DNA from: Thraustochytrium sp. TN22 | Taxonomy: Eukaryota; Sar; Bigyra; Thraustochytrida; Thraustochytriidae | Length of the DNA stretch: 64,000 nt | Assembly (NCBI GenBank): GCA_013306675.1 | Contig: JABLUY010000069.1 | Span: forward strand, 1-64,000 | Direction of reading: 5' to 3' | In this document: positions 1-64,000 of the stretch, one piece after another | Layout of the letters: each line of letters starts with the position of its first letter | Numbering within the stretch: the first letter of the stretch is position 1 | The notes under the pieces: model-generated | Seen by the model: only the letters and a program-made list of their open reading frames with translations | The model's database searches: none | Told to the model about the DNA's origin: nothing | Made by a program: the position numbers and the translations under genes

Positions 1-280
1 CTCGCGCGCAACTTGCGCGTGCGCAACTTGCGCGCGCTTGCGCGCGGTCGCTCGCGCGCAGGCGCGCGCGCGGGCGGGCGCGCGGGCGCGCGCGCGCGGC
101 CGCGGCGCGCCGGGGGCGGCGCGGGGGGCGCCCGGGCCCCGGAGGGCGCGCCCGCGGAGTTTGGCCGGGTTTGGGGCCGGCCCGGCGGCGCTGCGAGGGC
201 CGGGGCGGCCTGGAGAACCCGGAGGCGCAAGTGCGGGAAACAAGGGGAAGGAAGAGAGCGGTGCTGGGGATTGGGGCTAA
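1..280. other. GC-rich non-coding edge
   Basis: No gene is seen. The first 60 bases are a loose repeat of a CGCAACTTGCGCG-type unit and the rest is almost pure G+C. The several overlapping open frames here are Arg/Ala/Gly-only and look composition-driven. The stretch lies just 3' of the minus-strand sulfatase, so it should hold that gene's 3' UTR. Confidence 0.6.
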
Positions 281-2124
281 TCAGGCGAGGGCGGAGGAGA
301 TGGAGGAGGAGGAGGAGGAGGACGGCGACGACGAGGAGGTGTGCAGGCGGACGAGGTCGCGGAAGGCAGCGAGGGCGGCCTGGTCGGCCGGGTCGCGGAA
401 GACGCGGCCTACCTCGTGCGGGCGTGCGAGGTCTGCCGGCGTGAGAAAGGGACCGTAGAAGCCGCCATTGCGGATGGCCTGCACGCAGGCCTTGAGGTTG
501 CCGTGGCCACGGTCCGGGTTGAAGTTGGACTTGTTGAGCTCCGCGAGCCGCGCCTTCATGGCCTGCAGCGTGGTCGCGTTCGCCGCCGCCAGGTCGTGGT
601 GCTCCGTCGGGTCGTCGAAGATGTCATACAGACAGCCGTCGGCGCAGCCGGTGAAGTTGAAACCCTTGGGCAGAAAGTGCGGCTGCTTGCCCGTGGCGTT
701 CGGGTAGAAAGGCCCCGTCCAGGCCGTCATGACCTGGTCGCCCACCACGAGCTTGAGCCGGCCCTGGATGAGCGCCTGCGCGCTGAGGTGGATCTCAGTG
801 CGCGCGTGCGAGGCGCGCCCCAGGAGCACATCGGTCTGATCGATGCCGTCCACCGGGGGCAAGCCGGCGGCCGCCGCGGCGTGGTCCGTCGGGTCCAGGC
901 CAGCAAGCCCCAGCAAGGTCGTGTAGATGTCGGCCACGTGCAAATAGTCCGTGACGACCTTGCCGCGGCGGTCCGGCGGGACCCAGCCGCCAGACGCGAA
1001 GGCGTTCACGCGGACGCCGCCCTCCCAGTCCGAGTACTTGCCGCCGCGCAGAGGGTAGTTGTTGGCGCTGGCTGGCGTGTAAATGGGGCCGCCGTTGTCC
1101 GAGAAAAAGATCACCAGGGTGTCCTCCCACATGCCTTGCATCTCCAGCGCCATGCGCAGGCTGCCCACCACCTCGTCCATGTAGGAAACCATGGCGGCGT
1201 ACTTGCGCCGATTCAGGTAGTCGATGAAGTCGAAGCGATGCAGGTACTCGTCTGGAATCTGAAGCGGCGTGTGGACAATGTGGAAAAAGTGCGAGAGGAA
1301 GAGCGGCTCCGACACGTTGTGGTCCTGGATCACCTCAATGCTGCGCTCCAGGAACCACTCTTCTTCGTAGGTTGCTGGCTTAGTCACGAAGCGCTTACCG
1401 GGGCCGTCATTCTCCGAGAAGTCCGTGAATCGGTTCAAACACACGTTGATCTCGCCCGTGCTGGCCAGCGGCAGCCCGTACGTCCAGTAGTGATTCGCAT
1501 GGTGATAGTAGAAGCGCGCGGTCTCGTACCCGCGCCCTAGCGGCGTGTGCTCGTGCGTGGCCATGCCCACGTCCCATTTGCCAACCATGTGCGTCCGGTA
1601 GCCGGCTTCGCGCAGCCGAGCCGCAATTCCTGTCATGTTGCGCGGGATGCCAGCAAACCCGCTCACGAGGTCGTCCGGATTGAAGGCCTCTGGTCCGGTG
1701 TTGACCGCGTTCACGTGCTGCGCCAGCCGCCCGGTCTGCAGCGCCGACCTCGACGGCGAACAGATCTTGTACGAGTAGAACCGATCCAGCTCCAGCCCCT
1801 CCTTGACCATGCGGTTCATATTGGGCGTTTGCACCTCGTCCGAGGTCGCCGGCCCCGCCGAATGGAAGCCCGCGTTATGCCATCCGAAGTCATCCGCTAC
1901 AATCCTGTGTGCGCGCAGTACGCTTCAACGTGAGTGCCCCGCGCCTAGGTCATGCGGACGTTCAGTGCTTTCCTCACCCAGCACGCCGGGTTCGTGGAGG
2001 TGGCGTGACTCGGGACGTACAAGAGGATATGCGGCGGCTTGGCCCCGGCCATGCCCATGCCGACGACCCCTACCACCGCGAGCGTGGCCAGCCGCAGCAC
2101 CAGCGCTCGCACGAGCGCCGTCAT
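281..2124 (-). CDS. Secreted arylsulfatase-like sulfatase, two exons (281-1904 and 2021-2124)
   Basis: A type I sulfatase that should hydrolyse sulfate esters of glycans or other substrates in the secretory pathway, lysosome or outside the cell. The first exon starts at an ATG (2122-2124) and encodes a clear signal peptide (MTALVRAL..., about 28 residues) followed by KPPHILL. Joining 2021 to 1904 gives the classic N-terminal sulfatase strand HILLIVADDFGWHN, which supports the splice. The formylglycine signature is CSPSR within FYSYKICSPSRSALQTGR. FFSDNGG and LRGGKYSDWEGG supply the metal and Lys sites. The usual GKWHLG is GKWDVGMATHEHTP, so the active-site His position carries Asp. The C-terminus is a Ser-rich tail. 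The class looks closest to arylsulfatase B, but the substrate cannot be told. Confidence 0.9.
1905..2020 (-). other. Spliceosomal intron of the sulfatase gene
   Basis: On the minus strand the intron begins GTACGT and ends CACACAG. It is 116 bases long, in phase 2. Removing it restores an ungapped sulfatase N-terminus; no other choice nearby keeps the usual four residues between PHI and ADD. It is the only intron in the window I can support. Confidence 0.8.
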
Positions 2125-2736
2125 GGTGTCGCCTCGAGGCGCGCCTCCCTCCTCTTCGACTCCGATTTGCCCCCGCGCCGCCGCCGCCGCCGCGCGCTAC
2201 GGCTTTGCCGATGGTCTCGAGTCCCTCCCTCCCTCCCTCCAACGCGCGGGTTCGGGGCCTCCTCGTCCCTCGTTCAGCCGCTCAGAGACCAAAAGAGAAC
2301 GTCAGCAGGCAAGATCTTGTCAGACAGGGCTGAAAATGAAGGAGCCGGGCTTGTCAACAGGCAAGATCATGGCAGGGCAGAAAGTGAAAGAGCCGGGCTT
2401 GTCAAGGCTTGCTCTTCGCTTTAGTTGCTGCCCGACAAAAGGCCTCGGATCTACTCAGCCAGACCAACCTGCGACTCCGCCGCAACAAGTGACGCTCCAG
2501 TTTCTCAATCATCAATATCACGCACGCTCCTAGCTAGCTAGAGTCCTTCACCGCCCCCCCCCCCCGCCTCGCACCTCGTAGCCCTGCGAGGCATCCTCGC
2601 GTTTGCTTTCAGTACCCTGGCAGTAACAAGCGAGGTGAGCGAAGCCCACTCGACCCGGCCGCCGGCCCACTTGCGGCGGTCGTCGGGCCACACGCATCGG
2701 CCGGCCCACTCGCATCGGGCCTTCTCGCATTGATGT
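2125..2736. other. Intergenic region between sulfatase and SDS22 genes
   Basis: No gene is seen. It should contain the sulfatase promoter and the SDS22 3' UTR. It also holds a 50-base tandem duplication (listed separately), a CTAGCTAGCTAG-type palindromic run at about 2530-2541 and a 12-base C run at 2554-2565. Confidence 0.6.
2306..2405. repeat. Diverged tandem duplication, two copies of about 50 bases
   Basis: Copy one is 2306-2357 and copy two is 2358-2405. Both start CAGGCAAGATC and end GAGCCGGGCTTGTCAA, with scattered differences between. It lies upstream of the sulfatase start. Confidence 0.85.
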
Positions 2737-3951
2737 TCACCGAAAGCGAACGGCGTCAATTTGCTCGAGCGAGGGCAGCGTAGCGGCGAGGCGTTTCCTG
2801 TACTCAAAGTCGCGCGCGATGGGATTGTGGTCGAGGTATATCGTCTTGAGCTGGTCGCCGAGTGGGGCGAGCTTGTCGATCTCCTCGAAGGAGGCGACGC
2901 CGTTGTAGCTCATCCAGAGCTCCTCGAGCAGCGGGAGGCGGTCAATGGGCAGGCCGTCCATGGACTTGATGCGGTTGTTGCTGACGTCGATGGTGTTGAG
3001 CTTGGAGAGCTGCTCAAGACCCTGGAACTCCTCGATACCTTGGTGGCTGAGATAGAGCTCCTCGAGCGACTCCAGGCCGGCCAGACCGTCTCCGATGTGG
3101 CGCAGACGGTTGCTCTGCACCGAGATGCGCACCAAGCTCTTGAGCGTGTCGATACCCTCGATACGCTCAATCTTGTTCTTGCCAAGCCAGAGCTCCTCGA
3201 GGTTGACGAGCGCCTCAAGGCCCTCCATCTTGCGGATGCGGTTCATGCCGAGATCTAGGATGCGCAGGTTCGTAAGCGTTTCCAGGCCCTGGATCTTGGT
3301 GAGCTTGTTCTCGGCCACGTGCAGCTTCTCCAGCTTTGTGAGCGGCCGAAGAACGTTTGGATCCAACTCGCGCAGACGGTTGTAGGAAATGTCCAGGTTT
3401 ACCAAGTTCACCAGGTGTTGCACGCCCTCGAGCGTGTTGAGGCGGTTCTCATACAGCTCGAGTGAGACCAGCTTGGTGAGCGAGGAAAGGCCGGAGACCT
3501 CGCGCACGAAGTTGGACCGCAGGCAGAAGGACTCCAGGTTGACCAGGTGATCTACGCCCGTGACGACCGTCACCTTCTGCCCGGACGTCCCGATCCACTC
3601 GAGGCGGTCCATGCTCGCATCGCTCACGTCCACCACGTCGCCCGGCTTGACGAAGCGCAGTGCCGGCGGAAGCTCCTCGTCCTTCTCGTCCTCGCTCAGG
3701 TAGCCCTCCTCGCCGGGCTTGGGCCCATCCGCCGCGGCCCCGCCCTCGCCCTCGCCCTCGCCCTCGCCCTTGCTGTCGCTGCTGCCAGCGCCGCGCACGG
3801 GCTCTGCCACACGCACCGACCCGTACTGCGTCACCTGCACGCCATTGATCTCCACGGTGCGCGGCTCCAGGCCGGCGGGCGGGGCCGCCGCCGCGCCCTC
3901 GCCGTCCCGCGCGGCGCCGGCGTCCGGCCCGCGCGCGGAGTCCTCGTCCAT
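2737..3951 (-). CDS. SDS22: SDS22-type leucine-rich protein phosphatase 1 regulator
   Basis: A 404-residue homologue of SDS22/PPP1R7, which binds the catalytic subunit of protein phosphatase 1 and controls its assembly and nuclear or mitotic function. After an acidic low-complexity N-terminus (about 130 residues), there are about ten to eleven SDS22-type LRRs of 22 residues, such as LVNLVNLDISYNRLREL and LTNLRILDLGMNRIRKM. The protein closes with the LRR cap YLDHNPIARDFEYRKRL...PSLEQIDAVRFR, typical of the family. I chose the ATG at 3949-3951 (context GCCATGG). The frame stays open upstream to 4332, but that stretch is built from a GGCA microsatellite and Ala/Arg runs. The next upstream gene in the other orientation is the giant membrane protein. 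Confidence 0.93.
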   Translation of the reverse strand: MDEDSARGPDAGAARDGEGAAAAPPAGLEPRTVEINGVQVTQYGSVRVAEPVRGAGSSDSKGEGEGEGEGGAAADGPKPGEEGYLSEDEKDEELPPALRFVKPGDVVDVSDASMDRLEWIGTSGQKVTVVTGVDHLVNLESFCLRSNFVREVSGLSSLTKLVSLELYENRLNTLEGVQHLVNLVNLDISYNRLRELDPNVLRPLTKLEKLHVAENKLTKIQGLETLTNLRILDLGMNRIRKMEGLEALVNLEELWLGKNKIERIEGIDTLKSLVRISVQSNRLRHIGDGLAGLESLEELYLSHQGIEEFQGLEQLSKLNTIDVSNNRIKSMDGLPIDRLPLLEELWMSYNGVASFEEIDKLAPLGDQLKTIYLDHNPIARDFEYRKRLAATLPSLEQIDAVRFR

Positions 3952-4150
3952 GGCGACGCTGCCGACGAAGCTGGACCTCGCGCTGCCGACACCGCCCTGG
4001 GCTCGTGCGAAGACCAAGCGGGGACCGACCTCTGCGCGAGGCCGCAGCACGCTCGCCGCGCCACGCGCCGCTGCTGCTGCCTCCGCCGCCGCCGCCGCCG
4101 CCGCTGCCCGGCCGCCCCTGCCGCCGCGCGCCCGAAGAAGGCGATCTGCA

Positions 4151-4187
<37 letters not shown>

Positions 4188-5496
4188 ACATGAAGAAGTC
4201 GAGACAGGCGTCAAGGTGGCTTCGTTCGCCCGGGCGAGGTAGGGCTCGCGCTTCTCCGCCGCCTGCTGCTCGCCATGCTCGTCTTCGCGGCGTGTCGGTC
4301 ACATCGTCTGGCCGCCCGGCTGAAGAGTTCAAGGGTTCAAAGGGCCTTCAAGTTGGTTTCCTGGACGCAGCCAGAACGGCAGGTTTGACCAGAAACGGGC
4401 CAGAGAAACGGCACTAAGCTTAGTGCAGCGGCGCAGCGCAGCGCTGATGAATGAATCGACGCGTCGACGCGTCGAGAGCTGGACGCCTCGACAGCCTGAC
4501 AGGCCTGTACACCTCGCTGGCTCGCTCGCTTGATCGCTCGCTAGCTAGCTAGAGGCGGGGAACCGTATATCGTCTGCTGCAGCCACGTCATGCCCGGCCA
4601 TGCTGACCGAAAAGCGAACGCATGACGTGACTCGTTGCGGGCTCGCGGCCCGCCGAAGCGTGTCAACGCCAAGCACCCCCTGAGGGGGGAGGAATCAATT
4701 CGTTGCTGTAGCGCCGCTGCTCCGTGGCTGCAGCTGCAACATGTCGCCGCCCTGAACACCCGCTCTATCTGCCCGTTGCGACCGCTGCAACCGTACTCCC
4801 TGTCAGTCCAGGCTGGCTGGAGGTGTCCATGCAGCGCCATCTTAGACTTCGCTAGCTTGGCCTGCATGTGTCTGGCGGACGCACTGCACGGCACATCGCG
4901 TCCTCGCGCCTTCGATGGAAGCAGACGAAGCGCCGCGCTGTGCTGCGCAGTCCGGACGACTGCCCCGGGGCCAGGAACCCCACGCTCTGATCACTCCTCG
5001 TCCCAGGACGTGGCCGTGGTGCGACGAGACGAAGCGAGGCAGACGCGAGGCCAGGCTGCGCCGCGACGCCAGGCCAGGCCAGGCCAGGCCAGGCAAATCA
5101 GAACGAGCTTCCCGCGCAACGCCCGCGGGGAGCTTCATCCGCGCGCCGCGAGGCGGCCGAGGCCCGAGACGAGCCGAGACGAGACGAGATTGGCGCTCCG
5201 CGCCGCGGGCCCCGAGCCGGGGCGGGCCCGGCCGCCGTGTGTGCGTTAGGCTGCGTTGCGCGGCGTTAGGCCAACCAGCCAGGTCTGGCCGCGCCTTGTT
5301 ACCGGTACGAGCCGCAGCCGCCTCCGAGTCGGGCTGGCGGGAGGGAGACGAGCGGGCGCTGGCGCCGCGCTGGGAGCGCGGCGCGCGGGCGGCGGGCGCG
5401 CTCGCGCCGCGGCGGCAAGCACCTTTCCCTGGCGCTGGCGCTCGCGCTCGCGCTCGCGCTCGCGCTCGCGCGGCGGCCACGGCGGGGCGGGCCGGC
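3952..5496. other. Divergent intergenic region, SDS22 / giant membrane protein
   Basis: This is the presumed two-way promoter region. It contains a GGCA microsatellite (4152-4187), a GTCGACGCGTCGACGCGTCGA palindromic stretch around 4457-4477, CTAGCTAGCTAG at 4541-4552, a CCAGG tandem run near 5064-5093 and a GCTCGC tandem run at about 5440-5470 just before the giant gene's start. The plus frame is open from 4915, but its product is Arg/Ala-rich and shows no conserved feature. Confidence 0.55.
4152..4187. repeat. GGCA tetranucleotide microsatellite
   Basis: About nine head-to-tail GGCA units. A second array of the same unit lies at 33838-33883. Confidence 0.95.
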
Positions 5497-8400
5497 ATGG
5501 CGGCCAAGGTGCAGCCGAGCAGCGGCGAGGAGGAGGCGGCGGAGTTTGAAAAGCTGGGCACGCCCGGCGACCCACTGGGCAGGGTGACGACGCGGCGCGA
5601 CGTGAGGTCGTCCGCGGCGGACGCGTCGACGGACGACGGCGGCGAGGAGGATGAGGCCGAGGACCGCGGGCCGGGCCTGCGCGCCTGGCTGGCCAGTTTG
5701 CTGCGCTTGCCGGCGGACTTTGGCAAGTTCTACTTCATCCCCGTGGTCGGCCTCCCAGCGATCGCCATCGGCCTGGAGACCGGCCTGCTTGCACAGGACG
5801 TCGGCGGTGCCGGGCTGGCCGCCGTCATGAAGCTCGACGAGTCCGACGTGCTGCAGGTGCGCAGCACGCTGGATACTATCGCGAGGGACATCGTCATCGT
5901 GCTGGGGCTGCTCGTGACGGCGTCGTTTGTGGTGCTGCAGATGTTCACAGCGAACTTTTTGACGCACACCATCTCGCTCTTCTTCAAAGACCGCGGCGTC
6001 TTCCTTATATTGGCCTTTATTTGCATGTCGGCCATTTACTGCGTGGCGTTGAGCTCGCTCGTGAACGATGCCTTCCACTACAGCGCGCCAATCCGCATCG
6101 CCTACGTGCTGCGGCTGCTCTCGCTGTCCATCACGTACCCATACTTCAACTTCCTCGTAAACTTTCTGAGCCCGGAGTCGCTCATTCGGCAGGTCTGCGA
6201 CACGGCCATCGCCTGCCTGGAGCGTCTCCCAAGCCTGCGCCATGAGTCTGAGCGACCGCGCCGGCGCTCGTCCATCCTGGTCACCGGGAGCGTGCTGGCC
6301 GACCCTTCGGCGCTCAGAAAGCGCCGCGGGGTCTCGACGCGCGCGCTGTCGCGATCCGCGCGGCTTGAGGTGCAGGTCATGCACACGCAAGTTGATTGGA
6401 TCAACGCCGTTGAGCTGCTGACCGATATCGGGCTGTCAACCCTCAAACAAAAGGACCGGGAGAATGCCAATAACGCGATGCTCTCGCTGTACACTATCGC
6501 GTGCGAGTACCTGCACGCCAAGTCGACCGGCGCGCTCCCGCGCAGCTGGTTTCAGCTCGCGCCCGCGCTGCGCCTACGTCCGGACTTCTCCTCGCTCTCC
6601 GCCGACGTCCTGGACGACATGGTGGAGCGCAGGATATGGGCCGAGTGGAAGATGTTGCGCGCATATCAGCTCCTGCTGGAGACCTCCAACACGCTGGAAA
6701 TGTCCAGTCTGTGCGGCCTGGCCGCCTTTTACACCCGCAAAATTGGCGAGCTGGCCGCAGAAAAGGGCCAGACAGAGGTGCTCACGCTTTGCATCAAGTT
6801 TCTCAACACCTACGTCGCGTACTTGACGCAAGCCAAGAACATCGCCGTGCTCTCCGGGGTGCTCAACGAGTATCGCGACTTGGGCATCGAGCTCATCCGC
6901 ATGGACGCATTCTTCCAGAATCTCATGGTCGAGGTCGACCACGGCCTCACCAAGGCGAACTCGCGCGATGGTAGCATCCTGGCACTGCGTAGCGTGACAC
7001 GCAAGTCCCAGCTCGGTCATTACGGCAGTGCCGCGGCCGATGGGACCTCGCTCGACCCGCAGTCGCTTAGCCTGAGCAAGCGTCGCAATACGCGCCGCGC
7101 CAGTTCCGCCCGGCCCGAACTGGGTGGCACACGCAAGTCGGCCGCTCTGGAGAGCCTGTCGGTCTTCTCCATGGGCTCGATCCAGGACATGGGGCCCAGC
7201 GCCGCCAGCATCGGCGAGGGTGGCGCCCAGCAAGCTGGGAACCTCAGCCCGGGCAACTTCAGTCGCCGCGAAAGCGGCCGTCGCAGAGTGTCCACGCTCC
7301 TCAGGAATCTGCGCGGCAGCATACTACCGCGCAATGCCGTGCGCGGCCAGGCCATCGAGCGCCTGCGCGAGCTGCGCGAGACTTTCGCCACGCAAAAGGA
7401 GGCCTACCAGCGCACGCTGTGCCAAATGTCAGCCAATCTGCGCCAGCACCTTGTGGCAACCTCGGACCGCACCATGGGTATCATCGCCGAAACAATCGCG
7501 CATGATATGAGCGAGCTCTGTGCGGAAGCGTACAAGAACGAGTGTGGCGCTCACGAGCAACTACTTTCGGTCTTTCTGACGCTCGATGACACGCAGACGC
7601 AGAGTTCGCAGCGCCAGACGCATCGCGGCATCCGCCGGGCGCAAGTCAAGCTGGCGACCTATTACCTCGTCGGTGGCGACCTTGACCTGGCCCGCGAGAT
7701 CCAGCAAGACATGGATGAGGAGCCCTTCTTCCGCATCCGCCACATCTACCGAGAGCTCGTGGCTATGGACACCGAGAACTTCTGGGAGATCTCTTTTCGA
7801 AGCCGTAACCTCGACTACCTCAGTCCGCAGTACAAAGCGACGCTCAAGACCTTCTTCGGCTGGTTCTCCGACTTCAGCTTCAAGCAGCTCGATGAAACCG
7901 CAGACATTTTCCAGGTCGCGCGGGAGACCAACAACGCATTGCAGGCTAGCGACGATGAGAGCTTGGGCCCATCCACGAGCGGGCGGCTTTCAGAGTCCGA
8001 TGAGGACACGCACCAAGGCGCCTCTATAGTGATGAATGAGGCCGCCGCCGGCGTTGATCTCATGGCGAGCGAGGGCGTCATCTCCACGGAGGGGAGCGAA
8101 GCGCGACGGTCCTCCATCGTCTCCGGCGTCGGTGGCGGGGACTCCACCAGTCTGGGCTTGGAGCGCTCCGAGGCTAAACGGCGGACCCGCGCGAGCCTGG
8201 ACTCAGTGCGCCGCAGGTCTCTGGCCTCTCTGGACGAGCGAAGGGCAAGCGTCATCAGCTTGGCCGAGGATCGCAATGCCGCAGAGAACATCAACTCACA
8301 ATTTGACTCCCTGCGCTGGCGCCTGCAGCTTCGCAGCGGTGAGGATGGCCTCTTGCACATTCTCGGAAGCGTGCTGGCCTACGTCGCGGCTTGTGTCGTG

Positions 8401-11400
8401 GTGGGTCGCCTTCTTGACATGGGCAACTCGGCCTACGAGGCGCCCCTGCTGCTCGATTCATTGCAGTACGAGACGAACACGGTCCTCAACGGCGCGGCAG
8501 TCGTCTCCATCCTCCTCTACGTGGTCCTCTGCGTCACCTCCATGATCATCCTGCAGCTCGTCTCGGCGCGCTACAAGTTTCACCCAGATATCCTCTCGTT
8601 TCTTCGCGACCCAATCCTCTACACCATTCTCTCGCAGATTCTCGTCACCTGCATGGTCGCCACGCTTGCCTCGCTCTTTACTTCGAGCAGCTTCCGGCCA
8701 AACTCCTCCATCCGGGCAATTGTCGTGCTCTTCACCATTAACCTCTCCTTCGTCGTGGTCTACTTCGTGCGTCTCTTTTTCATCATGCAGCCCGACAGCA
8801 TCTTGAGCAAAGTGCAGCGGCGGGCTCTCTTCCACGTAGCCGCCGCGGTCGAGAAGGGACCCGAGCTGCGCGCGCTCGCGCGTCGCTGTCGCGCCGACCC
8901 GAATGCCAACCATACCGCCAACCTGGTGCGCGGGCAGAGCGGCATCTCGGACCGCAAAAAGCACGGCTCCAGGAAGGCGAGCGGACGCGACGACAGCCAG
9001 CACTCGCACAACATGGAGAATGGCGCGCAGTCGGTCACGCAGCGGCGCCTCGAGAGGGGCCAAGAGGAGGTTTGGTTCCATCAGTTTGAAGCGCACGAGC
9101 ACATCAAGCGCATCTGCGACTTCGCCTTCGCCTGCGTGCAGCAATCCGACGAGACCAACCTGAACAAGGCCATCTCCATGCTGCTTCTCGTTATTCGAGA
9201 GTACGCTCGCGTCAAGAACAAGCTGCCGGAAGAGTGGTTCCAGGTGCGCGGTCTGCTGCGGCGCACCTCGGACTTTATCAACTTCTCCGCATACCGCATC
9301 TCACGCGTCACGGAGCAGCGCGTCTGGTTCGAGTGGAAGGTGCTGGCTCAATACCTGCTCATCTTCGACGAGTGCATCAAGCTCAACAGGGCGGACGCCT
9401 GCCAGGCCGTCACGCTCAAGACCGGCAGCATCGCCAAGGGCTTTATCCGTGCCAACGATACGGACGCCTACCGTGTCGGCATCAACTTCATCAACACCTT
9501 TATGCGTCGCGCCATCAACGCAGGCAACGTCGAGGTCGCCACACAGATCATTCAGCAGAATCTCCTGCTCATGCTTGACATTGTACGCCTCAAGTTCGAC
9601 GCACGCACCAAGCCGCGCATGCAGTCCAAGTGGCGCGCCATCATCTCCGATCAGGGTCACTACCAAAAGTACTACGCACAGATCGCCCTTGGCAAGGGCC
9701 AGGGCGTCATTGCAGAGCACGTGGCCAACGCGCTGGGCCAGGTCTGCAGCACTGCCCTCGTCGTGGATGAGATCGTGCACATTGACATGCTCGAGCTCCT
9801 GCTCACAGTCGATGACACAGCAGACGGGGACCAGGACTCACTCGTCGGCATCCGGCGTGCGCAGGCAAAGCTCGCGCTCTTCTACCTCTCCACCAAGAAC
9901 GACAATTTCGCGCGGATGGTGGCCGGCGACTTCGACGTTGAGACGCCCAAGCGCCTGCGGGACATCGTCGACGAGATGCTCTCCACGAATCGCGCCGAGT
10001 ACTGGGAGGTCTCCGAGCATGGCGTGCCCTCGGAATTTCTCTCTGACCGGGAGAAGTCCCTGCTCCCCAAGTTCTTTCTATTCATCGAGGAAGCCAAGGC
10101 TGACGGCAGTGATGGAGGCGAGAGCACCGACGACCAGGAGAAGAAGGAGGACGCTGCCGACCCAAAGCGAACGGAAAAGGAGCAAGGCAAGGATGCCGAC
10201 GACCCTGGGGACTCGAACGAAAAGGCCAGGAACGGGCCGGAGACACAGCCGGAGGCGCTGTCGGCAGGTGGTGGCCTCGGTGAAGTCTTTGCTGCCGCGT
10301 CCGAGAACGAGGTTGCGGCGGGAACGGGCGACCTGTGCGAAGACACGGCAGCCGTTGGGGGGTCGCATCTGAAAGAGATGGAGCACGAAATGCGCCATGT
10401 GGAGCAGGAATTGGATGCGGATCAAGCATCAGCCGCTCCCATGAGCACGCCGGAGCGTCTCCTCGAAGGCGAGGAGGCGCCCGTGACGGAAAAGACGATG
10501 CCCGACCATGCCGCAGATCCGCTCGCGAACAAGCTTGCAGAAGCGCTGTCAAACAGCGCGGACCTTATCCCGGCCAACTCCCTGTCCGAGTACGTGGAGG
10601 TCGCCACGAGAAAGCAGGAAAGCGGGCAGATGGGCTTCAAGCCACGCAGCATCGAGGAGGCCGCAGAGCGTCGGCGACGCATGCAGGAGACGCAAATCGC
10701 AAACGTGAGCAGGCAACGGCAGCAAACGCATGCGTATCGGTCGCGCGTGCTACCGCGGCGCTCAGGCATCACAAGCAGCGGCCTCATGACGAGCGGGAGC
10801 ATTCTGGACGATGGGGAGGAGTCCCAGCTGGAGGACTTCTTGGACATCATCTTCACGCAGGCCCAGGGCCAGCTGCCGCTATGGGAGCTTTGGTCCCGCT
10901 TCCTGAACCCGATGGCTATAGTCGTGGGCATTACGGGTTGCGCTCTGACGGGGAGCATCCTCATGGATAGGGCCCTGTACGGTGGTGGCACGGAGAAGAT
11001 CTCTGCAGCAAGCTTCTGGGCACGGAGCGGCGCGGCCAAAGACACGACGCTGGCCGCCGAGCTCGTGATCCGTGTTTTCTCCGTGGTGATCATGTGCTCG
11101 CTCATCGCGCTGCAAAAGTCCGGCTCGCGCGTCGTACGGCACGTGTGGATGCTCTTCCGGTCCACGCCGTGGGTGCGCAGCATCTGGATGCTGCACATGT
11201 TCGCGGTGATGCTCGCAGTGTGGAACGTGTACTGGTCGCTGTGGACATTGCGGCCGACGCTGGCGGCTACAAGCGTACTCCTGGCGTGCGTGAGCATCAT
11301 GACGCTGTACCCGTACTTTTCGTACTTCTTCGTCTTTCTAGACGAGAACCGTCTGCTGACGTACGTGGTGCTGCAGGACTTCCGTATGTTGTCGGAACTC

Positions 11401-14400
11401 TCCCAGCGCCCGGAATCCATGACCAAGAAGGACATGCTGGGCTTGGTGCGCTCAATGCAGCGTGTATCAGACTTCGCATCGTCCACGATTCGCATCAAAG
11501 ACCGCACGAATGCGTACAAGTCGGTGACGGCCCTCTTCTCGATCGCACGCTGCTACATGAACCTCAAGGGGCGATTGCCGCTCGAGTTTTTCGGTGCCTT
11601 CATTGACGAGCCGGAGATCGCGCTCTCGTCGGACTTCGCCCGCCTCTCACCGGACTTTCGTCGCACGATCTGCGAGGACCAGACCTGGGTCGAATGGAAA
11701 TTTCTTCGTCATTACCTCTTTCTCTTCCAGGAAAGCCTGGGCCACATGGACGACGTGTGCTACCGCATCGTCATTTCGACGAGGGAGCTGGGCGAATCGG
11801 CTATGCGCAAGGGCGACCTAGCGCTGCTTGACCTTTGCATCAAGTTCCTCAACACCTTCTTACGGAGCGCGCTCGACCGCTTTGACATCCGGCTCTTCTA
11901 CAACATCATGTTCCAGTATCGGCGGCTGGCGGAGAACATGATCAACGGACGCCTGCTCGCGCCCAACAGTATCGTGAGTCCGGACGACACGGAGCGGTAC
12001 GTGGAGGATGTCGCCTTCTACTTCCGTCACTACTCCCTTGCGGGTCAGGCAAAGGGCATCGCATTCGTGACCGAGCTGGTGGCTCACGACCTGTCGATGC
12101 TCTGCATGACGGCTGCGCGCCGCAACGCCAAGTGCCACGACAAGTTGGTGGATATCTTTTTGAAGGCCTTCAGCTCGGAGACGCCAGTAGGCCGGCGCGG
12201 CGTGCGCAAGGCGCAGCTCAAGCTGGCCGCCTTCTACCACTCGCACGAGAGGGAGCGCACGGCGGACCTCATCCTGGCCAGCGTGCTGCGCGAGGCAGAT
12301 CCCTTTCAGGTTGTGCTCGCCTACGCTGACCTGCACGCGCCAGAGGTGTCACTCTCGTTCTGGGAGGTGAACGAGCGCATGTACAACATCGACCACATGA
12401 CGGCAGCGCAACACGAGGCCGTTGAGGCGCTCCTGCGTAAGTTTCCGCTGGAGCTGCGCGAGCGCTGCATCGAGTACGAGCATCGCGTGCACAAGCGCAC
12501 CAACGTGCGCGCGAGCAGCGAGGTCTTGGACACGAGCGAGAATGCGGCCATTACGCAGACGAAGCAGGCCGAGAACAGCAGCCTCGAGGCCGTCTTCAGC
12601 GGCTTCTCGCGCGAGATCGTGCTCCGCGCGCGGGACAACGCGCGGCGCGCCAAAAAGCGCGAAGCAGAGGCAGACGCCAAGAGGAAGTCGAGCTCCTTTC
12701 TCTCCTTCAAGGGCCGCAAGACCAAGCGCCGCGGCGGCGGTGGCGGTGGTGGCGGGGGCAGCACGGGCGCCTCGGCGCGCTATCTTCTTCGACAGATGAG
12801 CGCGCCTGCCCGAGAGCTGACCAACGCGGCGTGGAGCGCGCGCCCGAGCAGTGAGCCTGCTCCTGCGGCCGCTGAGCGCGCGGACCCTCTGGCGAACCTG
12901 GACCTCGGCGGCACCATGGCGCAGGCGAGCCGCAAGGCGTGGTTTGCGGTCGTCCTCTTGCTCTCGCTGGCGTTTGCCTGCAATTTGCTCGTCTCGCTTG
13001 CCGACGCAAACGCCAACATCGGCCCTGGACACATCCTGGACTTCATGTCCGAGGCGTCAGTACATGACCGTCAACAGACGCTCAAGTTGCTGGCCAAGGC
13101 CTCGGTGCTCATCTACTGCATCGTGCTAACGCCGACGCTGATCATGCTGCAAATCAACTCGCGCCACCTGCTGGGTGTCATTGCGGAACAGTTTTTCAGA
13201 GACCGCCGCGTGTACACCCTGTTGACTTTCTATTCGATCGCCTGCGTGTACTGCCTGTGCGCGCACTTCGTGACGACGGCCGACTATGCGCCACGCTTTG
13301 CGCTCCTGGTCAGCGGCTCAGTGATCGTGATGCAGGTGACCTTTCTCTTCCCATACTTCGCAACGGTCTTTGAGTTCCTCGACCCGCAGGACGTGGTGCT
13401 GCGCATGCTCAAGCGGGCACTGGCCTCTTGCGAGGCGTGCACCAAGGGACACCGGCCGTCGGTCGCACATGTCACGGCGCAGCAGATGGTGCTGGACAAG
13501 ATTTTGCAGCAACTGACCGGCTTCGCGGGAGCCTCGCTCCTGGAGAAGGACAAGAACAACTTTACGACCGTGGTTCGCGTGCTCTCGGCTTTTGTCGAGT
13601 TCTACGTACCCAACAAGGCACGCATGGACAGCAAGTGGTACAACGCGACGGGCAAGCACCTGCGCAACTCGCAAGACTTCGTGTCGCTTGATTCAGAGCA
13701 GCTCGTTACAATGTCGCGCGAGAGGACGTGGGTGGAGACAAAGCTGCTGCGGCAGTTTCTCTCGCTTTTCAACGAAGCGCGCAACAGCATGCAGGAAACC
13801 TGCTTCTTGGTGGCCATTGAGACAGTCAAAATGGGACAGTTGGCCATCGAGACGAACGACTTCCACACGATCGCCATTGTGATCCGTATGCTCAACACCT
13901 ATCTCCGGTCGTGCCTCAACCAGCGTGCGATCCGGGCCATGTACAACACGCTGCATCAGTATCGTCAGTTTGCCGAGCTGCTCATCGTCACGTCCGCCGG
14001 CGAGCGCGCGCCTCTGAACCGCTTCGCCATCAGCATCGCGCAATACCTGCGGTACTACGGCGCGCTGGCCGCAACGATGCGCCTCGACTTCGTCGTGCAG
14101 GTCATCGCCTTCGATCTGGCGCGCATCGCCGAGACTGCCTTCGCGCTCGGCTTCGACAACAACATGACCAACGACTCGGTACTGGTGGAATTGCTAGCGC
14201 TCTTTGACAGTATGCAGCCAAACGCCAAGAAGCCGGTGCCCGAATCGCCCGCCGCGTACCGCGAGGCTGTCAGCATGGAGCACCAGGTGAACCTGGAGTC
14301 CATCTCGCGCGCCTGTCTCTGCCTCGCGACGTTGTACATGGAGATGGGAGACAACCACCGGACCAGAATTGTGACAGAGAAGCTCACGGAGGTATGCACG

Positions 14401-17400
14401 ATGGTCATTCTGGATCGCGCGCGAGATAAGATCGAGCGGTGCACAGAGCGCGATTTCTGGGAGGCCAACGACCGCGGATCCAACTTTGACTACCTCCCCG
14501 AGGTGCGCCGAAGCAAGCTGGTCGACATCTTCGTCATCTTGCGGACGGAGACGAATGGCATCCGCGAGCGAGAGGCGGCCATCGTGCAACGCAAGGATCT
14601 CTTCGACATGTCGCGGATGAGAGGCAGCAATGGAATGGGCGCCTTGCTGCGGCGCTCCTCGGCCGGGAGCACCTCGGGCCCGAGCATGGCCGCCATCACA
14701 CTTGGCGCCGCGACCATGCTCCGCAAGATTAAACGCATTCGAGAGGCGCGCGAGCAGCATGAGCAGCAAGAAAGGGAGGCTGCCGCCGAAGTGGCGCAGG
14801 CGCCCTCGGAGGACGACGCCTCGCTCCAGATCTTCCAGGACAAGGACGGCACCAAGGCGCGCCAGCGCCAGTCGATTCGAGAGATGGCGCATGCCACCCG
14901 CGTGCGCCAGTCGCGCCGCGGCAGTGCCAACAACCTGACGCACTTCTTCGTCGGCGACCACCCGGCGCGCAACCCGCGCAGGCTTTCCATCGGCGAGGGC
15001 GAAATGGACGGTGCAAGCGTCGGAGCAGCCTTGCCGAGCTCTGGTGCAGGCGCCTCGGTCGCGGAGCCGACGGTCAACGCTTCACCCTCCAAGTACACCT
15101 TCCGGCCTCCGCAGACGTCCATGTCCTCCTTGGACGCGGCATCGGTGGTGGTCGCCAAGGAAACGCGCTGGCCACGTCTCGCAGGTCTTGCCGATCGCCT
15201 CGGCAGCCTGGTGGGCCACGGCACCGCCGAAGAGCAAGGCCGCAGCGGGGGCGGGTCGACCGGCGGCAACGCGTGGACCTGGTCGTCCATCACGATCCCC
15301 AGCACCGTACTCTTGATCCTTGTGGTCTCCAGCAGCCTTCAGTGCGCCTTCGACGGTGATTGTGGCGCCCTTGTGGCCCGCCACCCATTCGCCGTGCATG
15401 CTTCTGCTGATCTTCTCGCCAGCACGCAGCGCACGGTGGCTCTACTTATGATCACCTTTCTGGGCAGCGTCGTGACGGTGTCGACGATCGTGCTGCAGAT
15501 CGTGTCGACACGTTACACCCCGCGTGTCGCGATCCTCTTTTTGCGCAACTCGCGCATCGCCGTCAGCTTGACCATCTTCTTTGGATCCACGGTCTTTGCA
15601 CAACTTCAGGCCATGCAGTCGACCTCGACCATCATGAACCGCACGGGCTTCGTAACATCGCTGTTTCTCATGGCCGTGTCCTTCTGCCTGCTCATGCCCT
15701 ACATCGCTCACCTGCTCAAGTTCCTAGACGCGGCTCACATCTTCCGCGAAGTCGGCCATGAGGGTCTCGAATACGCATTAGCCGATGCCAAGGACAGCAG
15801 CGGCACGAACGCCACCTCTTTGAGCACAACGTCCTTCACGTCGCGCCTGGGGGCAACCACGCAGCTTGGACGCTTTGCCGGCTGGGTCTTTCCCGCGTCA
15901 CACGGAGGAGCCAGGGCGAAGATCAGAGCTGGTGCTTCGCGGGCCGTGCAGCCTGACCTGATGCAGCCGCTCTCCGCGCTTGCCTCGCCGACGTCGCCCG
16001 TGACGCCGAATCGTGAGAGTCGCCGTGGGCGGCGCCAGAGTGGCGGCGACAAACGGACGGAGCGAGACGCCGCCGAATTGGCCTCTCCAGGAAAGTCTGC
16101 CACGGAGGAGGACGAGACGAAGAAGCCGATGATGGAGAACAAGGAGAGGAAGGACGCCAATGGTGATGCCGACGCCAATGCCAACGCCAGCGCCAACGCC
16201 AGCGCCAACGTGGAGGTGGAGGTGAAGTGGAAGGTAAATGTGGACGTGAACGCCAGCATCGGCACCAGCGCCGCGGCTGCATCATCCACGGGACCCGAGG
16301 AGGCCGCCGATAGCGACCAGGCCGCCGACGCCAAGATGACCGAGGACGGGACTGCCGACGCTGTATCCAAAGTGACGCACCAGGTCCGCCTGGAGAGGCA
16401 GCGCGGCGTTCTGCAGTCGCTGGACCAGATCTCCGACTTCGCGGTGACCGCACTACGCCTCAAGGACAAGCACAACGCGTTCCATGGCATTGACCTTTTG
16501 TGCGCGTTCGCTATTGCCTACATCCAGGGCAAGAAGGCGCAGTGCGACCAGCGCGACCAGGAGAGCGGGGCCTCAATCAGGGGCCCTTCGCCGGCGATTC
16601 GTAACCTACCGGTGACGGAGGCGGTGAATCGCGACCCGGACTTCACCAGCATGTCGGATGCAATCCTGCGTGACCTGGAGACAACGCTGACGTGGGTGCT
16701 GTGGAAAGCGCTGCGCCAGCTGCTCAAGATGTACGAGCTCTCGCTGGGCAAGTTCAACGACGCGATTTTGCGCATCTCACGCGGTCTGCGGCACATCGGC
16801 CAGGCCGCCGCAGCGCAAGATGACATGGACGCTTCGCAGCTCTGCGTGAAGTTCATGAATACTATTCTGCAACTGGCCATCACACAGAACAACGGCCGCG
16901 CTGCTGACACCGTGCTGGTGCAATACCGCTATCTCATTGAGTACGTGCTGACGCAGCGCGTCATGCACGAGGTGGTGAAGGCAGAGAGCGAGGCGGATGC
17001 GGAGCAGGATTCCGACGGATCGCAAGACTCCGACGAGGAAGAACAGGCGCGGCGCACGCCCTGGTCCAACCTTGCGTGCGATATGGTCGGATACTTGCAC
17101 CACTACGCCATCATGTCCAGCATCTCGTTGCACAGTATGACGGGTCGCATCGTCTTTGACATGTGCTCGCTCGCGGCCTTCGCCCGTCACTTTGAGCTCC
17201 GCGAGGTACAGCAGTTCGTGCACCAGGAGATCTTCAGCTTCCTGCTGGACTGTCCGGTCGCGGACGCCGAGGCTGGTATGTCGGACGCGGAAAAGGTGGA
17301 CCTCTTACCACGCGGTATTCTGCGCGCCGTCATTAAGCTCGCGAGCATCTACATGTCGGAGTTCGGCGACACCGTGTCAGCGATCGGCGGGGACGTGCGC

Positions 17401-17799
17401 AAGATCAAGGTGGCGCTGCGCCACCTGAAATCCTCGACCCTGGAGGATATCTGGAAGGACTTCAAGACGTTAAGCTCCAAGGACGACATCATGGTCTCGG
17501 ATCGCGCGGTCAACATTGATGCGCTCACCATCAAGCAAGCCGCCGCTGTAAGCACCTTTTTACGCTCTTTCGCCATCGATGTGGCCTCCATTGAGTCCGG
17601 CGATGACATCGTGAAGCGGCTCGTGGCACTCAAGCGCCCGTCAGTGCTGCCGGACCAGGCTCCCGCCATCAGCGTGGCCCATCAGCGCGTGAGCAGCGGG
17701 CCGCAGAAACCTAGCTCGCCATCGAGCGCCTCTTCTGTTTCTGCTGCGGCTACTGGTGCTTCCATTGGTGCTGACACTGCCGACGCTGCTCCACGCTGA
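5497..17799 (+). CDS. Giant membrane protein with five tandem DUF2254-like modules
   Basis: A single uninterrupted 12.3-kb frame, 4,100 residues, ending in TGA. Five modules each have about four hydrophobic segments: residues 78-224, 951-1097, 1805-1948, 2481-2628 and 3266-3410. Each membrane block is followed by a long cytosolic-type helical domain. The second membrane helix carries a VLQ signature (FVVLQMFTANF, MIILQLVSARY, LIMLQINSRHL, TIVLQIVSTRY). Each soluble part repeats the same anchors in order: KDRxNA-like, WxEWKxLR, LCIKFLNT, RGIRRAQxKLA and FWEV. The plan resembles the bacterial DUF2254 membrane family, whose function is unknown; the concatenation is not known to me. The linkers are charged and low-complexity (a Gly run near 12735-12760, NA-rich repeats near 16160-16210). 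The start at 5497 (GGCATGG) was chosen because the open frame upstream from 4915 is composition noise. The location (surface, contractile vacuole or organelle) is unknown. Confidence 0.85.
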   Translation: MAAKVQPSSGEEEAAEFEKLGTPGDPLGRVTTRRDVRSSAADASTDDGGEEDEAEDRGPGLRAWLASLLRLPADFGKFYFIPVVGLPAIAIGLETGLLAQDVGGAGLAAVMKLDESDVLQVRSTLDTIARDIVIVLGLLVTASFVVLQMFTANFLTHTISLFFKDRGVFLILAFICMSAIYCVALSSLVNDAFHYSAPIRIAYVLRLLSLSITYPYFNFLVNFLSPESLIRQVCDTAIACLERLPSLRHESERPRRRSSILVTGSVLADPSALRKRRGVSTRALSRSARLEVQVMHTQVDWINAVELLTDIGLSTLKQKDRENANNAMLSLYTIACEYLHAKSTGALPRSWFQLAPALRLRPDFSSLSADVLDDMVERRIWAEWKMLRAYQLLLETSNTLEMSSLCGLAAFYTRKIGELAAEKGQTEVLTLCIKFLNTYVAYLTQAKNIAVLSGVLNEYRDLGIELIRMDAFFQNLMVEVDHGLTKANSRDGSILALRSVTRKSQLGHYGSAAADGTSLDPQSLSLSKRRNTRRASSARPELGGTRKSAALESLSVFSMGSIQDMGPSAASIGEGGAQQAGNLSPGNFSRRESGRRRVSTLLRNLRGSILPRNAVRGQAIERLRELRETFATQKEAYQRTLCQMSANLRQHLVATSDRTMGIIAETIAHDMSELCAEAYKNECGAHEQLLSVFLTLDDTQTQSSQRQTHRGIRRAQVKLATYYLVGGDLDLAREIQQDMDEEPFFRIRHIYRELVAMDTENFWEISFRSRNLDYLSPQYKATLKTFFGWFSDFSFKQLDETADIFQVARETNNALQASDDESLGPSTSGRLSESDEDTHQGASIVMNEAAAGVDLMASEGVISTEGSEARRSSIVSGVGGGDSTSLGLERSEAKRRTRASLDSVRRRSLASLDERRASVISLAEDRNAAENINSQFDSLRWRLQLRSGEDGLLHILGSVLAYVAACVVVGRLLDMGNSAYEAPLLLDSLQYETNTVLNGAAVVSILLYVVLCVTSMIILQLVSARYKFHPDILSFLRDPILYTILSQILVTCMVATLASLFTSSSFRPNSSIRAIVVLFTINLSFVVVYFVRLFFIMQPDSILSKVQRRALFHVAAAVEKGPELRALARRCRADPNANHTANLVRGQSGISDRKKHGSRKASGRDDSQHSHNMENGAQSVTQRRLERGQEEVWFHQFEAHEHIKRICDFAFACVQQSDETNLNKAISMLLLVIREYARVKNKLPEEWFQVRGLLRRTSDFINFSAYRISRVTEQRVWFEWKVLAQYLLIFDECIKLNRADACQAVTLKTGSIAKGFIRANDTDAYRVGINFINTFMRRAINAGNVEVATQIIQQNLLLMLDIVRLKFDARTKPRMQSKWRAIISDQGHYQKYYAQIALGKGQGVIAEHVANALGQVCSTALVVDEIVHIDMLELLLTVDDTADGDQDSLVGIRRAQAKLALFYLSTKNDNFARMVAGDFDVETPKRLRDIVDEMLSTNRAEYWEVSEHGVPSEFLSDREKSLLPKFFLFIEEAKADGSDGGESTDDQEKKEDAADPKRTEKEQGKDADDPGDSNEKARNGPETQPEALSAGGGLGEVFAAASENEVAAGTGDLCEDTAAVGGSHLKEMEHEMRHVEQELDADQASAAPMSTPERLLEGEEAPVTEKTMPDHAADPLANKLAEALSNSADLIPANSLSEYVEVATRKQESGQMGFKPRSIEEAAERRRRMQETQIANVSRQRQQTHAYRSRVLPRRSGITSSGLMTSGSILDDGEESQLEDFLDIIFTQAQGQLPLWELWSRFLNPMAIVVGITGCALTGSILMDRALYGGGTEKISAASFWARSGAAKDTTLAAELVIRVFSVVIMCSLIALQKSGSRVVRHVWMLFRSTPWVRSIWMLHMFAVMLAVWNVYWSLWTLRPTLAATSVLLACVSIMTLYPYFSYFFVFLDENRLLTYVVLQDFRMLSELSQRPESMTKKDMLGLVRSMQRVSDFASSTIRIKDRTNAYKSVTALFSIARCYMNLKGRLPLEFFGAFIDEPEIALSSDFARLSPDFRRTICEDQTWVEWKFLRHYLFLFQESLGHMDDVCYRIVISTRELGESAMRKGDLALLDLCIKFLNTFLRSALDRFDIRLFYNIMFQYRRLAENMINGRLLAPNSIVSPDDTERYVEDVAFYFRHYSLAGQAKGIAFVTELVAHDLSMLCMTAARRNAKCHDKLVDIFLKAFSSETPVGRRGVRKAQLKLAAFYHSHERERTADLILASVLREADPFQVVLAYADLHAPEVSLSFWEVNERMYNIDHMTAAQHEAVEALLRKFPLELRERCIEYEHRVHKRTNVRASSEVLDTSENAAITQTKQAENSSLEAVFSGFSREIVLRARDNARRAKKREAEADAKRKSSSFLSFKGRKTKRRGGGGGGGGGSTGASARYLLRQMSAPARELTNAAWSARPSSEPAPAAAERADPLANLDLGGTMAQASRKAWFAVVLLLSLAFACNLLVSLADANANIGPGHILDFMSEASVHDRQQTLKLLAKASVLIYCIVLTPTLIMLQINSRHLLGVIAEQFFRDRRVYTLLTFYSIACVYCLCAHFVTTADYAPRFALLVSGSVIVMQVTFLFPYFATVFEFLDPQDVVLRMLKRALASCEACTKGHRPSVAHVTAQQMVLDKILQQLTGFAGASLLEKDKNNFTTVVRVLSAFVEFYVPNKARMDSKWYNATGKHLRNSQDFVSLDSEQLVTMSRERTWVETKLLRQFLSLFNEARNSMQETCFLVAIETVKMGQLAIETNDFHTIAIVIRMLNTYLRSCLNQRAIRAMYNTLHQYRQFAELLIVTSAGERAPLNRFAISIAQYLRYYGALAATMRLDFVVQVIAFDLARIAETAFALGFDNNMTNDSVLVELLALFDSMQPNAKKPVPESPAAYREAVSMEHQVNLESISRACLCLATLYMEMGDNHRTRIVTEKLTEVCTMVILDRARDKIERCTERDFWEANDRGSNFDYLPEVRRSKLVDIFVILRTETNGIREREAAIVQRKDLFDMSRMRGSNGMGALLRRSSAGSTSGPSMAAITLGAATMLRKIKRIREAREQHEQQEREAAAEVAQAPSEDDASLQIFQDKDGTKARQRQSIREMAHATRVRQSRRGSANNLTHFFVGDHPARNPRRLSIGEGEMDGASVGAALPSSGAGASVAEPTVNASPSKYTFRPPQTSMSSLDAASVVVAKETRWPRLAGLADRLGSLVGHGTAEEQGRSGGGSTGGNAWTWSSITIPSTVLLILVVSSSLQCAFDGDCGALVARHPFAVHASADLLASTQRTVALLMITFLGSVVTVSTIVLQIVSTRYTPRVAILFLRNSRIAVSLTIFFGSTVFAQLQAMQSTSTIMNRTGFVTSLFLMAVSFCLLMPYIAHLLKFLDAAHIFREVGHEGLEYALADAKDSSGTNATSLSTTSFTSRLGATTQLGRFAGWVFPASHGGARAKIRAGASRAVQPDLMQPLSALASPTSPVTPNRESRRGRRQSGGDKRTERDAAELASPGKSATEEDETKKPMMENKERKDANGDADANANASANASANVEVEVKWKVNVDVNASIGTSAAAASSTGPEEAADSDQAADAKMTEDGTADAVSKVTHQVRLERQRGVLQSLDQISDFAVTALRLKDKHNAFHGIDLLCAFAIAYIQGKKAQCDQRDQESGASIRGPSPAIRNLPVTEAVNRDPDFTSMSDAILRDLETTLTWVLWKALRQLLKMYELSLGKFNDAILRISRGLRHIGQAAAAQDDMDASQLCVKFMNTILQLAITQNNGRAADTVLVQYRYLIEYVLTQRVMHEVVKAESEADAEQDSDGSQDSDEEEQARRTPWSNLACDMVGYLHHYAIMSSISLHSMTGRIVFDMCSLAAFARHFELREVQQFVHQEIFSFLLDCPVADAEAGMSDAEKVDLLPRGILRAVIKLASIYMSEFGDTVSAIGGDVRKIKVALRHLKSSTLEDIWKDFKTLSSKDDIMVSDRAVNIDALTIKQAAAVSTFLRSFAIDVASIESGDDIVKRLVALKRPSVLPDQAPAISVAHQRVSSGPQKPSSPSSASSVSAAATGASIGADTADAAPR

Positions 17800-18276
17800 T
17801 CCTGTCTTCTTCTTACTGCTAGTAGGCCTAACTTAGTTCATGAAGTTATGGAGTGAGATTGCTTGCCTTGTTGCTGCGACGGTGGTACCGGGTACCGTTC
17901 CTTCTGCGTATGACCGCGACCAAGGCCATATGACCCGGACTTGAGCCCGAACCGGCGAATTGGCCTCAGGGCTTGCGGGCGAGTGAGGACTAGAGCAAGG
18001 ATCTGAGAGTTCAGAGCGCAAACGGCTGGCCGCGCCTCTTTTGGTGCACCCTGTGCCCCCTGGGCCGCTTCGAGTGGCCCCTTGCCAAGCGAGGAGCTTG
18101 CCAAGGGCTTGCCAAGGGCTTGCGGGAACGAGGAAATAGTGCGCGAGGGCGGTGGTCGCACTAATATCCCAAGCAGGAGAGGCTAAGCACAAGCGTTGGG
18201 GCCCGTTCTGGCCGGCCGAGGCCTCCTTGGATGCAATCCTGCGATAGAGAAAGAGTGTGTATGTGTTTATGGCAGA
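17800..18276. other. Convergent 3' intergenic region, giant gene / Rag GTPase
   Basis: No gene is seen. It should hold the 3' ends of both flanking genes. Small features are a GGTACCGGGTACC palindrome near 17884 and three repeats of a (GAG)CTTGCCAAG(GG) unit at about 18070-18125. Confidence 0.6.
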
Positions 18277-19176
18277 CTACAGGCGCAGGATGCGCTCAAA
18301 CTCGGCCTTGGCGCGCTTGAGGTTGTGATGCACGACGGCGGCCTGAACATCGGGCTCCGAGACGATGACCATTACGTACGTGTTCGCCGTAAAGACGTCG
18401 ATGTAGGCGGTGAACTTGGAATTGCTGACTTCCACGGCCTGGAACTGGGCCATGGACTTGCCGCAGCTGAGCTTGAACTGCTTGATGATGTTGGAGATCT
18501 TCTCGAAGCGGTGCACGTCACCGTGCAGCTTGCGCGTCGCGTGTGAGATAACCAGAAAGGTGGCGCACTCGAAAAGCACGATCTCGTCGCCCTCGATGAT
18601 CTCGCAGAGCTTGAGCAGGTTCTGCTCAAGAATCTCCATATCGGGGATGAGCGAGTACACGATCTCCGACCAAGCCTTGTACAGGGTCTCGTCCCAGATG
18701 GACGTCGGGAAGCACCGTACCTTCATGCCGGCCGAGTGGCCCAGAATTTCCGCCTGGCGCTCCTCATAGACCTTCTCGCGCACCGCAGGGTCCGAGTACA
18801 GGTCCATCTTGTGGATGAGCACGAAGATGGTCGCGTTGTCTGAGTTTTGCGTGATGGCCTCCAGGCACGAGTCGTAGTACTGCAGGTCCTTACTGCTGGT
18901 TTTGCTCTCGATGTCGAACACGTAGATGAGCACCGCCACGTTGCTGAAGATGTGGTCGCGCTGCGAGTCGAAGTAGCTCTCGTAGAAGGCGTCCTGACCA
19001 CCGCAGTCCCACAGGTTGAGCACCAGGTTGCCCAGGAACCGCACATGCGAGTGCTCCACGTCCAGCGTCGGCGACAGCCGCTGCGTGTCGCGCGCCAGGT
19101 AGTTCGCAAAGATGATCGACCGCATCGACGTCTTGCCCGACCCGCTGCCGCCCATGAGCAGCACCTTTTGCTTCAT
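18277..19176 (-). CDS. RAGA: RagA/RagB (Gtr1)-type GTPase
   Basis: A 299-residue Rag GTPase. In other eukaryotes the RagA/B-RagC/D heterodimer recruits TORC1 to the lysosome or vacuole in response to amino acids. The P-loop is GGSGSGKTS, followed by [14 protein letters not shown], the switch region [26 protein letters not shown] and the HKMD base-recognition motif. The [16 protein letters not shown] signature and the C-terminal roadblock-like half with [19 protein letters not shown] follow. All are near-identical to animal RagA/B over long blocks, so A/B rather than C/D is secure. The length is full and there is no intron. The ATG at 19174-19176 starts immediately before the KVLLMG strand, a few residues shorter than animal proteins. 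The RagC/D partner is not in the window. Confidence 0.97.
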
Positions 19177-20835
19177 CTTGCTGCGCCGCGCCCACCGCGC
19201 GCCTCACGGGCCCGGGGCTGCTGCCGCTCGCGCCGCGCCGCCGCTGCTCGCCGCTGCCGCCGCCGCGCCGCCGCCGCCGCTGCCGCCGCGGGTCACCGAT
19301 TGACTGATTGATTGATTGATCGATCGATCGATCGATTCATCGACGAGCGATCTGCTGCTGCGCCTCGCCGGTCCCGCAACCTGGGACCGTCCGTGCCTTG
19401 GAGGCGAGGGAGAGGCCGCCGCCGCCGCGGCTGGCGGAGGCGATCAAAGGCGAGCGAGCACCGGGACTGCGTGCAGCCTGACTGTGAGAGCGAGGCAGGT
19501 GGAGGCGAGGAGCAGCAGCTCTGTAGGCGTCCGGAGTCTGTACGCAAAGTGAGCTGGCTGGCTGCCCGGGTGACGTTATGAGCCGCCTGAGGCGGTACCG
19601 GACTCGCCCGGACGTGGGACCCTGCTGGCAAGTAACGTGACTCGGCAGGCTGCAGCTACTTACAGCTGCAGCGAGCTCGCCAAGCCTTATGATGGCCGCG
19701 CCCACCGTCCTTTGGGTGCTCAGGGACATGGCCCTCGCATTATCCCGATGATCAGAGCTAAGGCTAGGCCTGACGTTACATGCCACACCATTTCGGTCTT
19801 CATGAGTCTCAAGAGCCCCTCCTTCCTGCCCGCCCACTGGCAGCCCATGTTCACGTCGGCGAGCTGCAGGGTCTCCAGCCAAAAAAAAGTTCCCCGCCTT
19901 CACAACGGCCCTGCGTTTCACTCTTCGTAAGCAGCTGCTGCTAACTGTGTGAGTGGCACCACTCCTTGTTCTCTCACATCATGATCAGCCCGGCCACGCG
20001 GTCAATCGACCTCGATCGATCAACACCTACTAGCTAGCTAGGCTCTAGAGAGCTACGAGAGCCCCGTCTAGTAGCTAGAGGTTAGTAGCTTCAGCTCTAG
20101 AGAGCCAGGCTATCGTCCACACCGATGCCTGCCCCCTGGCCGTGGCTTCCGCCCGATTAGCGCCAGGCCCCACGTTCCCGCCGAGGGCCGAAAATCACCG
20201 GAATCGGGCATCCCCGCAGAGCGCCATGCCTTCTAGGGGCGCTCAAGCAGAAATGGGCTCCTGCGGGGGCACCCGCCCGCTCAGTGCTGCGCGCAGGTTT
20301 TTCCCCTGGCGGCCATCGCGGCGGCGGCTGCCCTGGCTCGGCGGCTGCGAAGCGCCGTGAGCTCTGGCGCGGCGTGGAGCGTGCGGCAGCCACCGCGGGG
20401 GGTCTAGTGGGCTCTCGAGCCCCCTCCCCCGGCCCTAGCAGCGCCGCGTCGCCGGGGCGCGCGCCACGTCAAGAGCCATGCCTGCATGGGTGTAGGTGGC
20501 CTTGCATCCACAGACCTTCAACGTGCGGCCGCGGTTGCGCGCGGGTAGGAGCGTGCGGTGGCGGCGGCGGCGGGCGCCGCCACGCGGGCGCGCGGCGCCA
20601 GCACACGGACTCCAGTCGCTCGCGCGGCGCAGCCTCTCGAGGCGCGCGCGAGGTCGCGAGGTGGATCGATCCATCGTGCGGCGGTTATACATCCACGGCG
20701 TGACAGGCTGGGCTGCGCGGGCGGCGAGCGGCGGGCGGCGAGCGCGCGGCGGCGCGCCCCGGGGCGGGCCCGCGCGCTGCGCAAGTGTCGCTCTCGCCTC
20801 GCCCCGCCGCGCGAGCACAAGCTCGTCAGTAGCCG
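19177..20835. other. Long intergenic region upstream of the Rag GTPase and MULE genes
   Basis: No gene is seen in 1.66 kb. It contains a GATT/GATC microsatellite (19303-19336) and a cluster of CTAG-containing palindromes (TAGCTAGCTAGG at 20031-20042 and several TCTAGAGAGC/TAGTAGCTAGAG variants to 20105). A very GC-rich segment runs from about 20270 to 20830. No terminal inverted repeat of the downstream transposase could be recognised by eye. Confidence 0.55.
19303..19336. repeat. GATT/GATC tetranucleotide microsatellite
   Basis: A run of GATT units passes into GATC units. A short relative (ATCGATCGATCGATCG) is at about 48109-48124. Confidence 0.9.
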
Positions 20836-23800
20836 ATGGATGGCTCGGATGAGTTCGCTGTGTCTGCGGCCGGATCCACGCAATCCACCACGCCGCCCGT
20901 GCCGCCCGCGTCGAACCTACACCCATCGAAGCTGGACGAGTTCCGTGAGCTGTGCGTCTGCACAGCTTCGGACCGGAAGTCCGGCGAGATCTTCGTCTTC
21001 GAGAATCCCTGCGACGCAGTGGAGATGCTGCGCGCGCTCCAGGTGGACTCGACCATGACGGTCTCCAAAGGCGTCTATTTCAACAAGCGCGATGGTGGGT
21101 CTGGATGGACTGGCGGGTTCTACTCGTTCATCTGGCAGCTGAAGGAAGTCTCTTTCAAGGGCGGCTCGCCGAGCAGGGACGGCAGGCGCGCCTCAGTGCT
21201 TTGCATGGAGAAAGACCACGCGGAGTCCATGCCTGAGGAGATGGGAATGACTCTCACGGCGCTCAAGCGCAAACGGCCGAAGGATGTTCTTCTCAGAGAC
21301 GTGACGCGGTGCGAGCAGGCGCTACTCAATTCAACGGCTGTCCAGACCAGCCGCAACCTCCCAGTTCGGAGTTCTGATCGACACAGATTCTTCAAGACCG
21401 ACCAGAAGGGAAGCTCAGACTCGAGCCACTGGGACAAGCTCGGTCTGGTGGACGGCTCGGACGCGCGCGATCCGGCGGCGCTGAAGCTGAAGTTGGTCTG
21501 CAGGTCGAAGGAGGCGAAGCGGTGCTACGAGAACCCGAGCAAGGACGAGTCGCTCAAGCAGCTAAAACATGCGCTGCACGACCTCTTTGTCCTGCAGGAG
21601 CTGCTCCGAGAGATCGTCGAACGGAGGAACAGCAATGGCGGGCCGGCGCGGCTTCGCATCGGCGCAACGCATTGGAGGTCAAAGTGGTTCGAGGATCGCA
21701 CGAACGCGCTGCGTCTAGCTCGTGTCGAAGCCATTCAACGTGGCCGACTCCCTCCTGCGGTGCAAAGAGCACACCCGAGAGAGAACCCCGATGAGCTGCT
21801 GGAGAAGATGCATGCATGCTTCTACCATCTCGGCATGCACGCGAAGTGGCTTCGCAAGGTTGCTCCAAGGGGTGCTGCCTCGTCTGCAGGCTTGGACGCC
21901 GCGCAGTCGGCGGCCGTGGACGCCGCGCAGTCGGCGGCCGTGGATGCCGCGCAGTCGGCGGCCGTGGACGCCGCGCAGTCGGCGGCCGTGGACGCCGCGC
22001 AGTCGACGGCCGAGGGTGCCGCGCTGTCGACGGCCGTCGGCGCGCCTGCGATGGACATCCAGCAGCAAGCCTCAAAGGATACGGCCGTGGTGAATCTCGA
22101 CGAAGAGCTGGTGCGTGGCGCGTTCGCGGCCTGCGGTAAGCTTGTGGAAATGGCGCAGACGATCCCGGAGCTGGCTTCGTTCACGCCGCCGCCTCGAGAG
22201 AACCTCAACAAGCTGAAGGGGCGCGCGCCCCGTACAAACCATGACGATGGGTGCGACGTCATGGTGGAGATCAAGTTCTTCAACAACCATCATGGCCTGG
22301 CCGTGATCCTGCATGGTCACAGCAGGGCGACCAGCGACATGCTGCACACGTGTGGCATTACCGAGCGCCCCCTTGACTGCCGGCTGAGTAGCCACATGAG
22401 GCACCAAATCGAGGAACTCTTTCATGCTGGCTTCACGAAGCAGCAGATCTACGAGAAGCTCACCCAGCCTCGCAGCGTCCAACTTGCTCGCCAAGGACTG
22501 CGACACGTTCGCCCCGCCAGTCGAGACGACCTCCTGAGCATGGCCGACATTGAGTCCATCGAAGCCTCGAAGTGCTGGCAGGGCGTCGCGTGGAGGAACA
22601 AGGCCGTCGACGAGGACGACGTCATGAACCGTGTCAAGTCAAATCCCAACTTCTACCGGGTGTACAAGCCCTATGGTGTGAGTAAGGATGACTCGCGCTG
22701 CGTCGGTATGCATCACTTCGGAGAGGATGCGGTGGCCCCGAACGACCTGTACTTTATCGCCATGGCGGACGCGGAGATGCTGAGGATGCTGCGAAGCCAT
22801 GGCTCCCATCTCATCTTCGACGCCACACACAACGTCAGCAGCAAGGACCAGGTCAAGCTTTTTACGGTCATGGTCGCTGACAGCTACAACCGTGGCCGCG
22901 AGGTACTCTTTGTGGTGCTCAACAGCGAGACGACGGAGACGTACAAGCTTGTTTGGCAAGTGCTGCGCTCACTGCACGGCGGCGCCTCTTGGAAGCCCAA
23001 CTTTCTCTTCTCGGACATGGCCGAGCCTCCGATCAGCGCTGCGTGGGAGGTCTTCGGCAGCATCCCGCGCTTCTGGTGCACGTGGCACTGCGTCAAGGCG
23101 ATGCACAAAAACATCAAGCTCAAGGCGAGGGGCAGGATCGGCCCCAACGATCGTGGTGCACAGAGTGATGGCCCGGGTGAGGAGAGTGGGAGCAACAACA
23201 GCAGCCGTCCCAGGCGGGCAACGAGAAGACAGAGTGACAGGGATCGTCTCATCTTCGACGTGTACAACGCGCTGCACATGATGATGTTTGCGGACTCCGA
23301 GGAGCGGCTTAAAACGCTCCGTTTCTACATTCTGGAGCTGCTGCGGAGCGACCACCAGACAGAGCTTCTCGCGTACCTCGAAACGTACTGGCTGGCAGAC
23401 CTCGAGCCGTGGTGCCTAGTCTACCGCTCTGCCGCGGTGAACAGTGCAGACGAGGTGATCCGGACCACGATGCTGCTCGAGAGCTGGCATCATAAGCTCA
23501 AGGTATACCTCTTCAAGAACAAGAGCAACAAGCGCGTCGGGTACCTGCTCTTCAAGCTGGAAGCTCGCCGGCGCACCATGGTGGACCTCATGTACTTGGA
23601 GGTGAACGGGCGCACCGCCCTACCGCGTGCGATGGTGAAATTCACGCCCGAAGAGACCTGGGCGATGCTGGAGGACGCTGCTGAGGATGCATTCGCTGAC
23701 ATCGGCTCTGATGGGGAGGTCCAGCATGATGTCGGAGCGGCTACAGCTGCAAGCGCCGAGAGCGACGCCGAGAGCGACGGCCCGCTCGGCCTCGTGGGGG

Positions 23801-24720
23801 AGAGCGAGGATGACGATGAGTACGCGAACGCGCAGCGCCACGCATCGCTCGTCGACTCCCTGCGAGATATTGAGCGGAGGCTGGAAGATATCGTGCAAGG
23901 CACGGAGCTGGCCGCCGTCCAGTCCTTGGCTGGACTTGATGCCGTCAAGCAGTCGGCCCTCGCGATCATTGCGAAGGTGCAGCTGATTGCGGGCGGGCAG
24001 CATAGCTTAGCGCCTGGGCCAGTCTCCATGACACCTGATGGCCTCGTACGCATGCCAGAGGACCTCCGGAGCCATCGACGCGCGGACCAGGTCCAGCCAC
24101 GCTACGATGCTAGGAGGCCCAGGCAGCGCCTGCGCACGAGCGGGCGGCACCAGGTGATCGCAGCCGAGCGTCAAGCTGAGGAGGAAGCGGCAGCCCATGA
24201 GGGTCGTCTCGCTCGCCGCGGGGACCCTGACGATGAGGAGCTCGATGTCGACAGCACGGGCATCCAGAACTCTCCTTCTGGGGGCAACGCTGCTCACGCG
24301 CTGCCACTTATGCCGACAAGAAACAAGAGAAGGCGTAGGGAGGCTTTTGCCGCACGAAATGAAGCCAGGCGACTCAATGGCGAGTGCTTCAACCCGGGCA
24401 CGCTTTGCCTCGGCTACCAGCAGTCCATCAGTGGATTTCTCGATGCCGTCGATCGCATCGCGGCTGGGGACCTTGACGAGAGAGTTGTAGACTCGCAGGA
24501 CACGGAGCCGAGCGCTACGCAAGACGCCGCTTTGACGCGTGGCGAGGGGCTCGACGGCTTCATCGAGTCGAGCGCGTTGCGGGATGTCGTCGAGGTACTC
24601 GACCACGCCAGGGAGAACGAGCGACGACGCGAACAGGATCAGAGGGACCGCGAGACGAGGCTCCTTGGACTTATGCCCCATCTCCAACAGCCCCATCTTC
24701 GTTTCCCACACCGCCACTGA
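20836..24720 (+). CDS. MULE (Mutator-like) transposase, apparently uninterrupted
   Basis: A 1,294-residue protein with the layout of a Mutator-like transposase. An N-terminal Cys/His region (CDVMVEIKFFNNHHGLAVILHGHS..., about residues 470-485) resembles the DNA-binding part of such enzymes. The catalytic core has HLIFDATHNVSSKD (first Asp), NFLFSDMAEPP (second Asp), FWCTWHCVKAMHKNIK and, later, MLLESWHHKLKVYLF, which supplies the expected Glu. A 24-base minisatellite adds five to six DAAQSAAV repeats near residues 354-403. The C-terminal 300 residues are acidic, low-complexity and coiled-coil-like. The frame is intact, so this is either a recently active element or a domesticated gene. I could not find inverted ends or a target duplication, so the element's limits are undefined. 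Confidence 0.82.
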   Translation: MDGSDEFAVSAAGSTQSTTPPVPPASNLHPSKLDEFRELCVCTASDRKSGEIFVFENPCDAVEMLRALQVDSTMTVSKGVYFNKRDGGSGWTGGFYSFIWQLKEVSFKGGSPSRDGRRASVLCMEKDHAESMPEEMGMTLTALKRKRPKDVLLRDVTRCEQALLNSTAVQTSRNLPVRSSDRHRFFKTDQKGSSDSSHWDKLGLVDGSDARDPAALKLKLVCRSKEAKRCYENPSKDESLKQLKHALHDLFVLQELLREIVERRNSNGGPARLRIGATHWRSKWFEDRTNALRLARVEAIQRGRLPPAVQRAHPRENPDELLEKMHACFYHLGMHAKWLRKVAPRGAASSAGLDAAQSAAVDAAQSAAVDAAQSAAVDAAQSAAVDAAQSTAEGAALSTAVGAPAMDIQQQASKDTAVVNLDEELVRGAFAACGKLVEMAQTIPELASFTPPPRENLNKLKGRAPRTNHDDGCDVMVEIKFFNNHHGLAVILHGHSRATSDMLHTCGITERPLDCRLSSHMRHQIEELFHAGFTKQQIYEKLTQPRSVQLARQGLRHVRPASRDDLLSMADIESIEASKCWQGVAWRNKAVDEDDVMNRVKSNPNFYRVYKPYGVSKDDSRCVGMHHFGEDAVAPNDLYFIAMADAEMLRMLRSHGSHLIFDATHNVSSKDQVKLFTVMVADSYNRGREVLFVVLNSETTETYKLVWQVLRSLHGGASWKPNFLFSDMAEPPISAAWEVFGSIPRFWCTWHCVKAMHKNIKLKARGRIGPNDRGAQSDGPGEESGSNNSSRPRRATRRQSDRDRLIFDVYNALHMMMFADSEERLKTLRFYILELLRSDHQTELLAYLETYWLADLEPWCLVYRSAAVNSADEVIRTTMLLESWHHKLKVYLFKNKSNKRVGYLLFKLEARRRTMVDLMYLEVNGRTALPRAMVKFTPEETWAMLEDAAEDAFADIGSDGEVQHDVGAATAASAESDAESDGPLGLVGESEDDDEYANAQRHASLVDSLRDIERRLEDIVQGTELAAVQSLAGLDAVKQSALAIIAKVQLIAGGQHSLAPGPVSMTPDGLVRMPEDLRSHRRADQVQPRYDARRPRQRLRTSGRHQVIAAERQAEEEAAAHEGRLARRGDPDDEELDVDSTGIQNSPSGGNAAHALPLMPTRNKRRRREAFAARNEARRLNGECFNPGTLCLGYQQSISGFLDAVDRIAAGDLDERVVDSQDTEPSATQDAALTRGEGLDGFIESSALRDVVEVLDHARENERRREQDQRDRETRLLGLMPHLQQPHLRFPHRH
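21895..22044 (+). repeat. In-frame 24-base minisatellite inside the transposase gene
   Basis: Units start at 21895, 21919, 21943, 21967 and 21991 and are almost identical. A degenerate sixth starts at 22015. Each encodes DAAQSAAV. The near-identity at third positions points to recent expansion. Confidence 0.95.
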
Positions 24721-25760
24721 CCAGGAGGGAGGAGCGTAGGAGGCGCGCTAGATGCCAGGCGAGCAATCTTGACGCAGCCCGCGCGGGGTTTGCGACGCCC
24801 AGAACGGCCCTCTGAACCACACGGAGCCAGGCCAGCTCGTCTGCTCTCTGCTTCTGGACATCACCTTGTCAGATCAACGAAAATGATATTTTTAATTAAG
24901 TCAAACCATCGCATGCGCGGCTTCTTGTGTCAGCCAAACAGCCCCGCTCCCACGTCTCCATCCTCTCTGTCACCATCCTTTCAGTTGCTCTCCGTACACC
25001 ATCCCCAAAGTTGTGCTCTTGTTGCCAGAAGCCCACTTCTGAATCAAATATCTCTCCAAATATCTTACCTTTTTGCTAAATAACAGATACGTCCTGACTA
25101 CGTTGCTTTTTTTGTGTATCGAGGTCAAATTTGGGGTACTGGATCGAAGTAATGGGCTTGATACTGATGATCACTGCAAAGATGGCACTTCATGATCGCT
25201 TTGCCCTTAGGCGCAAACGCGCTCGCCTCAGCCCCAGAAGCCTCGCGCCCGCAGCGCCTCACGCTTGCATACCACAGCACTGGCTCCTCTCCCTTCAGCT
25301 GGGCGCCCCGGGCGCTCGCGCAGGCACGATCTGCTAGGTTCGCACCACCTGCGCAACCCGCCGTTTCCCTTAGGTTACTCGTCGGTTTGGCCGAAACGGG
25401 ACCTGATCCGGCGGAAGCGCCGAGCACGTGATGCCTGCCTGCCAGTGCAAGTGGCTGCTCCTCGCGGCGCGTCGCCTGTTGTGCTCGCCACGCTCGCGGC
25501 GCCCCGCTCTCAAGCCAGGTTGGCGCTGCCAGTGCTAACTTACTTGCGGCGGCGCGCGCGCGACTTGCGGCGACTCTTGTGCACTTGCAGGCGGGTGTTC
25601 GCCGCTTGGCCAAAAGCCGCGCTTGAATCGCGACAATGGCGAGGCGCGGCACGCGGCCGCAGCGGACTCGGGCCGAGGCCGGGCGCGCGCGCGGAGAAAG
25701 CAATCAAACGCAGACCTGAATCGCGGCGCCGGCCGGCGAGCGGGCGGGCGGCTGGGCAGG
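24721..25760. other. Intergenic region with an AT-rich island, MULE / selenoprotein T
   Basis: No gene is seen. About 24870-25210 is clearly richer in A+T than anything else in the window (for example ATTTTTAATTAAG, AAATATCTCTCC). This may be the 3' non-coding part of the transposon or an unrelated insertion. From 25210 the sequence is GC-rich again and should contain the selenoprotein T promoter. Confidence 0.55.
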
Positions 25761-26471
25761 ATGCGCGCGCGCTGGGCGGCGGCGGCGCTGCTGGCGGCGT
25801 GCGCGGCGCTGGTGGGCGAGCAGGCGCCGGCGGCGTCCGGCTTCGGGCCGCTCGTGGTGCGCGCCGAGGCGGCCGTCGCCGAGGCGGCCGTGGGCGACGA
25901 GCTGGCCGGATGGCAGCAGGAGGAGGACGAGGAGGGCGAGGGCCTGGCCGCCGGCGAGCTGGCGGTGGGCGGCGCGACCGGCAAGAGCGCGGCGCGCGTG
26001 TTTGTGGAGTTCTGTACCAGCTGAAACTACCGCAACAACTTCGTGGCTTTGAAGCGGTTCCTGGAGCGCGAATACCCGGCGCTCCAGGGCAAGATCGACG
26101 GAGGGAACTACCCCCCGCCCTGGTGGGTGGACTACGTCGCCAAGGCTGCCGGCACGGCGCAGGTCATCGGCGTGGCCATGGTGATGTTCGGCTCGCAGAT
26201 CTTCCGCGCGCTCGGCTTCGCCGAGCCGCCCGCGCCCGTGCTGCTCATGCAGCAGAACCAGGTGCAGACCTTTATGGTTCTCTTTCTGTTGAGCAGCGTC
26301 GCGCAGAACTTGGCGGCCACCGGCGCCTTCGAGATCCACGTCGGCGACAAGGTCATCTTCTCGAAGCTCGATGCAGGCCGCATGCCGACGCTTGAAGAGG
26401 TTGTGCACCTCATGGATGATGTCGGCATCCACCGTGCCAGCTCGCGCGCCTTCGAGGACCGCCAAATATAA
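25761..26471 (+). CDS. SELT: Selenoprotein T with in-frame UGA read as selenocysteine
   Basis: A 236-residue thioredoxin-fold selenoprotein of the ER membrane, where SelT supports redox folding. The start at 25761 gives a signal peptide (MRARWAAAALLAACAALVG). After an acidic linker comes VFVEFCTSU at residues 80-88; the TGA at 26022-26024 falls exactly on the U of the CxxU redox motif. The frame then continues NYRNNFVALKRFLEREYP, with family landmarks GxNYPPP, GTAQVIGVAMVMFG, FRALGFAEPP, a hydrophobic stretch with SSVAQNLAATGAFEI and SKLDAGRMPTLEEV. It ends at TAA 26469-26471. Reading TGA as a stop would split a collinear SelT. A SECIS-like hairpin starts 123 bases after the stop. Most of the other genes here end in TGA, so UGA is not generally reassigned. 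Confidence 0.95.
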
Positions 26472-26593
26472 GAGTAAGTCAAAGCCGGGCGCAGACTCTC
26501 GTCTCCCCGCGTCTTGCAGTGCGCGCGAATCAGTGCGCTCGCACGCGGCGCGTGTGTTCGAAACCTACAAGCCTCACAATTCAACAAGCAATG

Positions 26594-26666
26594 ATGACGG
26601 ATTGGGCTGTCAAAGCGTACACTCTGGCCCCCGCGAGAGCGGCCCAGGGGGCAGCCCAATCCCGAC
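26594..26666 (+). promoter_or_regulatory. SECIS element of selenoprotein T
   Basis: ATGAC (26594-26598) is followed by a perfect 11-bp helix: GGATTGGGCTG (26599-26609) pairs with CAGCCCAATCC (26652-26662), and CGAC follows on the 3' side. This supplies the UGA/GA quartet of a SECIS core. An AAA run (26612-26614) opens the apical loop at the expected distance of about 13 bases from the core. The apical part can form a further short stem (CTGG...CCAG), as in form II elements. Confidence 0.87.
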
Positions 26667-26676
26667 CACGACGTCT

Positions 26677-26782
26677 GCACGGCCGCCTAGCCGGCCGTGC
26701 TGGGCAGCGGCTTGGTACACCGCTGCCGCGTCTGGTTCTTCGCGGGATCTGTCTGTGTGTGAATCCCAATCTCCCGCGAAGA
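26677..26782 (+). other. Three further perfect stem-loops after the SECIS
   Basis: Stem 1: GCACGGCC (26677-26684) with GGCCGTGC (26693-26700), 8-base loop. Stem 2: GCAGCGG (26704-26710) with CCGCTGC (26720-26726), 9-base loop. Stem 3: TCTTCGCGGGA (26737-26747) with TCCCGCGAAGA (26772-26782), 24-base loop. They follow one another with only 3-10 bases between. They may belong to the SelT 3' UTR, to a separate structured RNA or to a transcription-end region between convergent genes. Confidence 0.75.
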
Positions 26783-27019
26783 GGCAAGGTGCGCGCCGCG
26801 CGCTCGAGGGAAGCCCTACAAATCCGCTTCAAAGCCTCCTCTTGCGCGCGCGTGCTCCTAGCTGCGTTCGACCCCCCGCCGATGCTTCCCCACGGACGTA
26901 TTGGCGGCGGTGACGGACCGCCGGACCGCTCGGCCGCAGTTGATGTGACACAAAGTCGAATGCGCGAGCTCTGCAAAAAGAACTCGCAAACAAGTTATCG
27001 ATCTTCTTGCTTTGCTATT

Positions 27020-27601
27020 TCACAAGAGACTCTCTGGCGTCGTGTAACCCGTGGTCTCGCCCGTGCCCATTTGCTGCAGGGAGCGCTCGACGGCGCGTAC
27101 CCAGGCGCTCGCCGTAGCCGCGCTCTCACACTGGAACACGAGAGTTCGCTTTTGGGCGTCCGCAAGGAGTACCTCAGTGATCTCCACACAGTACTTTTGC
27201 GAGCGGTTCGTCGTGCTGGCCAGGCGCACGTCCGTGCCCTCGCTCAGCCAGAGCGTCTTGCGTGGGGTCAGGTCCGAGGCGTCGCGAAACCAGCAAATTT
27301 CGTTTTCCCGCAAGCTCACGAAGCGCCGCTGCCACGTCCACCACGCCTTGGCCGAGCTCCGCTTGCGCACATAGCCTGAGTATGAGCTCGGCTCGTCCTC
27401 CGCCCCCGCGCGCGGCGCGAGCAGGGGCGCCGCCGCCGGCGTTGGCTCCGGCGCTTGCACGTGGGCCGCCTCGCTTGTGGCGGTCTCGCTCCACTCCGCG
27501 ACGGCCTCCGGCGCCCAGTCCTCTTGCGCCGCCCCTTCCGCGTCCATCTCCTCTAGCAGCTTCCGTGCAACCTCAACGATCGAGTCGCCGGCCTCACCCA
27601 T
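27020..27601 (-). CDS. Small pleckstrin-homology (PH) domain protein
   Basis: A 193-residue protein. Residues 1-70 are acidic and Ala-rich. About residues 73-175 form a PH domain: SGYVRKRSSAKAWWTWQRRFVSLRENEICWF opens with the basic beta1-beta2 pattern that often contacts phosphoinositides. The domain closes with the helix ESAATASAWVRAVERSLQQM carrying the conserved Trp. It is likely a membrane adaptor; the partner and the lipid are unknown. The start is the ATG at 27599-27601. It converges on selenoprotein T, sharing a 548-base 3' space. Confidence 0.85.
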   Translation of the reverse strand: MGEAGDSIVEVARKLLEEMDAEGAAQEDWAPEAVAEWSETATSEAAHVQAPEPTPAAAPLLAPRAGAEDEPSSYSGYVRKRSSAKAWWTWQRRFVSLRENEICWFRDASDLTPRKTLWLSEGTDVRLASTTNRSQKYCVEITEVLLADAQKRTLVFQCESAATASAWVRAVERSLQQMGTGETTGYTTPESLL

Positions 27602-28355
27602 TGTCCCTAGTAGCTAGAGAAGATCTCACATACGTACAGAGGCGCGCCCCGGGCACGTCCAGCTAGCTTTCTGCGCGTGGGGTTGCCACGCAGGGCCGCG
27701 CTTTGGCGGCGGAATCTGGCTTTCGTCGGCTCGTGGTGGGAAGCCCGCGCTGCCCTGCGGGCCTCTTCGAAGTCCATTTCAGCGAACCCCAGGTTTCTAT
27801 AAGTTCCAGTCATGCCATGATCTCTTTTCGTCACTCACTCGGCTTCGCCGCTGTCCCACGGTCACCGTGGCCGTGGCTCGAACTCGCGCAGTCATGTCAC
27901 GACTCGGACGGCGTCGCACTGCAATGGCAGGCACTCGAGCTGCGGCCACTGTCGCTGCGGGCGGTCAATGGCACTGGCATGGCAATGGCACGGCCCCTGC
28001 CGCGCGCTGCGCTGCGCTGCATGGCACATGGCACATGGCAATGGCAATGGCAATGGCACCAACACTGGTGCACACCCCGGCGGCGCGGAGGGAAAAACCA
28101 GTTCTTGACAGCCCGAGAGCGCCGCGGCGCGGCGCGGCGCATCCCCGCGTCCATTCGAGGCGGCGCGGCGCGCAGCGCGGAGCGGGGCTGGCGGCCGTGA
28201 TGGACTCCGGCGCGAGCCCGCTCGCGCGGGCCCGGGCCGGAGGGCCAGCGGCGAGCGGTCGCCTGCAGACTGGCAGACTGGCAGCGCAGCTGCCTTGCTG
28301 CTGAGCAGGCGAGCGAGCGAGCGAGCGAGCGAGCGAGCGAGCTACATACAAGGCC
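27602..28355. other. Divergent intergenic region, PH protein / AK9-like gene
   Basis: No gene is seen. It contains CTAGTAGCTAGAG at about 27606-27618, a GGCAAT/GGCACAT-type repeat near 27967-28060 and a GCGA tract ending 15 bases before the AK9-like start. Confidence 0.55.
28309..28341 (+). repeat. GCGA tetranucleotide tract directly 5' of the AK9-like start
   Basis: About eight GCGA units. A similar tract (GCTC on the plus strand, hence GAGC on the gene strand) lies at about 58992-59042 upstream of the TPS gene. It may be part of the 5' UTR. Confidence 0.9.
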
Positions 28356-31300
28356 ATGGACGAGGAGCTCGAGCGCGCGAGGCGCGAGATTGCGGGCGAT
28401 GTAGCCGTGCAACGCGGCGTGGACGGGCTCTGGGCGCTGCTGGAGAAGCATGGCACGGGCCTCGTATCGCGCGGCGAGGCGGACCGCCTTGTGCAGCGCA
28501 TCGCAAAGACACTGATCGCGGGCTGCACCGGCGACCAGGCGCGCCTCGTGGCGAAGCACACGTGCGAGGCGCTCGATGAGATCGATAAGGACAGCTTCCA
28601 GATCTGGCTGCTCGGACTCGCGCACCTTTACTGTGAGACGCTCGATCCGCGCGAGTATGCCGCCTTCTTGGCCGGCCTCAAGTTACGAATTGTGAATGCC
28701 TCCGTGGGCTTCCCAGACGGCAAGACGGCGCGCCTTGTCCCAAGCACCGTCCCTGCGCCATGGGAGAGCGCGGAAGCCTTTTGGGCCGCGCAGCTCGCGG
28801 TTGGCCTCGGGAGCTCGCTCCCGCTGAGCAGCAAGAGCCAAGGAGTCGTGAAGCGCGGCGCGCCGACTGCAGACGTGGTCGTGCTCAAGGCCGCCACCGA
28901 GGAGGACGCAGCGCTCCTGGAGGACGCCGCGCAGCTGGGCGCTGCGCTCCCGCTGCGCACGCAGGGTCTCGTGGAGGACCTCGATCACGTCCTGGCAATG
29001 GCGGGTCCGCCTTCAGCCGGTGAGGTCGCTCCGAAAGTACCCTGTTCTCTCTGGTCTGCGCACCACGCTGCTCAGGCGAACGGGGCCACCTCGCTCGCCG
29101 CGGCGCTCCTTCTCAGACACATTGCGACGTTTGGCGAGGTCTCCGCCAAGCTCAATCTCGCGGCGACGAACGCGCTCCAGGCACTCGCCGTCGACGAAGA
29201 CGAAGACGTCGCCGTTGACGGCGTGCCGCTTCCCCTCAGCCTCGACGCGCCTGCGCCGCCTACGCTCACCCATGCACCCGCGGTGGCTGCCGGCCTCGGC
29301 GCCGCGGCGCCACGACTCGTCGTGGTCGGTCTACCACGGACCGGCAAGACTAGCGTCGCCAAGGCGGTATCCGCGCGCGCCGGCCTGCGCTATCTCCGTG
29401 CGGACAAGACGTGCGCGCACGAGCTCGAGGAGGCGGCTGCCGCCACCGGTGGCTTTGTACTTGACATTGGTGGCTCGCTGGACGCGGGCGTGGCCGCGGC
29501 GCTCTCCGTTGCGTCTGGCGAGTCGCCCGCCACTGTCCTGCACCTTGACCTGGACCGAGCGGACGCCAAGGAGCGCCTGCTCTCGCTGCGCAAGCACGAG
29601 GCGACCCGCAAGGTCTTCACTGGGGCCCAGTGGCGCGCCCTACAGGCCGAGGAGGAGCGCCGCGCCGCGGAGGAGGCGGAGCGCGCGGAGCGCGAACGCC
29701 AGCGCCGCGAGCGCGCCGCGGCCGAGGGCGAGGAGACCGAGGAGGACGTCGACGCCGGGGAAGGCGATGCCGCCGAAGACGCCGCCGGGGACTCCGAGGA
29801 AGAGACGCCAACGACCGTCCTCGTGGCTGACCTCAAGCCCGTCTACACCGAGGCCGAGGTGGAGGTTCTCCTCGCGGCGAACGAGCAGGTCATCGCGAAC
29901 ACCATCGCGGGCGCCGGGAACGTGTTCCTGTCCGTGGACGCCAGCCAGCCACTTGCCGAGGTCATGCAGCAGGCATGGGATCGAGTCTCGGACACCTGCG
30001 GCGGCCTAGAGGAGGACTCCTCAAGTCTGGCGTACAACGTGCCGCGCGGCCTCATGTGGCAGCCACCGTTGCCCCCTCCCCCTCGTGAGGACACGGATGC
30101 TGGCGATAAGGAGGAGGACGCCGAGGCGCAGGCGAACGAAGGCGAAGACGCGTCCGAGGAAAAGGGGGAGGAGAAGGAGGAGGAGTTGGAACGGCCCGAG
30201 GAGAAGGAGGAGGAAGAACCGCCCGAGAGCGCAGAGGAGGAGCACGAGCTCCGCATGCAGCTCCTGTACAAGGTCACGGCCGAATACGTGGACATCCCGG
30301 AAGCCTCGGCGGACAACGAAGAGGCGCCGGAGCCCGGCGCGCCAGAGGTCTCACCCGCGCGGGCCGGCTTCCGCCGTCTCTCGCCGTGGGGCTTTGCCTG
30401 CCCGGTCACCGGTGAGGAGGGCCGCGCCCGCTATGCGGTTCTTTGGCGCGGGCACCTGTACTTTTGCGCAAGCAAACCCGCCACGCGGGCCTTCCTTGCG
30501 AACCCGGCCTCCTTCGGGCTGCGCCCACCCGCGCACGCAGGCCGTGTCCTGGTGGTGGCCGCTGATGCTGAGCTCGCGCAGCAGACTGCCAGCGACCTGG
30601 CCGAGGCCCGGGGCTGGGAGGACAAGACGCAGACCCTTGGTCCCTGGTACGAGCTCAAGGCAGAGACAGAGGAAGAGGAGGCGAAGCAGGCCAGTGACGA
30701 GGAGGACGGGGAGGCACCGCCCCGCCCAGAAAACCCGGTCACGGTCGCGCTCCAGAACAATCGATGGCTGCTCGCGATGGGCGCGGCCGCGTCTGGCCCA
30801 AACCAGGCCCTCGAGGCTCTGCGCGCGGCGGAACGCGAGCCCCGCATGGTTGTCTTCGTGCGTCCCACCCCTCTGCCCGCCGTCGCGGCGGAGGCTGCAG
30901 ATGCCGGTGATGACGCTGGCGCCGCTGCGCCAGACGCGGAGGCTGCCGAGACGACAGAGGAGGAGAAGAAGGAGGAGGAAGCCAAGATGAGAGAGCCCGA
31001 GGTGGACCCCCAGGAGCAAGCCTGGGCAGATCTCTGTGCGAGCCAAGGCGTGAAGCTGGTCGTCCTCACTCAGGGCGAGGAGCTCGCGGAGCCGATGGCC
31101 AGCATCGCGTCCTCGCTCGAGGGGACCTTCGCTGCTCAGGCGATCGAGGACGGCTCTTTCAAGGAGATGCTCGGCTGGAGCGGTGCGTACTGCCCTGTCA
31201 CCTTCATTCGCCAGCATCGCCTGGTTCCGGGCAAGTCGGACCTGATCGCGTACTTTGAGCGCGGCTTCTTTCAGTTTGCGTCGGCGTCGGCGCTTGAGGC

Positions 31301-33791
31301 CTTCCAGGCGAGCCCGGCGGCCTTTGGCACTGCGCCCGATGACCTCCGCCGGCCAGACCCAATCGTGATGCTGGTGGGTGCTGCCGGCACGGGCAAGCGC
31401 ACGAGCGCGGCATTCTTGGCCGAGTCCTTCTCGCTGCGGCACGTCTCGCGGCAGGATCTCGAGGTCTTCGTGACGGCGCGTCGCGCGATGCGCGCCGTCA
31501 TTGAGGAAGGAGTGGCTCATGCCATGGCCAGCCTTGAGGCCGCTGCTGCCGCGGCCCTTGCTGCTTCTGCCGCTGCCGCTGCCGCTGCGGATGGTGATGC
31601 TGCTGCGAGCCAGGAGGCCAAGTCTCAGGATGGCGAGGCCGCCGCAGAGGAGGAAGACGCCACAGCACTAGAAGCCAAGGAGGATGAAGTGGACCCTGTG
31701 GATGAGGAGGCCCTCGCTCAGCAGCGCGCGGAACTGGATGCGGCGCTCGACGCCGAAAACCGGTATCGGTTCCTGGCGGACTCCATGCGCTCGGGAGCGT
31801 GCATTTTGGACGACGTAGTTGATAGCGTGGAGCAGCTTCACCGGCTCGCGGAGGAGGGTCTTGTTCCTACGACCGTGCTGCGCTTTGTTGCTGACGCCGA
31901 GATTGCGGTCCAGCGCACCATGGACGCGACATTCCGCTGGTCACCGCCGCCGCCCAAGGCTGCCCGTTCGAGCAAGGAGGGCGACGACGGCGAGGGTGGC
32001 GAGGAGGAAGTGGAGGAAGAGCCCGCTGTGGATGAGCCCGAGGTCCCAGAGGAGGAACTCCGCGAGGCGGCGCGGGCCGCCTGGGAAGAGGGCGTGCGTG
32101 CGCGCTTCGCCGCGGCCGAGGAGGCGGGAGGGGCCATCATGCAGGCGCTCGTTGAGATGGGCGTGGACTGTCACGACGGCGTCGACATGAACGGGCGTTT
32201 TGGGTTGCGGCCCGCGCTGCGTCTGGTGCGTGCCAAGGTGGCGCCCCATACGCGGCAGTCCGGCGCAGCGCTCGACGCGCACCGGCCCGTCACGGTCTCG
32301 ATGGGCCTAGCGGGCGCCATGCGCCGCGAGGGCCTCATCCTGAGCGCGCCGCTGGGTAGCCGGTGCCCAGTAGAGTCCATGGACCTGGGGTTTAGCTGCA
32401 GAAGCTTCTACTGTGCCGCCGCGACCGAGGCGGGGAACGTGCCGCGCCCAGTTGTCGTCGACGGCATGGTCTTCACGCCAGGGAGTGCCGCACGCTTCAA
32501 ACGCTTCGCGCGCGAGCCGTCAACCTTTGTGCGCGTCGCGTGCGCTGCAGGCGCCACGCCAACGGCGCGCCGGCAGGTTCGCTGCTGCGTGGTGGGCGGG
32601 GCGCAGGGCCGCTCCAGCGCCGTGGCGCGTGCTGTGGAGATGAGCGTGGGACTCGTCCGCGTCTCGGCACGAGAGGCGGTGGCGTACGTGCGCGAGCGCA
32701 GCGCAGACCCCGACGCAGGGACGATTTCGGCCCTCGCGGCGCGCCTGGAGGCCCGAGGCGATGCCTGCGCCGAGACCGTAGCCATGTGCGTTGCGGCGCG
32801 CTGCAGGGCACCGGACGCTTCCCTGCGCGGCTTCGTGCTGGACCAATTCCCGTTGTCTGTGGCGGACGCGGAGCGCCTCCACCACGCCGGTCTGTTGCCA
32901 GACGTCATGGTGCACTGCGGCGCACTGGACGGCCCGGGCCTTCAGGAGCTCACCGACCTGGAGCGCTGGGCCAGCAGTTGGCGGTCCATCTCCCAGGTAC
33001 ACGTGGGGTCCGCCATGTCGGCCTGGACCGCCGCGGAAGCGGCCTTGCGCGCCATTGCGGCGGGGCGAGCTGCGGGCCAGGTGATCGCGCCCTCGGCGAC
33101 GGGATCTCCGGCGTCCTCTCCCAAGGTCGTGTTGCTGGATGCGCTCGCTGCGTTGGGCGCGCGTGTGAGCGGAAGCTCGTTCCCGGCACAAGACTACTGC
33201 CTGGTCAGCTACGTGGAGCAGGCGCCTGGGGCGCCGCTGCGGCGGGGAGACCCGTGCGTGGTGGTCCAGTACGCCGGGTCGCTCTTTGCGCTTCGCGGCG
33301 CGGAGGCTGCGCAGCGCTTCGCGTTGTCGCCAACTCGCTTCTACGAGCGCCTTGCGGACCTGCAGGCCGAGATCCGAGCTTTGCCGCTGAGTCCGTCGGC
33401 TCTCCTCGCCCAGGGCGATCGGATTGGTTACCTGGAGCAGACGCTGGCGCCGATGCTGCGTAGCGCGCTGGAGCAGTGCGGAATTCACCGACTCAAGCAC
33501 CCTTCGTTGACAGTGGACGAGTCGTGCGCGAAGTTTTTAGCGCTCTGGTTGCGGGCCAAGAACCCCAAGGTGAGCGCGCTGGCGCACGCGCGGCGCGAGG
33601 AGCTTCTCGCGCAGTTTCTGCAGGAATGCGAGCTCTTCGACGAGATCTCCCACACGGCGGTGGGTGGGTCCGGGTTGCGGGCAGTGCGAAGCTGCCGCGA
33701 CGAGCTCGCGGCCAAGTCTGCGATGGTGGACAAGTTCGAGACCCTCCTGCAGCAGCCAGCAAGCATTCTCCTTGCGCGCTTTGCCATGTAA
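28356..33791 (+). CDS. AK9-like multi-domain adenylate kinase family protein (flagellar)
   Basis: An 1,811-residue protein in one exon, about the length of animal adenylate kinase 9, a nucleoside mono/diphosphate kinase linked to cilia and flagella. Kinase P-loops: VVVGLPRTGKTS near residue 322 and VMLVGAAGTGKRT near 1003-1014. A third copy, CVVGGAQGRSS, near 1410 lacks the Lys and is probably not catalytic. Between and after them is a repeated Cys-containing module: ACPVTG (about 681), YCPVTF (945), RCPVES (1336) and YCLVSY (1613). Each is followed by an aromatic-rich stretch and a P-x-x-F end, as in AK9 and CFAP206. Long acidic coiled-coil linkers separate the domains. The C-terminus (LTVDESCAKFLALWLRAKNPK) fits the AK9 tail. 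Nucleotide specificity is unknown. Confidence 0.78.
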   Translation: MDEELERARREIAGDVAVQRGVDGLWALLEKHGTGLVSRGEADRLVQRIAKTLIAGCTGDQARLVAKHTCEALDEIDKDSFQIWLLGLAHLYCETLDPREYAAFLAGLKLRIVNASVGFPDGKTARLVPSTVPAPWESAEAFWAAQLAVGLGSSLPLSSKSQGVVKRGAPTADVVVLKAATEEDAALLEDAAQLGAALPLRTQGLVEDLDHVLAMAGPPSAGEVAPKVPCSLWSAHHAAQANGATSLAAALLLRHIATFGEVSAKLNLAATNALQALAVDEDEDVAVDGVPLPLSLDAPAPPTLTHAPAVAAGLGAAAPRLVVVGLPRTGKTSVAKAVSARAGLRYLRADKTCAHELEEAAAATGGFVLDIGGSLDAGVAAALSVASGESPATVLHLDLDRADAKERLLSLRKHEATRKVFTGAQWRALQAEEERRAAEEAERAERERQRRERAAAEGEETEEDVDAGEGDAAEDAAGDSEEETPTTVLVADLKPVYTEAEVEVLLAANEQVIANTIAGAGNVFLSVDASQPLAEVMQQAWDRVSDTCGGLEEDSSSLAYNVPRGLMWQPPLPPPPREDTDAGDKEEDAEAQANEGEDASEEKGEEKEEELERPEEKEEEEPPESAEEEHELRMQLLYKVTAEYVDIPEASADNEEAPEPGAPEVSPARAGFRRLSPWGFACPVTGEEGRARYAVLWRGHLYFCASKPATRAFLANPASFGLRPPAHAGRVLVVAADAELAQQTASDLAEARGWEDKTQTLGPWYELKAETEEEEAKQASDEEDGEAPPRPENPVTVALQNNRWLLAMGAAASGPNQALEALRAAEREPRMVVFVRPTPLPAVAAEAADAGDDAGAAAPDAEAAETTEEEKKEEEAKMREPEVDPQEQAWADLCASQGVKLVVLTQGEELAEPMASIASSLEGTFAAQAIEDGSFKEMLGWSGAYCPVTFIRQHRLVPGKSDLIAYFERGFFQFASASALEAFQASPAAFGTAPDDLRRPDPIVMLVGAAGTGKRTSAAFLAESFSLRHVSRQDLEVFVTARRAMRAVIEEGVAHAMASLEAAAAAALAASAAAAAAADGDAAASQEAKSQDGEAAAEEEDATALEAKEDEVDPVDEEALAQQRAELDAALDAENRYRFLADSMRSGACILDDVVDSVEQLHRLAEEGLVPTTVLRFVADAEIAVQRTMDATFRWSPPPPKAARSSKEGDDGEGGEEEVEEEPAVDEPEVPEEELREAARAAWEEGVRARFAAAEEAGGAIMQALVEMGVDCHDGVDMNGRFGLRPALRLVRAKVAPHTRQSGAALDAHRPVTVSMGLAGAMRREGLILSAPLGSRCPVESMDLGFSCRSFYCAAATEAGNVPRPVVVDGMVFTPGSAARFKRFAREPSTFVRVACAAGATPTARRQVRCCVVGGAQGRSSAVARAVEMSVGLVRVSAREAVAYVRERSADPDAGTISALAARLEARGDACAETVAMCVAARCRAPDASLRGFVLDQFPLSVADAERLHHAGLLPDVMVHCGALDGPGLQELTDLERWASSWRSISQVHVGSAMSAWTAAEAALRAIAAGRAAGQVIAPSATGSPASSPKVVLLDALAALGARVSGSSFPAQDYCLVSYVEQAPGAPLRRGDPCVVVQYAGSLFALRGAEAAQRFALSPTRFYERLADLQAEIRALPLSPSALLAQGDRIGYLEQTLAPMLRSALEQCGIHRLKHPSLTVDESCAKFLALWLRAKNPKVSALAHARREELLAQFLQECELFDEISHTAVGGSGLRAVRSCRDELAAKSAMVDKFETLLQQPASILLARFAM

Positions 33792-33837
33792 ATGTACTCG
33801 ATCTAGTCGTGGGTTGTGAATTCGGATCTCCGAAATG

Positions 33838-33883
33838 CAGGCAGGCAGGCAGGCAGGCAGGCAGGCAAGCAGGCAGGCAGGCA
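33838..33883. repeat. GGCA tetranucleotide microsatellite
   Basis: About eleven GGCA units with one AGCA variant, in the 180-base gap between the convergent 3' ends of the AK9-like and Tudor-ankyrin genes. Confidence 0.95.
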
Positions 33884-33971
33884 AAGCCTGGAAACCTAAG
33901 CTTAGCTCTCTTGTAGTAGCAAATGCAAGCAAACTTAGCACACACAAAGAGCTCCACAGAATCCGTGTCCA

Positions 33972-36900
33972 TCATTTTTGATTGAGAAGATGAGGCAAGA
34001 CAGCGCCCTGCTCGACAAGGGCGAGCGAAACCTGCGTGTCGCCCTGCTGAATGGCAACATCGAGCGCAGAGGCGCCATCGCGATCGGCATGGTGCATGTC
34101 GGCACCGGCCGCTGCCAGGATGCGAATGGCGTCGACATTACTGGCGACGCAGGCCCAGGCGAGCGGCGTGCGGCCGATGGCATCGACAACATTGACGTGG
34201 GCACCATGCTCGATAAGAAGGGCGACGGCCTCGTTCTGGCCGGACGCGCAGGCGAGGTGCAGGAGCGAGGCTCCTTGCGGCGTGTCGACGTTGACGTTGG
34301 CGCTTTTCTCTTGCAAAAGGCGCTTGAGGAGCTCCACGTTGCCGGTGCGAAGCGCCGTCATGAGTGCGTTGGTGCGTGTGTACTTGGCGCCCGAGAGCGC
34401 GTTGACATCGGCGCCCGCGGCGAGAAGCGCCTCGACGAGCTCAAGCTGGCCCTGCTCGCAGGCCGAGACGAGAAGGCTGTGAGAGGTGGCCTCGTCGCGC
34501 AGCTCGTTGATGTCGAGGTGCGCCTTGGTAATCATGAGGCCCACAAGCGCGGTACGCTTTTGCGAGAGCGCCGCAAGGATTGGCTTGCGCGGAAGACGCG
34601 TCGCCTCCTGCGGGTGCTGCTGGGGGTGGTGATGCGCGGCACCGTTGGCGGTCGGGGCGCTGGTCGCCTGCTTTGTCTTTGTCTTGGGGTCGGGCTGCAA
34701 CGGGAGCTCCATGTTGGGGTCGGCGCCGATCTTGAGCAAGGTCTCGACCAGGCCCTCGTCGACGTCGTCGGCGTAACAAAGATCGAGCAGAACGTGCGTG
34801 GCCAGCTCGCGCTTGTGGTGGTCGGAGGCGTCCGGGCCGCCAAGTACCTGCTCGAGCAGGGCTGGCTTGCCCTTGAACAGCTTGGCGACGAAGCCAGGCC
34901 CAGAGGAGAAGACCTCGGGCGCGAGCTTGGCGCCCGCCGCGATGAGCGCCTCGACCTCTTCCTCGTGGCCGAGCTCGCAGGCTAGCAGGAGGGGCGCGCC
35001 GACCTGCGGGTCTGCCTTGCAGTCGTTGAGAAGCACCTTGATAAGAGGTACGTTCTTGGAGCGCACACAGGCGCGCAGCGGCGTCTCACCGTTGTGCAGC
35101 ACATTCGGATCCGCGCCTGCGCGGAAGAGCTGTAGCATGGCGGCCCGCACCTGGAGGCGGATGCGCTTCTCGGTGAGCGAGCAGAGGAAGGTGAGCGGCG
35201 GATCCTCCTCGGGCGTGTGGCCCGCGTTGAGGTCAATGAGCTTGAGACGGCGCATGGCAGCCACGATACGGTAGAGAATCTTGACGTCCGAGAAGGCGCG
35301 CGTGACAATAAAGAAGAAGAGCAAAAAGCGGACTGGCGAGCGCAGGCCCCAGGTCTCTGCGTACGAGGCCCACTGGTCGCTGAGCTTACAGTCCCAGTGG
35401 GCCTCCGAGAGCGCGCCGCCAGTCTTCTTGAGCTCCATGTCCATGAGGCGCATCGCCATGGGAATGTTGCCGCGACCCATGGCCTGCAGCAGCGGCGTGC
35501 CCTCCGCCACGGCGCTGAAGCGGTCGTCGCGCACAGCCATGTGGCCCGAGGAGGCCGTCACCTTGCGGTCAAGGCTGAAGCCGAAGGGCTTAGAGGCAGC
35601 GAGCGTCTCGAGGACCATCTGGTCGAGGCGGTCCAACTTGCCCTCGGCGTTGAGCTTGAGCAAGTGCTCCACGCTGAAGCGGAAGAGGTCGTCGCGGGTC
35701 TCCTCGGAGAGCGTCAGGTCTGTCACGCGTGCGGCCTTGTCCAAGACGCTGTGCAGGAGGATCGGGTTTTTGAGGTCATCCACAGCGCATTTGAAGAGGC
35801 GCGTAAGAGACTCCTCGGAGAAGGGCAGGTCGAACTCGTCTGAGAGCAGCAGGCGGATCATGTCGGCGCGACCCTGCGGCGCGGTCCTGGTGAGCACGAC
35901 ATCGAAAATGTCGCGATCCTCGACCAGCTTGATCTTGCGGAGGTCGGCGCCAGCGCGCAGCAGCTTCTCCACGCTGCCAGCGTCACCCTTGACGAAGCGA
36001 CGCTGCAAGAGCGGCGTGGACAGCCGCTCCTTGTACTCGACAACGATGCCAGCCTCAACCTCAAGTTCCCCCAGGGTGCCCTCCGCAGATGCCGGCACCA
36101 TGAGATACTCCTTCTTCTTCTTGGCGTCCTCGCCATCTTCCGCGGCGGTCTCCCGGAAGGCCACTACTTGGCCCTTGATCGGGCCCTTCTCCGGATGCGC
36201 CACGGGCACGTAGTCGACTCGCCAGCCGACAGCCTCGTCATCCTTATCGGGCGCTGCTGTCACCTTGCTGAGCGCAAGCTTGCGCTCCTCCTCGAGGCGC
36301 GCCGCCTTGTCCTCCGCCTCCGCCTTGGCCTTGGCAGCCGCCGCCGCCTCCTCCTCGGCCGCCTTGGCCTTGGCCTCGGCCTCAGCCTCGGCCTTCGCCT
36401 TGGCTGCGGCGGCAGCGGCCTCCTTCTCCGCCTCCTCGGCCTTGGCCTTCTCGGCGGCCTTGGCCGCCTCATCCGCCGCGCTCGGAGCCGTGGCGCCTGG
36501 CTTGTTTTCGGCGCCGCTCCCCCCTGCGGCGGCGGCGTCCTCGGACGCGTCCATGGCGGCCCTCTTGGCCTCGCGACGCTCCTTGCGCGCGCCCTCAGTA
36601 TCCCGCTTGGACTCTTTGCGCGCCTCCTCGACGGTCTCCTCCTCCTCCTCATCTGCCGCCACCGCCGCTGGAGAAGCCGTGGACGACTTGGTGTGGCTGG
36701 CCTTGGAGCGCGACCCGGACTTGCGGCGCTTCTTCGTGCGGGCCGCGTCCTCCTCGTCCTCGTCGCCATTTTCCGCACCCTCCGCCTCGTCCTCTTCGTG
36801 GTCCTCATCGTCCTCATCGTCGTCGTCGTCGTCGTCAGGAACGTCCTCCTCCGGGGACAGGTAGTAGACCTCCTTGATCTTCTCCCATGCGGCGTCGCCG

Positions 36901-37730
36901 TCATCGTAGGCGACCCGCACGCGAGGCTTGTGATCGTGCACCTTCTTCACGGTGCCGAAGAACCACTCCTTCTCGCCGTTCCAGTACACCTTGACGCGTT
37001 TGCCCACGAAGCGCTTGCGCAGCTCGCTCCGGCTGAGCCCCTCAATGCCGGCGCTGAGCACCTCGCTGCCGCGGCGCTTGCGCTTCTTCGAGGACGACGG
37101 CGCGCCATGGGCGGTGTCGGTGTCGGCATCGGCGTCCGCGTCCGCGTCCGCGTCGGCGTCCGCGTCGCCGGCCTGGTCCCCGGCGGCAGCTTCTTCGCGC
37201 ATCTTCTTGGTGAGCGGGCCGCCGTCGGACAGCTTCATGGGAGGCGTCCGAGGCCGCTTGCGCTTGCGCGGCTGGCCGTTTGGCTGGCCGCGCTCGTGCG
37301 CGAGCCAGCTTTCAAAGTCGAGGCCGTCCTCGTACTCCCAGGCGGAGTCGCCGTCGTCGTACTTGACGAGGTACTTTTTCCGCGCACGCGATGGGTCAAA
37401 CTTGATCACCTTGCCGTAATAGAACGCCTCCTCGCCGTCCCAGTACACGCCAACGCGCCTACCCACCGCCTCATGGCCCACGTACATGGGCGCGCGCGCA
37501 TGCTCCGCGGCCTCCACCGTGGCGCCGTCCCCAGCCGCCTGTGCGGCATCCTCCTGCTTTTGCTTCGGCGGGGGCGGCGGGGGCGGCGGGGGCGGGGGCG
37601 GCGGCGGCGGCGGCGACGGCGGCGGCGAGGCCTGCGCCTTGGCCTCCCCCGCCGCCGCCGCCGCCGCGCCGCCGCCGCTGCCGCCGCCGCTGCCGCCGCC
37701 GCCGCTGCCGTTGTCCTTCTCGCCCGCCAT
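33972..37730 (-). CDS. Two-Tudor, ankyrin-repeat protein
   Basis: A 1,252-residue protein. After a Gly/Ala/Pro-rich start come two Tudor-like barrels: VGRRVGVYWDGEEAFYYGKV...YLVKYDDGDSAWEY (about residues 80-140) and VGKRVKVYWNGEKEWFFGTV...VRVAYDDGDAAWEK (about 240-300). Such domains read methylated Lys/Arg on histones or other proteins. An acidic run with seven Asp, basic nuclear-localisation-like clusters (KKRRKSGSRSK) and a long Ala/Lys/Glu coiled coil follow. The C-terminal half has ankyrin repeats, for example GETPLRACVRSKNVPLIKVLL, LELVEALLAAGADVNAL and GRTPLAWACVASNVDAIRIL. It is probably a nuclear scaffold. The start at 37730 (GCCATGG) precedes the first conserved part; the open frame to 37940 upstream is noise. 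Confidence 0.8.
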   Translation of the reverse strand: MAGEKDNGSGGGGSGGGSGGGAAAAAAGEAKAQASPPPSPPPPPPPPPPPPPPPPKQKQEDAAQAAGDGATVEAAEHARAPMYVGHEAVGRRVGVYWDGEEAFYYGKVIKFDPSRARKKYLVKYDDGDSAWEYEDGLDFESWLAHERGQPNGQPRKRKRPRTPPMKLSDGGPLTKKMREEAAAGDQAGDADADADADADADADTDTAHGAPSSSKKRKRRGSEVLSAGIEGLSRSELRKRFVGKRVKVYWNGEKEWFFGTVKKVHDHKPRVRVAYDDGDAAWEKIKEVYYLSPEEDVPDDDDDDDEDDEDHEEDEAEGAENGDEDEEDAARTKKRRKSGSRSKASHTKSSTASPAAVAADEEEEETVEEARKESKRDTEGARKERREAKRAAMDASEDAAAAGGSGAENKPGATAPSAADEAAKAAEKAKAEEAEKEAAAAAAKAKAEAEAEAKAKAAEEEAAAAAKAKAEAEDKAARLEEERKLALSKVTAAPDKDDEAVGWRVDYVPVAHPEKGPIKGQVVAFRETAAEDGEDAKKKKEYLMVPASAEGTLGELEVEAGIVVEYKERLSTPLLQRRFVKGDAGSVEKLLRAGADLRKIKLVEDRDIFDVVLTRTAPQGRADMIRLLLSDEFDLPFSEESLTRLFKCAVDDLKNPILLHSVLDKAARVTDLTLSEETRDDLFRFSVEHLLKLNAEGKLDRLDQMVLETLAASKPFGFSLDRKVTASSGHMAVRDDRFSAVAEGTPLLQAMGRGNIPMAMRLMDMELKKTGGALSEAHWDCKLSDQWASYAETWGLRSPVRFLLFFFIVTRAFSDVKILYRIVAAMRRLKLIDLNAGHTPEEDPPLTFLCSLTEKRIRLQVRAAMLQLFRAGADPNVLHNGETPLRACVRSKNVPLIKVLLNDCKADPQVGAPLLLACELGHEEEVEALIAAGAKLAPEVFSSGPGFVAKLFKGKPALLEQVLGGPDASDHHKRELATHVLLDLCYADDVDEGLVETLLKIGADPNMELPLQPDPKTKTKQATSAPTANGAAHHHPQQHPQEATRLPRKPILAALSQKRTALVGLMITKAHLDINELRDEATSHSLLVSACEQGQLELVEALLAAGADVNALSGAKYTRTNALMTALRTGNVELLKRLLQEKSANVNVDTPQGASLLHLACASGQNEAVALLIEHGAHVNVVDAIGRTPLAWACVASNVDAIRILAAAGADMHHADRDGASALDVAIQQGDTQVSLALVEQGAVLPHLLNQK

Positions 37731-38376
37731 GGCCGCCCGCGCGGCGCCGCGCGCGCCGCCGGGCGCCGCCGAGCCGCGCGCCGCGCAGCACCGCCGCGCC
37801 GCGCGCCGCCGCGCCGCCGCCGCCGCGCGCGCGCGCGCGAGCGCTGCCGCGGGATGCAGGTCTGCGGCGCCTTCCGCGCTGCTCTCTCTGCTCAGCCGCG
37901 CCTGCCACGTGCAGCCGCGTTTGAAAATTATTAGCCACAAGCAGGCGCAGCGCGCGCGCCGCCCAACTGCCGCGCGGTACCGGATTCCGGGACGGTCCCG
38001 CGGGAAAAACCGCGGCGCGCTCGGGCTCCGTGCATCATCATCGTCAGCATGTCATGATCTTGAAGAATCATGACGCGGTCGAGGCCAGGCCAGGCGAGGA
38101 GCGCGGCGAGGACGCGGAGAACAGAGCACACGGCCGGGCGATGCGGCGAGGCCCGCTCGCGACCTGCTGGCCTCTGGGAGGAGGGCCGAGGCGTGCTGGA
38201 GGCTGGGGAGCGAGCTTGCAGTGGTCCTGGCGAGGAGACGTGGCGGTGAGGAGGCGCGGGGGCGGTGTCGTAGGCCTCGGAGAGCTGGGTTTTATTGAGG
38301 TACTAACTGGGAGCTACGTGGCTGTCTCTGCATGGGGCGTTCGCCGACTCGCAAAGGCATCGCGGCCGAGCTGGCT
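37731..38376. other. Intergenic region, Tudor-ankyrin start / flavoprotein 3' end
   Basis: No gene is seen. The first 130 bases are CG-only 5' leader. A near-perfect hairpin (GTCATGAT / ATCATGAC) lies at 38051-38074. Confidence 0.55.
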
Positions 38377-40203
38377 TCAAAAGGCGAAGGACTCGGTCAC
38401 GATGCGCGAGGGCGAGGGCGCGCCGCTGTCGGCCCAGAGACGCTGGAAGTCCTCCTCGAAGGGCGGCGGCCCGCAGAGGAAGAGCGCGGAGACAGGGCCG
38501 GCGTGATCAGCCATGGCGGCGCGGAGCGCATCGGCGTCGACGCGGCCGGCGCGGAAGTGCAACTTGGGGGGCGCCGAGGGCGGGACGGCGTCGGCGTCCG
38601 CTGCGGGGTCCGCCTGCGTGAGGTTGATGTGGATGTGAATGCTGGAACTCGCCAGCGCCTGCAGCTCGCGCAAAAAGATGGTCTCCTGGACCGTCGGTGC
38701 CGATAAAAAGACCGTGGCGGCGCCGCCCGACATGGCGACGCGACGCAGGATGGACATGACGGGCGTCACGCCGCTGCCGGCCGCCGCGAAGACGTACGAG
38801 GGTGGCAGCGGCGGCGGCGCTGCGGCGGCGGCGGCGGCGGCGGCGGCGGGGGCGGCGTTGCTGTCGCTGGACGCCTCCTCGACAGCGGCGGGAAGAACGA
38901 AGCTGCCCTCGACGCCGAGCAGACGGAAGCGCAGCGTGCGGAGCACGTTGAAGTCGTGGAGAAGCGGGGACGCCTGGCCGTCCGCCTTGTGCTTGACAGT
39001 AATTGCGAACTTCGCCTGGCTGGCCGGGCCACCGCCGGTGGCCGAGGGCGTGGACGAGAGCGTCCAGCAGCGCTGCAGCGTCTCGGTCCCCGTGTCAATC
39101 GCGAAGGTGCCGTACTGGCCCGGCTCGTAGTTGATGGGGCGCTGTGTCTGGAAGTAGAAGGTGGCCGCGCTCGGCGTCTGTTGCAGGACGCGCACGATGC
39201 GCACCGGGTCGCCCACATCGGCGGCTGACGCCGGGTTGTGCGGGGACGGCTGCACGGGGCCGGGCGCCACAAGTTCGAGCGCGTCCTCCAGCAGAAGCGC
39301 GGACAGCGGACGGAAAGTCACGACGCGCTCGGCGCCCGGGAGGTCACGATCCTTGTCAAAGGAGATATGCGCGGTGGCTTTGATCTGCAGGATCGAGCCT
39401 CGGCGAAAGTCGAGGAAGAGCAGGCCAACGCGCGGGTCGCGAATGATGTTGCCCAACGTGTTGAAGAAGTAGTTGCCGACGTAGTCCGGGTATCGCAGCG
39501 TCTGCGCGTCGACGGTCTTGACGAAGCCTGGCGGCCCGCCGCGGTGCGAGACGTCCACGCCGTCCTGTGCATTGCCGGACGCGATGAAAAAAGTGTCAGC
39601 GCCGCGCACGAGCTCGAGCACGTCTGCGAGCGCATCCCCCTCCAGCTCTCGCGTCGCCGAGGGCCGCAGCGACTGCGGCGACGAGTTTGTCGTCGTCGTC
39701 GTCGTCGTCGTCGTCGTTGCCGAGCTCGAAGCCTTGGGCACGAGCCTGCGGGCTTGGATATACTTGGGGCAATTCCCGTAGCTCTGCGCGACCTGCACGT
39801 GCGCGCGGCCCTCTTCGCACGTCTTCACGGTGCCGTTGATACGGTTGCGGCGACGCGTGTGCAGCTCAATGCCCAGGACGCCCACAGATCCGCCGCGGCG
39901 CAGGTTCTGCGCGGCCGGATCGCCCTCCACGATGCCGTCGAGCGCCAAGCTAAAGGCCGCCTCATCCTGCTCCGCGCGGAAGAGGTCGTCACCCGCGGCC
40001 TGCAGCGGCGACGCCCGTGGGTGGCCGTCCTCGTCCAGACTACCCACCACGAGCCAGGGCGCTTCCTCGAAGAACGGCACGTGCGCCGCGTGCATGGCGC
40101 CCTGCTTGATGTAGGCGCCGTTCTCTTCTCGCACGCGCTCCGCCTGCACCTCGCCCAGCACGCGCTCCTGCGCCGCCACTTCGCCCTCGTGCCACACGCT
40201 CAT
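38377..40203 (-). CDS. PNPOx-like / ferredoxin-NADP reductase fusion flavoprotein
   Basis: A 608-residue oxidoreductase. Residues 1 to about 300 are a pyridoxamine-phosphate-oxidase-like FMN split barrel (FFEEAPWLVVGSLDEDGHPRASPL, GNYFFNTLGNIIRDPRVGLLFLDF), interrupted by a Thr run (about ten Thr, coded by a CGT/GTC repeat near 39687-39717). About 325-608 is an FAD/NAD(P)H reductase module: YEPGQYGTFAID, RCWTLSSTPS for FAD, YVFAAAGSGVTPVMSILR for the nucleotide and ALFLCGPPPFEEDF near the end. Bacterial relatives usually carry a C-terminal 2Fe-2S ferredoxin domain; here the protein stops at SFAF just where it would begin. The electron acceptor is therefore unclear. The start is the ATG at 40201-40203. 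Confidence 0.85.
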   Translation of the reverse strand: MSVWHEGEVAAQERVLGEVQAERVREENGAYIKQGAMHAAHVPFFEEAPWLVVGSLDEDGHPRASPLQAAGDDLFRAEQDEAAFSLALDGIVEGDPAAQNLRRGGSVGVLGIELHTRRRNRINGTVKTCEEGRAHVQVAQSYGNCPKYIQARRLVPKASSSATTTTTTTTTTNSSPQSLRPSATRELEGDALADVLELVRGADTFFIASGNAQDGVDVSHRGGPPGFVKTVDAQTLRYPDYVGNYFFNTLGNIIRDPRVGLLFLDFRRGSILQIKATAHISFDKDRDLPGAERVVTFRPLSALLLEDALELVAPGPVQPSPHNPASAADVGDPVRIVRVLQQTPSAATFYFQTQRPINYEPGQYGTFAIDTGTETLQRCWTLSSTPSATGGGPASQAKFAITVKHKADGQASPLLHDFNVLRTLRFRLLGVEGSFVLPAAVEEASSDSNAAPAAAAAAAAAAPPPLPPSYVFAAAGSGVTPVMSILRRVAMSGGAATVFLSAPTVQETIFLRELQALASSSIHIHINLTQADPAADADAVPPSAPPKLHFRAGRVDADALRAAMADHAGPVSALFLCGPPPFEEDFQRLWADSGAPSPSRIVTESFAF

Positions 40204-41140
40204 CTCGCTCGCCAGGGCTCCAGTGACCGATGCCGAGACGTGAGCCTGCTTGTGTTCGCGCGCCGCGCCTTGACGTCCGTCCAGAGCGCCAACCTATCCG
40301 AGTCCACGCACACGGCCGCGCGCGTTCCGTCTTCGCGCTCCACGCCAGCCTCCTCGCCCCCGCGTCGCTCGCGCTCTGCTCGGCCACCGGGCCAGCCTGC
40401 CTGTTTGCCTGCCAGCGCAGCGCAGTTCGCCGCCGGCGCCCGGTCGCCGGCGTCGGGCTCCTGCGCGCCGTCGCCGCCGTCGTCGTCGCCGCCGAAGCGG
40501 TCTCGCCGCGCCGTACCGGCCCAAGAGCTTCTCGCCGTCGGCGGCGCGTTTCTCGTCCGTGCAGTTCTGCCAGGCCGCGCCGCGCGCCGCGCTTGCTCCG
40601 CTTCCGCTCCGGGTCGCGGGCGCCGCGGCCCGCCGGCTCGGCCTCCGAGTCCGACTCGGAGTTGGACGCCGGCTGGCGCAGCTCGACGTTGACCGCGAGC
40701 TCGATCTATCTTCAAGGTCACGGTCTTTGACCCCGCTCAGCGGTCACGAGCTTGCCAAGTGATGGTGACTTGCACGCACACCTGTGCTGGGACATGGTGG
40801 ATTGGTACCGTGGCCAGGTGCTAACTTACGCTAACTTGCCACCTGGTGCATGACTCGATGATGGTGCGCCGGGTGCGCTCCACTTGCAGGCAGGCTGGGG
40901 CAGGCTTGGCACGGTGCCAGGATCGGGATGGGTCGCTAGCCGCCGGCTCAGGCTGTCCGCGGCCGGCCGGGGCTCCGTGGAGTACGAGAATTTCACCTCA
41001 CTCCATTCGGGCCGAGCCTCATCATCGCAACGAGCCCGACGTGGCCTGGAAGGGTGCTCAAGCGCCAGCGACCACAGGATAATTTGAAGGCGGTCCTCTT
41101 GGCTTCGCGCGCGCGCGGTGAGCTGAGCGGATGAATGTCT
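40204..41140. other. Intergenic region upstream of the flavoprotein
   Basis: No gene is supported. Long frames on both strands at 40200-40730 are Arg/Ala-rich and lack conserved features. Two copies of GCTAACTT occur at 40819-40838. Confidence 0.5.
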
Positions 41141-41159
41141 CGCGGCCTGCCGCCGGCTC

Positions 41160-41590
41160 AAGAATCGCGCCTTTGTCAGCATGCCCACGGTGGAGCTCAT
41201 CTCGTGCTCGCGTCGGACCATCATCGAAAGAGCGTCCGGCGGCAAGAATGGCATGATGCCCCTGGTGGTCAAGAAGTGGGGCGCGCGCGTCCTTCCAATC
41301 CGGAGGAGAGCATGGATGCGGACCTCAGCCTGGCCGATAAAATGGCCGTGTACGCGCACCTTCGTGACCTGCAGGGCTGCTTTGCCATCCCCTTCCTCAT
41401 GTTCTTCGGCCAATGGGCCTACATCAGCCACGTGCTGGTCACCTGGCGGACGAACGCGAGTTGCTCGCGTCGCTCGTGGCCAAGGCGGAGACGGGGGACG
41501 ACAAGTGCGGCATCCGAGACGGCGCCATCGAGGTGTCAAGCTGATCGACCTTGAGTCCGCGCGCAAATCACGTGGGCGACAAGGCCGGCG
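41160..41590 (+). pseudogene. Decayed protein-kinase-like gene fragment
   Basis: Three frames in order carry pieces that read like one kinase-fold protein. First comes a segment with MPTVELISCSRR and MMPLVVKKW. Then comes MAVYAHLRDLQGCFAIPFL...AYISHVLVT, like the alpha-C to hinge region with the LQG/IP pattern of divergent protist and fungal kinases. Last come LADERELLASLVAK, CGIRDGAIEV (compare the HGD-type catalytic loop) and KLIDLESARKS (compare the DFG/DFE loop). The catalytic His appears to be lost and no single frame spans the parts, so it looks broken. Downstream to about 42040 nothing clearly related is seen. The assignment rests on pattern only. Confidence 0.42.
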
Positions 41591-43649
41591 ATGGCAGCGC
41601 TGCGTGCCATCTCTGGGCAGCGCAGCCGCGAAGGCTCTGCGCAGCCTCGAAAGCGCGTTCGTCGAGGCCCTGGCCAAGGGGAGCCACGTTGACCGACTCG
41701 GGCGTGCACGTACTTTTCCACGAACGGTCTCTGGTAGCTACAAGCAAGCGTGAGCAGCTCGAGGCCCAGGGCAATGGGTGGTTTTCATGCCATCTTGCAC
41801 GCACCGGAGGGGCGCAGCGTTGGCAACAGCACGTTGGCAGTTGGCCCGCCTCGATCGCCCTAGATAGTGACTTGTACAGCGCGGCGCAGGCTTTTCAGGC
41901 CTCACCTTCGCCGAGTGAAGGGCACCTTGTCCATCTGCAGCACGCGTGTGAGGCTGTGAACCCGCCCAGGTCGTGCCCGTCAGCTCTTCATGCAGGTCTC
42001 TGTGGTCAACTCGTTGGGTCGTGTCATTCTATGAGCGTGTGAGCACCAGTTCTTGTTGAACCTCTTGAGCGCCGGGTCGGTCTCGACGCTGCCAGCGTTG
42101 CTCGTGTGACATCGGGCCCCGATTGTTTCTTCGGCGGGCCGCTGCCATACTCATCCCATCGCATCACTGCAAGCTGACGACCCCGACCTCTTGATCATGC
42201 TGGCACCGGCCGGTCGCCAGCCCCATCCAAGGTTGACGCAGAACACGTCCAGCGAGGCACGCACGCGCACGCACAGGCACGCACGTGGACGCACGCAGTC
42301 ACGGTGCCCATGCCACGCACGCAGGCACGCACGTACGTCACGCGCGGCGTGAATCCCCGGGAAGCTCTTTCACCTGCAGTGCAGTGCCCCGTGATCTCCT
42401 TGGACCCTCCACACGTAGGCCTACACGCTGGCTGCGCAAGATCGCGCCTGCCAGTGCAAGTTCGCCGAGGCTGCCATGCTTTGTCCGGCCAGAAACCCGG
42501 AGGCTCAGACATCCTCATGAGACAGGCGGGTTGGTCAGGTGGTCGACGGGGTGGCGACGATCGGCGGCGCGGGCCTGCGCGCCTCCGCTTCTCGCGACCT
42601 GGCGAGGGGGCGTGTGCCGGGTTGTCGAGGCCTGCCTGCTGCCTGCGCAGGCAGCGCACCGGCGGCCGGGCCTCCAGGCGGGTTGAGCGACCTGGCTGGC
42701 CGCTGAGCGGCTGAGGTAGTAGCGGCGCTCCATCCATCCCGCGCTTGCGTGCACCCGGTGGCGGTCACGGCTGGAGCTGGCGGGGCTGGGCCGGGCCGGG
42801 CCGGCGCGAGGCTCCCGTTCAGCCGTGGCCCTCGAGCGGGTGGCTGCAGCGGCGTGGGTTCGGGGATGGCCCGTGACCCGCCCGTTGCGCGGCGGGCCAC
42901 GCCGCGACCGCCGCGACCGCAACCTGCGTGCTGCGTTGCACCGCGCTACCTTGCGCCGCGCTGCGCTGCGCCGCGCTGCGCTTGTCGCTGCGCTACGCTT
43001 TGTCACGATGCTGCGCGGCTACGTTACAGCGGATTCGCCATTGGCACGCACTGCTGAATTGGGGCGGATTATCCGCGGATAGGCTGACCTGACCGTGCCA
43101 CGACTTGAGGCTCTGCGCTGCGGCGCGGGCCACTCGGGGCGAGCGCGATCCGCCGCGCCCCAGCCCGGCTCGGCGGGCGTCGCCTCGCCCTGCCAGAAGC
43201 GCTGGCCCGGCCTGCGCCGCTGCGCGGCACGCGAGCCTCTCGATCCTCCTTTGCAGGCTTCGCTCGCTCCGCCGCTGTCCCACAGCCCGCGCAAGGCAGC
43301 GCGGTAGTAGAGCCGGCGCGGGTCCCCCTCGCCGCGCTGCGGGAAGCCGCAGCTTCAATCCCGCTTTGATCCGCACCTGTGGTGGCGGTCGCCCATGTCG
43401 GCCCCTAGGGCCGCAGAAGCGAGTGCGGGATCCGCGGGGCCGCTGCGGCCTCGTGCGCTCCCACCCCCCCCCCCCCCCAGCCGCCCGCAGTGCAGCCGGT
43501 GGGCCCACAGCCGCCCCGGGCCGGTCCACGCGCACTGGCCCCGGCGTGCCTGGTGCCGCGGAGCGCGCAGCTCTCCTGCCAGTGGGTAATAGCCCGGCCT
43601 GACTGTGAAGTTGAGTAGGCCTGCTCGGGCTGACTGCGAATTACTAACT

Positions 43650-43657
43650 TATAAATA
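43650..43657 (+). promoter_or_regulatory. Orphan TATA-box-like sequence
   Basis: TATAAATA follows CTAACT in a very GC-rich setting. It has no assigned gene downstream; the first plus-strand ATG after it is at 44568. Confidence 0.35.
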
Positions 43658-44567
43658 GGCGGGCAAGTGGCGGGCAGGCGGGAGGCGCGCCGCGAGCAGC
43701 GCCGTGAACTGGGCGCGCAGAGCGGCAAGCGGCCTCGCGCGCGCGCGGGCGGCGAGGCGGCGCGCATCGCGCAGGGCACGGCGGCCGGGCGCGGAGCCCG
43801 CCCCCGGGCGCGGAGCCCGCCCCCGGGCGCGGCCCCGCGGCCGCCGCGCGCGCGCGTGCGTGCGTGCGTAGCTTTGACGCGTTGTCGAGCGCGGTGAGGA
43901 CCACGGTCCATCAACGCGGCGCGTAGAAGGCACGCAAGCAGGCAAGCGCGGGCGCGCAGCGCGCAGCCAGACCCGCAAGAAGAGAGAGGGCAAGCCGACC
44001 GAGGCCAGCGAGACCGCACCGCGCCGCAACGCGTACCCGCGCGCGCCCGCGCGGTCGCTCGACTCGCGCTGTGCCTCGCTGGAGTCGCGCGCACGCGGCC
44101 CCGGCGGCACGCGGCCATCCGGCCGGCGATCCGCGGCCGCCAGTGCTCATCGTTCCCCGTGGCCAGGGACCTCAACGCCGTCGCCTTGCCGTCGCCTCGC
44201 CGTCGCAGCAGGCACAGTCGCGAGCGTAGCAGCTCCCTCACCTGCCTCCCTGCCTCCCTGCCTCCCTGCGTCCCGCCCTCCCTTGCCTTGCCCTGCCCTG
44301 TTTGCCCACTAGGTACGACGAGGCCCTGCTGGGGTGGCAAGAGCACGAGGTAGACCTCGCAGCTGCTGCGCTGCGCAAGCGCAAGGTGGACCTGCAGCTG
44401 CTGCGCTGCTCACGGCGGGCTCCGGAGGAGAACTCGCTAGGACCTGTGCGACCGTCGTTGGTGTCGCCGCGCGTCACTGCACATCTGTGCGGCGCGAGGC
44501 CTCGCTCCCGCTCACGGACCCATCTGCGAGACCGCTAGCCCAGGACGCTGCCCAGGTGCACGGCAAC

Positions 44568-44720
44568 ATGCCGAACGAGAACAGGAGCGCGGACGAGCTG
44601 GACCAGTCGCTCTCCGGGCCTGACGTCGAAGGCGACAGCACCCATGATTCAGAGCAGGCCGGCGAGATGAGCGCGGCCGCGCAGCCACCGAATCAGCACC
44701 CCCCCTGCGAACCTGCTTGA
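44568..44720 (+). CDS. Possible small acidic protein, 50 residues
   Basis: The first ATG on the plus strand after the TATA-like box at 43650 opens a 50-residue acidic, Ser/Glu-rich frame (MPNENRSADELDQSL..., ending CEPA). The preceding frame has a charged, helix-like stretch at 44311-44440, just after a pyrimidine tract ending CACTAG that could be a 3' splice site. No family is recognised, and this may be chance. Confidence 0.2.
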   Translation: MPNENRSADELDQSLSGPDVEGDSTHDSEQAGEMSAAAQPPNQHPPCEPA

Positions 44721-45146
44721 GCGGCTTTTGCAAAGGCTCATACCCGGGGCCCGCCCACCGACGCTCTTCGCAGGTGGATCGAACCTGAGCGACGCGCACG
44801 GCGGCGAGAATGGCCGCTGAGGACGCGTGATGGAGATCGCCCGTGCGACCCCCGGAAGCAGCGTTCACGATGCCTCGGCCGCAGGCTTCCTTCTTTTCTG
44901 GGCTCCCCGCCGCCCTTTTTCTGAATCACACCCAAGCTACGCCTCGCAAACCCACCACGAACCCCTCCCCTCTTCCCTCTTTTTTGCCGCACGACGCGCC
45001 ACTTTGCTACAATCTGTGCGCGCAACGCGCTCTCCTTTGCCTTTGTCCTGACCACAATTCATTTTACCGCTTTCAATCACTGCAAACAACTTTTGAAAGC
45101 ACTTCACATTTGGTACATTACGAACCGCGTCACAGTTAGCTAGACG

Positions 45147-46910
45147 CTAGACTGTCGCAAGCTGCGTGCTGGACGCGGTCAGCTGCGTGGCGTCGAGGCC
45201 AGCACGCTTGCGCAGCGTGTGAAACCTGCGCGAGGTGAGCTGCGTCGCGCGCAGGTGCGAGAAGAACTTGTCCTCCGAGAAAATGGGCGGCACGCGGCGC
45301 AACGCGCCCAGCGCGCCGTCGAAGTCCAGCAGGCGCAGCTGCACGTCCAGCGTCTTGAGCAGCGCCAGGCAGGCGCGCCACAGGAAACGCTCCTTGCGCT
45401 CCTGCGTGTCCCAGAACAGGTAGCAGTCCCACAGCCGCGCCGCCACGTCCAGCGGCAGCGACTTGGTGAAGAGCGTCAGAAGCCAGTTCACTATGTACAT
45501 GTCCGGACGCAGGCCCAGCTCCGCAAAGTGCGCGTGCACCTGCGGCACCTGCTCTTCCAGAAGGGACTCGAAAAAGTCCAGGTACCGCGTCAACAGCGTC
45601 CCGTCGGGGTTACGCAGGACCTGGTAAAATTGGTAGTCCTGCAGTAGGTTGCAAAAGCACACAAAGGCGGCGTCTCGCTCCAAGTACAGCAGCAGCATCG
45701 CCGCCACGTGACTCATTCCCTGCACGTACCCGAGACCGGGCCGGAACTGCGAGAAGGCCTCAAGGATCTCGCGAAGCGCCACGCGCTGCGACCCGCCCCC
45801 CTCATTGAAGAATGCAAGCGACGGGAACGTGCGGCTCAGGTCCTGCTCAATCTGCGTCGCCAGGCTCGTCTGCCGCGTTACCATGCGCGCTCGGGGTGGG
45901 GGCGGTCTCACGGCCAGCGACGACGACGACGAAGATGACGGCGACGACAACGGCGACGCCGACGCCGACGCCGACGCCGATGCCGAGACTGCCTTTGCGC
46001 CGCCGCTGTGGCCGTCCTCACGCGGCGCCGGCTCGCGCTCTGTTTGCGAGTCCATACGCGGCCGTGTGGTCGCCGCGTGCCGCGCGCTACGCCGTGCCGT
46101 CCGCGCTCTCGGAGCGGACGCCGGCGCTGGCGGGCTACGGCCGTCCTCGCTGCCGCTCTCCTCCACGGTCGCCTCGCTGCCGGCGCTGCCGGCGCAGCCG
46201 GCAGCGCCGGCGCAGCCGGCGCAGCCGGCGAGCGCTTTGGCCCCCGCCCCGCGCTCCACGTCCTCCTCCGCGCAGCCCTCCCACACGGTGTCGCCGGCCG
46301 ACGAGGCGCCGCTCAGCGTGGCCGTGGACGTAGAAGCCGTACCAACCGGCGAGTCATCCTCGCCGCCGTTCCCTTCGACCGTCTTCAGCGTCATCACGGA
46401 CCCAGCCTTGGCGTTCTCCTTGGCATCCTTGCCCCGGCCTGCACTGCGCGCGCGGCGACCCTCTACGCCATGGACGCCCACTGCGGCGACGGCGGCGGCG
46501 GCGGCGGCCATCCCGCCGTCGCTGAGTCCACCCTCGTTCTCCACGTCTTCATCGTCATCGTCGCCGCCGTAGGCCCCCTCCTCCTCTTCCTCAACGTCCT
46601 CGTCCTCGAGGCCGCCCGAGCCGGAGCCGGACCCGTCTGTGAGCGTGTCGTAGCCGCCGTCCTCGCGCTCCGTGACGTAGCGCACCTCCTCGGCGCGGGC
46701 GCGCAGCACCTGGAAGAGCTCCTCGTTGATGCGCAGCTCGTTGCCCACGAGCAGCGGCCAGGCGCGCGGGCGCACGGACGACGGGATGCCCGCGCGGCAC
46801 GCCTCGTGCAGCTTGTGCCTGAAGAAGCCCGACTGCCGCGCCGCCGGCCGCCACCGCGGCAGCAGCTCGCCGCGCCACACCGCCACCGCGCGCACGCGCT
46901 CCTCGTCCAT
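45147..46910 (-). CDS. TBC-domain Rab GTPase-activating protein
   Basis: A 587-residue Rab-GAP that should speed GTP hydrolysis by a Rab in membrane traffic. The N-terminus contains the TBC entry CRAGIPSSVRPRAWPLLVGN. A 250-residue acidic, Ser-rich insertion (about 85-340) splits the domain. The core then has both catalytic fingers: IEQDLSRTFPSL (Arg finger, near residue 355) and YVQGMSHV (Gln finger, near 395). RPDMYIVNWLLTLFTKSLPLDVAARLWDCYLF follows. The pattern is closest to TBC1D12/TBC1D14. The start is the ATG at 46908-46910. The C-terminal tail after the TBC fold is short (TSRRFHTLRKRAGLDATQL). It lies alone between a gene-poor region and a minisatellite. Confidence 0.92.
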   Translation of the reverse strand: MDEERVRAVAVWRGELLPRWRPAARQSGFFRHKLHEACRAGIPSSVRPRAWPLLVGNELRINEELFQVLRARAEEVRYVTEREDGGYDTLTDGSGSGSGGLEDEDVEEEEEGAYGGDDDDEDVENEGGLSDGGMAAAAAAVAAVGVHGVEGRRARSAGRGKDAKENAKAGSVMTLKTVEGNGGEDDSPVGTASTSTATLSGASSAGDTVWEGCAEEDVERGAGAKALAGCAGCAGAAGCAGSAGSEATVEESGSEDGRSPPAPASAPRARTARRSARHAATTRPRMDSQTEREPAPREDGHSGGAKAVSASASASASASPLSSPSSSSSSSLAVRPPPPRARMVTRQTSLATQIEQDLSRTFPSLAFFNEGGGSQRVALREILEAFSQFRPGLGYVQGMSHVAAMLLLYLERDAAFVCFCNLLQDYQFYQVLRNPDGTLLTRYLDFFESLLEEQVPQVHAHFAELGLRPDMYIVNWLLTLFTKSLPLDVAARLWDCYLFWDTQERKERFLWRACLALLKTLDVQLRLLDFDGALGALRRVPPIFSEDKFFSHLRATQLTSRRFHTLRKRAGLDATQLTASSTQLATV

Positions 46911-47070
46911 CGCAGGCTCCGCCGCCGCGCGCCGCGCCGCGCCGCGCGCCGCCGCGCCGCCGGGGGGCGGCCAGACTCGGCTTCGCGCTCTGGGCGCGTG
47001 CTGACCTCTCTCTCTCCCTCTCTCTCTCTCTCTCGCCTACGACTACGACTACCACGAGCAGAGCCACGAG

Positions 47071-47505
47071 GAGCTGGGCGCGGAGGACGAGGCCGTCGCC
47101 GGGGACGAGGAGCTCCGCCGCGAGCTGCGGCGCCATCAGCCGCGCGCAGCCGCCTTGCTCAGGCGATGAGTGTCGCAGGCACATGTCTTATCTGTACTGC
47201 GAGAAGAGCTGTGCTACCGGGAGCTGGACGCGGAGGGCGAGGCTGTCGCTGGGGACGAGGAGCTCGGCCGCGAGCTGCGGCACCATTAGCCAAGCGCAAC
47301 AGCCTTGCTCAGGCGACGAGGCTCGGGAGTGTCGCAGGCACATGTCTTTTCTGTACTGCGAGCAGAACTATGCTGCCAGGAGCTGGACGCGGAGGGCGAG
47401 GCTGTCGCTGGGGACGAGGAGCTCGGCCGCGAGCTGCGGCACCATTAGCCAAGCGCAACAGCCTTGCTCAGGCGACGAGGCTCGGGAGTGTCGCAGGCGG
47501 CTTGA
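47071..47505. repeat. Minisatellite, three copies of a 150-159-base unit
   Basis: Copies start at about 47071, 47221 and 47380 with GAGCTGGRCGCGGAGG. They run through GACGAGGAGCTC, TTGCTCAGGCGA and TGTCGCAGGC. Copies two and three are nearly identical; copy one is more diverged. The array lies 160 bases upstream of the TBC gene start, after a CT-rich tract (about 47009-47034). Confidence 0.92.
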
Positions 47506-48633
47506 TGAGTTTGGAGCGTGTTGCTGACTCACTCGCGGACTCGTCGCTCTGACGATGGCTTACTGTCATGGCAGACTGGGCAGAACTGGCGGAGCGGCAG
47601 CGCGGGCCGAGGCGGATCCTGCCGAATCCCTGTGGCGCCGTCGGTGCGAGGAATGCAGTGTACATCATGATGGCATCAACGAGCGGCCTAGATCGTAACT
47701 TAATTTCGCCTCACTGTCAGGCTGGCTACTGAATGCTCGATTCCGTCTGCAGTTTCTACGTTCGTACCACGCTTGTGCTCGTTCTTGGAATCCATTTGGA
47801 GTTTCTTCAGCTTCTTCGTCCACGGTGCTTCTTACTTGGCACAAGAGCCTTCCTGCTTGCCCAGGCAGGCAAAGATGAGCTGGCGCCCCGGCATTCTGGA
47901 TTCCGCACCGAAGTCATCTCGGAATGATCAAGGACAGCTCCGAGTCGCCGAAATTAGTTGCGATAGAGCAAATCACTAGCCGCTGCCCCAATCGCAACTT
48001 CCGCGTGTGCTTCGACTGCAACGAAGCAAAAGAAAACACCGAGCTTTCGAGCGTCGGGTCTCAGCTTGACCTTTTGTGGTAATTCTTTCATGAGCACCTC
48101 CTTCATCAATCGATCGATCGATCGAAACCACAGAGTGCCTGCCAGAGGAGCTTGGTTTGCTCCAAGTGTTTCCTTTCCAACCGATACAAGACACGCGTCC
48201 ACTGCAGCCTGGCGGCTGGCACCTGCCACTGCGTTCTTCGAGAATGCTGTGACTGGGCCGTGACGCCAAGGTCCGCACCCCGCCTGTCCCGGAGTCAAAC
48301 GCAATCGGGTTGGCCAGACCAGCGGCAGCCCCGTGCCGCAAGGCGCAAGAGTCCGCTCGGACCCGTGGCACTTCAGGCTGGCGCGGTCTGGCAGGACAGG
48401 CGGTCGATTTGATAGGCAGCGAGCGGCGCGTGCGCGCGGGGGCAATGCGGCCGCGCGGCTGCACAGCGCGCAGAGCCGGCGGCGACTCCGAGGACGAATG
48501 TTCAACAAGGGTTGCTGATTTCCAGGCGCGCGCAAAGCAAATCAGGCTGGCTTGTCAAACCAGAATCGTCGCCGGCGCTCTGGCTAGCTAGCCAGCTAGC
48601 TAGCAAGCTAGCTGGGAGAGGAGCGGCGAGAGG
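47506..48633. other. Intergenic region upstream of the homeobox gene
   Basis: No gene is seen. It contains an ATCGATCG run (about 48105-48124) and, just before the homeobox start, a dense cluster of GCTAGC/CTAGCTAG motifs (48583-48612). Confidence 0.55.
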
Positions 48634-49686
48634 ATGACGCTGCCTGTGGCGCCTGCAGAGGCCTCAGGCGCCAGACGGCGGCCCGCGGCTACGCGCAGAC
48701 TGCAGGCCGGAGCTTTCATGGGCCCGGATGAGGTCGCACTCGATATGGCGCTCTGTTCGGATGGGGACTGGCTGCTGCACCAGATCGGCGGCCTCGAAGG
48801 CGCAGCGCTGCACGACGCAAGCTTTCACCTGGACTCCCTGCTCGCCAACCCCGGGCTGGGCGACTTCGGCGTCGACGACTGCCACAAGTCGGAGCTCAAC
48901 CGTGGCTTCCGTCCAGGAGGACCGCTACCGCCGCCGCCGCCGGCGGCATCCTCGTCGCAACTGGCGCCGGGGACCACCATGCCGCCCCGCCACGCGAGCA
49001 GCGGCTCGACCGGCGCGCACAGGTCGCCGCGCAAGAAGCGGCTCGTGACTGCCAGGTCCGCGGACAGCTCCTTGAGCGCGCCCAACCGGCTTTCGCGGTT
49101 TGGGAGCAGCAGCAGCAGCAGCAGCAGCAGCATCTGCAGCAGCTTGAACGGCAGCAGCGTCGCGAGCAGCGCGTCGCCCAGGTCCTCTTGGGCAGACGAG
49201 GAGGAGACGAAGCGCGGACCAGACGGCCGCGGCGACGTCGCTGGCCACGCGAGAGCCGAGCTGGGCGGCAGCCGCTTCCTGCGGGCCTACAAGAGCGACA
49301 GCCTCCTGACGTCCCCCGCGGCAACGCCGCAGCAAAGGAGCGACGCGGCGGCCGAGCTCAAGCAGGTGGAGAGCTCCGAAGTGCTCAAGACGTGGTTCTT
49401 CGAGCACATCGACAACCCGTACCCGTCGCCCGAGGAGAAGAAGCTACTGCGCGAGCTGACCGGCATGACCAGCACGCAGCTCCGCAACTGGTTCACGAAC
49501 TTCCGCAAACGCCACTGGAACCCGATCCGCGCAGGCCGCGAGCCGCGCTCCTACGTCGACTTCATCTTGTACAAACGCCTCCACGAGCTCGGTGTGCCCG
49601 GTTTGCACGCCGGCCCGCCCACCTTTCGCGACGTCACCGCGCAGGCGGCGCTTTTCCAGCATCGCGAGGCGTCTGACGCAGTCTGA
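48634..49686 (+). CDS. TALE-class homeobox transcription factor
   Basis: A 350-residue protein with a C-terminal homeodomain at about residues 248-302: EVLKTWFFEHIDNPYPSPEEKK, then LTGMTSTQLRNWFTNFRKRHW. The PYP between helices 1 and 2 is the three-residue loop extension that defines TALE homeodomains. The recognition helix reads WFTNFRKR rather than the usual WFINARRR, with Thr at position 50 and Phe at 52, so its DNA preference may differ. The N-terminal half has Pro and Ser runs, the latter coded by an AGC repeat (49109-49134). The ATG at 48634 is the first after a CTAG cluster. It converges on lpxA with a 101-base gap. Confidence 0.9.
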   Translation: MTLPVAPAEASGARRRPAATRRLQAGAFMGPDEVALDMALCSDGDWLLHQIGGLEGAALHDASFHLDSLLANPGLGDFGVDDCHKSELNRGFRPGGPLPPPPPAASSSQLAPGTTMPPRHASSGSTGAHRSPRKKRLVTARSADSSLSAPNRLSRFGSSSSSSSSSICSSLNGSSVASSASPRSSWADEEETKRGPDGRGDVAGHARAELGGSRFLRAYKSDSLLTSPAATPQQRSDAAAELKQVESSEVLKTWFFEHIDNPYPSPEEKKLLRELTGMTSTQLRNWFTNFRKRHWNPIRAGREPRSYVDFILYKRLHELGVPGLHAGPPTFRDVTAQAALFQHREASDAV

Positions 49687-49787
49687 CCCTTCAAGTTGCG
49701 TGTACGCAAGAACATATCAGCAGCCTCGACCTCAGAACTTGAAGACGAGATGTCTTGAGGTGAGCAAAACAATTTCACGTACGTGTT

Positions 49788-50783
49788 TCAAGTTGCATTC
49801 CCTGGGTACGAGACGTGGCCGATGCGGAGTCGCAGAGCGTCCCAGACTGCCACCTCAGCGCTCTGCTCTGTAATTGTGCCCAGATGCAGCGCGTCCGCCT
49901 TGGAGAACCTTGATGCGCCCTGCACAAAGTCCAAGAGCTCACGCGCGAGCGCGCTATCCGCGCCGTAGGCGTCCATGCAGTACGCGGCACGCTCCGCCAT
50001 CGTGCCGGAGGCGTCGCCGAGCTCACCGGGCCCGAAGACATGGCTCATGACGCGCCGCAGCGCGCGTAGGTCGGCGCGCGCCGCGCGCTGGCGCCGCAAG
50101 CCTACCAGATTGAGGCCGCGCAGCCGCGCGCGGTTGCCGAGCGCCAGCGTGAACGGCGGCACGTGGCGGTCCACAGCGCTCGCGCCGCCCACCATGGAGA
50201 GTCGCCCGAGGTTCACGTGCTGGCGCACAGTGCAGGCGCCGCCCAGCGTCGCGAAGGCGCCCACGTGCACGTGGCCCGCCAGCTGCACGAGGTTGGAAAC
50301 CACGACGCCGCGGCCCAGCACGCAGTCGTGGCCCACGTGGCTTCCAGTCAGCAGCAGACAGCCGTCGCCCACGGCCGTCACGCTCCCGCCGCCGCTCGAG
50401 CCGCCATTCACCGTGACATGCTCGCGCACCACGCAGTCGCGGCCGATCTCCAGCCTCGACGCGACGTGCGCCCCCGCGGCCGGCGCGTGCTTGCGGTCCT
50501 GAGGCGGCCCTCCCACCACGGCGAAAGGATGGATCACCGACCCGGCGCCCACGCGCGTGTCGCCAGTGACCACGGCGTGCGCCAGCACCTGCACGCCGGG
50601 CCCCAGCTCCACGCCGGGGCCCACCACGGCGAACGGGCCCACGCTGCAGCCCTCGCCCAGCTTGGCGCCCTCCGCCACGGCCGCGCGCGCGTCCACCGCC
50701 GCGTTGTGCAGCGCCGCTCGCCGCAATTCGCGCGTAGCTGCTCCGCACAGCGCCGCGCTCCTCCTCCTCGACGTCGCCAGCAT
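49788..50783 (-). CDS. lpxA: Organelle-type LpxA (UDP-GlcNAc O-acyltransferase-like)
   Basis: A 331-residue left-handed beta-helix acyltransferase. In bacteria LpxA puts a 3-hydroxyacyl chain on UDP-GlcNAc, the first step of lipid A synthesis; plant homologues act in mitochondria. The Arg-rich, acid-free N-terminus (MLATSRRRSAALCGAATREL) looks like a mitochondrial presequence. Hexapeptide repeats run from about residue 25 to 230. HVGHDC holds the catalytic His (as HIAHDC in E. coli), followed by QLAGHVHVGAFATLGG and the C-terminal helices GLNLVGLRRQR. The start at 50783 was chosen because the upstream frame (to 51131) is Arg/Gly noise crossing a GCGAGCAC repeat. No other lipid A gene is here. 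LpxA-like paralogues with other roles are possible. Confidence 0.9.
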   Translation of the reverse strand: MLATSRRRSAALCGAATRELRRAALHNAAVDARAAVAEGAKLGEGCSVGPFAVVGPGVELGPGVQVLAHAVVTGDTRVGAGSVIHPFAVVGGPPQDRKHAPAAGAHVASRLEIGRDCVVREHVTVNGGSSGGGSVTAVGDGCLLLTGSHVGHDCVLGRGVVVSNLVQLAGHVHVGAFATLGGACTVRQHVNLGRLSMVGGASAVDRHVPPFTLALGNRARLRGLNLVGLRRQRAARADLRALRRVMSHVFGPGELGDASGTMAERAAYCMDAYGADSALARELLDFVQGASRFSKADALHLGTITEQSAEVAVWDALRLRIGHVSYPGNAT

Positions 50784-50787
50784 ATTG

Positions 50788-50820
50788 TGCTCGCGTGCTC
50801 GCGTGCTCGCGTGCTCGCAG
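50788..50820. repeat. GTGCTCGC octanucleotide repeat at the lpxA 5' end
   Basis: Four tandem units lie immediately upstream of the chosen lpxA start, probably in its 5' UTR. Confidence 0.9.
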
Positions 50821-51205
50821 CGCGCTGCACCGCCGCCGCCGCCTCCTTCTTGAGCACCTTGCGCACCAGCTCCAGCAGCTCCACGCCCACCCACGTGGAC
50901 GGACGCCCGCCGGCCCGGGCCCTGCTGCAGCCCGGCCGCCGCCGCGCAGGCCTCGGCGCCGCGCGCCGCGCGCCCGCGGCGGACTTGCGGCTCTGCAGGA
51001 CGGCCTTGGCGGCGTCCATGACGGCGGCGCCCGTGGCGGCGCTGCAGAGCGGCTTCGCCGACGAGGGCGTCGTGGGCGCCAAGGTTGTGGCGACCGTAGG
51101 GGGTGCGGTGGTCGGTTAGCGCAGCGTTCACGGCGGTCGCGCCGGTCGTGGTGGGTGGAGGTCGTCGCCGCCGTCAAGGTCATCGACGCGGGCGCCGCCG
51201 CCGCC

Positions 51206-52030
51206 ATGGTGCTCGTCTTCGTGCACGGGCTGGGCCGCGGCGACAAGGCGGCCTCGGCCGTGCGTGACGCCCTCGCCGCCGTCAGCGGCGGCGACGGCGC
51301 GGCCTGGACGCGTGTGCGCGGCGTGGGCGACCTCGACCGCGCCGAGGACCTGGACGGCGGCTTCGCGGAGCTCGCGACCCCGGTGGAGGCCGCCGTGCTC
51401 GTGGGCGCGGCGCAGGAGGCAGGCCTCAAAGCCGTGCCGGACGCGGCCGACGCGGCCGCCTGCGCTGAGGCGGAGGTGGACGAGGACCTTGTGCGCCGTG
51501 TCGCCGAGACGCTCAAGCCCGCGCTCGCGGGCACCGAAGGCGACGGCGACGGGGGCCGCGACCGTGGCTCGGCGCGAGAGGGTGACGAACCAACCGAGGC
51601 CGAGGTGGAGCGGGCGCTGCGGCTCGACCCGCAGACGCCCAACATCTCGGATGAAGTGTACGCGGACATCAAGGCCTTTCGCTATGCACAGGCGCGCAAG
51701 GAGGTGGCCGACGACCGCGAGCGCGCTCGCAAGCTCAGGAGAATGGTGGCCGAGATGCGTCACGAGGAGCAAGAGATGCGCGCAGCGCGGGAGGCGGAGC
51801 GGGCGCGCCGAGACCAAGAGGCCGCGGCTGCACGCGACGAGAAGCTGAACGCCAACGAGACGACCGCGCCAGGCGCTGATGCCACTGTGCGAATGCACCT
51901 GCGGCCCGCCAAGGGTGAGAGCGCCGCGGACAGCATCCTCGGCGCGTCCCGCAAACGTCCTCGTTCGGACGAGACTGGCGACGCAGATGACGCTGCCGCT
52001 GCCGCCGCTGCTGACGAGGCTGAGGAGTCT

Positions 52031-52072
<42 letters not shown>

Positions 52073-52294
52073 CAACAACAACAACAGCAACCGCAAGTGG
52101 ACGAGGCCAAGGCACGCGAGGCCGTAAGCGCGCAGGTTGCGCGATTTCTCGGCGCGCCCGAGCCTTCTTTAGAGGGCCATCTCGTGGCGCTCCTTCTCAG
52201 CGGCGCCAACAAGGACAAGTTGGTGCTTGAGGTGCGTGGGATTCTGGAGGAAGACGCGGTGGAGTGCATCGATGGCATTCTCCGGGCGCTGTGA
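51206..52294 (+). CDS. RBM25-like splicing protein with C-terminal PWI domain
   Basis: A 362-residue protein. Residues 1-80 (MVLVFVHGLGRGDKA...WTRVRGVGDLDRAEDLDGGFAELATP) fit a divergent RRM; residues 93-125 have the linker found after the RRM in RBM25. An RE/ER-rich charged helix (VADDRERARKLRRMVAEMRHEEQEM) follows, then a nuclear-localisation-like SRKRPRSDE. A poly-Gln run is coded by CAG/CAA repeats (about 52031-52090). The last 65 residues form a PWI domain: AQVARFLGAPEPSLEGHLVALLL...VLEVRGILEEDAVECIDGILRAL. PWI proteins bind nucleic acid in spliceosomal complexes. The start at 51206 (GCCGCCATGG) is an excellent context. It is divergent from lpxA and ends 47 bases from the convergent SEN54. 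Confidence 0.78.
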
Positions 52295-52341
52295 CTTGTA
52301 AGTTATGATGTCTCTCTCTCTCTGCTCAAAATTGTAATAGC

Positions 52342-53382
52342 TCATGGGTTCTGCTTGGCTTCGTCGTCAGCAGTGGCGGAACGCGGCTTGACCGCGGTCG
52401 CGCTGGCAATGTCTTGCAGCTCATAGTCCTCAATCTGCACAAAGGAGACGCCCTGGCCGTCAAAGAGCGCGAGGCGAAGCTTAGTGCCGATGGCCTCGCA
52501 CTGGCGCGCCAGCGCGCGCATGGCGACCACGCGCGGCATTCGGTCCGCCGGCCGCGAGGTGGCGACCTGAAAATTGGGCGTCCCGCGCGCATTGACACTG
52601 AAGTTGTTCGTTTGCGGCGTGTAGACGTCGTAGCGGACGAGCACGGCAGTTCGGCCCTCCGCGGCGGCCGCTTCGGTGCTGCTAGGCTCGCGCTCCAGGC
52701 CCCCCTCCAGGGCCTGCTCCGTGTCGCCATCGCTGGAGGCCGCCCCCGGCCCAAACCAGGCGTCGTTGGGCTCGGCCCAGGCGCCGGAGCGAAAGACGTT
52801 AAAGCGCAGTTTCTTGAGCGCCACCAGGGCGTAGTAGTCCACCAGGTGTAAGCGGTGCTTGGCGAGTGCCTCGTAGGTGAGCGCGTACGCTGCCTCCAAC
52901 GGCACGATGCGGCACGTGGGCACCTTGTCCCCATCTGCGGCTTGATCGGTGTCCTTGGCGTCGACCATCTCCGCCAGGTCGGCCTCGCCCTCAGCCACCA
53001 AGAAGGCCGTCTCCTCAGGCCAGAGCCACCGCGTCCCCTGGCGCGAGAAGCCCATCCTGCTCACGTGCTTGCCGCGCGATTCGCAGACCCACGCCAGGCT
53101 GCGTTTCGCGTTCCAGACGAGCATGGGCACCTTCTCGCGCCGCTCCGCCTCGTTCTCCACGCACAGGCCGCCCGTGCGCCGCCGCTTGGCGCGCGGAGCC
53201 TCCGCGCCGCCATCCCGGGCGCCAGCGCCATTTGCTGCAGCGCCGTCATCCGGCCCGCGCTTGCTGCCTGCCTCGCGGGTCGCCGCCTCCAGGGCCTCCG
53301 GGGCCTTCTGGGGCTCCTGGCCTCGGCCATCGCCGCCCGCGGCCGCCGCCGCCGCCGCCGCCGCCGCCGCGTTCTGATCCAT
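52342..53382 (-). CDS. TSEN54: tRNA-splicing endonuclease subunit SEN54
   Basis: A 346-residue structural subunit of the nuclear tRNA-intron endonuclease, which pairs with the catalytic subunit SEN2. The family core is plain: WNAKRSLAWVCESRGKHVSRMGFSRQGTRWLWPEETAFLVAEGEADL, then the helical VPLEAAYALTYEALAKHRLHLVDYYALVALKKL. The C-terminal strand is YDVYTPQTNNFSVNARGTPNFQVATS. The N-terminus is a poly-Ala stretch and a basic KRRRTGG signal. The start is the ATG at 53380-53382; the frame is open upstream, but only from a TTG. Its presence implies intron-containing tRNAs in this organism. Confidence 0.92.
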   Translation of the reverse strand: MDQNAAAAAAAAAAAGGDGRGQEPQKAPEALEAATREAGSKRGPDDGAAANGAGARDGGAEAPRAKRRRTGGLCVENEAERREKVPMLVWNAKRSLAWVCESRGKHVSRMGFSRQGTRWLWPEETAFLVAEGEADLAEMVDAKDTDQAADGDKVPTCRIVPLEAAYALTYEALAKHRLHLVDYYALVALKKLRFNVFRSGAWAEPNDAWFGPGAASSDGDTEQALEGGLEREPSSTEAAAAEGRTAVLVRYDVYTPQTNNFSVNARGTPNFQVATSRPADRMPRVVAMRALARQCEAIGTKLRLALFDGQGVSFVQIEDYELQDIASATAVKPRSATADDEAKQNP

Positions 53383-53522
53383 CGCCGCGCCGCCGCCGCC
53401 GCCTGGCGTCTGGTCCGGGTCTGCGTCGTTGGTGGTGGCCGCGGAGAGCGACGACGACCGTGACCTCCGAGTCAGGTTGAGCTGGCCAGCCAGCCAGGCC
53501 AAGCCGAGGGCGTCCGAGCTCG

Positions 53523-53957
53523 CGCAAGCTAGAGCGCTTGGAGCTCCTGCGCCAGAGGTTAGTAAAAATCCTCGCTCAGGAGCTCACGTGCTCGCTTGCT
53601 TTGGCTTGTCGATGCGATGTCCTTGTTGATGCGATGTCTCCGCCCTCGCTCTCGGGCGCAAGCTGGAGCGCTTGGAGCTCCTGCGCCCAAGATCGATAAG
53701 AACCCTCGCCCAGGAGCTCACGTGCTCGCTTGCATCGCCACTGGTGGCTTGTCGATGCGATGTCCTTGTCGATGCGATGTCCCCACCCTCGCTCTCGGGC
53801 GCAAGCTGGAGCGCTTGGAGCTCCTGCGCCCAAGATCGATAAGAACCCTCGCCCAGGAGCTCACGTGCTCGCTTGCATCGCCACTGGTGGCTTGTCGATG
53901 CGATGTCCTTGTCGATGCGATGTCCCCGTCCTCGGTCTCGGGCGCAAGCTAGCTTGT
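53523..53957. repeat. Minisatellite, three copies of a 136-143-base unit
   Basis: Copies begin at about 53530, 53666 and 53809 with GAGCGCTTGGAGCTCCTGCGCC. Each contains AGGAGCTCACGTGCTCGCTTG and an internal doubled CTTGTCGATGCGATGTCC. Copies two and three are nearly identical. It lies between the SEN54 start and the TPS 3' end and is followed by a short ATC/ATG trinucleotide run (54040-54060). Confidence 0.93.
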
Positions 53958-54194
53958 CGATGTTGCTCTCGGCCTTGTCTTCGTCGTTCTCCTTGCCCGT
54001 GTTTTTGTCCTCATCCCGTCTTCATCGTTGTCGTCGTTGTCATCATCATCATCATCATCAAGCATGATTTCTTACATGGTTGGGTGTAGCTGCGTCGAGC
54101 TGTCAAGGCTGGGCAGCCGGCAGCCGGCAGCTGCAGCTGCAGCAGCAGCCGGTAGCGAGAGCAGGGCGAGCGTAGTCTGACCTCGACCGGAGCC

Positions 54195-57100
54195 TCAAAA
54201 GGTGATGCCGTCCTCCTCGTCGTCGTTGGCGACGAGGTCGAGGTAGTCCAGAGCGGATGTGGAGGTGGGCTGAGAGACGTCGAGGGAAAAGTACTCGGAG
54301 AGAGCGGGCATGGAGGCGCTGGCAAGGCCGCCGCGCTTGCGGGGCGGCGGGGCGCGCGCGGAGAGCTCGGACATGCGCAGGTCGAGGAAGGATTGATGGT
54401 GCTTGGCCGCGGAGGCGGCGGAGGCGGCATTGTGCGCGTCCTCACGCTCGCCGTCCTCGTCCTCGGTGACTCCACCGGTCTCCTCGAGAGAGGTGTCGGT
54501 AATGTCATCGTGGGGCTGGTCCTGGTCCTCATCCTCGTCCTTGTCCTCCTGAATGGTGCTGACAGTGCCGCGCGCGGAGTAAAAGTCGGTGGGCAGGGCG
54601 GCGTATGAGTCGTAGGTGCGGCGCGTGCGGTCCGGGACGCGCGGCGAGACCGGGCCGAGGATGTCGCCCATGGAGCGCGAGGCGCGGCTCTTGGTGGTGA
54701 CGCGCGCGAGCACCTCGAGAACGGTCTGCACCTCGTCGACATCGTTGACGTAGTACTGAGCGACCGAGGGCTTCTCGCCAACCACGCACGTGAAGAGCTC
54801 GCCCTGCCAAGGCGTGATGGCGCGCGAGCCGTGGCGCGAAAAGGGCGCTGGCATGGAGGATGCGGGCGGGACGGGCACGGGCGCGGGCGCTGGGGGCGGT
54901 GAGGGCCCGTCGGCGGCCTCGGACTCGGAGAGATTGTCCTCATGCGAGAGGCTGGAGCCGCGCTCGCGGCCGAGAATGCTGTGCGCGAGCATCTGCATGG
55001 AGGAGCCAAAGACGGAGTCATTGTGCTTGAAATAGTCGGAGTCGTCATCGTCGCGGCCGTTGGCGTGGAGCTCGTGCAGGAACTCGAACATGGCCTCGTC
55101 GGCGATGTCATCGCCGACGCAGAGCACAAAGTTGGGCAGGTCGTCATTGGGCCAGTTGACCATGTCGAGAATGTGGGCGACGGCGTTGCCCTTGTCGATG
55201 CCTTGCGGGCAGACTTCGACGTAGCCCTTGCCGGAGACCACCTCGATTGGGAAGGCCTTGAGCACGCCGTGGAGGTGGTCCTGGAGCTCGGCGGCCTGCA
55301 GCATGGCGAACTCGGGCTCGGCATCGCGGTACTGCCAGACGATGGAGGAGCCCTTGCGCTCGATGTAGGTGCCGTCGGTGCGCTGCGTGTACACGTCCAT
55401 GATCTGCTCGCTCAGGTCCATCCAGCTCGAGTCGAAGACGTCCGAGAGCGTGATCCACTCGCGCGTCAGCGTGTCCTGGAGCTTGCGCGAGTCGTTGTCG
55501 CTGCGGCTGCGCTGCAGGCTGGACGGCTGCTGGCGCGGGAGGCCGTCGGGCCCCTCGAGACTCGAGCTGCGCGCGCGGCGGCGCTCCTGCTGGCCGGCCC
55601 AGAGCGGCGCGTGCGCGATTTCCGCGGCGCTGCCGCCGGCCAGCAGGGGCGCCGCGATGCGCGGGCGCTCACCGTCCTCGGCGGCCGAGGCGGGCGCCAC
55701 GGACAGTGAAGAGGCGTCCGCCTCGCTGGCGCCGCCCGACGAGGTGGAGCTGGCGCCGGCGCTCGTGGTGGAGCCGGCGCGGCGGCGGCCCGGCAGGCTG
55801 TAGAAGCAGCCGTGCTCCGCGGTGAGGCCGAGGCCCGGCACGTCCGCGAAAGCGGCCTCGAGCTCGTGGCGCTCGCGGCCTGAGACGATAAAGACTGTGT
55901 TGCGCGGGTCGCTGGCGAGCGTCTGCAGCGCGCGCACCATGCCCGGGGACGGGATGATGGCCTCGCCCTTGGGGCGGTAGCGGAACTCGAACTTGGGGCG
56001 CGCGGCGGCGCCGTCGCCGTTGGTGGTGGCCTCGTGCGGCATGGCGTCATCCGAGACGGTGGTGCCACCGTAGTCGAGCACAATGAGGCGCGAGCCGCTG
56101 GCGCGGTAGGCGTCCATGATGACATCGTCGCTGAGGTGCTGGAAGTTCGGGCGGAACTCGACGGTGCGGAACTGTAGGCCGAGGCCCAAGCCGTCCGGCG
56201 TGAGGCCCTCGTGCTTGTTCTCCTGCTGAGTGACGGGGCGCGCGCTCTTGATGTCGGTGAGCACGCGCATGGCCCAGCCGGTCTCGTCGTGCTTGACGAC
56301 ATAGTCGAGCGCGGCGGCGTGCCGCGCCTGGCGCTCAGTCAAGTCCATGGAGAGCGCCAGCTGAATGGACTCAATGACCTCGTTGTCACGCCACGGGTTG
56401 CAGCGCAAACTGCCGGGCAGCACGCGAAAGGCGGCGGTGAACTCGGAGAGCACAAGGCTGGAGCTCTGGCGCATCTCTCGCACCGAGTCCTCGAGGCCTG
56501 CGGCGCCGGCCAGCGCCGCCCATGGGCCGGTCGTGTTGCGCGTGCGCTCGTCCGCCACCACGGTGTACTCGAAGGCGGTGAGCCCCATGCCGGCGCGCAG
56601 CGGGGTGATCATGAGGATGTCGGCGATGGAGAAGAGCGCCAGGCGGTCCTCGAAGCTGGGCGACGACCAGTCCAGCAGCTGCACGGCCGGTCTGCGGCCA
56701 GCGGCACGCGGGAAGGCGCGGTTGATGCGGCGCGCCAGCTGTCGCACGAGACGCTGCACCTCGCGGGACTCCTCGCTCTCGAAGGGCGGCGCCACCAGCG
56801 CCTGCACAAGGCAGAGGCGCTCCGCCCACGAGGAGGACGGAATCTCACGCTCCGCCTCGAGCAGCCTCTCGTAGGACACCAGCTTGAAGTGCACGCCGCG
56901 CAGGAACTCGAGTTCGTCCAGGCCTGCGATGATGACCTGGTCCGCGTTGAGCCAGTCGGCGCGGCCGCCCGTGCTGGCGAGCGCGCCGGAAAAGGGCGAC
57001 TGCGCCATCGGATTGATGGGCGGGCGCGCGCTGGTGCTGCCGGCAGGGCCGCTGTCGCTGACGCGCTCCTGCACGATGAGGCCGGCGCCGCGCCCTGGGG

Positions 57101-58868
57101 CGCTCGGCACCACGCACGAGCGCAGGAGCGCGTGCGCCTTGACGGCCACGGCCTCGGAGCGAAACTTGTGGCGCACGAGCTCCGCCTCAATGCCTCCGTG
57201 GCAGACCGTGATGAGCACGCGGCGGCCCTGGTACTCGACTGTGAGCACGCCGTGGCGCTCGTTCTCGTTGCCATCGTGCGGGATGCCCAGGATGCGATGG
57301 CAGCACGAGAGGAAGGGCCGCGCGTATTCATACAGGTGGAAGCCAATCTGGTCCGCGTTGAGCATGCCGATGAGCAGCTCGTCGCGCACCGAGAGCGTGC
57401 GGAAGATCTCGGAGGACGGGAACGGCGAGTGCACGAAGAGACCAATGTGCGAGCGCCGTCGCTTGAGGCGGCGCGCCAACATGGACGGCAGCAGGAGAAG
57501 CTCCGACCCGTGCACCCAGATCAGGTCCGAATCCTGGTACTCTTCGACGCAAATGCCCTGGAAGGCCTGGTTCACCTCGCGGTATGCCTGCCAGGATGAC
57601 TCGTGCAGCTCCGCGTTCCACCAGCGCGTGGGAAGGGGGCCGTAGACGTCGACCTGGTGGTGGAAGAGCTTGCGCAGCGTGTCGTAGCAGAAGCGCTGGT
57701 GCAGCGCCATGATCGATTCCTCAATGTACACTGGCACGCACCGGAACCGCTGCAGTGCCGCGCGCAGGCCCTCGCGCTCGTGCGGCTTGACCGGCGGGTC
57801 CACCTCGGGCACACCAATGTACACGACGCGCATGTAATCCGCAGCCGAGTGTTTCTTGCGCGAGAGCAGCGCGGACTCATCCCAGTCGATCACCCAGTCC
57901 ATGGCAGCGGACTCCGAGTCGGACCGCTCACGCCGCGCGTAGCGCACCGGCCCGCCCTCGGTGGTCCCCGAGTCCACCGAGGCGGCCGAGGCGAGCGACG
58001 CGTGCGATGAGACCGACGAGGAGAGCGCCGGAGACGGTCGCAGGCCGGGCGGCGGCGGGTGCGCCTCGTTGTCCGAGCTGCCGAGACTGCTGCTGGCGCT
58101 GCCGCGCGGCTTTGGCGAGCCCTCCGCCGATGCCGACACCGAGCCGTCGCCCTGGCCCCGCGCAGAGCTGCTACCACCACCGCCGCCGCCGCCGCTGCTG
58201 CTGCTGCTGCTGCCGTTGGCGCGCTTGATGCGCACAGGCAGGACCTGGCTGACAATCATGACGCCGTCCGAGTGCTCGAGGTCCAGCGCCTTGCGCCGGC
58301 GCTCCCGAAAAGAGGAGCGCTCCGTGCCGCCATCGCTCGACTGGCGTGCCGCCAGCTTGTGCTGCACGCGCACCGGCGGCGGCACGGCGCGCTCGCCGGC
58401 CCGCAACTCGTCCTCGTCGAGCGCCTCGGCGCCGTCCGGATTATCGTCGTCCGCGTCGCCCGCATACCGCGGGGACGCCGTGCGGCCGGGCTCGACGCCC
58501 GCCTGCTCGCTTGCGCCGGCGCCGGCGTGCGCCACCGGCGCCCCGGGCAAGTCCAGTTCGTCCTGCACCGTCTCGGGGCTCTCCACGAAGAGCTCGCGTG
58601 GCTTGTCGTCCGGCAGCTGCTCCCAGCGCGACAGCTCGCCGCCGCTCAGGACGCAGTACCTGTACGTGATGAGCTCGCCCGGCGGCAGCGGTATGGGCTG
58701 CGCCGTGTACCAGCACGGAAAGACCTCAGGCGACGTCACCAGCTGCACGCCGTACCGGTGGTCGCCCGACCCGAGCACCGCCACGTCGCCCACGAGGCAA
58801 ACGGTCTCGCCGCGCTGCACATTTGCCACTACCTTAAAGCTCACGCCCACCACATCGCTGCGCACCAT
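54195..58868 (-). CDS. CBM20-trehalose-6-phosphate synthase/phosphatase-like protein, probably regulatory
   Basis: A 1,557-residue protein with a starch-binding CBM20 domain (about residues 4-95: SFKVVANVQRGETVCLVGDVAVLGS, PPGELITYRYCV), a GT20 synthase-like domain (about 340-870) and a HAD phosphatase-like domain (about 920-1330), with long Ser/Ala-rich linkers. GT20 keeps HSPFPSSEIFRTL and the acceptor-side GMLNADQIGFHLYEYARPFLSC. The Arg/Lys pair of VDRLDYxKG is replaced (LDELEFLRG, near 644), and the donor-site RDGMNL is LRAGMGL (near 754). The phosphatase motif LDYDGT is LDYGGT (near 928); VSGR and GDDIADEAMF remain. Like plant class II TPS proteins it may therefore sense or regulate rather than catalyse. 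The start at 58868 was chosen; upstream in-frame codons are not ATG. Confidence 0.9.
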   Translation of the reverse strand: MVRSDVVGVSFKVVANVQRGETVCLVGDVAVLGSGDHRYGVQLVTSPEVFPCWYTAQPIPLPPGELITYRYCVLSGGELSRWEQLPDDKPRELFVESPETVQDELDLPGAPVAHAGAGASEQAGVEPGRTASPRYAGDADDDNPDGAEALDEDELRAGERAVPPPVRVQHKLAARQSSDGGTERSSFRERRRKALDLEHSDGVMIVSQVLPVRIKRANGSSSSSSGGGGGGGSSSARGQGDGSVSASAEGSPKPRGSASSSLGSSDNEAHPPPPGLRPSPALSSSVSSHASLASAASVDSGTTEGGPVRYARRERSDSESAAMDWVIDWDESALLSRKKHSAADYMRVVYIGVPEVDPPVKPHEREGLRAALQRFRCVPVYIEESIMALHQRFCYDTLRKLFHHQVDVYGPLPTRWWNAELHESSWQAYREVNQAFQGICVEEYQDSDLIWVHGSELLLLPSMLARRLKRRRSHIGLFVHSPFPSSEIFRTLSVRDELLIGMLNADQIGFHLYEYARPFLSCCHRILGIPHDGNENERHGVLTVEYQGRRVLITVCHGGIEAELVRHKFRSEAVAVKAHALLRSCVVPSAPGRGAGLIVQERVSDSGPAGSTSARPPINPMAQSPFSGALASTGGRADWLNADQVIIAGLDELEFLRGVHFKLVSYERLLEAEREIPSSSWAERLCLVQALVAPPFESEESREVQRLVRQLARRINRAFPRAAGRRPAVQLLDWSSPSFEDRLALFSIADILMITPLRAGMGLTAFEYTVVADERTRNTTGPWAALAGAAGLEDSVREMRQSSSLVLSEFTAAFRVLPGSLRCNPWRDNEVIESIQLALSMDLTERQARHAAALDYVVKHDETGWAMRVLTDIKSARPVTQQENKHEGLTPDGLGLGLQFRTVEFRPNFQHLSDDVIMDAYRASGSRLIVLDYGGTTVSDDAMPHEATTNGDGAAARPKFEFRYRPKGEAIIPSPGMVRALQTLASDPRNTVFIVSGRERHELEAAFADVPGLGLTAEHGCFYSLPGRRRAGSTTSAGASSTSSGGASEADASSLSVAPASAAEDGERPRIAAPLLAGGSAAEIAHAPLWAGQQERRRARSSSLEGPDGLPRQQPSSLQRSRSDNDSRKLQDTLTREWITLSDVFDSSWMDLSEQIMDVYTQRTDGTYIERKGSSIVWQYRDAEPEFAMLQAAELQDHLHGVLKAFPIEVVSGKGYVEVCPQGIDKGNAVAHILDMVNWPNDDLPNFVLCVGDDIADEAMFEFLHELHANGRDDDDSDYFKHNDSVFGSSMQMLAHSILGRERGSSLSHEDNLSESEAADGPSPPPAPAPVPVPPASSMPAPFSRHGSRAITPWQGELFTCVVGEKPSVAQYYVNDVDEVQTVLEVLARVTTKSRASRSMGDILGPVSPRVPDRTRRTYDSYAALPTDFYSARGTVSTIQEDKDEDEDQDQPHDDITDTSLEETGGVTEDEDGEREDAHNAASAASAAKHHQSFLDLRMSELSARAPPPRKRGGLASASMPALSEYFSLDVSQPTSTSALDYLDLVANDDEEDGITF

Positions 58869-60726
58869 GCTGCAGGCCTTCTTCTCTGCCCTGCAGCCCG
58901 CGACTCGGCCGCCGGGGCCCCCAACCGACCCGACCCGCACTGGCCGATCGACCGATCCCTGTCTATTCCGAACGAGCCGCCTCGCCGGCTTTCGCTCGCT
59001 CGCTCGCTCTCTCCTTCGTTCGCTACTTCGCTCGCTCGCTCGTCCTCTCGCTGTCCGTCACGCCGTGAATGCAGCTACTGCCGCTCTTCAAGTGCGCTGT
59101 CCCCTGCTTTCCCCCTAATTAGACCTTGAGCATCCTGGAGCCACGCGGCTCCCGCTCGCTCTCTTCCCAGTCCAGGTGCCGCGCGCGGCGGCGGCCGCGC
59201 GCGCGGGGCGGCCGCGGCGCGGCGCGGGCGCGGCCCTGCGGCCTCCGCCGCAGTCCCCTCCTCGCCCGGCCCCTGCCGCGCGCGCGCGCGCGCTGGATGG
59301 ACCCGGTCGCCCGCGAAGGCGCCTCGCGCGTTCAAATCCACCGGCGCGATCGCGCTCTCCCGCCCGCGGCCGGCGGCTGCGGCGCCGAGGCGGCGGCGGC
59401 AGGCAGGCGGGCGGCGGGCAGGCCGGCGGCGCGGCGCGACGCGCTCCTGCGCCGGCGGCGGCGGCGGCGGGCGCAGCGGCCGAGCGGAACGGGCTCTGCC
59501 GCCGCGGGAGACCTGGCGCCGCGCCGCGCAAAGGCAGCCAAGCAGGCTGCCCGGCGCGTTCCCGCGCGCGCCGCTGCTGGCTACTAGCTGCCCAGCTAGT
59601 TGCTAACTCGCCAAGTATTCAGGAGATGGGCGAAGATAGGCGCTGGCGCAGGCGCCGTCGCTGATCGTCGATGATCGCGCTGTGCGTGCACTGCCTTGCA
59701 CTGCTTGCAGGGCAATGATCCTGGCTCCTCCGACTCGCCTCGTCCTCGCCTCGTCCGCGCTCGACCACAGCCTGGCTTGGCCGGGGCTTGGGCTGGGGCG
59801 CCAAGGTCCAGCGAAAAAATGTAGTACACGTAGTACACGTACCACCCACCCTAGCTAGCCTAGCGAGCTGAGTTTGGGACGGAGGCTGACTCGTCATCGA
59901 GCGAGGCGTACAAAACCGTGGGAGCTGGCGTGTGTGAGGCGGAGGAGGGAGGGAGACCCGGGCGGTTGTCGCTGCCAGGAGAGAAGTGCGCGCACAGGAG
60001 GGGATGATGCGGTACGACCACGTTTGCGATGCGGAGACGACCACGTTTGCAGCGGGGTTTTCGTGCGAGTTCGCTAGCGAGCGAGAGAGAGAGAGAGAGA
60101 GACGCGCGGGAGTCGCGTTGGAGCAGGAAGCACACAGCTCCTCTCGTTTGCTGCTTTGCTTTGCGGCAAGATGGTTCGCCGCTCGCGCAGGGCGGAAGCT
60201 GCGGCTTTGCTTTGCGGCAAGATGGTTCGCGCAGGGCGGAAGCTGCGGCTTTGCTTTGCGGCAAGATGGTTCGCGCAGGGCGGAAGCTGCGGCTTTGCTT
60301 TGCGGCAAGATGGTTCGCGCAGGGCGGAAGCTGCGGCTTTGCTTTGCGGCAAGATGGTTCGCGCAGGGCGGAAGCTGCGGCTTTGCTTTGCGGCAAGATG
60401 GTTCGCGCAGGGCGGAAGCTGCGGCCAGGGGCGGCAAGGGGCGCCGCATGGCAGAGCAAGCAAGGCAAGGGAAATGAGCAGCACGGGACAGGCAGATGCT
60501 TGCGAGGTTGTTGTTCTTGGTCGGGGCGAGGAAGAAGGTAGAACGATGGCGAGGACCTCAAAGAGGTGGACTCTCGAATTGAAAAAGGCCGCCCTGTCGT
60601 TTCAGTCTGTCTCACGCCACTCGTTCTCTCTCTCTCTCTCAGTCGCTCTCACTCACTCAGTCACTCAGTCACTCAGTCACTCTCTCTCTCTCTCTCTCTC
60701 TCTAGGCTACTAGCATCTCGAGGTCA
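58869..60726. other. Intergenic region, TPS start / NDUFB3-like 3' end
   Basis: No gene is seen. It contains a GCTC tract (58992-59042, in the TPS 5' region), a CG-only segment (59160-59580), CTAG motifs (59583-59596, 59851-59864), a GA run (60083-60102), the 44-base minisatellite and CT/CACTCAGT runs (60627-60706). Confidence 0.55.
60151..60425. repeat. 44-base minisatellite, six copies
   Basis: The GATGGTTCGC landmark recurs at 60170, 60221, 60265, 60309, 60353 and 60397. The last five steps are 44 bases and the copies look identical; the first differs by a 7-base insertion. The unit contains CTTTGCTTTGCGGCAAG. It is not a CRISPR array, as it has no spacers. Confidence 0.95.
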
Positions 60727-60957
60727 TCAGTGCTCCGCGAGCGAGGGCTTCTCGCCGAGCGCGCCCTTCTCCCATGACAAGGTGGACGGGTCGATCTTGA
60801 GGCCAGGGTGCGTGATCTTCTTGTACACGAAATCGCCAGCGCAGTAGACGGCGAAGATGATGACGGCGTTCTTGAAGCCGGGAAACACGTCCTTGTGCTT
60901 GATGTTCAGGATCGGGTGCGTGCGCCACTTGTCCAGGTTCCTGCCGCCGAAGACCAT
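60727..60957 (-). CDS. NDUFB3: NADH dehydrogenase B12 (NDUFB3)-like subunit
   Basis: A 76-residue single-pass protein. LDKWRTHPILNIKHKDVFPGFKNAVIIFAVYCAGDFVYKK matches the plant and protist B12 pattern: (R/D)xWRKHPxL, then PG before a transmembrane helix with a Y...G/D end and VYxK. B12 is an accessory subunit of the mitochondrial complex I membrane arm. The size fits the family and no targeting peptide is expected. The start is the ATG at 60955-60957 (ACCATGG). It is divergent from the membrane protein to its right. Confidence 0.78.
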   Translation of the reverse strand: MVFGGRNLDKWRTHPILNIKHKDVFPGFKNAVIIFAVYCAGDFVYKKITHPGLKIDPSTLSWEKGALGEKPSLAEH

Positions 60958-61651
60958 GGTTGCCGCGCTGCGTGCGCTTGCCGCTCCCGTCCGCTGCTGT
61001 CCTGTCTGCTCGATTCATTGTCGCGCGTGGTCGCCCCATCGTCAGTCTCCAGCCTCGCTCCTCCGCCCGCGCGCGCGCCCGCGCGCCGCCCTTCTCGCGC
61101 GCGCCACCGCCCGTCATCCCCCACCATGGCCGCCGCCAGCCGTCATCCCGCCGCCGCGGGTCGGGCCGGCAGGCGGCCGGGCGGCCGGGCGGCCGGGCGG
61201 CGGGAGGGCCGCCGCCGCCGCCGCCGCCCGCCGCCGCCGCCGCCGCCGCCGCGCCGCGCGCACGCACCGTCCGAGGCGAGCCGACTCGAGCTGCCGCGCC
61301 GCTCGAATCGGCAGCGCAGGCGCCGCTGCTGGGTCGGCCGCCGCCGCGACTGGAAGCAGCAGCGGAGCGGGAGGAGGAGGGCGGCCAGCCCGAGCAGGGC
61401 GCGCGGTACGGGCGCCAGGGGGAGGCCACGGCGGACGCGGCCGCGGCCGATCGGAGCGGGACCGGGACCGGCGGGGCGCGCGGGGCGCCGGGCGGACGGC
61501 GGGCGAAATGGCCGGGGCCGGCGGGTGGAGCGGGCAGCCAGGCAGGCAGGCGTCACATCAGATTGGAGACCTGCGGGCGCGAGATTGCAGGGATGTGCAT
61601 GACGGCGAGGCGAGGCGAGGCGAGGCGAGGCGGCAGAGCGGGAATGGAGAG
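60958..61651. other. Divergent intergenic region at the right side
   Basis: No separate gene. It is extremely GC-rich (GCC runs near 61200-61260) with a GGCGA repeat (61604-61630) just before the next start. An in-frame ATG at 61508 (context GAAATGG) could extend the next gene by 48 residues. Confidence 0.5.
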
Positions 61652-64000
61652 ATGCTGACGGGGGCAGGGGAGGAAACGGCGACGGTGGTGCCGGTGGAAG
61701 AGGATGCGCAGGAGCCGGAGGGCGCAGCACGAAAGGCGGAGGTGTGGCGAGATCGGGCGCTGCTCACGACGGCGGCCGTGGCGATGCTGTGGGCGTCCAG
61801 CCTGCCTGTTGCGCAGTTTGCGGCGCAGAGCGTGCTGCCGGGGATCGACAATGACCAGGTGATCGACCGCATGGAGAGCGCCTGGGAGTTCATCGAGGCG
61901 GAAGCGAGCACCTATGCGCAGTGCATGGCGTCTCGGGAGGCGACCTGCTCGTCCGCGCTGGGCCTGGCCGCTGCGCAAGAGTTGGCACTCGCGCAGGCTG
62001 TAGGCGGCGCGAACGCAGACCTGCTCGACACCTGGGACGAGGCCGTCGCTACCTGCGAGCAGACGCGCGCTCTGGTCGTCGAGTATCTGGACGACGCGCA
62101 GCGGAGCGGCTCCCAGACGCTCGAAGATATGCGCAGCAACTCCACGGCCGCTGTCTGCGCGACGCTGAGCGCGCTCGTCGCGCAAGAGGCCGCGGCGCAG
62201 GCTTCCATCGAGGTCTCCGCGGCCTTTCAGGCCGAGACCGCCACGCTCGTGGACGGGATGGCGGCCTCCATGGCGGCCCGCGCAGCCTACGACCGAGCGT
62301 ACGTGGCGTCCAAGACCGCAATCGCCGAGGCCGAGGCGCTCGCGACGCACGAGCGCGCCGCCGCGACCCTTGCCACGCTAGACGCCCTGCGAAACCAAAG
62401 CACGCAATTAAACGCCTGCCTTCGCGGGCAAGCGGCTACAGAGACCGAGAGCTGCCCGGACATCCATGGGCGCCTAGCCACGGCATCCGCCACGGCGTCC
62501 GCTAGATACGCTTCCGCCATGCAGGCCTACGCAAGCCTGGAGGACCGCTTCGCTTCGCTGCAGTCACAGCTCGAAGCGTTCCAGACCGCCTACGACTCCT
62601 TCGTCTCTTCCGTGATTGTACGCCTCGGCGCCCTCATCGTCGATGCGCCCTCGCTTGACGTATCCTCCATGTTCTACGAGGCGCTACGGGACCGCCTGTA
62701 CCCTGCGGAGACCGCCGCTGCCTTCGCGGAGCGCATGGACGCCATCGAAGCGCAGGTCCAAGAGAGCCTTGACGAGGTCGCGGCGGTGCACGACGCGGCC
62801 ACCGAGCAGATCGTACAGCTACAGCAGAACGAGACGAGCACCGAGAGCAGCAGGCAAAGCGCAGCGCTACGTTCGCTCCTGGGCGACTATGCGCCGCCGA
62901 CCGCCGCCGACGCCGACGCGGTGGAGGCCGCCGCGGCGCACTACGAGGAGCTTAGCGAGGCCTTCTCCGACGATATGGCCGATGCTGTGGATGGGCTGGG
63001 CGACCTTGCAGCGGCCGACGCTGCCGCAACGACCGCAGCCGCGGCAGCCGAGACCGGCCGCGACACGGCCGACGCGCTGCTGGGAACCGTGACGCAGAAC
63101 GGCGTGCTCGGTTCGTATTCGCCTGCATCCTGGGACGTCTTCCTGTACGGCGACATGACGCTGCAAGACTACCTGGCGACCTGGGACGAGGTGGCCTCAC
63201 TCGCGGTCTGGCTCGACGTGGTCTTTCGGTGCTTCTCCACGCTCCAGGTCGTGCACCGCTACATGCGCATTTCGCGCGTCGTGACGCCGCCCGTAGACCT
63301 GCGCGAGCACCGCGGCGGCGCACTCGCCGGTCGCCCAGCGCCCAAGCCGACGCCGGCGCAGCGCGTTGCGCACCTCGTGCTGCATCCTGCGACAGGCGCA
63401 GTCATCGCAGCTGCCTTTGGCTGGGTCATTGGGTCCACGGCCGCGGCGCTCTACGTCCCGCTCTTCAAGCGCTACGTGGACGGCTGCGTGCGCGCCACCT
63501 CCGCCTCGCCCGGCACCTTTTTGACGCAAAATGCCGCCACGCTTGCCATGCAGTACGCCACGCGCGAGGGCGCCGCTGTAGCGGCAGCTGCCATTGACAG
63601 GCTCAACGCGCGGGCCTCCTCCGACTGCGCAACGCACATCGTCGCCACACAGGAGCTCTATGTGAACCACACCGGCACTGCGGAGACGCTGCGTGCCACC
63701 GCAAGCTCCCTCGCAGAGGACCTCGCCACGCTTTCCACCTGCCTCGACCTCGATCTTGTCGGCCTCGAGGCGCGCACCCTGCTGGAGACCACGCAGTGCC
63801 ACGCGAGCCGCGGCTTTGCCATCGACGGCTGGGCGCTGCAGAACGTGGGCACCATTTTCAACTGCAGCGTCCTGCAGCCCTGCGAGATGGACTGCGACAC
63901 TCCGAACGAGAGTCTTCTCGCCTACTGGACCTGGACTGCTGGCTGCTCTGCCGAGGCCGCCTTTCACCGCGGAGTCCTGCTCTGGATTCTCGCCAGCGCC
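61652..64000 (+). CDS. Unrecognised membrane glycoprotein with coiled coil, partial (runs off the end)
   Basis: The frame is open for 783 codons to the last base. A hydrophobic segment at about residues 38-58 (ALLTTAAVAMLWASSLPVAQF) looks like a signal anchor. It is followed by about 480 residues of Ala-rich helix with paired Cys (CMASREATC, CLRGQAATETESC) and sequons NST, NQS and NET, so probably lumenal or extracellular. A more hydrophobic stretch (LAVWLDVVFRCFSTLQVV, about 518-536) and a transmembrane helix (AVIAAAFGWVIGSTAAALYVPLF, about 585-607) follow. A second Cys/sequon region (NHT, NCS, NES) leads into another helix (RGVLLWILASA) at the edge. No family is recognised; a multipass fusion or adhesion protein with repeated ectodomains is one possibility. 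The start at 61652 was chosen; 61508 is the alternative. Confidence 0.7.
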   Translation, partial: MLTGAGEETATVVPVEEDAQEPEGAARKAEVWRDRALLTTAAVAMLWASSLPVAQFAAQSVLPGIDNDQVIDRMESAWEFIEAEASTYAQCMASREATCSSALGLAAAQELALAQAVGGANADLLDTWDEAVATCEQTRALVVEYLDDAQRSGSQTLEDMRSNSTAAVCATLSALVAQEAAAQASIEVSAAFQAETATLVDGMAASMAARAAYDRAYVASKTAIAEAEALATHERAAATLATLDALRNQSTQLNACLRGQAATETESCPDIHGRLATASATASARYASAMQAYASLEDRFASLQSQLEAFQTAYDSFVSSVIVRLGALIVDAPSLDVSSMFYEALRDRLYPAETAAAFAERMDAIEAQVQESLDEVAAVHDAATEQIVQLQQNETSTESSRQSAALRSLLGDYAPPTAADADAVEAAAAHYEELSEAFSDDMADAVDGLGDLAAADAAATTAAAAAETGRDTADALLGTVTQNGVLGSYSPASWDVFLYGDMTLQDYLATWDEVASLAVWLDVVFRCFSTLQVVHRYMRISRVVTPPVDLREHRGGALAGRPAPKPTPAQRVAHLVLHPATGAVIAAAFGWVIGSTAAALYVPLFKRYVDGCVRATSASPGTFLTQNAATLAMQYATREGAAVAAAAIDRLNARASSDCATHIVATQELYVNHTGTAETLRATASSLAEDLATLSTCLDLDLVGLEARTLLETTQCHASRGFAIDGWALQNVGTIFNCSVLQPCEMDCDTPNESLLAYWTWTAGCSAEAAFHRGVLLWILASA

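Follow-up and report, generated by a model that had tools for sequence, protein, structure and literature searches.

Five concatenated long-form DUF2254 modules in a giant predicted membrane protein of Thraustochytrium sp. TN22

A single open frame encodes five diverged membrane modules

The window analyzed here, i.e., the 64,000 nucleotides at positions 1 to 64,000 of contig JABLUY010000069.1 of Thraustochytrium sp. TN22, contains a gene whose predicted product is, judging from its sequence, almost certainly a natural concatemer of five long-form DUF2254 membrane units (M1 to M5) joined in one chain. The frame on the plus strand is open from 4915 to 17799 and, read from its probable start codon (ATG at 5497), encodes 4100 amino acids without a stop. 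All ten module pairs are similar by BLAST, and the original prediction of a giant protein in which one module is present in five diverged copies within a single frame is thus borne out. The gene can be described as a single exon on the basis of this uninterrupted open frame. The domain limits given in Table 1 are all approximate.

The 4100 stop-free codons have a G+C content of ~62%. Among the 11 stretches outside the module cores, GC3 was 0.76-0.93 in nine and lower at two (0.68 and 0.62; a 19-residue stretch and a 60-residue tail), and the in-frame synonymous score was top or tied in eight. It is highly improbable that separate genes or a pseudogene array only mimic one frame here; such an artefact would fit the three non-core stretches in which the reading frame does not have the top codon score, but it is opposed by the length of the stop-free run at this G+C content, by the coding-like codon use of the other eight stretches, by the recognition of all five modules by a bacterial HMM, and by a divergence among the modules that is too great for a misassembled repeat. 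The window as a whole is eukaryotic, as indicated by the domains of other genes within it, i.e., a KN homeobox protein (48634-49686), a RabGAP-TBC protein (45147-46910) and a frame with Tudor and ankyrin domains (33972-37940).

Table 1. Approximate positions, in the window, of the giant gene and of the predicted domains and linkers of its product
Feature	Position	Strand	Evidence
Giant gene for the membrane protein with five modules (4100 codons and a stop); frame open back to 4915	5497..17799	+	
M1 membrane domain with four helices (N-terminal half of DUF2254)	5719..6216	+	PF10011 E=4.3e-7, profile 3-168
M1 helical domain; low-complexity insert at 6967-7413	6376..7896	+	bacterial long-form HMM, domains 1 and 2
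M1-M2 linker, with RRxS motifs	7897..8298	+	
M2 membrane domain	8344..8826	+	bacterial HMM iE=2e-14; no own PF10011 match
M2 helical domain	9055..10131	+	bacterial HMM iE=3e-57
M2-M3 linker	10132..10878	+	
M3 membrane domain	10903..11391	+	bacterial HMM iE=1.2e-78 (whole module), AlphaFold model; no own PF10011 match
M3 helical domain	11425..12486	+	AlphaFold model, bacterial HMM
M3-M4 linker	12487..12903	+	
M4 membrane domain	12922..13431	+	PF10011 E=7e-8; bacterial HMM iE=7e-87 (whole module)
M4 helical domain	13459..14586	+	bacterial HMM
M4-M5 linker, with RRxS motifs	14587..15228	+	
M5 membrane domain; top PF10011 match among the five modules	15271..15801	+	PF10011 E=5.4e-13
M5 low-complexity insert, long, separating membrane from helical domain	15802..16368	+	
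M5 helical domain; C-terminal part partly degenerate, FWE motif gone	16393..17616	+	bacterial HMM iE=1.6e-29 and 8e-4

Similarity and divergence among the modules

Module-versus-module BLAST matched all pairs with E values from 1.2e-5 to 5e-34 and identities of 20-33%; the best bit scores ranged from 36.6 for the weakest pair (M2-M5) to 125 (M3-M4), as compared to a best score of 30.8 bits (mean 22.1) in 200 shuffled sets. Self-comparison is therefore significant for 10/10 pairs, and the modules do not fall into different families, as a profile of bacterial long-form proteins recovers all five. Hydropathy places the first membrane helix of the modules near residues 75, 950, 1803, 2477 and 3259, i.e., 875, 853, 674 and 782 residues apart, and the copies are thus unevenly spaced, as had been described.

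The proposed composition of each module, i.e., four predicted membrane helices followed by an all-helical domain, agrees with hydropathy and with an AlphaFold model of M3. Four hydropathy segments exceeded the cut-off in M2, M4 and M5, and three did so in M1 and M3, in which the fourth lies under the cut-off; the M3 model has helices at all four membrane places, and these are presumably membrane-spanning. On the other hand, the motif series originally reported for every copy (KDRxNA, WxEWKxLR, LCIKFLNT, RGIRRAQxKLA, FWEV) holds for all five only as an order, since several motifs are altered or lost: KDRxNA is missing from M2 and changed in M4 and M5, WxEWKxLR is changed in M2, M4 and M5, RGIRRAQ is gone from M4 and changed in M2, M3 and M5, and FWE reads YWE in M2 and is gone from M5.

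Of the 33 helical columns conserved in the family, 20-27 are kept in each giant module (22 of 32 in M5), as are 6-8 of the 14 conserved membrane columns, in a comparison that covered the family without loci L117, L118 and L159. PF10011 matches M5 more strongly than any other module, yet the end of the helical domain is weakest there; M2 and M3, whose helical domains are well kept, are not matched by PF10011 when searched alone. As M5 has lost conserved helical residues and M2 and M3 lack such a match, these sequence patterns suggest that not every unit need be active.

Relationship to ordinary DUF2254 proteins

A Pfam search with the whole giant protein matched DUF2254 (PF10011) at E=1.1e-25 over four stretches. 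The DUF2254 link proposed initially therefore stands for the whole protein; it is confined to the membrane half, and the modules are not ordinary DUF2254. Module by module, matches above the cut-off were found in M1, M4 and M5 and covered at most positions 2-168 of the 368 in the profile, while searches with M2 and M3 alone returned only unrelated matches below the cut-off; it is BLAST and the bacterial long-form profile that connect these two modules with the other three.

No match in M1, M4 or M5 extended past position 168, i.e., into the central beta domain of PF10011 (profile ~186-266), and this domain is also absent from the AlphaFold model of M3 (pLDDT 85.2, pTM 0.81), which is all helical, with low confidence in its first 50 residues. 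The input for this model comprised the five modules and 15 bacterial membrane halves; membrane halves alone were used because an alignment with whole bacterial proteins was judged to misplace the C-terminal half. By comparison, when an ordinary DUF2254 protein from a bacterium was modeled (pLDDT 85.9), four long helices at the N-terminus were followed by a beta region (217-286) and by further helices at the C-terminus. As the central beta domain is missing, we rejected the assignment of the modules to ordinary DUF2254, and the giant protein is not filed as such.

Comparison of the long form with ordinary DUF2254 by hhalign gave a probability of 99% (E 2.3e-18) over 290 columns, with the KDRxNA helix pair aligned on the SPGxNDPxTA pair. 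When the C-terminal pair (ALSPGxNDPxTA) was compared to the helical part, HMMER found no significance and hhalign gave a weak value of 0.043 before enrichment; with the enriched alignment, the helical part alone reached P=0.0011 but a probability of only 21%. Weak matches in the KDRxNA/SPGxNDPxTA register were found in 48 of 50 ordinary DUF2254 proteins, which are related to one another and not independent. Overall, these comparisons make a relationship between the helical part and the C-terminal helices of ordinary DUF2254 likely but not settled.

Foldseek aligned 88 columns of the DUF2254 beta region with the C-terminal domain of pyrimidine nucleoside phosphorylase (2.1 A, probability 1.00, E=0.73). 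In a pyrimidine nucleoside phosphorylase gene (L114, 362-1741), positions 186-266 of the DUF2254 profile match the PYNP_C domain at E=3e-5, which is below the Pfam cut-off. This weak evidence suggests a PYNP_C-like beta domain in DUF2254.

Sequence searches of the PDB returned nothing for the long-form or the ordinary profile and two matches for the giant protein (E 0.28 and 0.52), which we take as chance. With Foldseek and a threshold of E 0.001, ordinary DUF2254 had no match in the PDB, and M3 had one (E 5e-4, with low TM-scores of 0.27/0.31), to a circular tandem-repeat protein made by design; helical repeat proteins make up most of the top Foldseek matches of M3, which had none in BFVD. 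These PDB searches of ordinary DUF2254 and M3 returned no channel fold, and Pfam matched no MS_channel domain in the giant protein. A literature search by the names DUF2254, IPR018723 and PF10011 yielded no function for DUF2254 in the papers viewed. Predicted knots and slipknots in DUF2254 are reported in one paper (PMC11184937); some ordinary DUF2254 proteins are predicted there to be knotted by way of their C-terminus, an arrangement that an internal module should have difficulty in maintaining.

A long-form DUF2254 family in bacteria

By sequence comparison, the modules belong to a separate long-form DUF2254 family, which we define here by a membrane half followed by an extended helical domain with the motifs KDRxxA / WxExK / FNT / QYRxLAE / GVRKAQ / FWE..DR. 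The giant's modules have this domain order, with the loss of single motifs from M2, M4 and M5. A PF10011 sweep found matches in 20 of 99 genomes of the planctomycete phylum, including longer frames in which the match is confined to the membrane half, and in 15 of 98 genomes of the cyanobacterial phylum, with one match so confined. Whole modules are carried by 10 of 12 candidate bacterial frames (that of L112 is shortened by a masked or unread stretch); the other two are a nucleoside phosphorylase and a frame that we read as kinase-like. In one genome of the cyanobacterial phylum (L134), three adjoining frames, two of them short, match the DUF2254 membrane half.

An HMM of the host's six helical domains matched these same 10 of the 12 candidates with E values from 1e-33 to 1e-98, as compared to E 2.3 for the best of 600 shuffles. 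Conversely, an HMM of nine bacterial long-form proteins recovered all five giant modules as well as a single-module paralogue from the host. With a match beyond the membrane half as the criterion, and the best candidates scored so that the counts are lower bounds, the long form was found in at least 20 of 294 genomes of the phylum of Aquisphaera insulae (Planctomycetota), at least 4 of 194 genomes of that of a Nodosilinea genome (Cyanobacteriota) and at least 1 of 198 genomes of that of a deltaproteobacterial genome; seven of the 20 and one of the 4 had themselves served to build the search profile. Among 398 genomes of the Pseudomonas phylum (Pseudomonadota), none had a long form among the best candidates scored, and 42 had a match to the membrane half only.

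The module had been expected to be single in bacteria, and each of 24 sampled long-form loci does carry one (24/24; one of these is a fragment, and five have frames that overrun the locus edge and gave one match each in the genome search). The long-form loci are L103, L105-L113, L115-L118, L140-L159 and L218. Neither Pfam, in four proteins scanned, nor NCBIfam, in three (with bacterial matches far below the cut-offs), provided a model for the long-form helical half, and NCBIfam returned nothing for the giant protein or for its two host relatives, the C177 and C418 proteins. A plasmid collection searched with M3 and one bacterial long form gave no match, and a scan of viral contigs by exact peptide patterns gave no relative.

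Relatives in the host genome and phylogeny

A search of the host genome (37.9 Mb, 453 contigs), with only parts of the DUF2254 family as queries, found three such genes. Beside the giant, they comprise a long form with one module on contig C418 and, on contig C177, an ordinary DUF2254. The C418 paralogue (L008, 5382-6098 and 3275-5494, minus strand) has a frame change near a G run, after the first membrane helix, which may be an assembly error, an intron or a real change. A further match, on contig C430, fell below the cut-off and was rejected; we read it as an unrelated small membrane protein. MscS domains occur at at least nine places elsewhere in the host genome.

Two trees, built from different alignments, both unite the five giant modules with the C418 module in one clade (support 96/96 and 96/92) and place planctomycete sequences as its sister clade (95/91 and 98/95). 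The trees have long branches, and the program cautioned against long-branch joins. They were built without fragments and second copies (L112, L134, L157 and unfetched copies), and the second build dropped L159 and added L218. A clade of the five giant modules apart from the C418 module is neither shown nor rejected (p-AU 0.527; support 60/79), and, as the forks among modules are not resolved, we rejected any reading of the duplication order from the tree. The simplest reading of these sequence relationships would be one acquisition from planctomycete-like bacteria, followed by duplication and fusion; shared ancestry is a possible alternative.

The presence of a single-module gene in the host, together with the strong divergence of the giant's modules, would also fit modules that act singly, in the manner of transporters or receptors, with concatenation only raising copy number and setting stoichiometry. 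We consider this rather improbable, as a benefit from copy number alone would give no obvious reason for five strongly diverged units to stay together in one chain of 4100 residues.

Gene neighborhoods

We scanned 65 flanking ORFs from 39 ordinary DUF2254 loci (the flank sample covered 48 of 80 loci, five of them without a neighbor, and 83 flanking ORFs, of which a few are DUF2254 itself). A gene for an MscS-type channel adjoined the DUF2254 gene in 7 of the 39 loci; in six cyanobacteria it lay directly upstream, and in one Nitrospirae bin downstream. Five of the six cyanobacterial MscS genes are 73-79% identical to the first, and the MscS cases are thus few and not independent of one another. 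The same scan found NhaA three times, Ion_trans three times and AI-2E transporters twice.

MscS was also directly upstream of ordinary DUF2254 in 4 of 13 annotated plasmid loci (three from Deinococcus, one from Methylobacterium), with a 4-base overlap of the two genes in three of the four cases. This plasmid sample was not random: it comprised 14 loci, 13 of them annotated, drawn from 30 of 80 records, the first six had flanks of 500 bases only, and two of the cases (D. ficus and D. psychrotolerans) were chosen after one Deinococcus record had shown MscS. YetF genes were near DUF2254 in 5 of the 13 plasmid loci, NhaA in one, and a cation antiporter plus a potassium channel in one. The loci that pair DUF2254 with MscS are L023, L027, L031, L034, L050, L051, L077, L019, L210, L211 and L212.

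Overall, the neighbors of ordinary DUF2254 genes point to ion or osmotic homeostasis, and, for ordinary DUF2254 only, an osmotic or mechanical role gains in plausibility from those of the MscS type. Around the long forms, no family recurred as a main annotation among the ten genes Pfam-scanned from seven loci (of 106 other ORFs; crude ORF calls missed the long-form frame itself in 7 of 20 loci). As no family recurs there, the MscS link to the giant protein is an analogy across subfamilies with different domain make-up. On this analogy, the giant protein may work in membrane ion or osmotic homeostasis, which is our best guess at its function and to which we give somewhat less than an even chance.

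Linkers and possible function

The 1365 linker and insert residues contain 13 RRx[ST] sites, one overlapping pair included, as compared to 2.7 expected, and none of 2000 shuffles reached as high a number; this excess was noticed after the fact. Among six other ORFs of the window tested, one also showed an excess, although a milder one (5 versus 1.3 expected; 7/300 shuffles); this large ORF (20836-24720) lies downstream of the giant gene and has a MULE transposase domain. The RRxS sites of the linkers are putative kinase sites, a reading made post hoc.

These linkers would suit a poreless scaffold, in which five anchors and five cytosolic helical platforms recruit partners and the RRxS linkers serve as 14-3-3 or kinase docking sites. 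The better conservation of the helical than of the membrane columns and the resemblance of M3 to helical repeat proteins are consistent with such a scaffold. However, all five membrane domains are still recognized by the bacterial profile, which goes beyond what plain anchoring needs, and the MscS neighborhood of ordinary DUF2254 suggests the handling of ions or tension; we regard the scaffold as possible but unlikely.

The most far-reaching reading takes the giant protein as a covalent five-unit channel or tension sensor, which would have arisen when a long-form DUF2254 unit from planctomycete-like bacteria was duplicated within the gene, and which would be tuned by phosphorylation of its linkers; with all of its parts taken together, this reading is speculative and quite unlikely to hold in full.

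In the reading that we favor, the giant protein is a covalently linked assembly of five membrane units. An even number of membrane helices per unit would place both ends of the unit on the cytosolic side, so that units could be fused without a change of topology. If the bacterial unit works as an oligomer, the giant protein would be five units fixed as a pseudo-oligomer in one chain, in which divergence of the units could go along with fixed positions and a division of labor. The helical domains might assemble on the cytosolic side as a ring or platform, with phosphorylation of the flexible, RRxS-rich linkers as a switch. A closed ring of the five units is a fairly unlikely arrangement, and the pseudo-pentameric channel suggested initially is a possibility. 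By analogy with the neighborhood of ordinary DUF2254, the giant protein could be a channel itself or a regulator of MscS-type channels.

Comparison with known systems

These data describe a unit that is single in the sampled bacterial loci and has become a five-unit eukaryotic chain with ~20 predicted membrane helices. They also expose a long-form DUF2254 family of which databases label the membrane half only, and the MscS neighborhood provides a functional lead for DUF2254, i.e., a partnership with mechanosensitive channels.

Ordinary DUF2254 (PF10011, IPR018723), a bacterial and archaeal membrane protein, has its membrane half in common with the modules of the giant protein. It consists, however, of one module of ~440 amino acids with a central beta region, whereas the giant's module has no beta region and a longer helical domain and is present fivefold. 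The long-form proteins of planctomycetes and a few cyanobacteria have the whole module and its motifs as in the giant protein, but one module each as compared to five.

Voltage-gated sodium and calcium channels with four domains, to which we found no relation of the giant protein, are an example of an oligomer whose similar subunits have become diverged repeats of a single chain. The giant protein would follow the same principle of a fused oligomer, with five units as compared to four in these channels.
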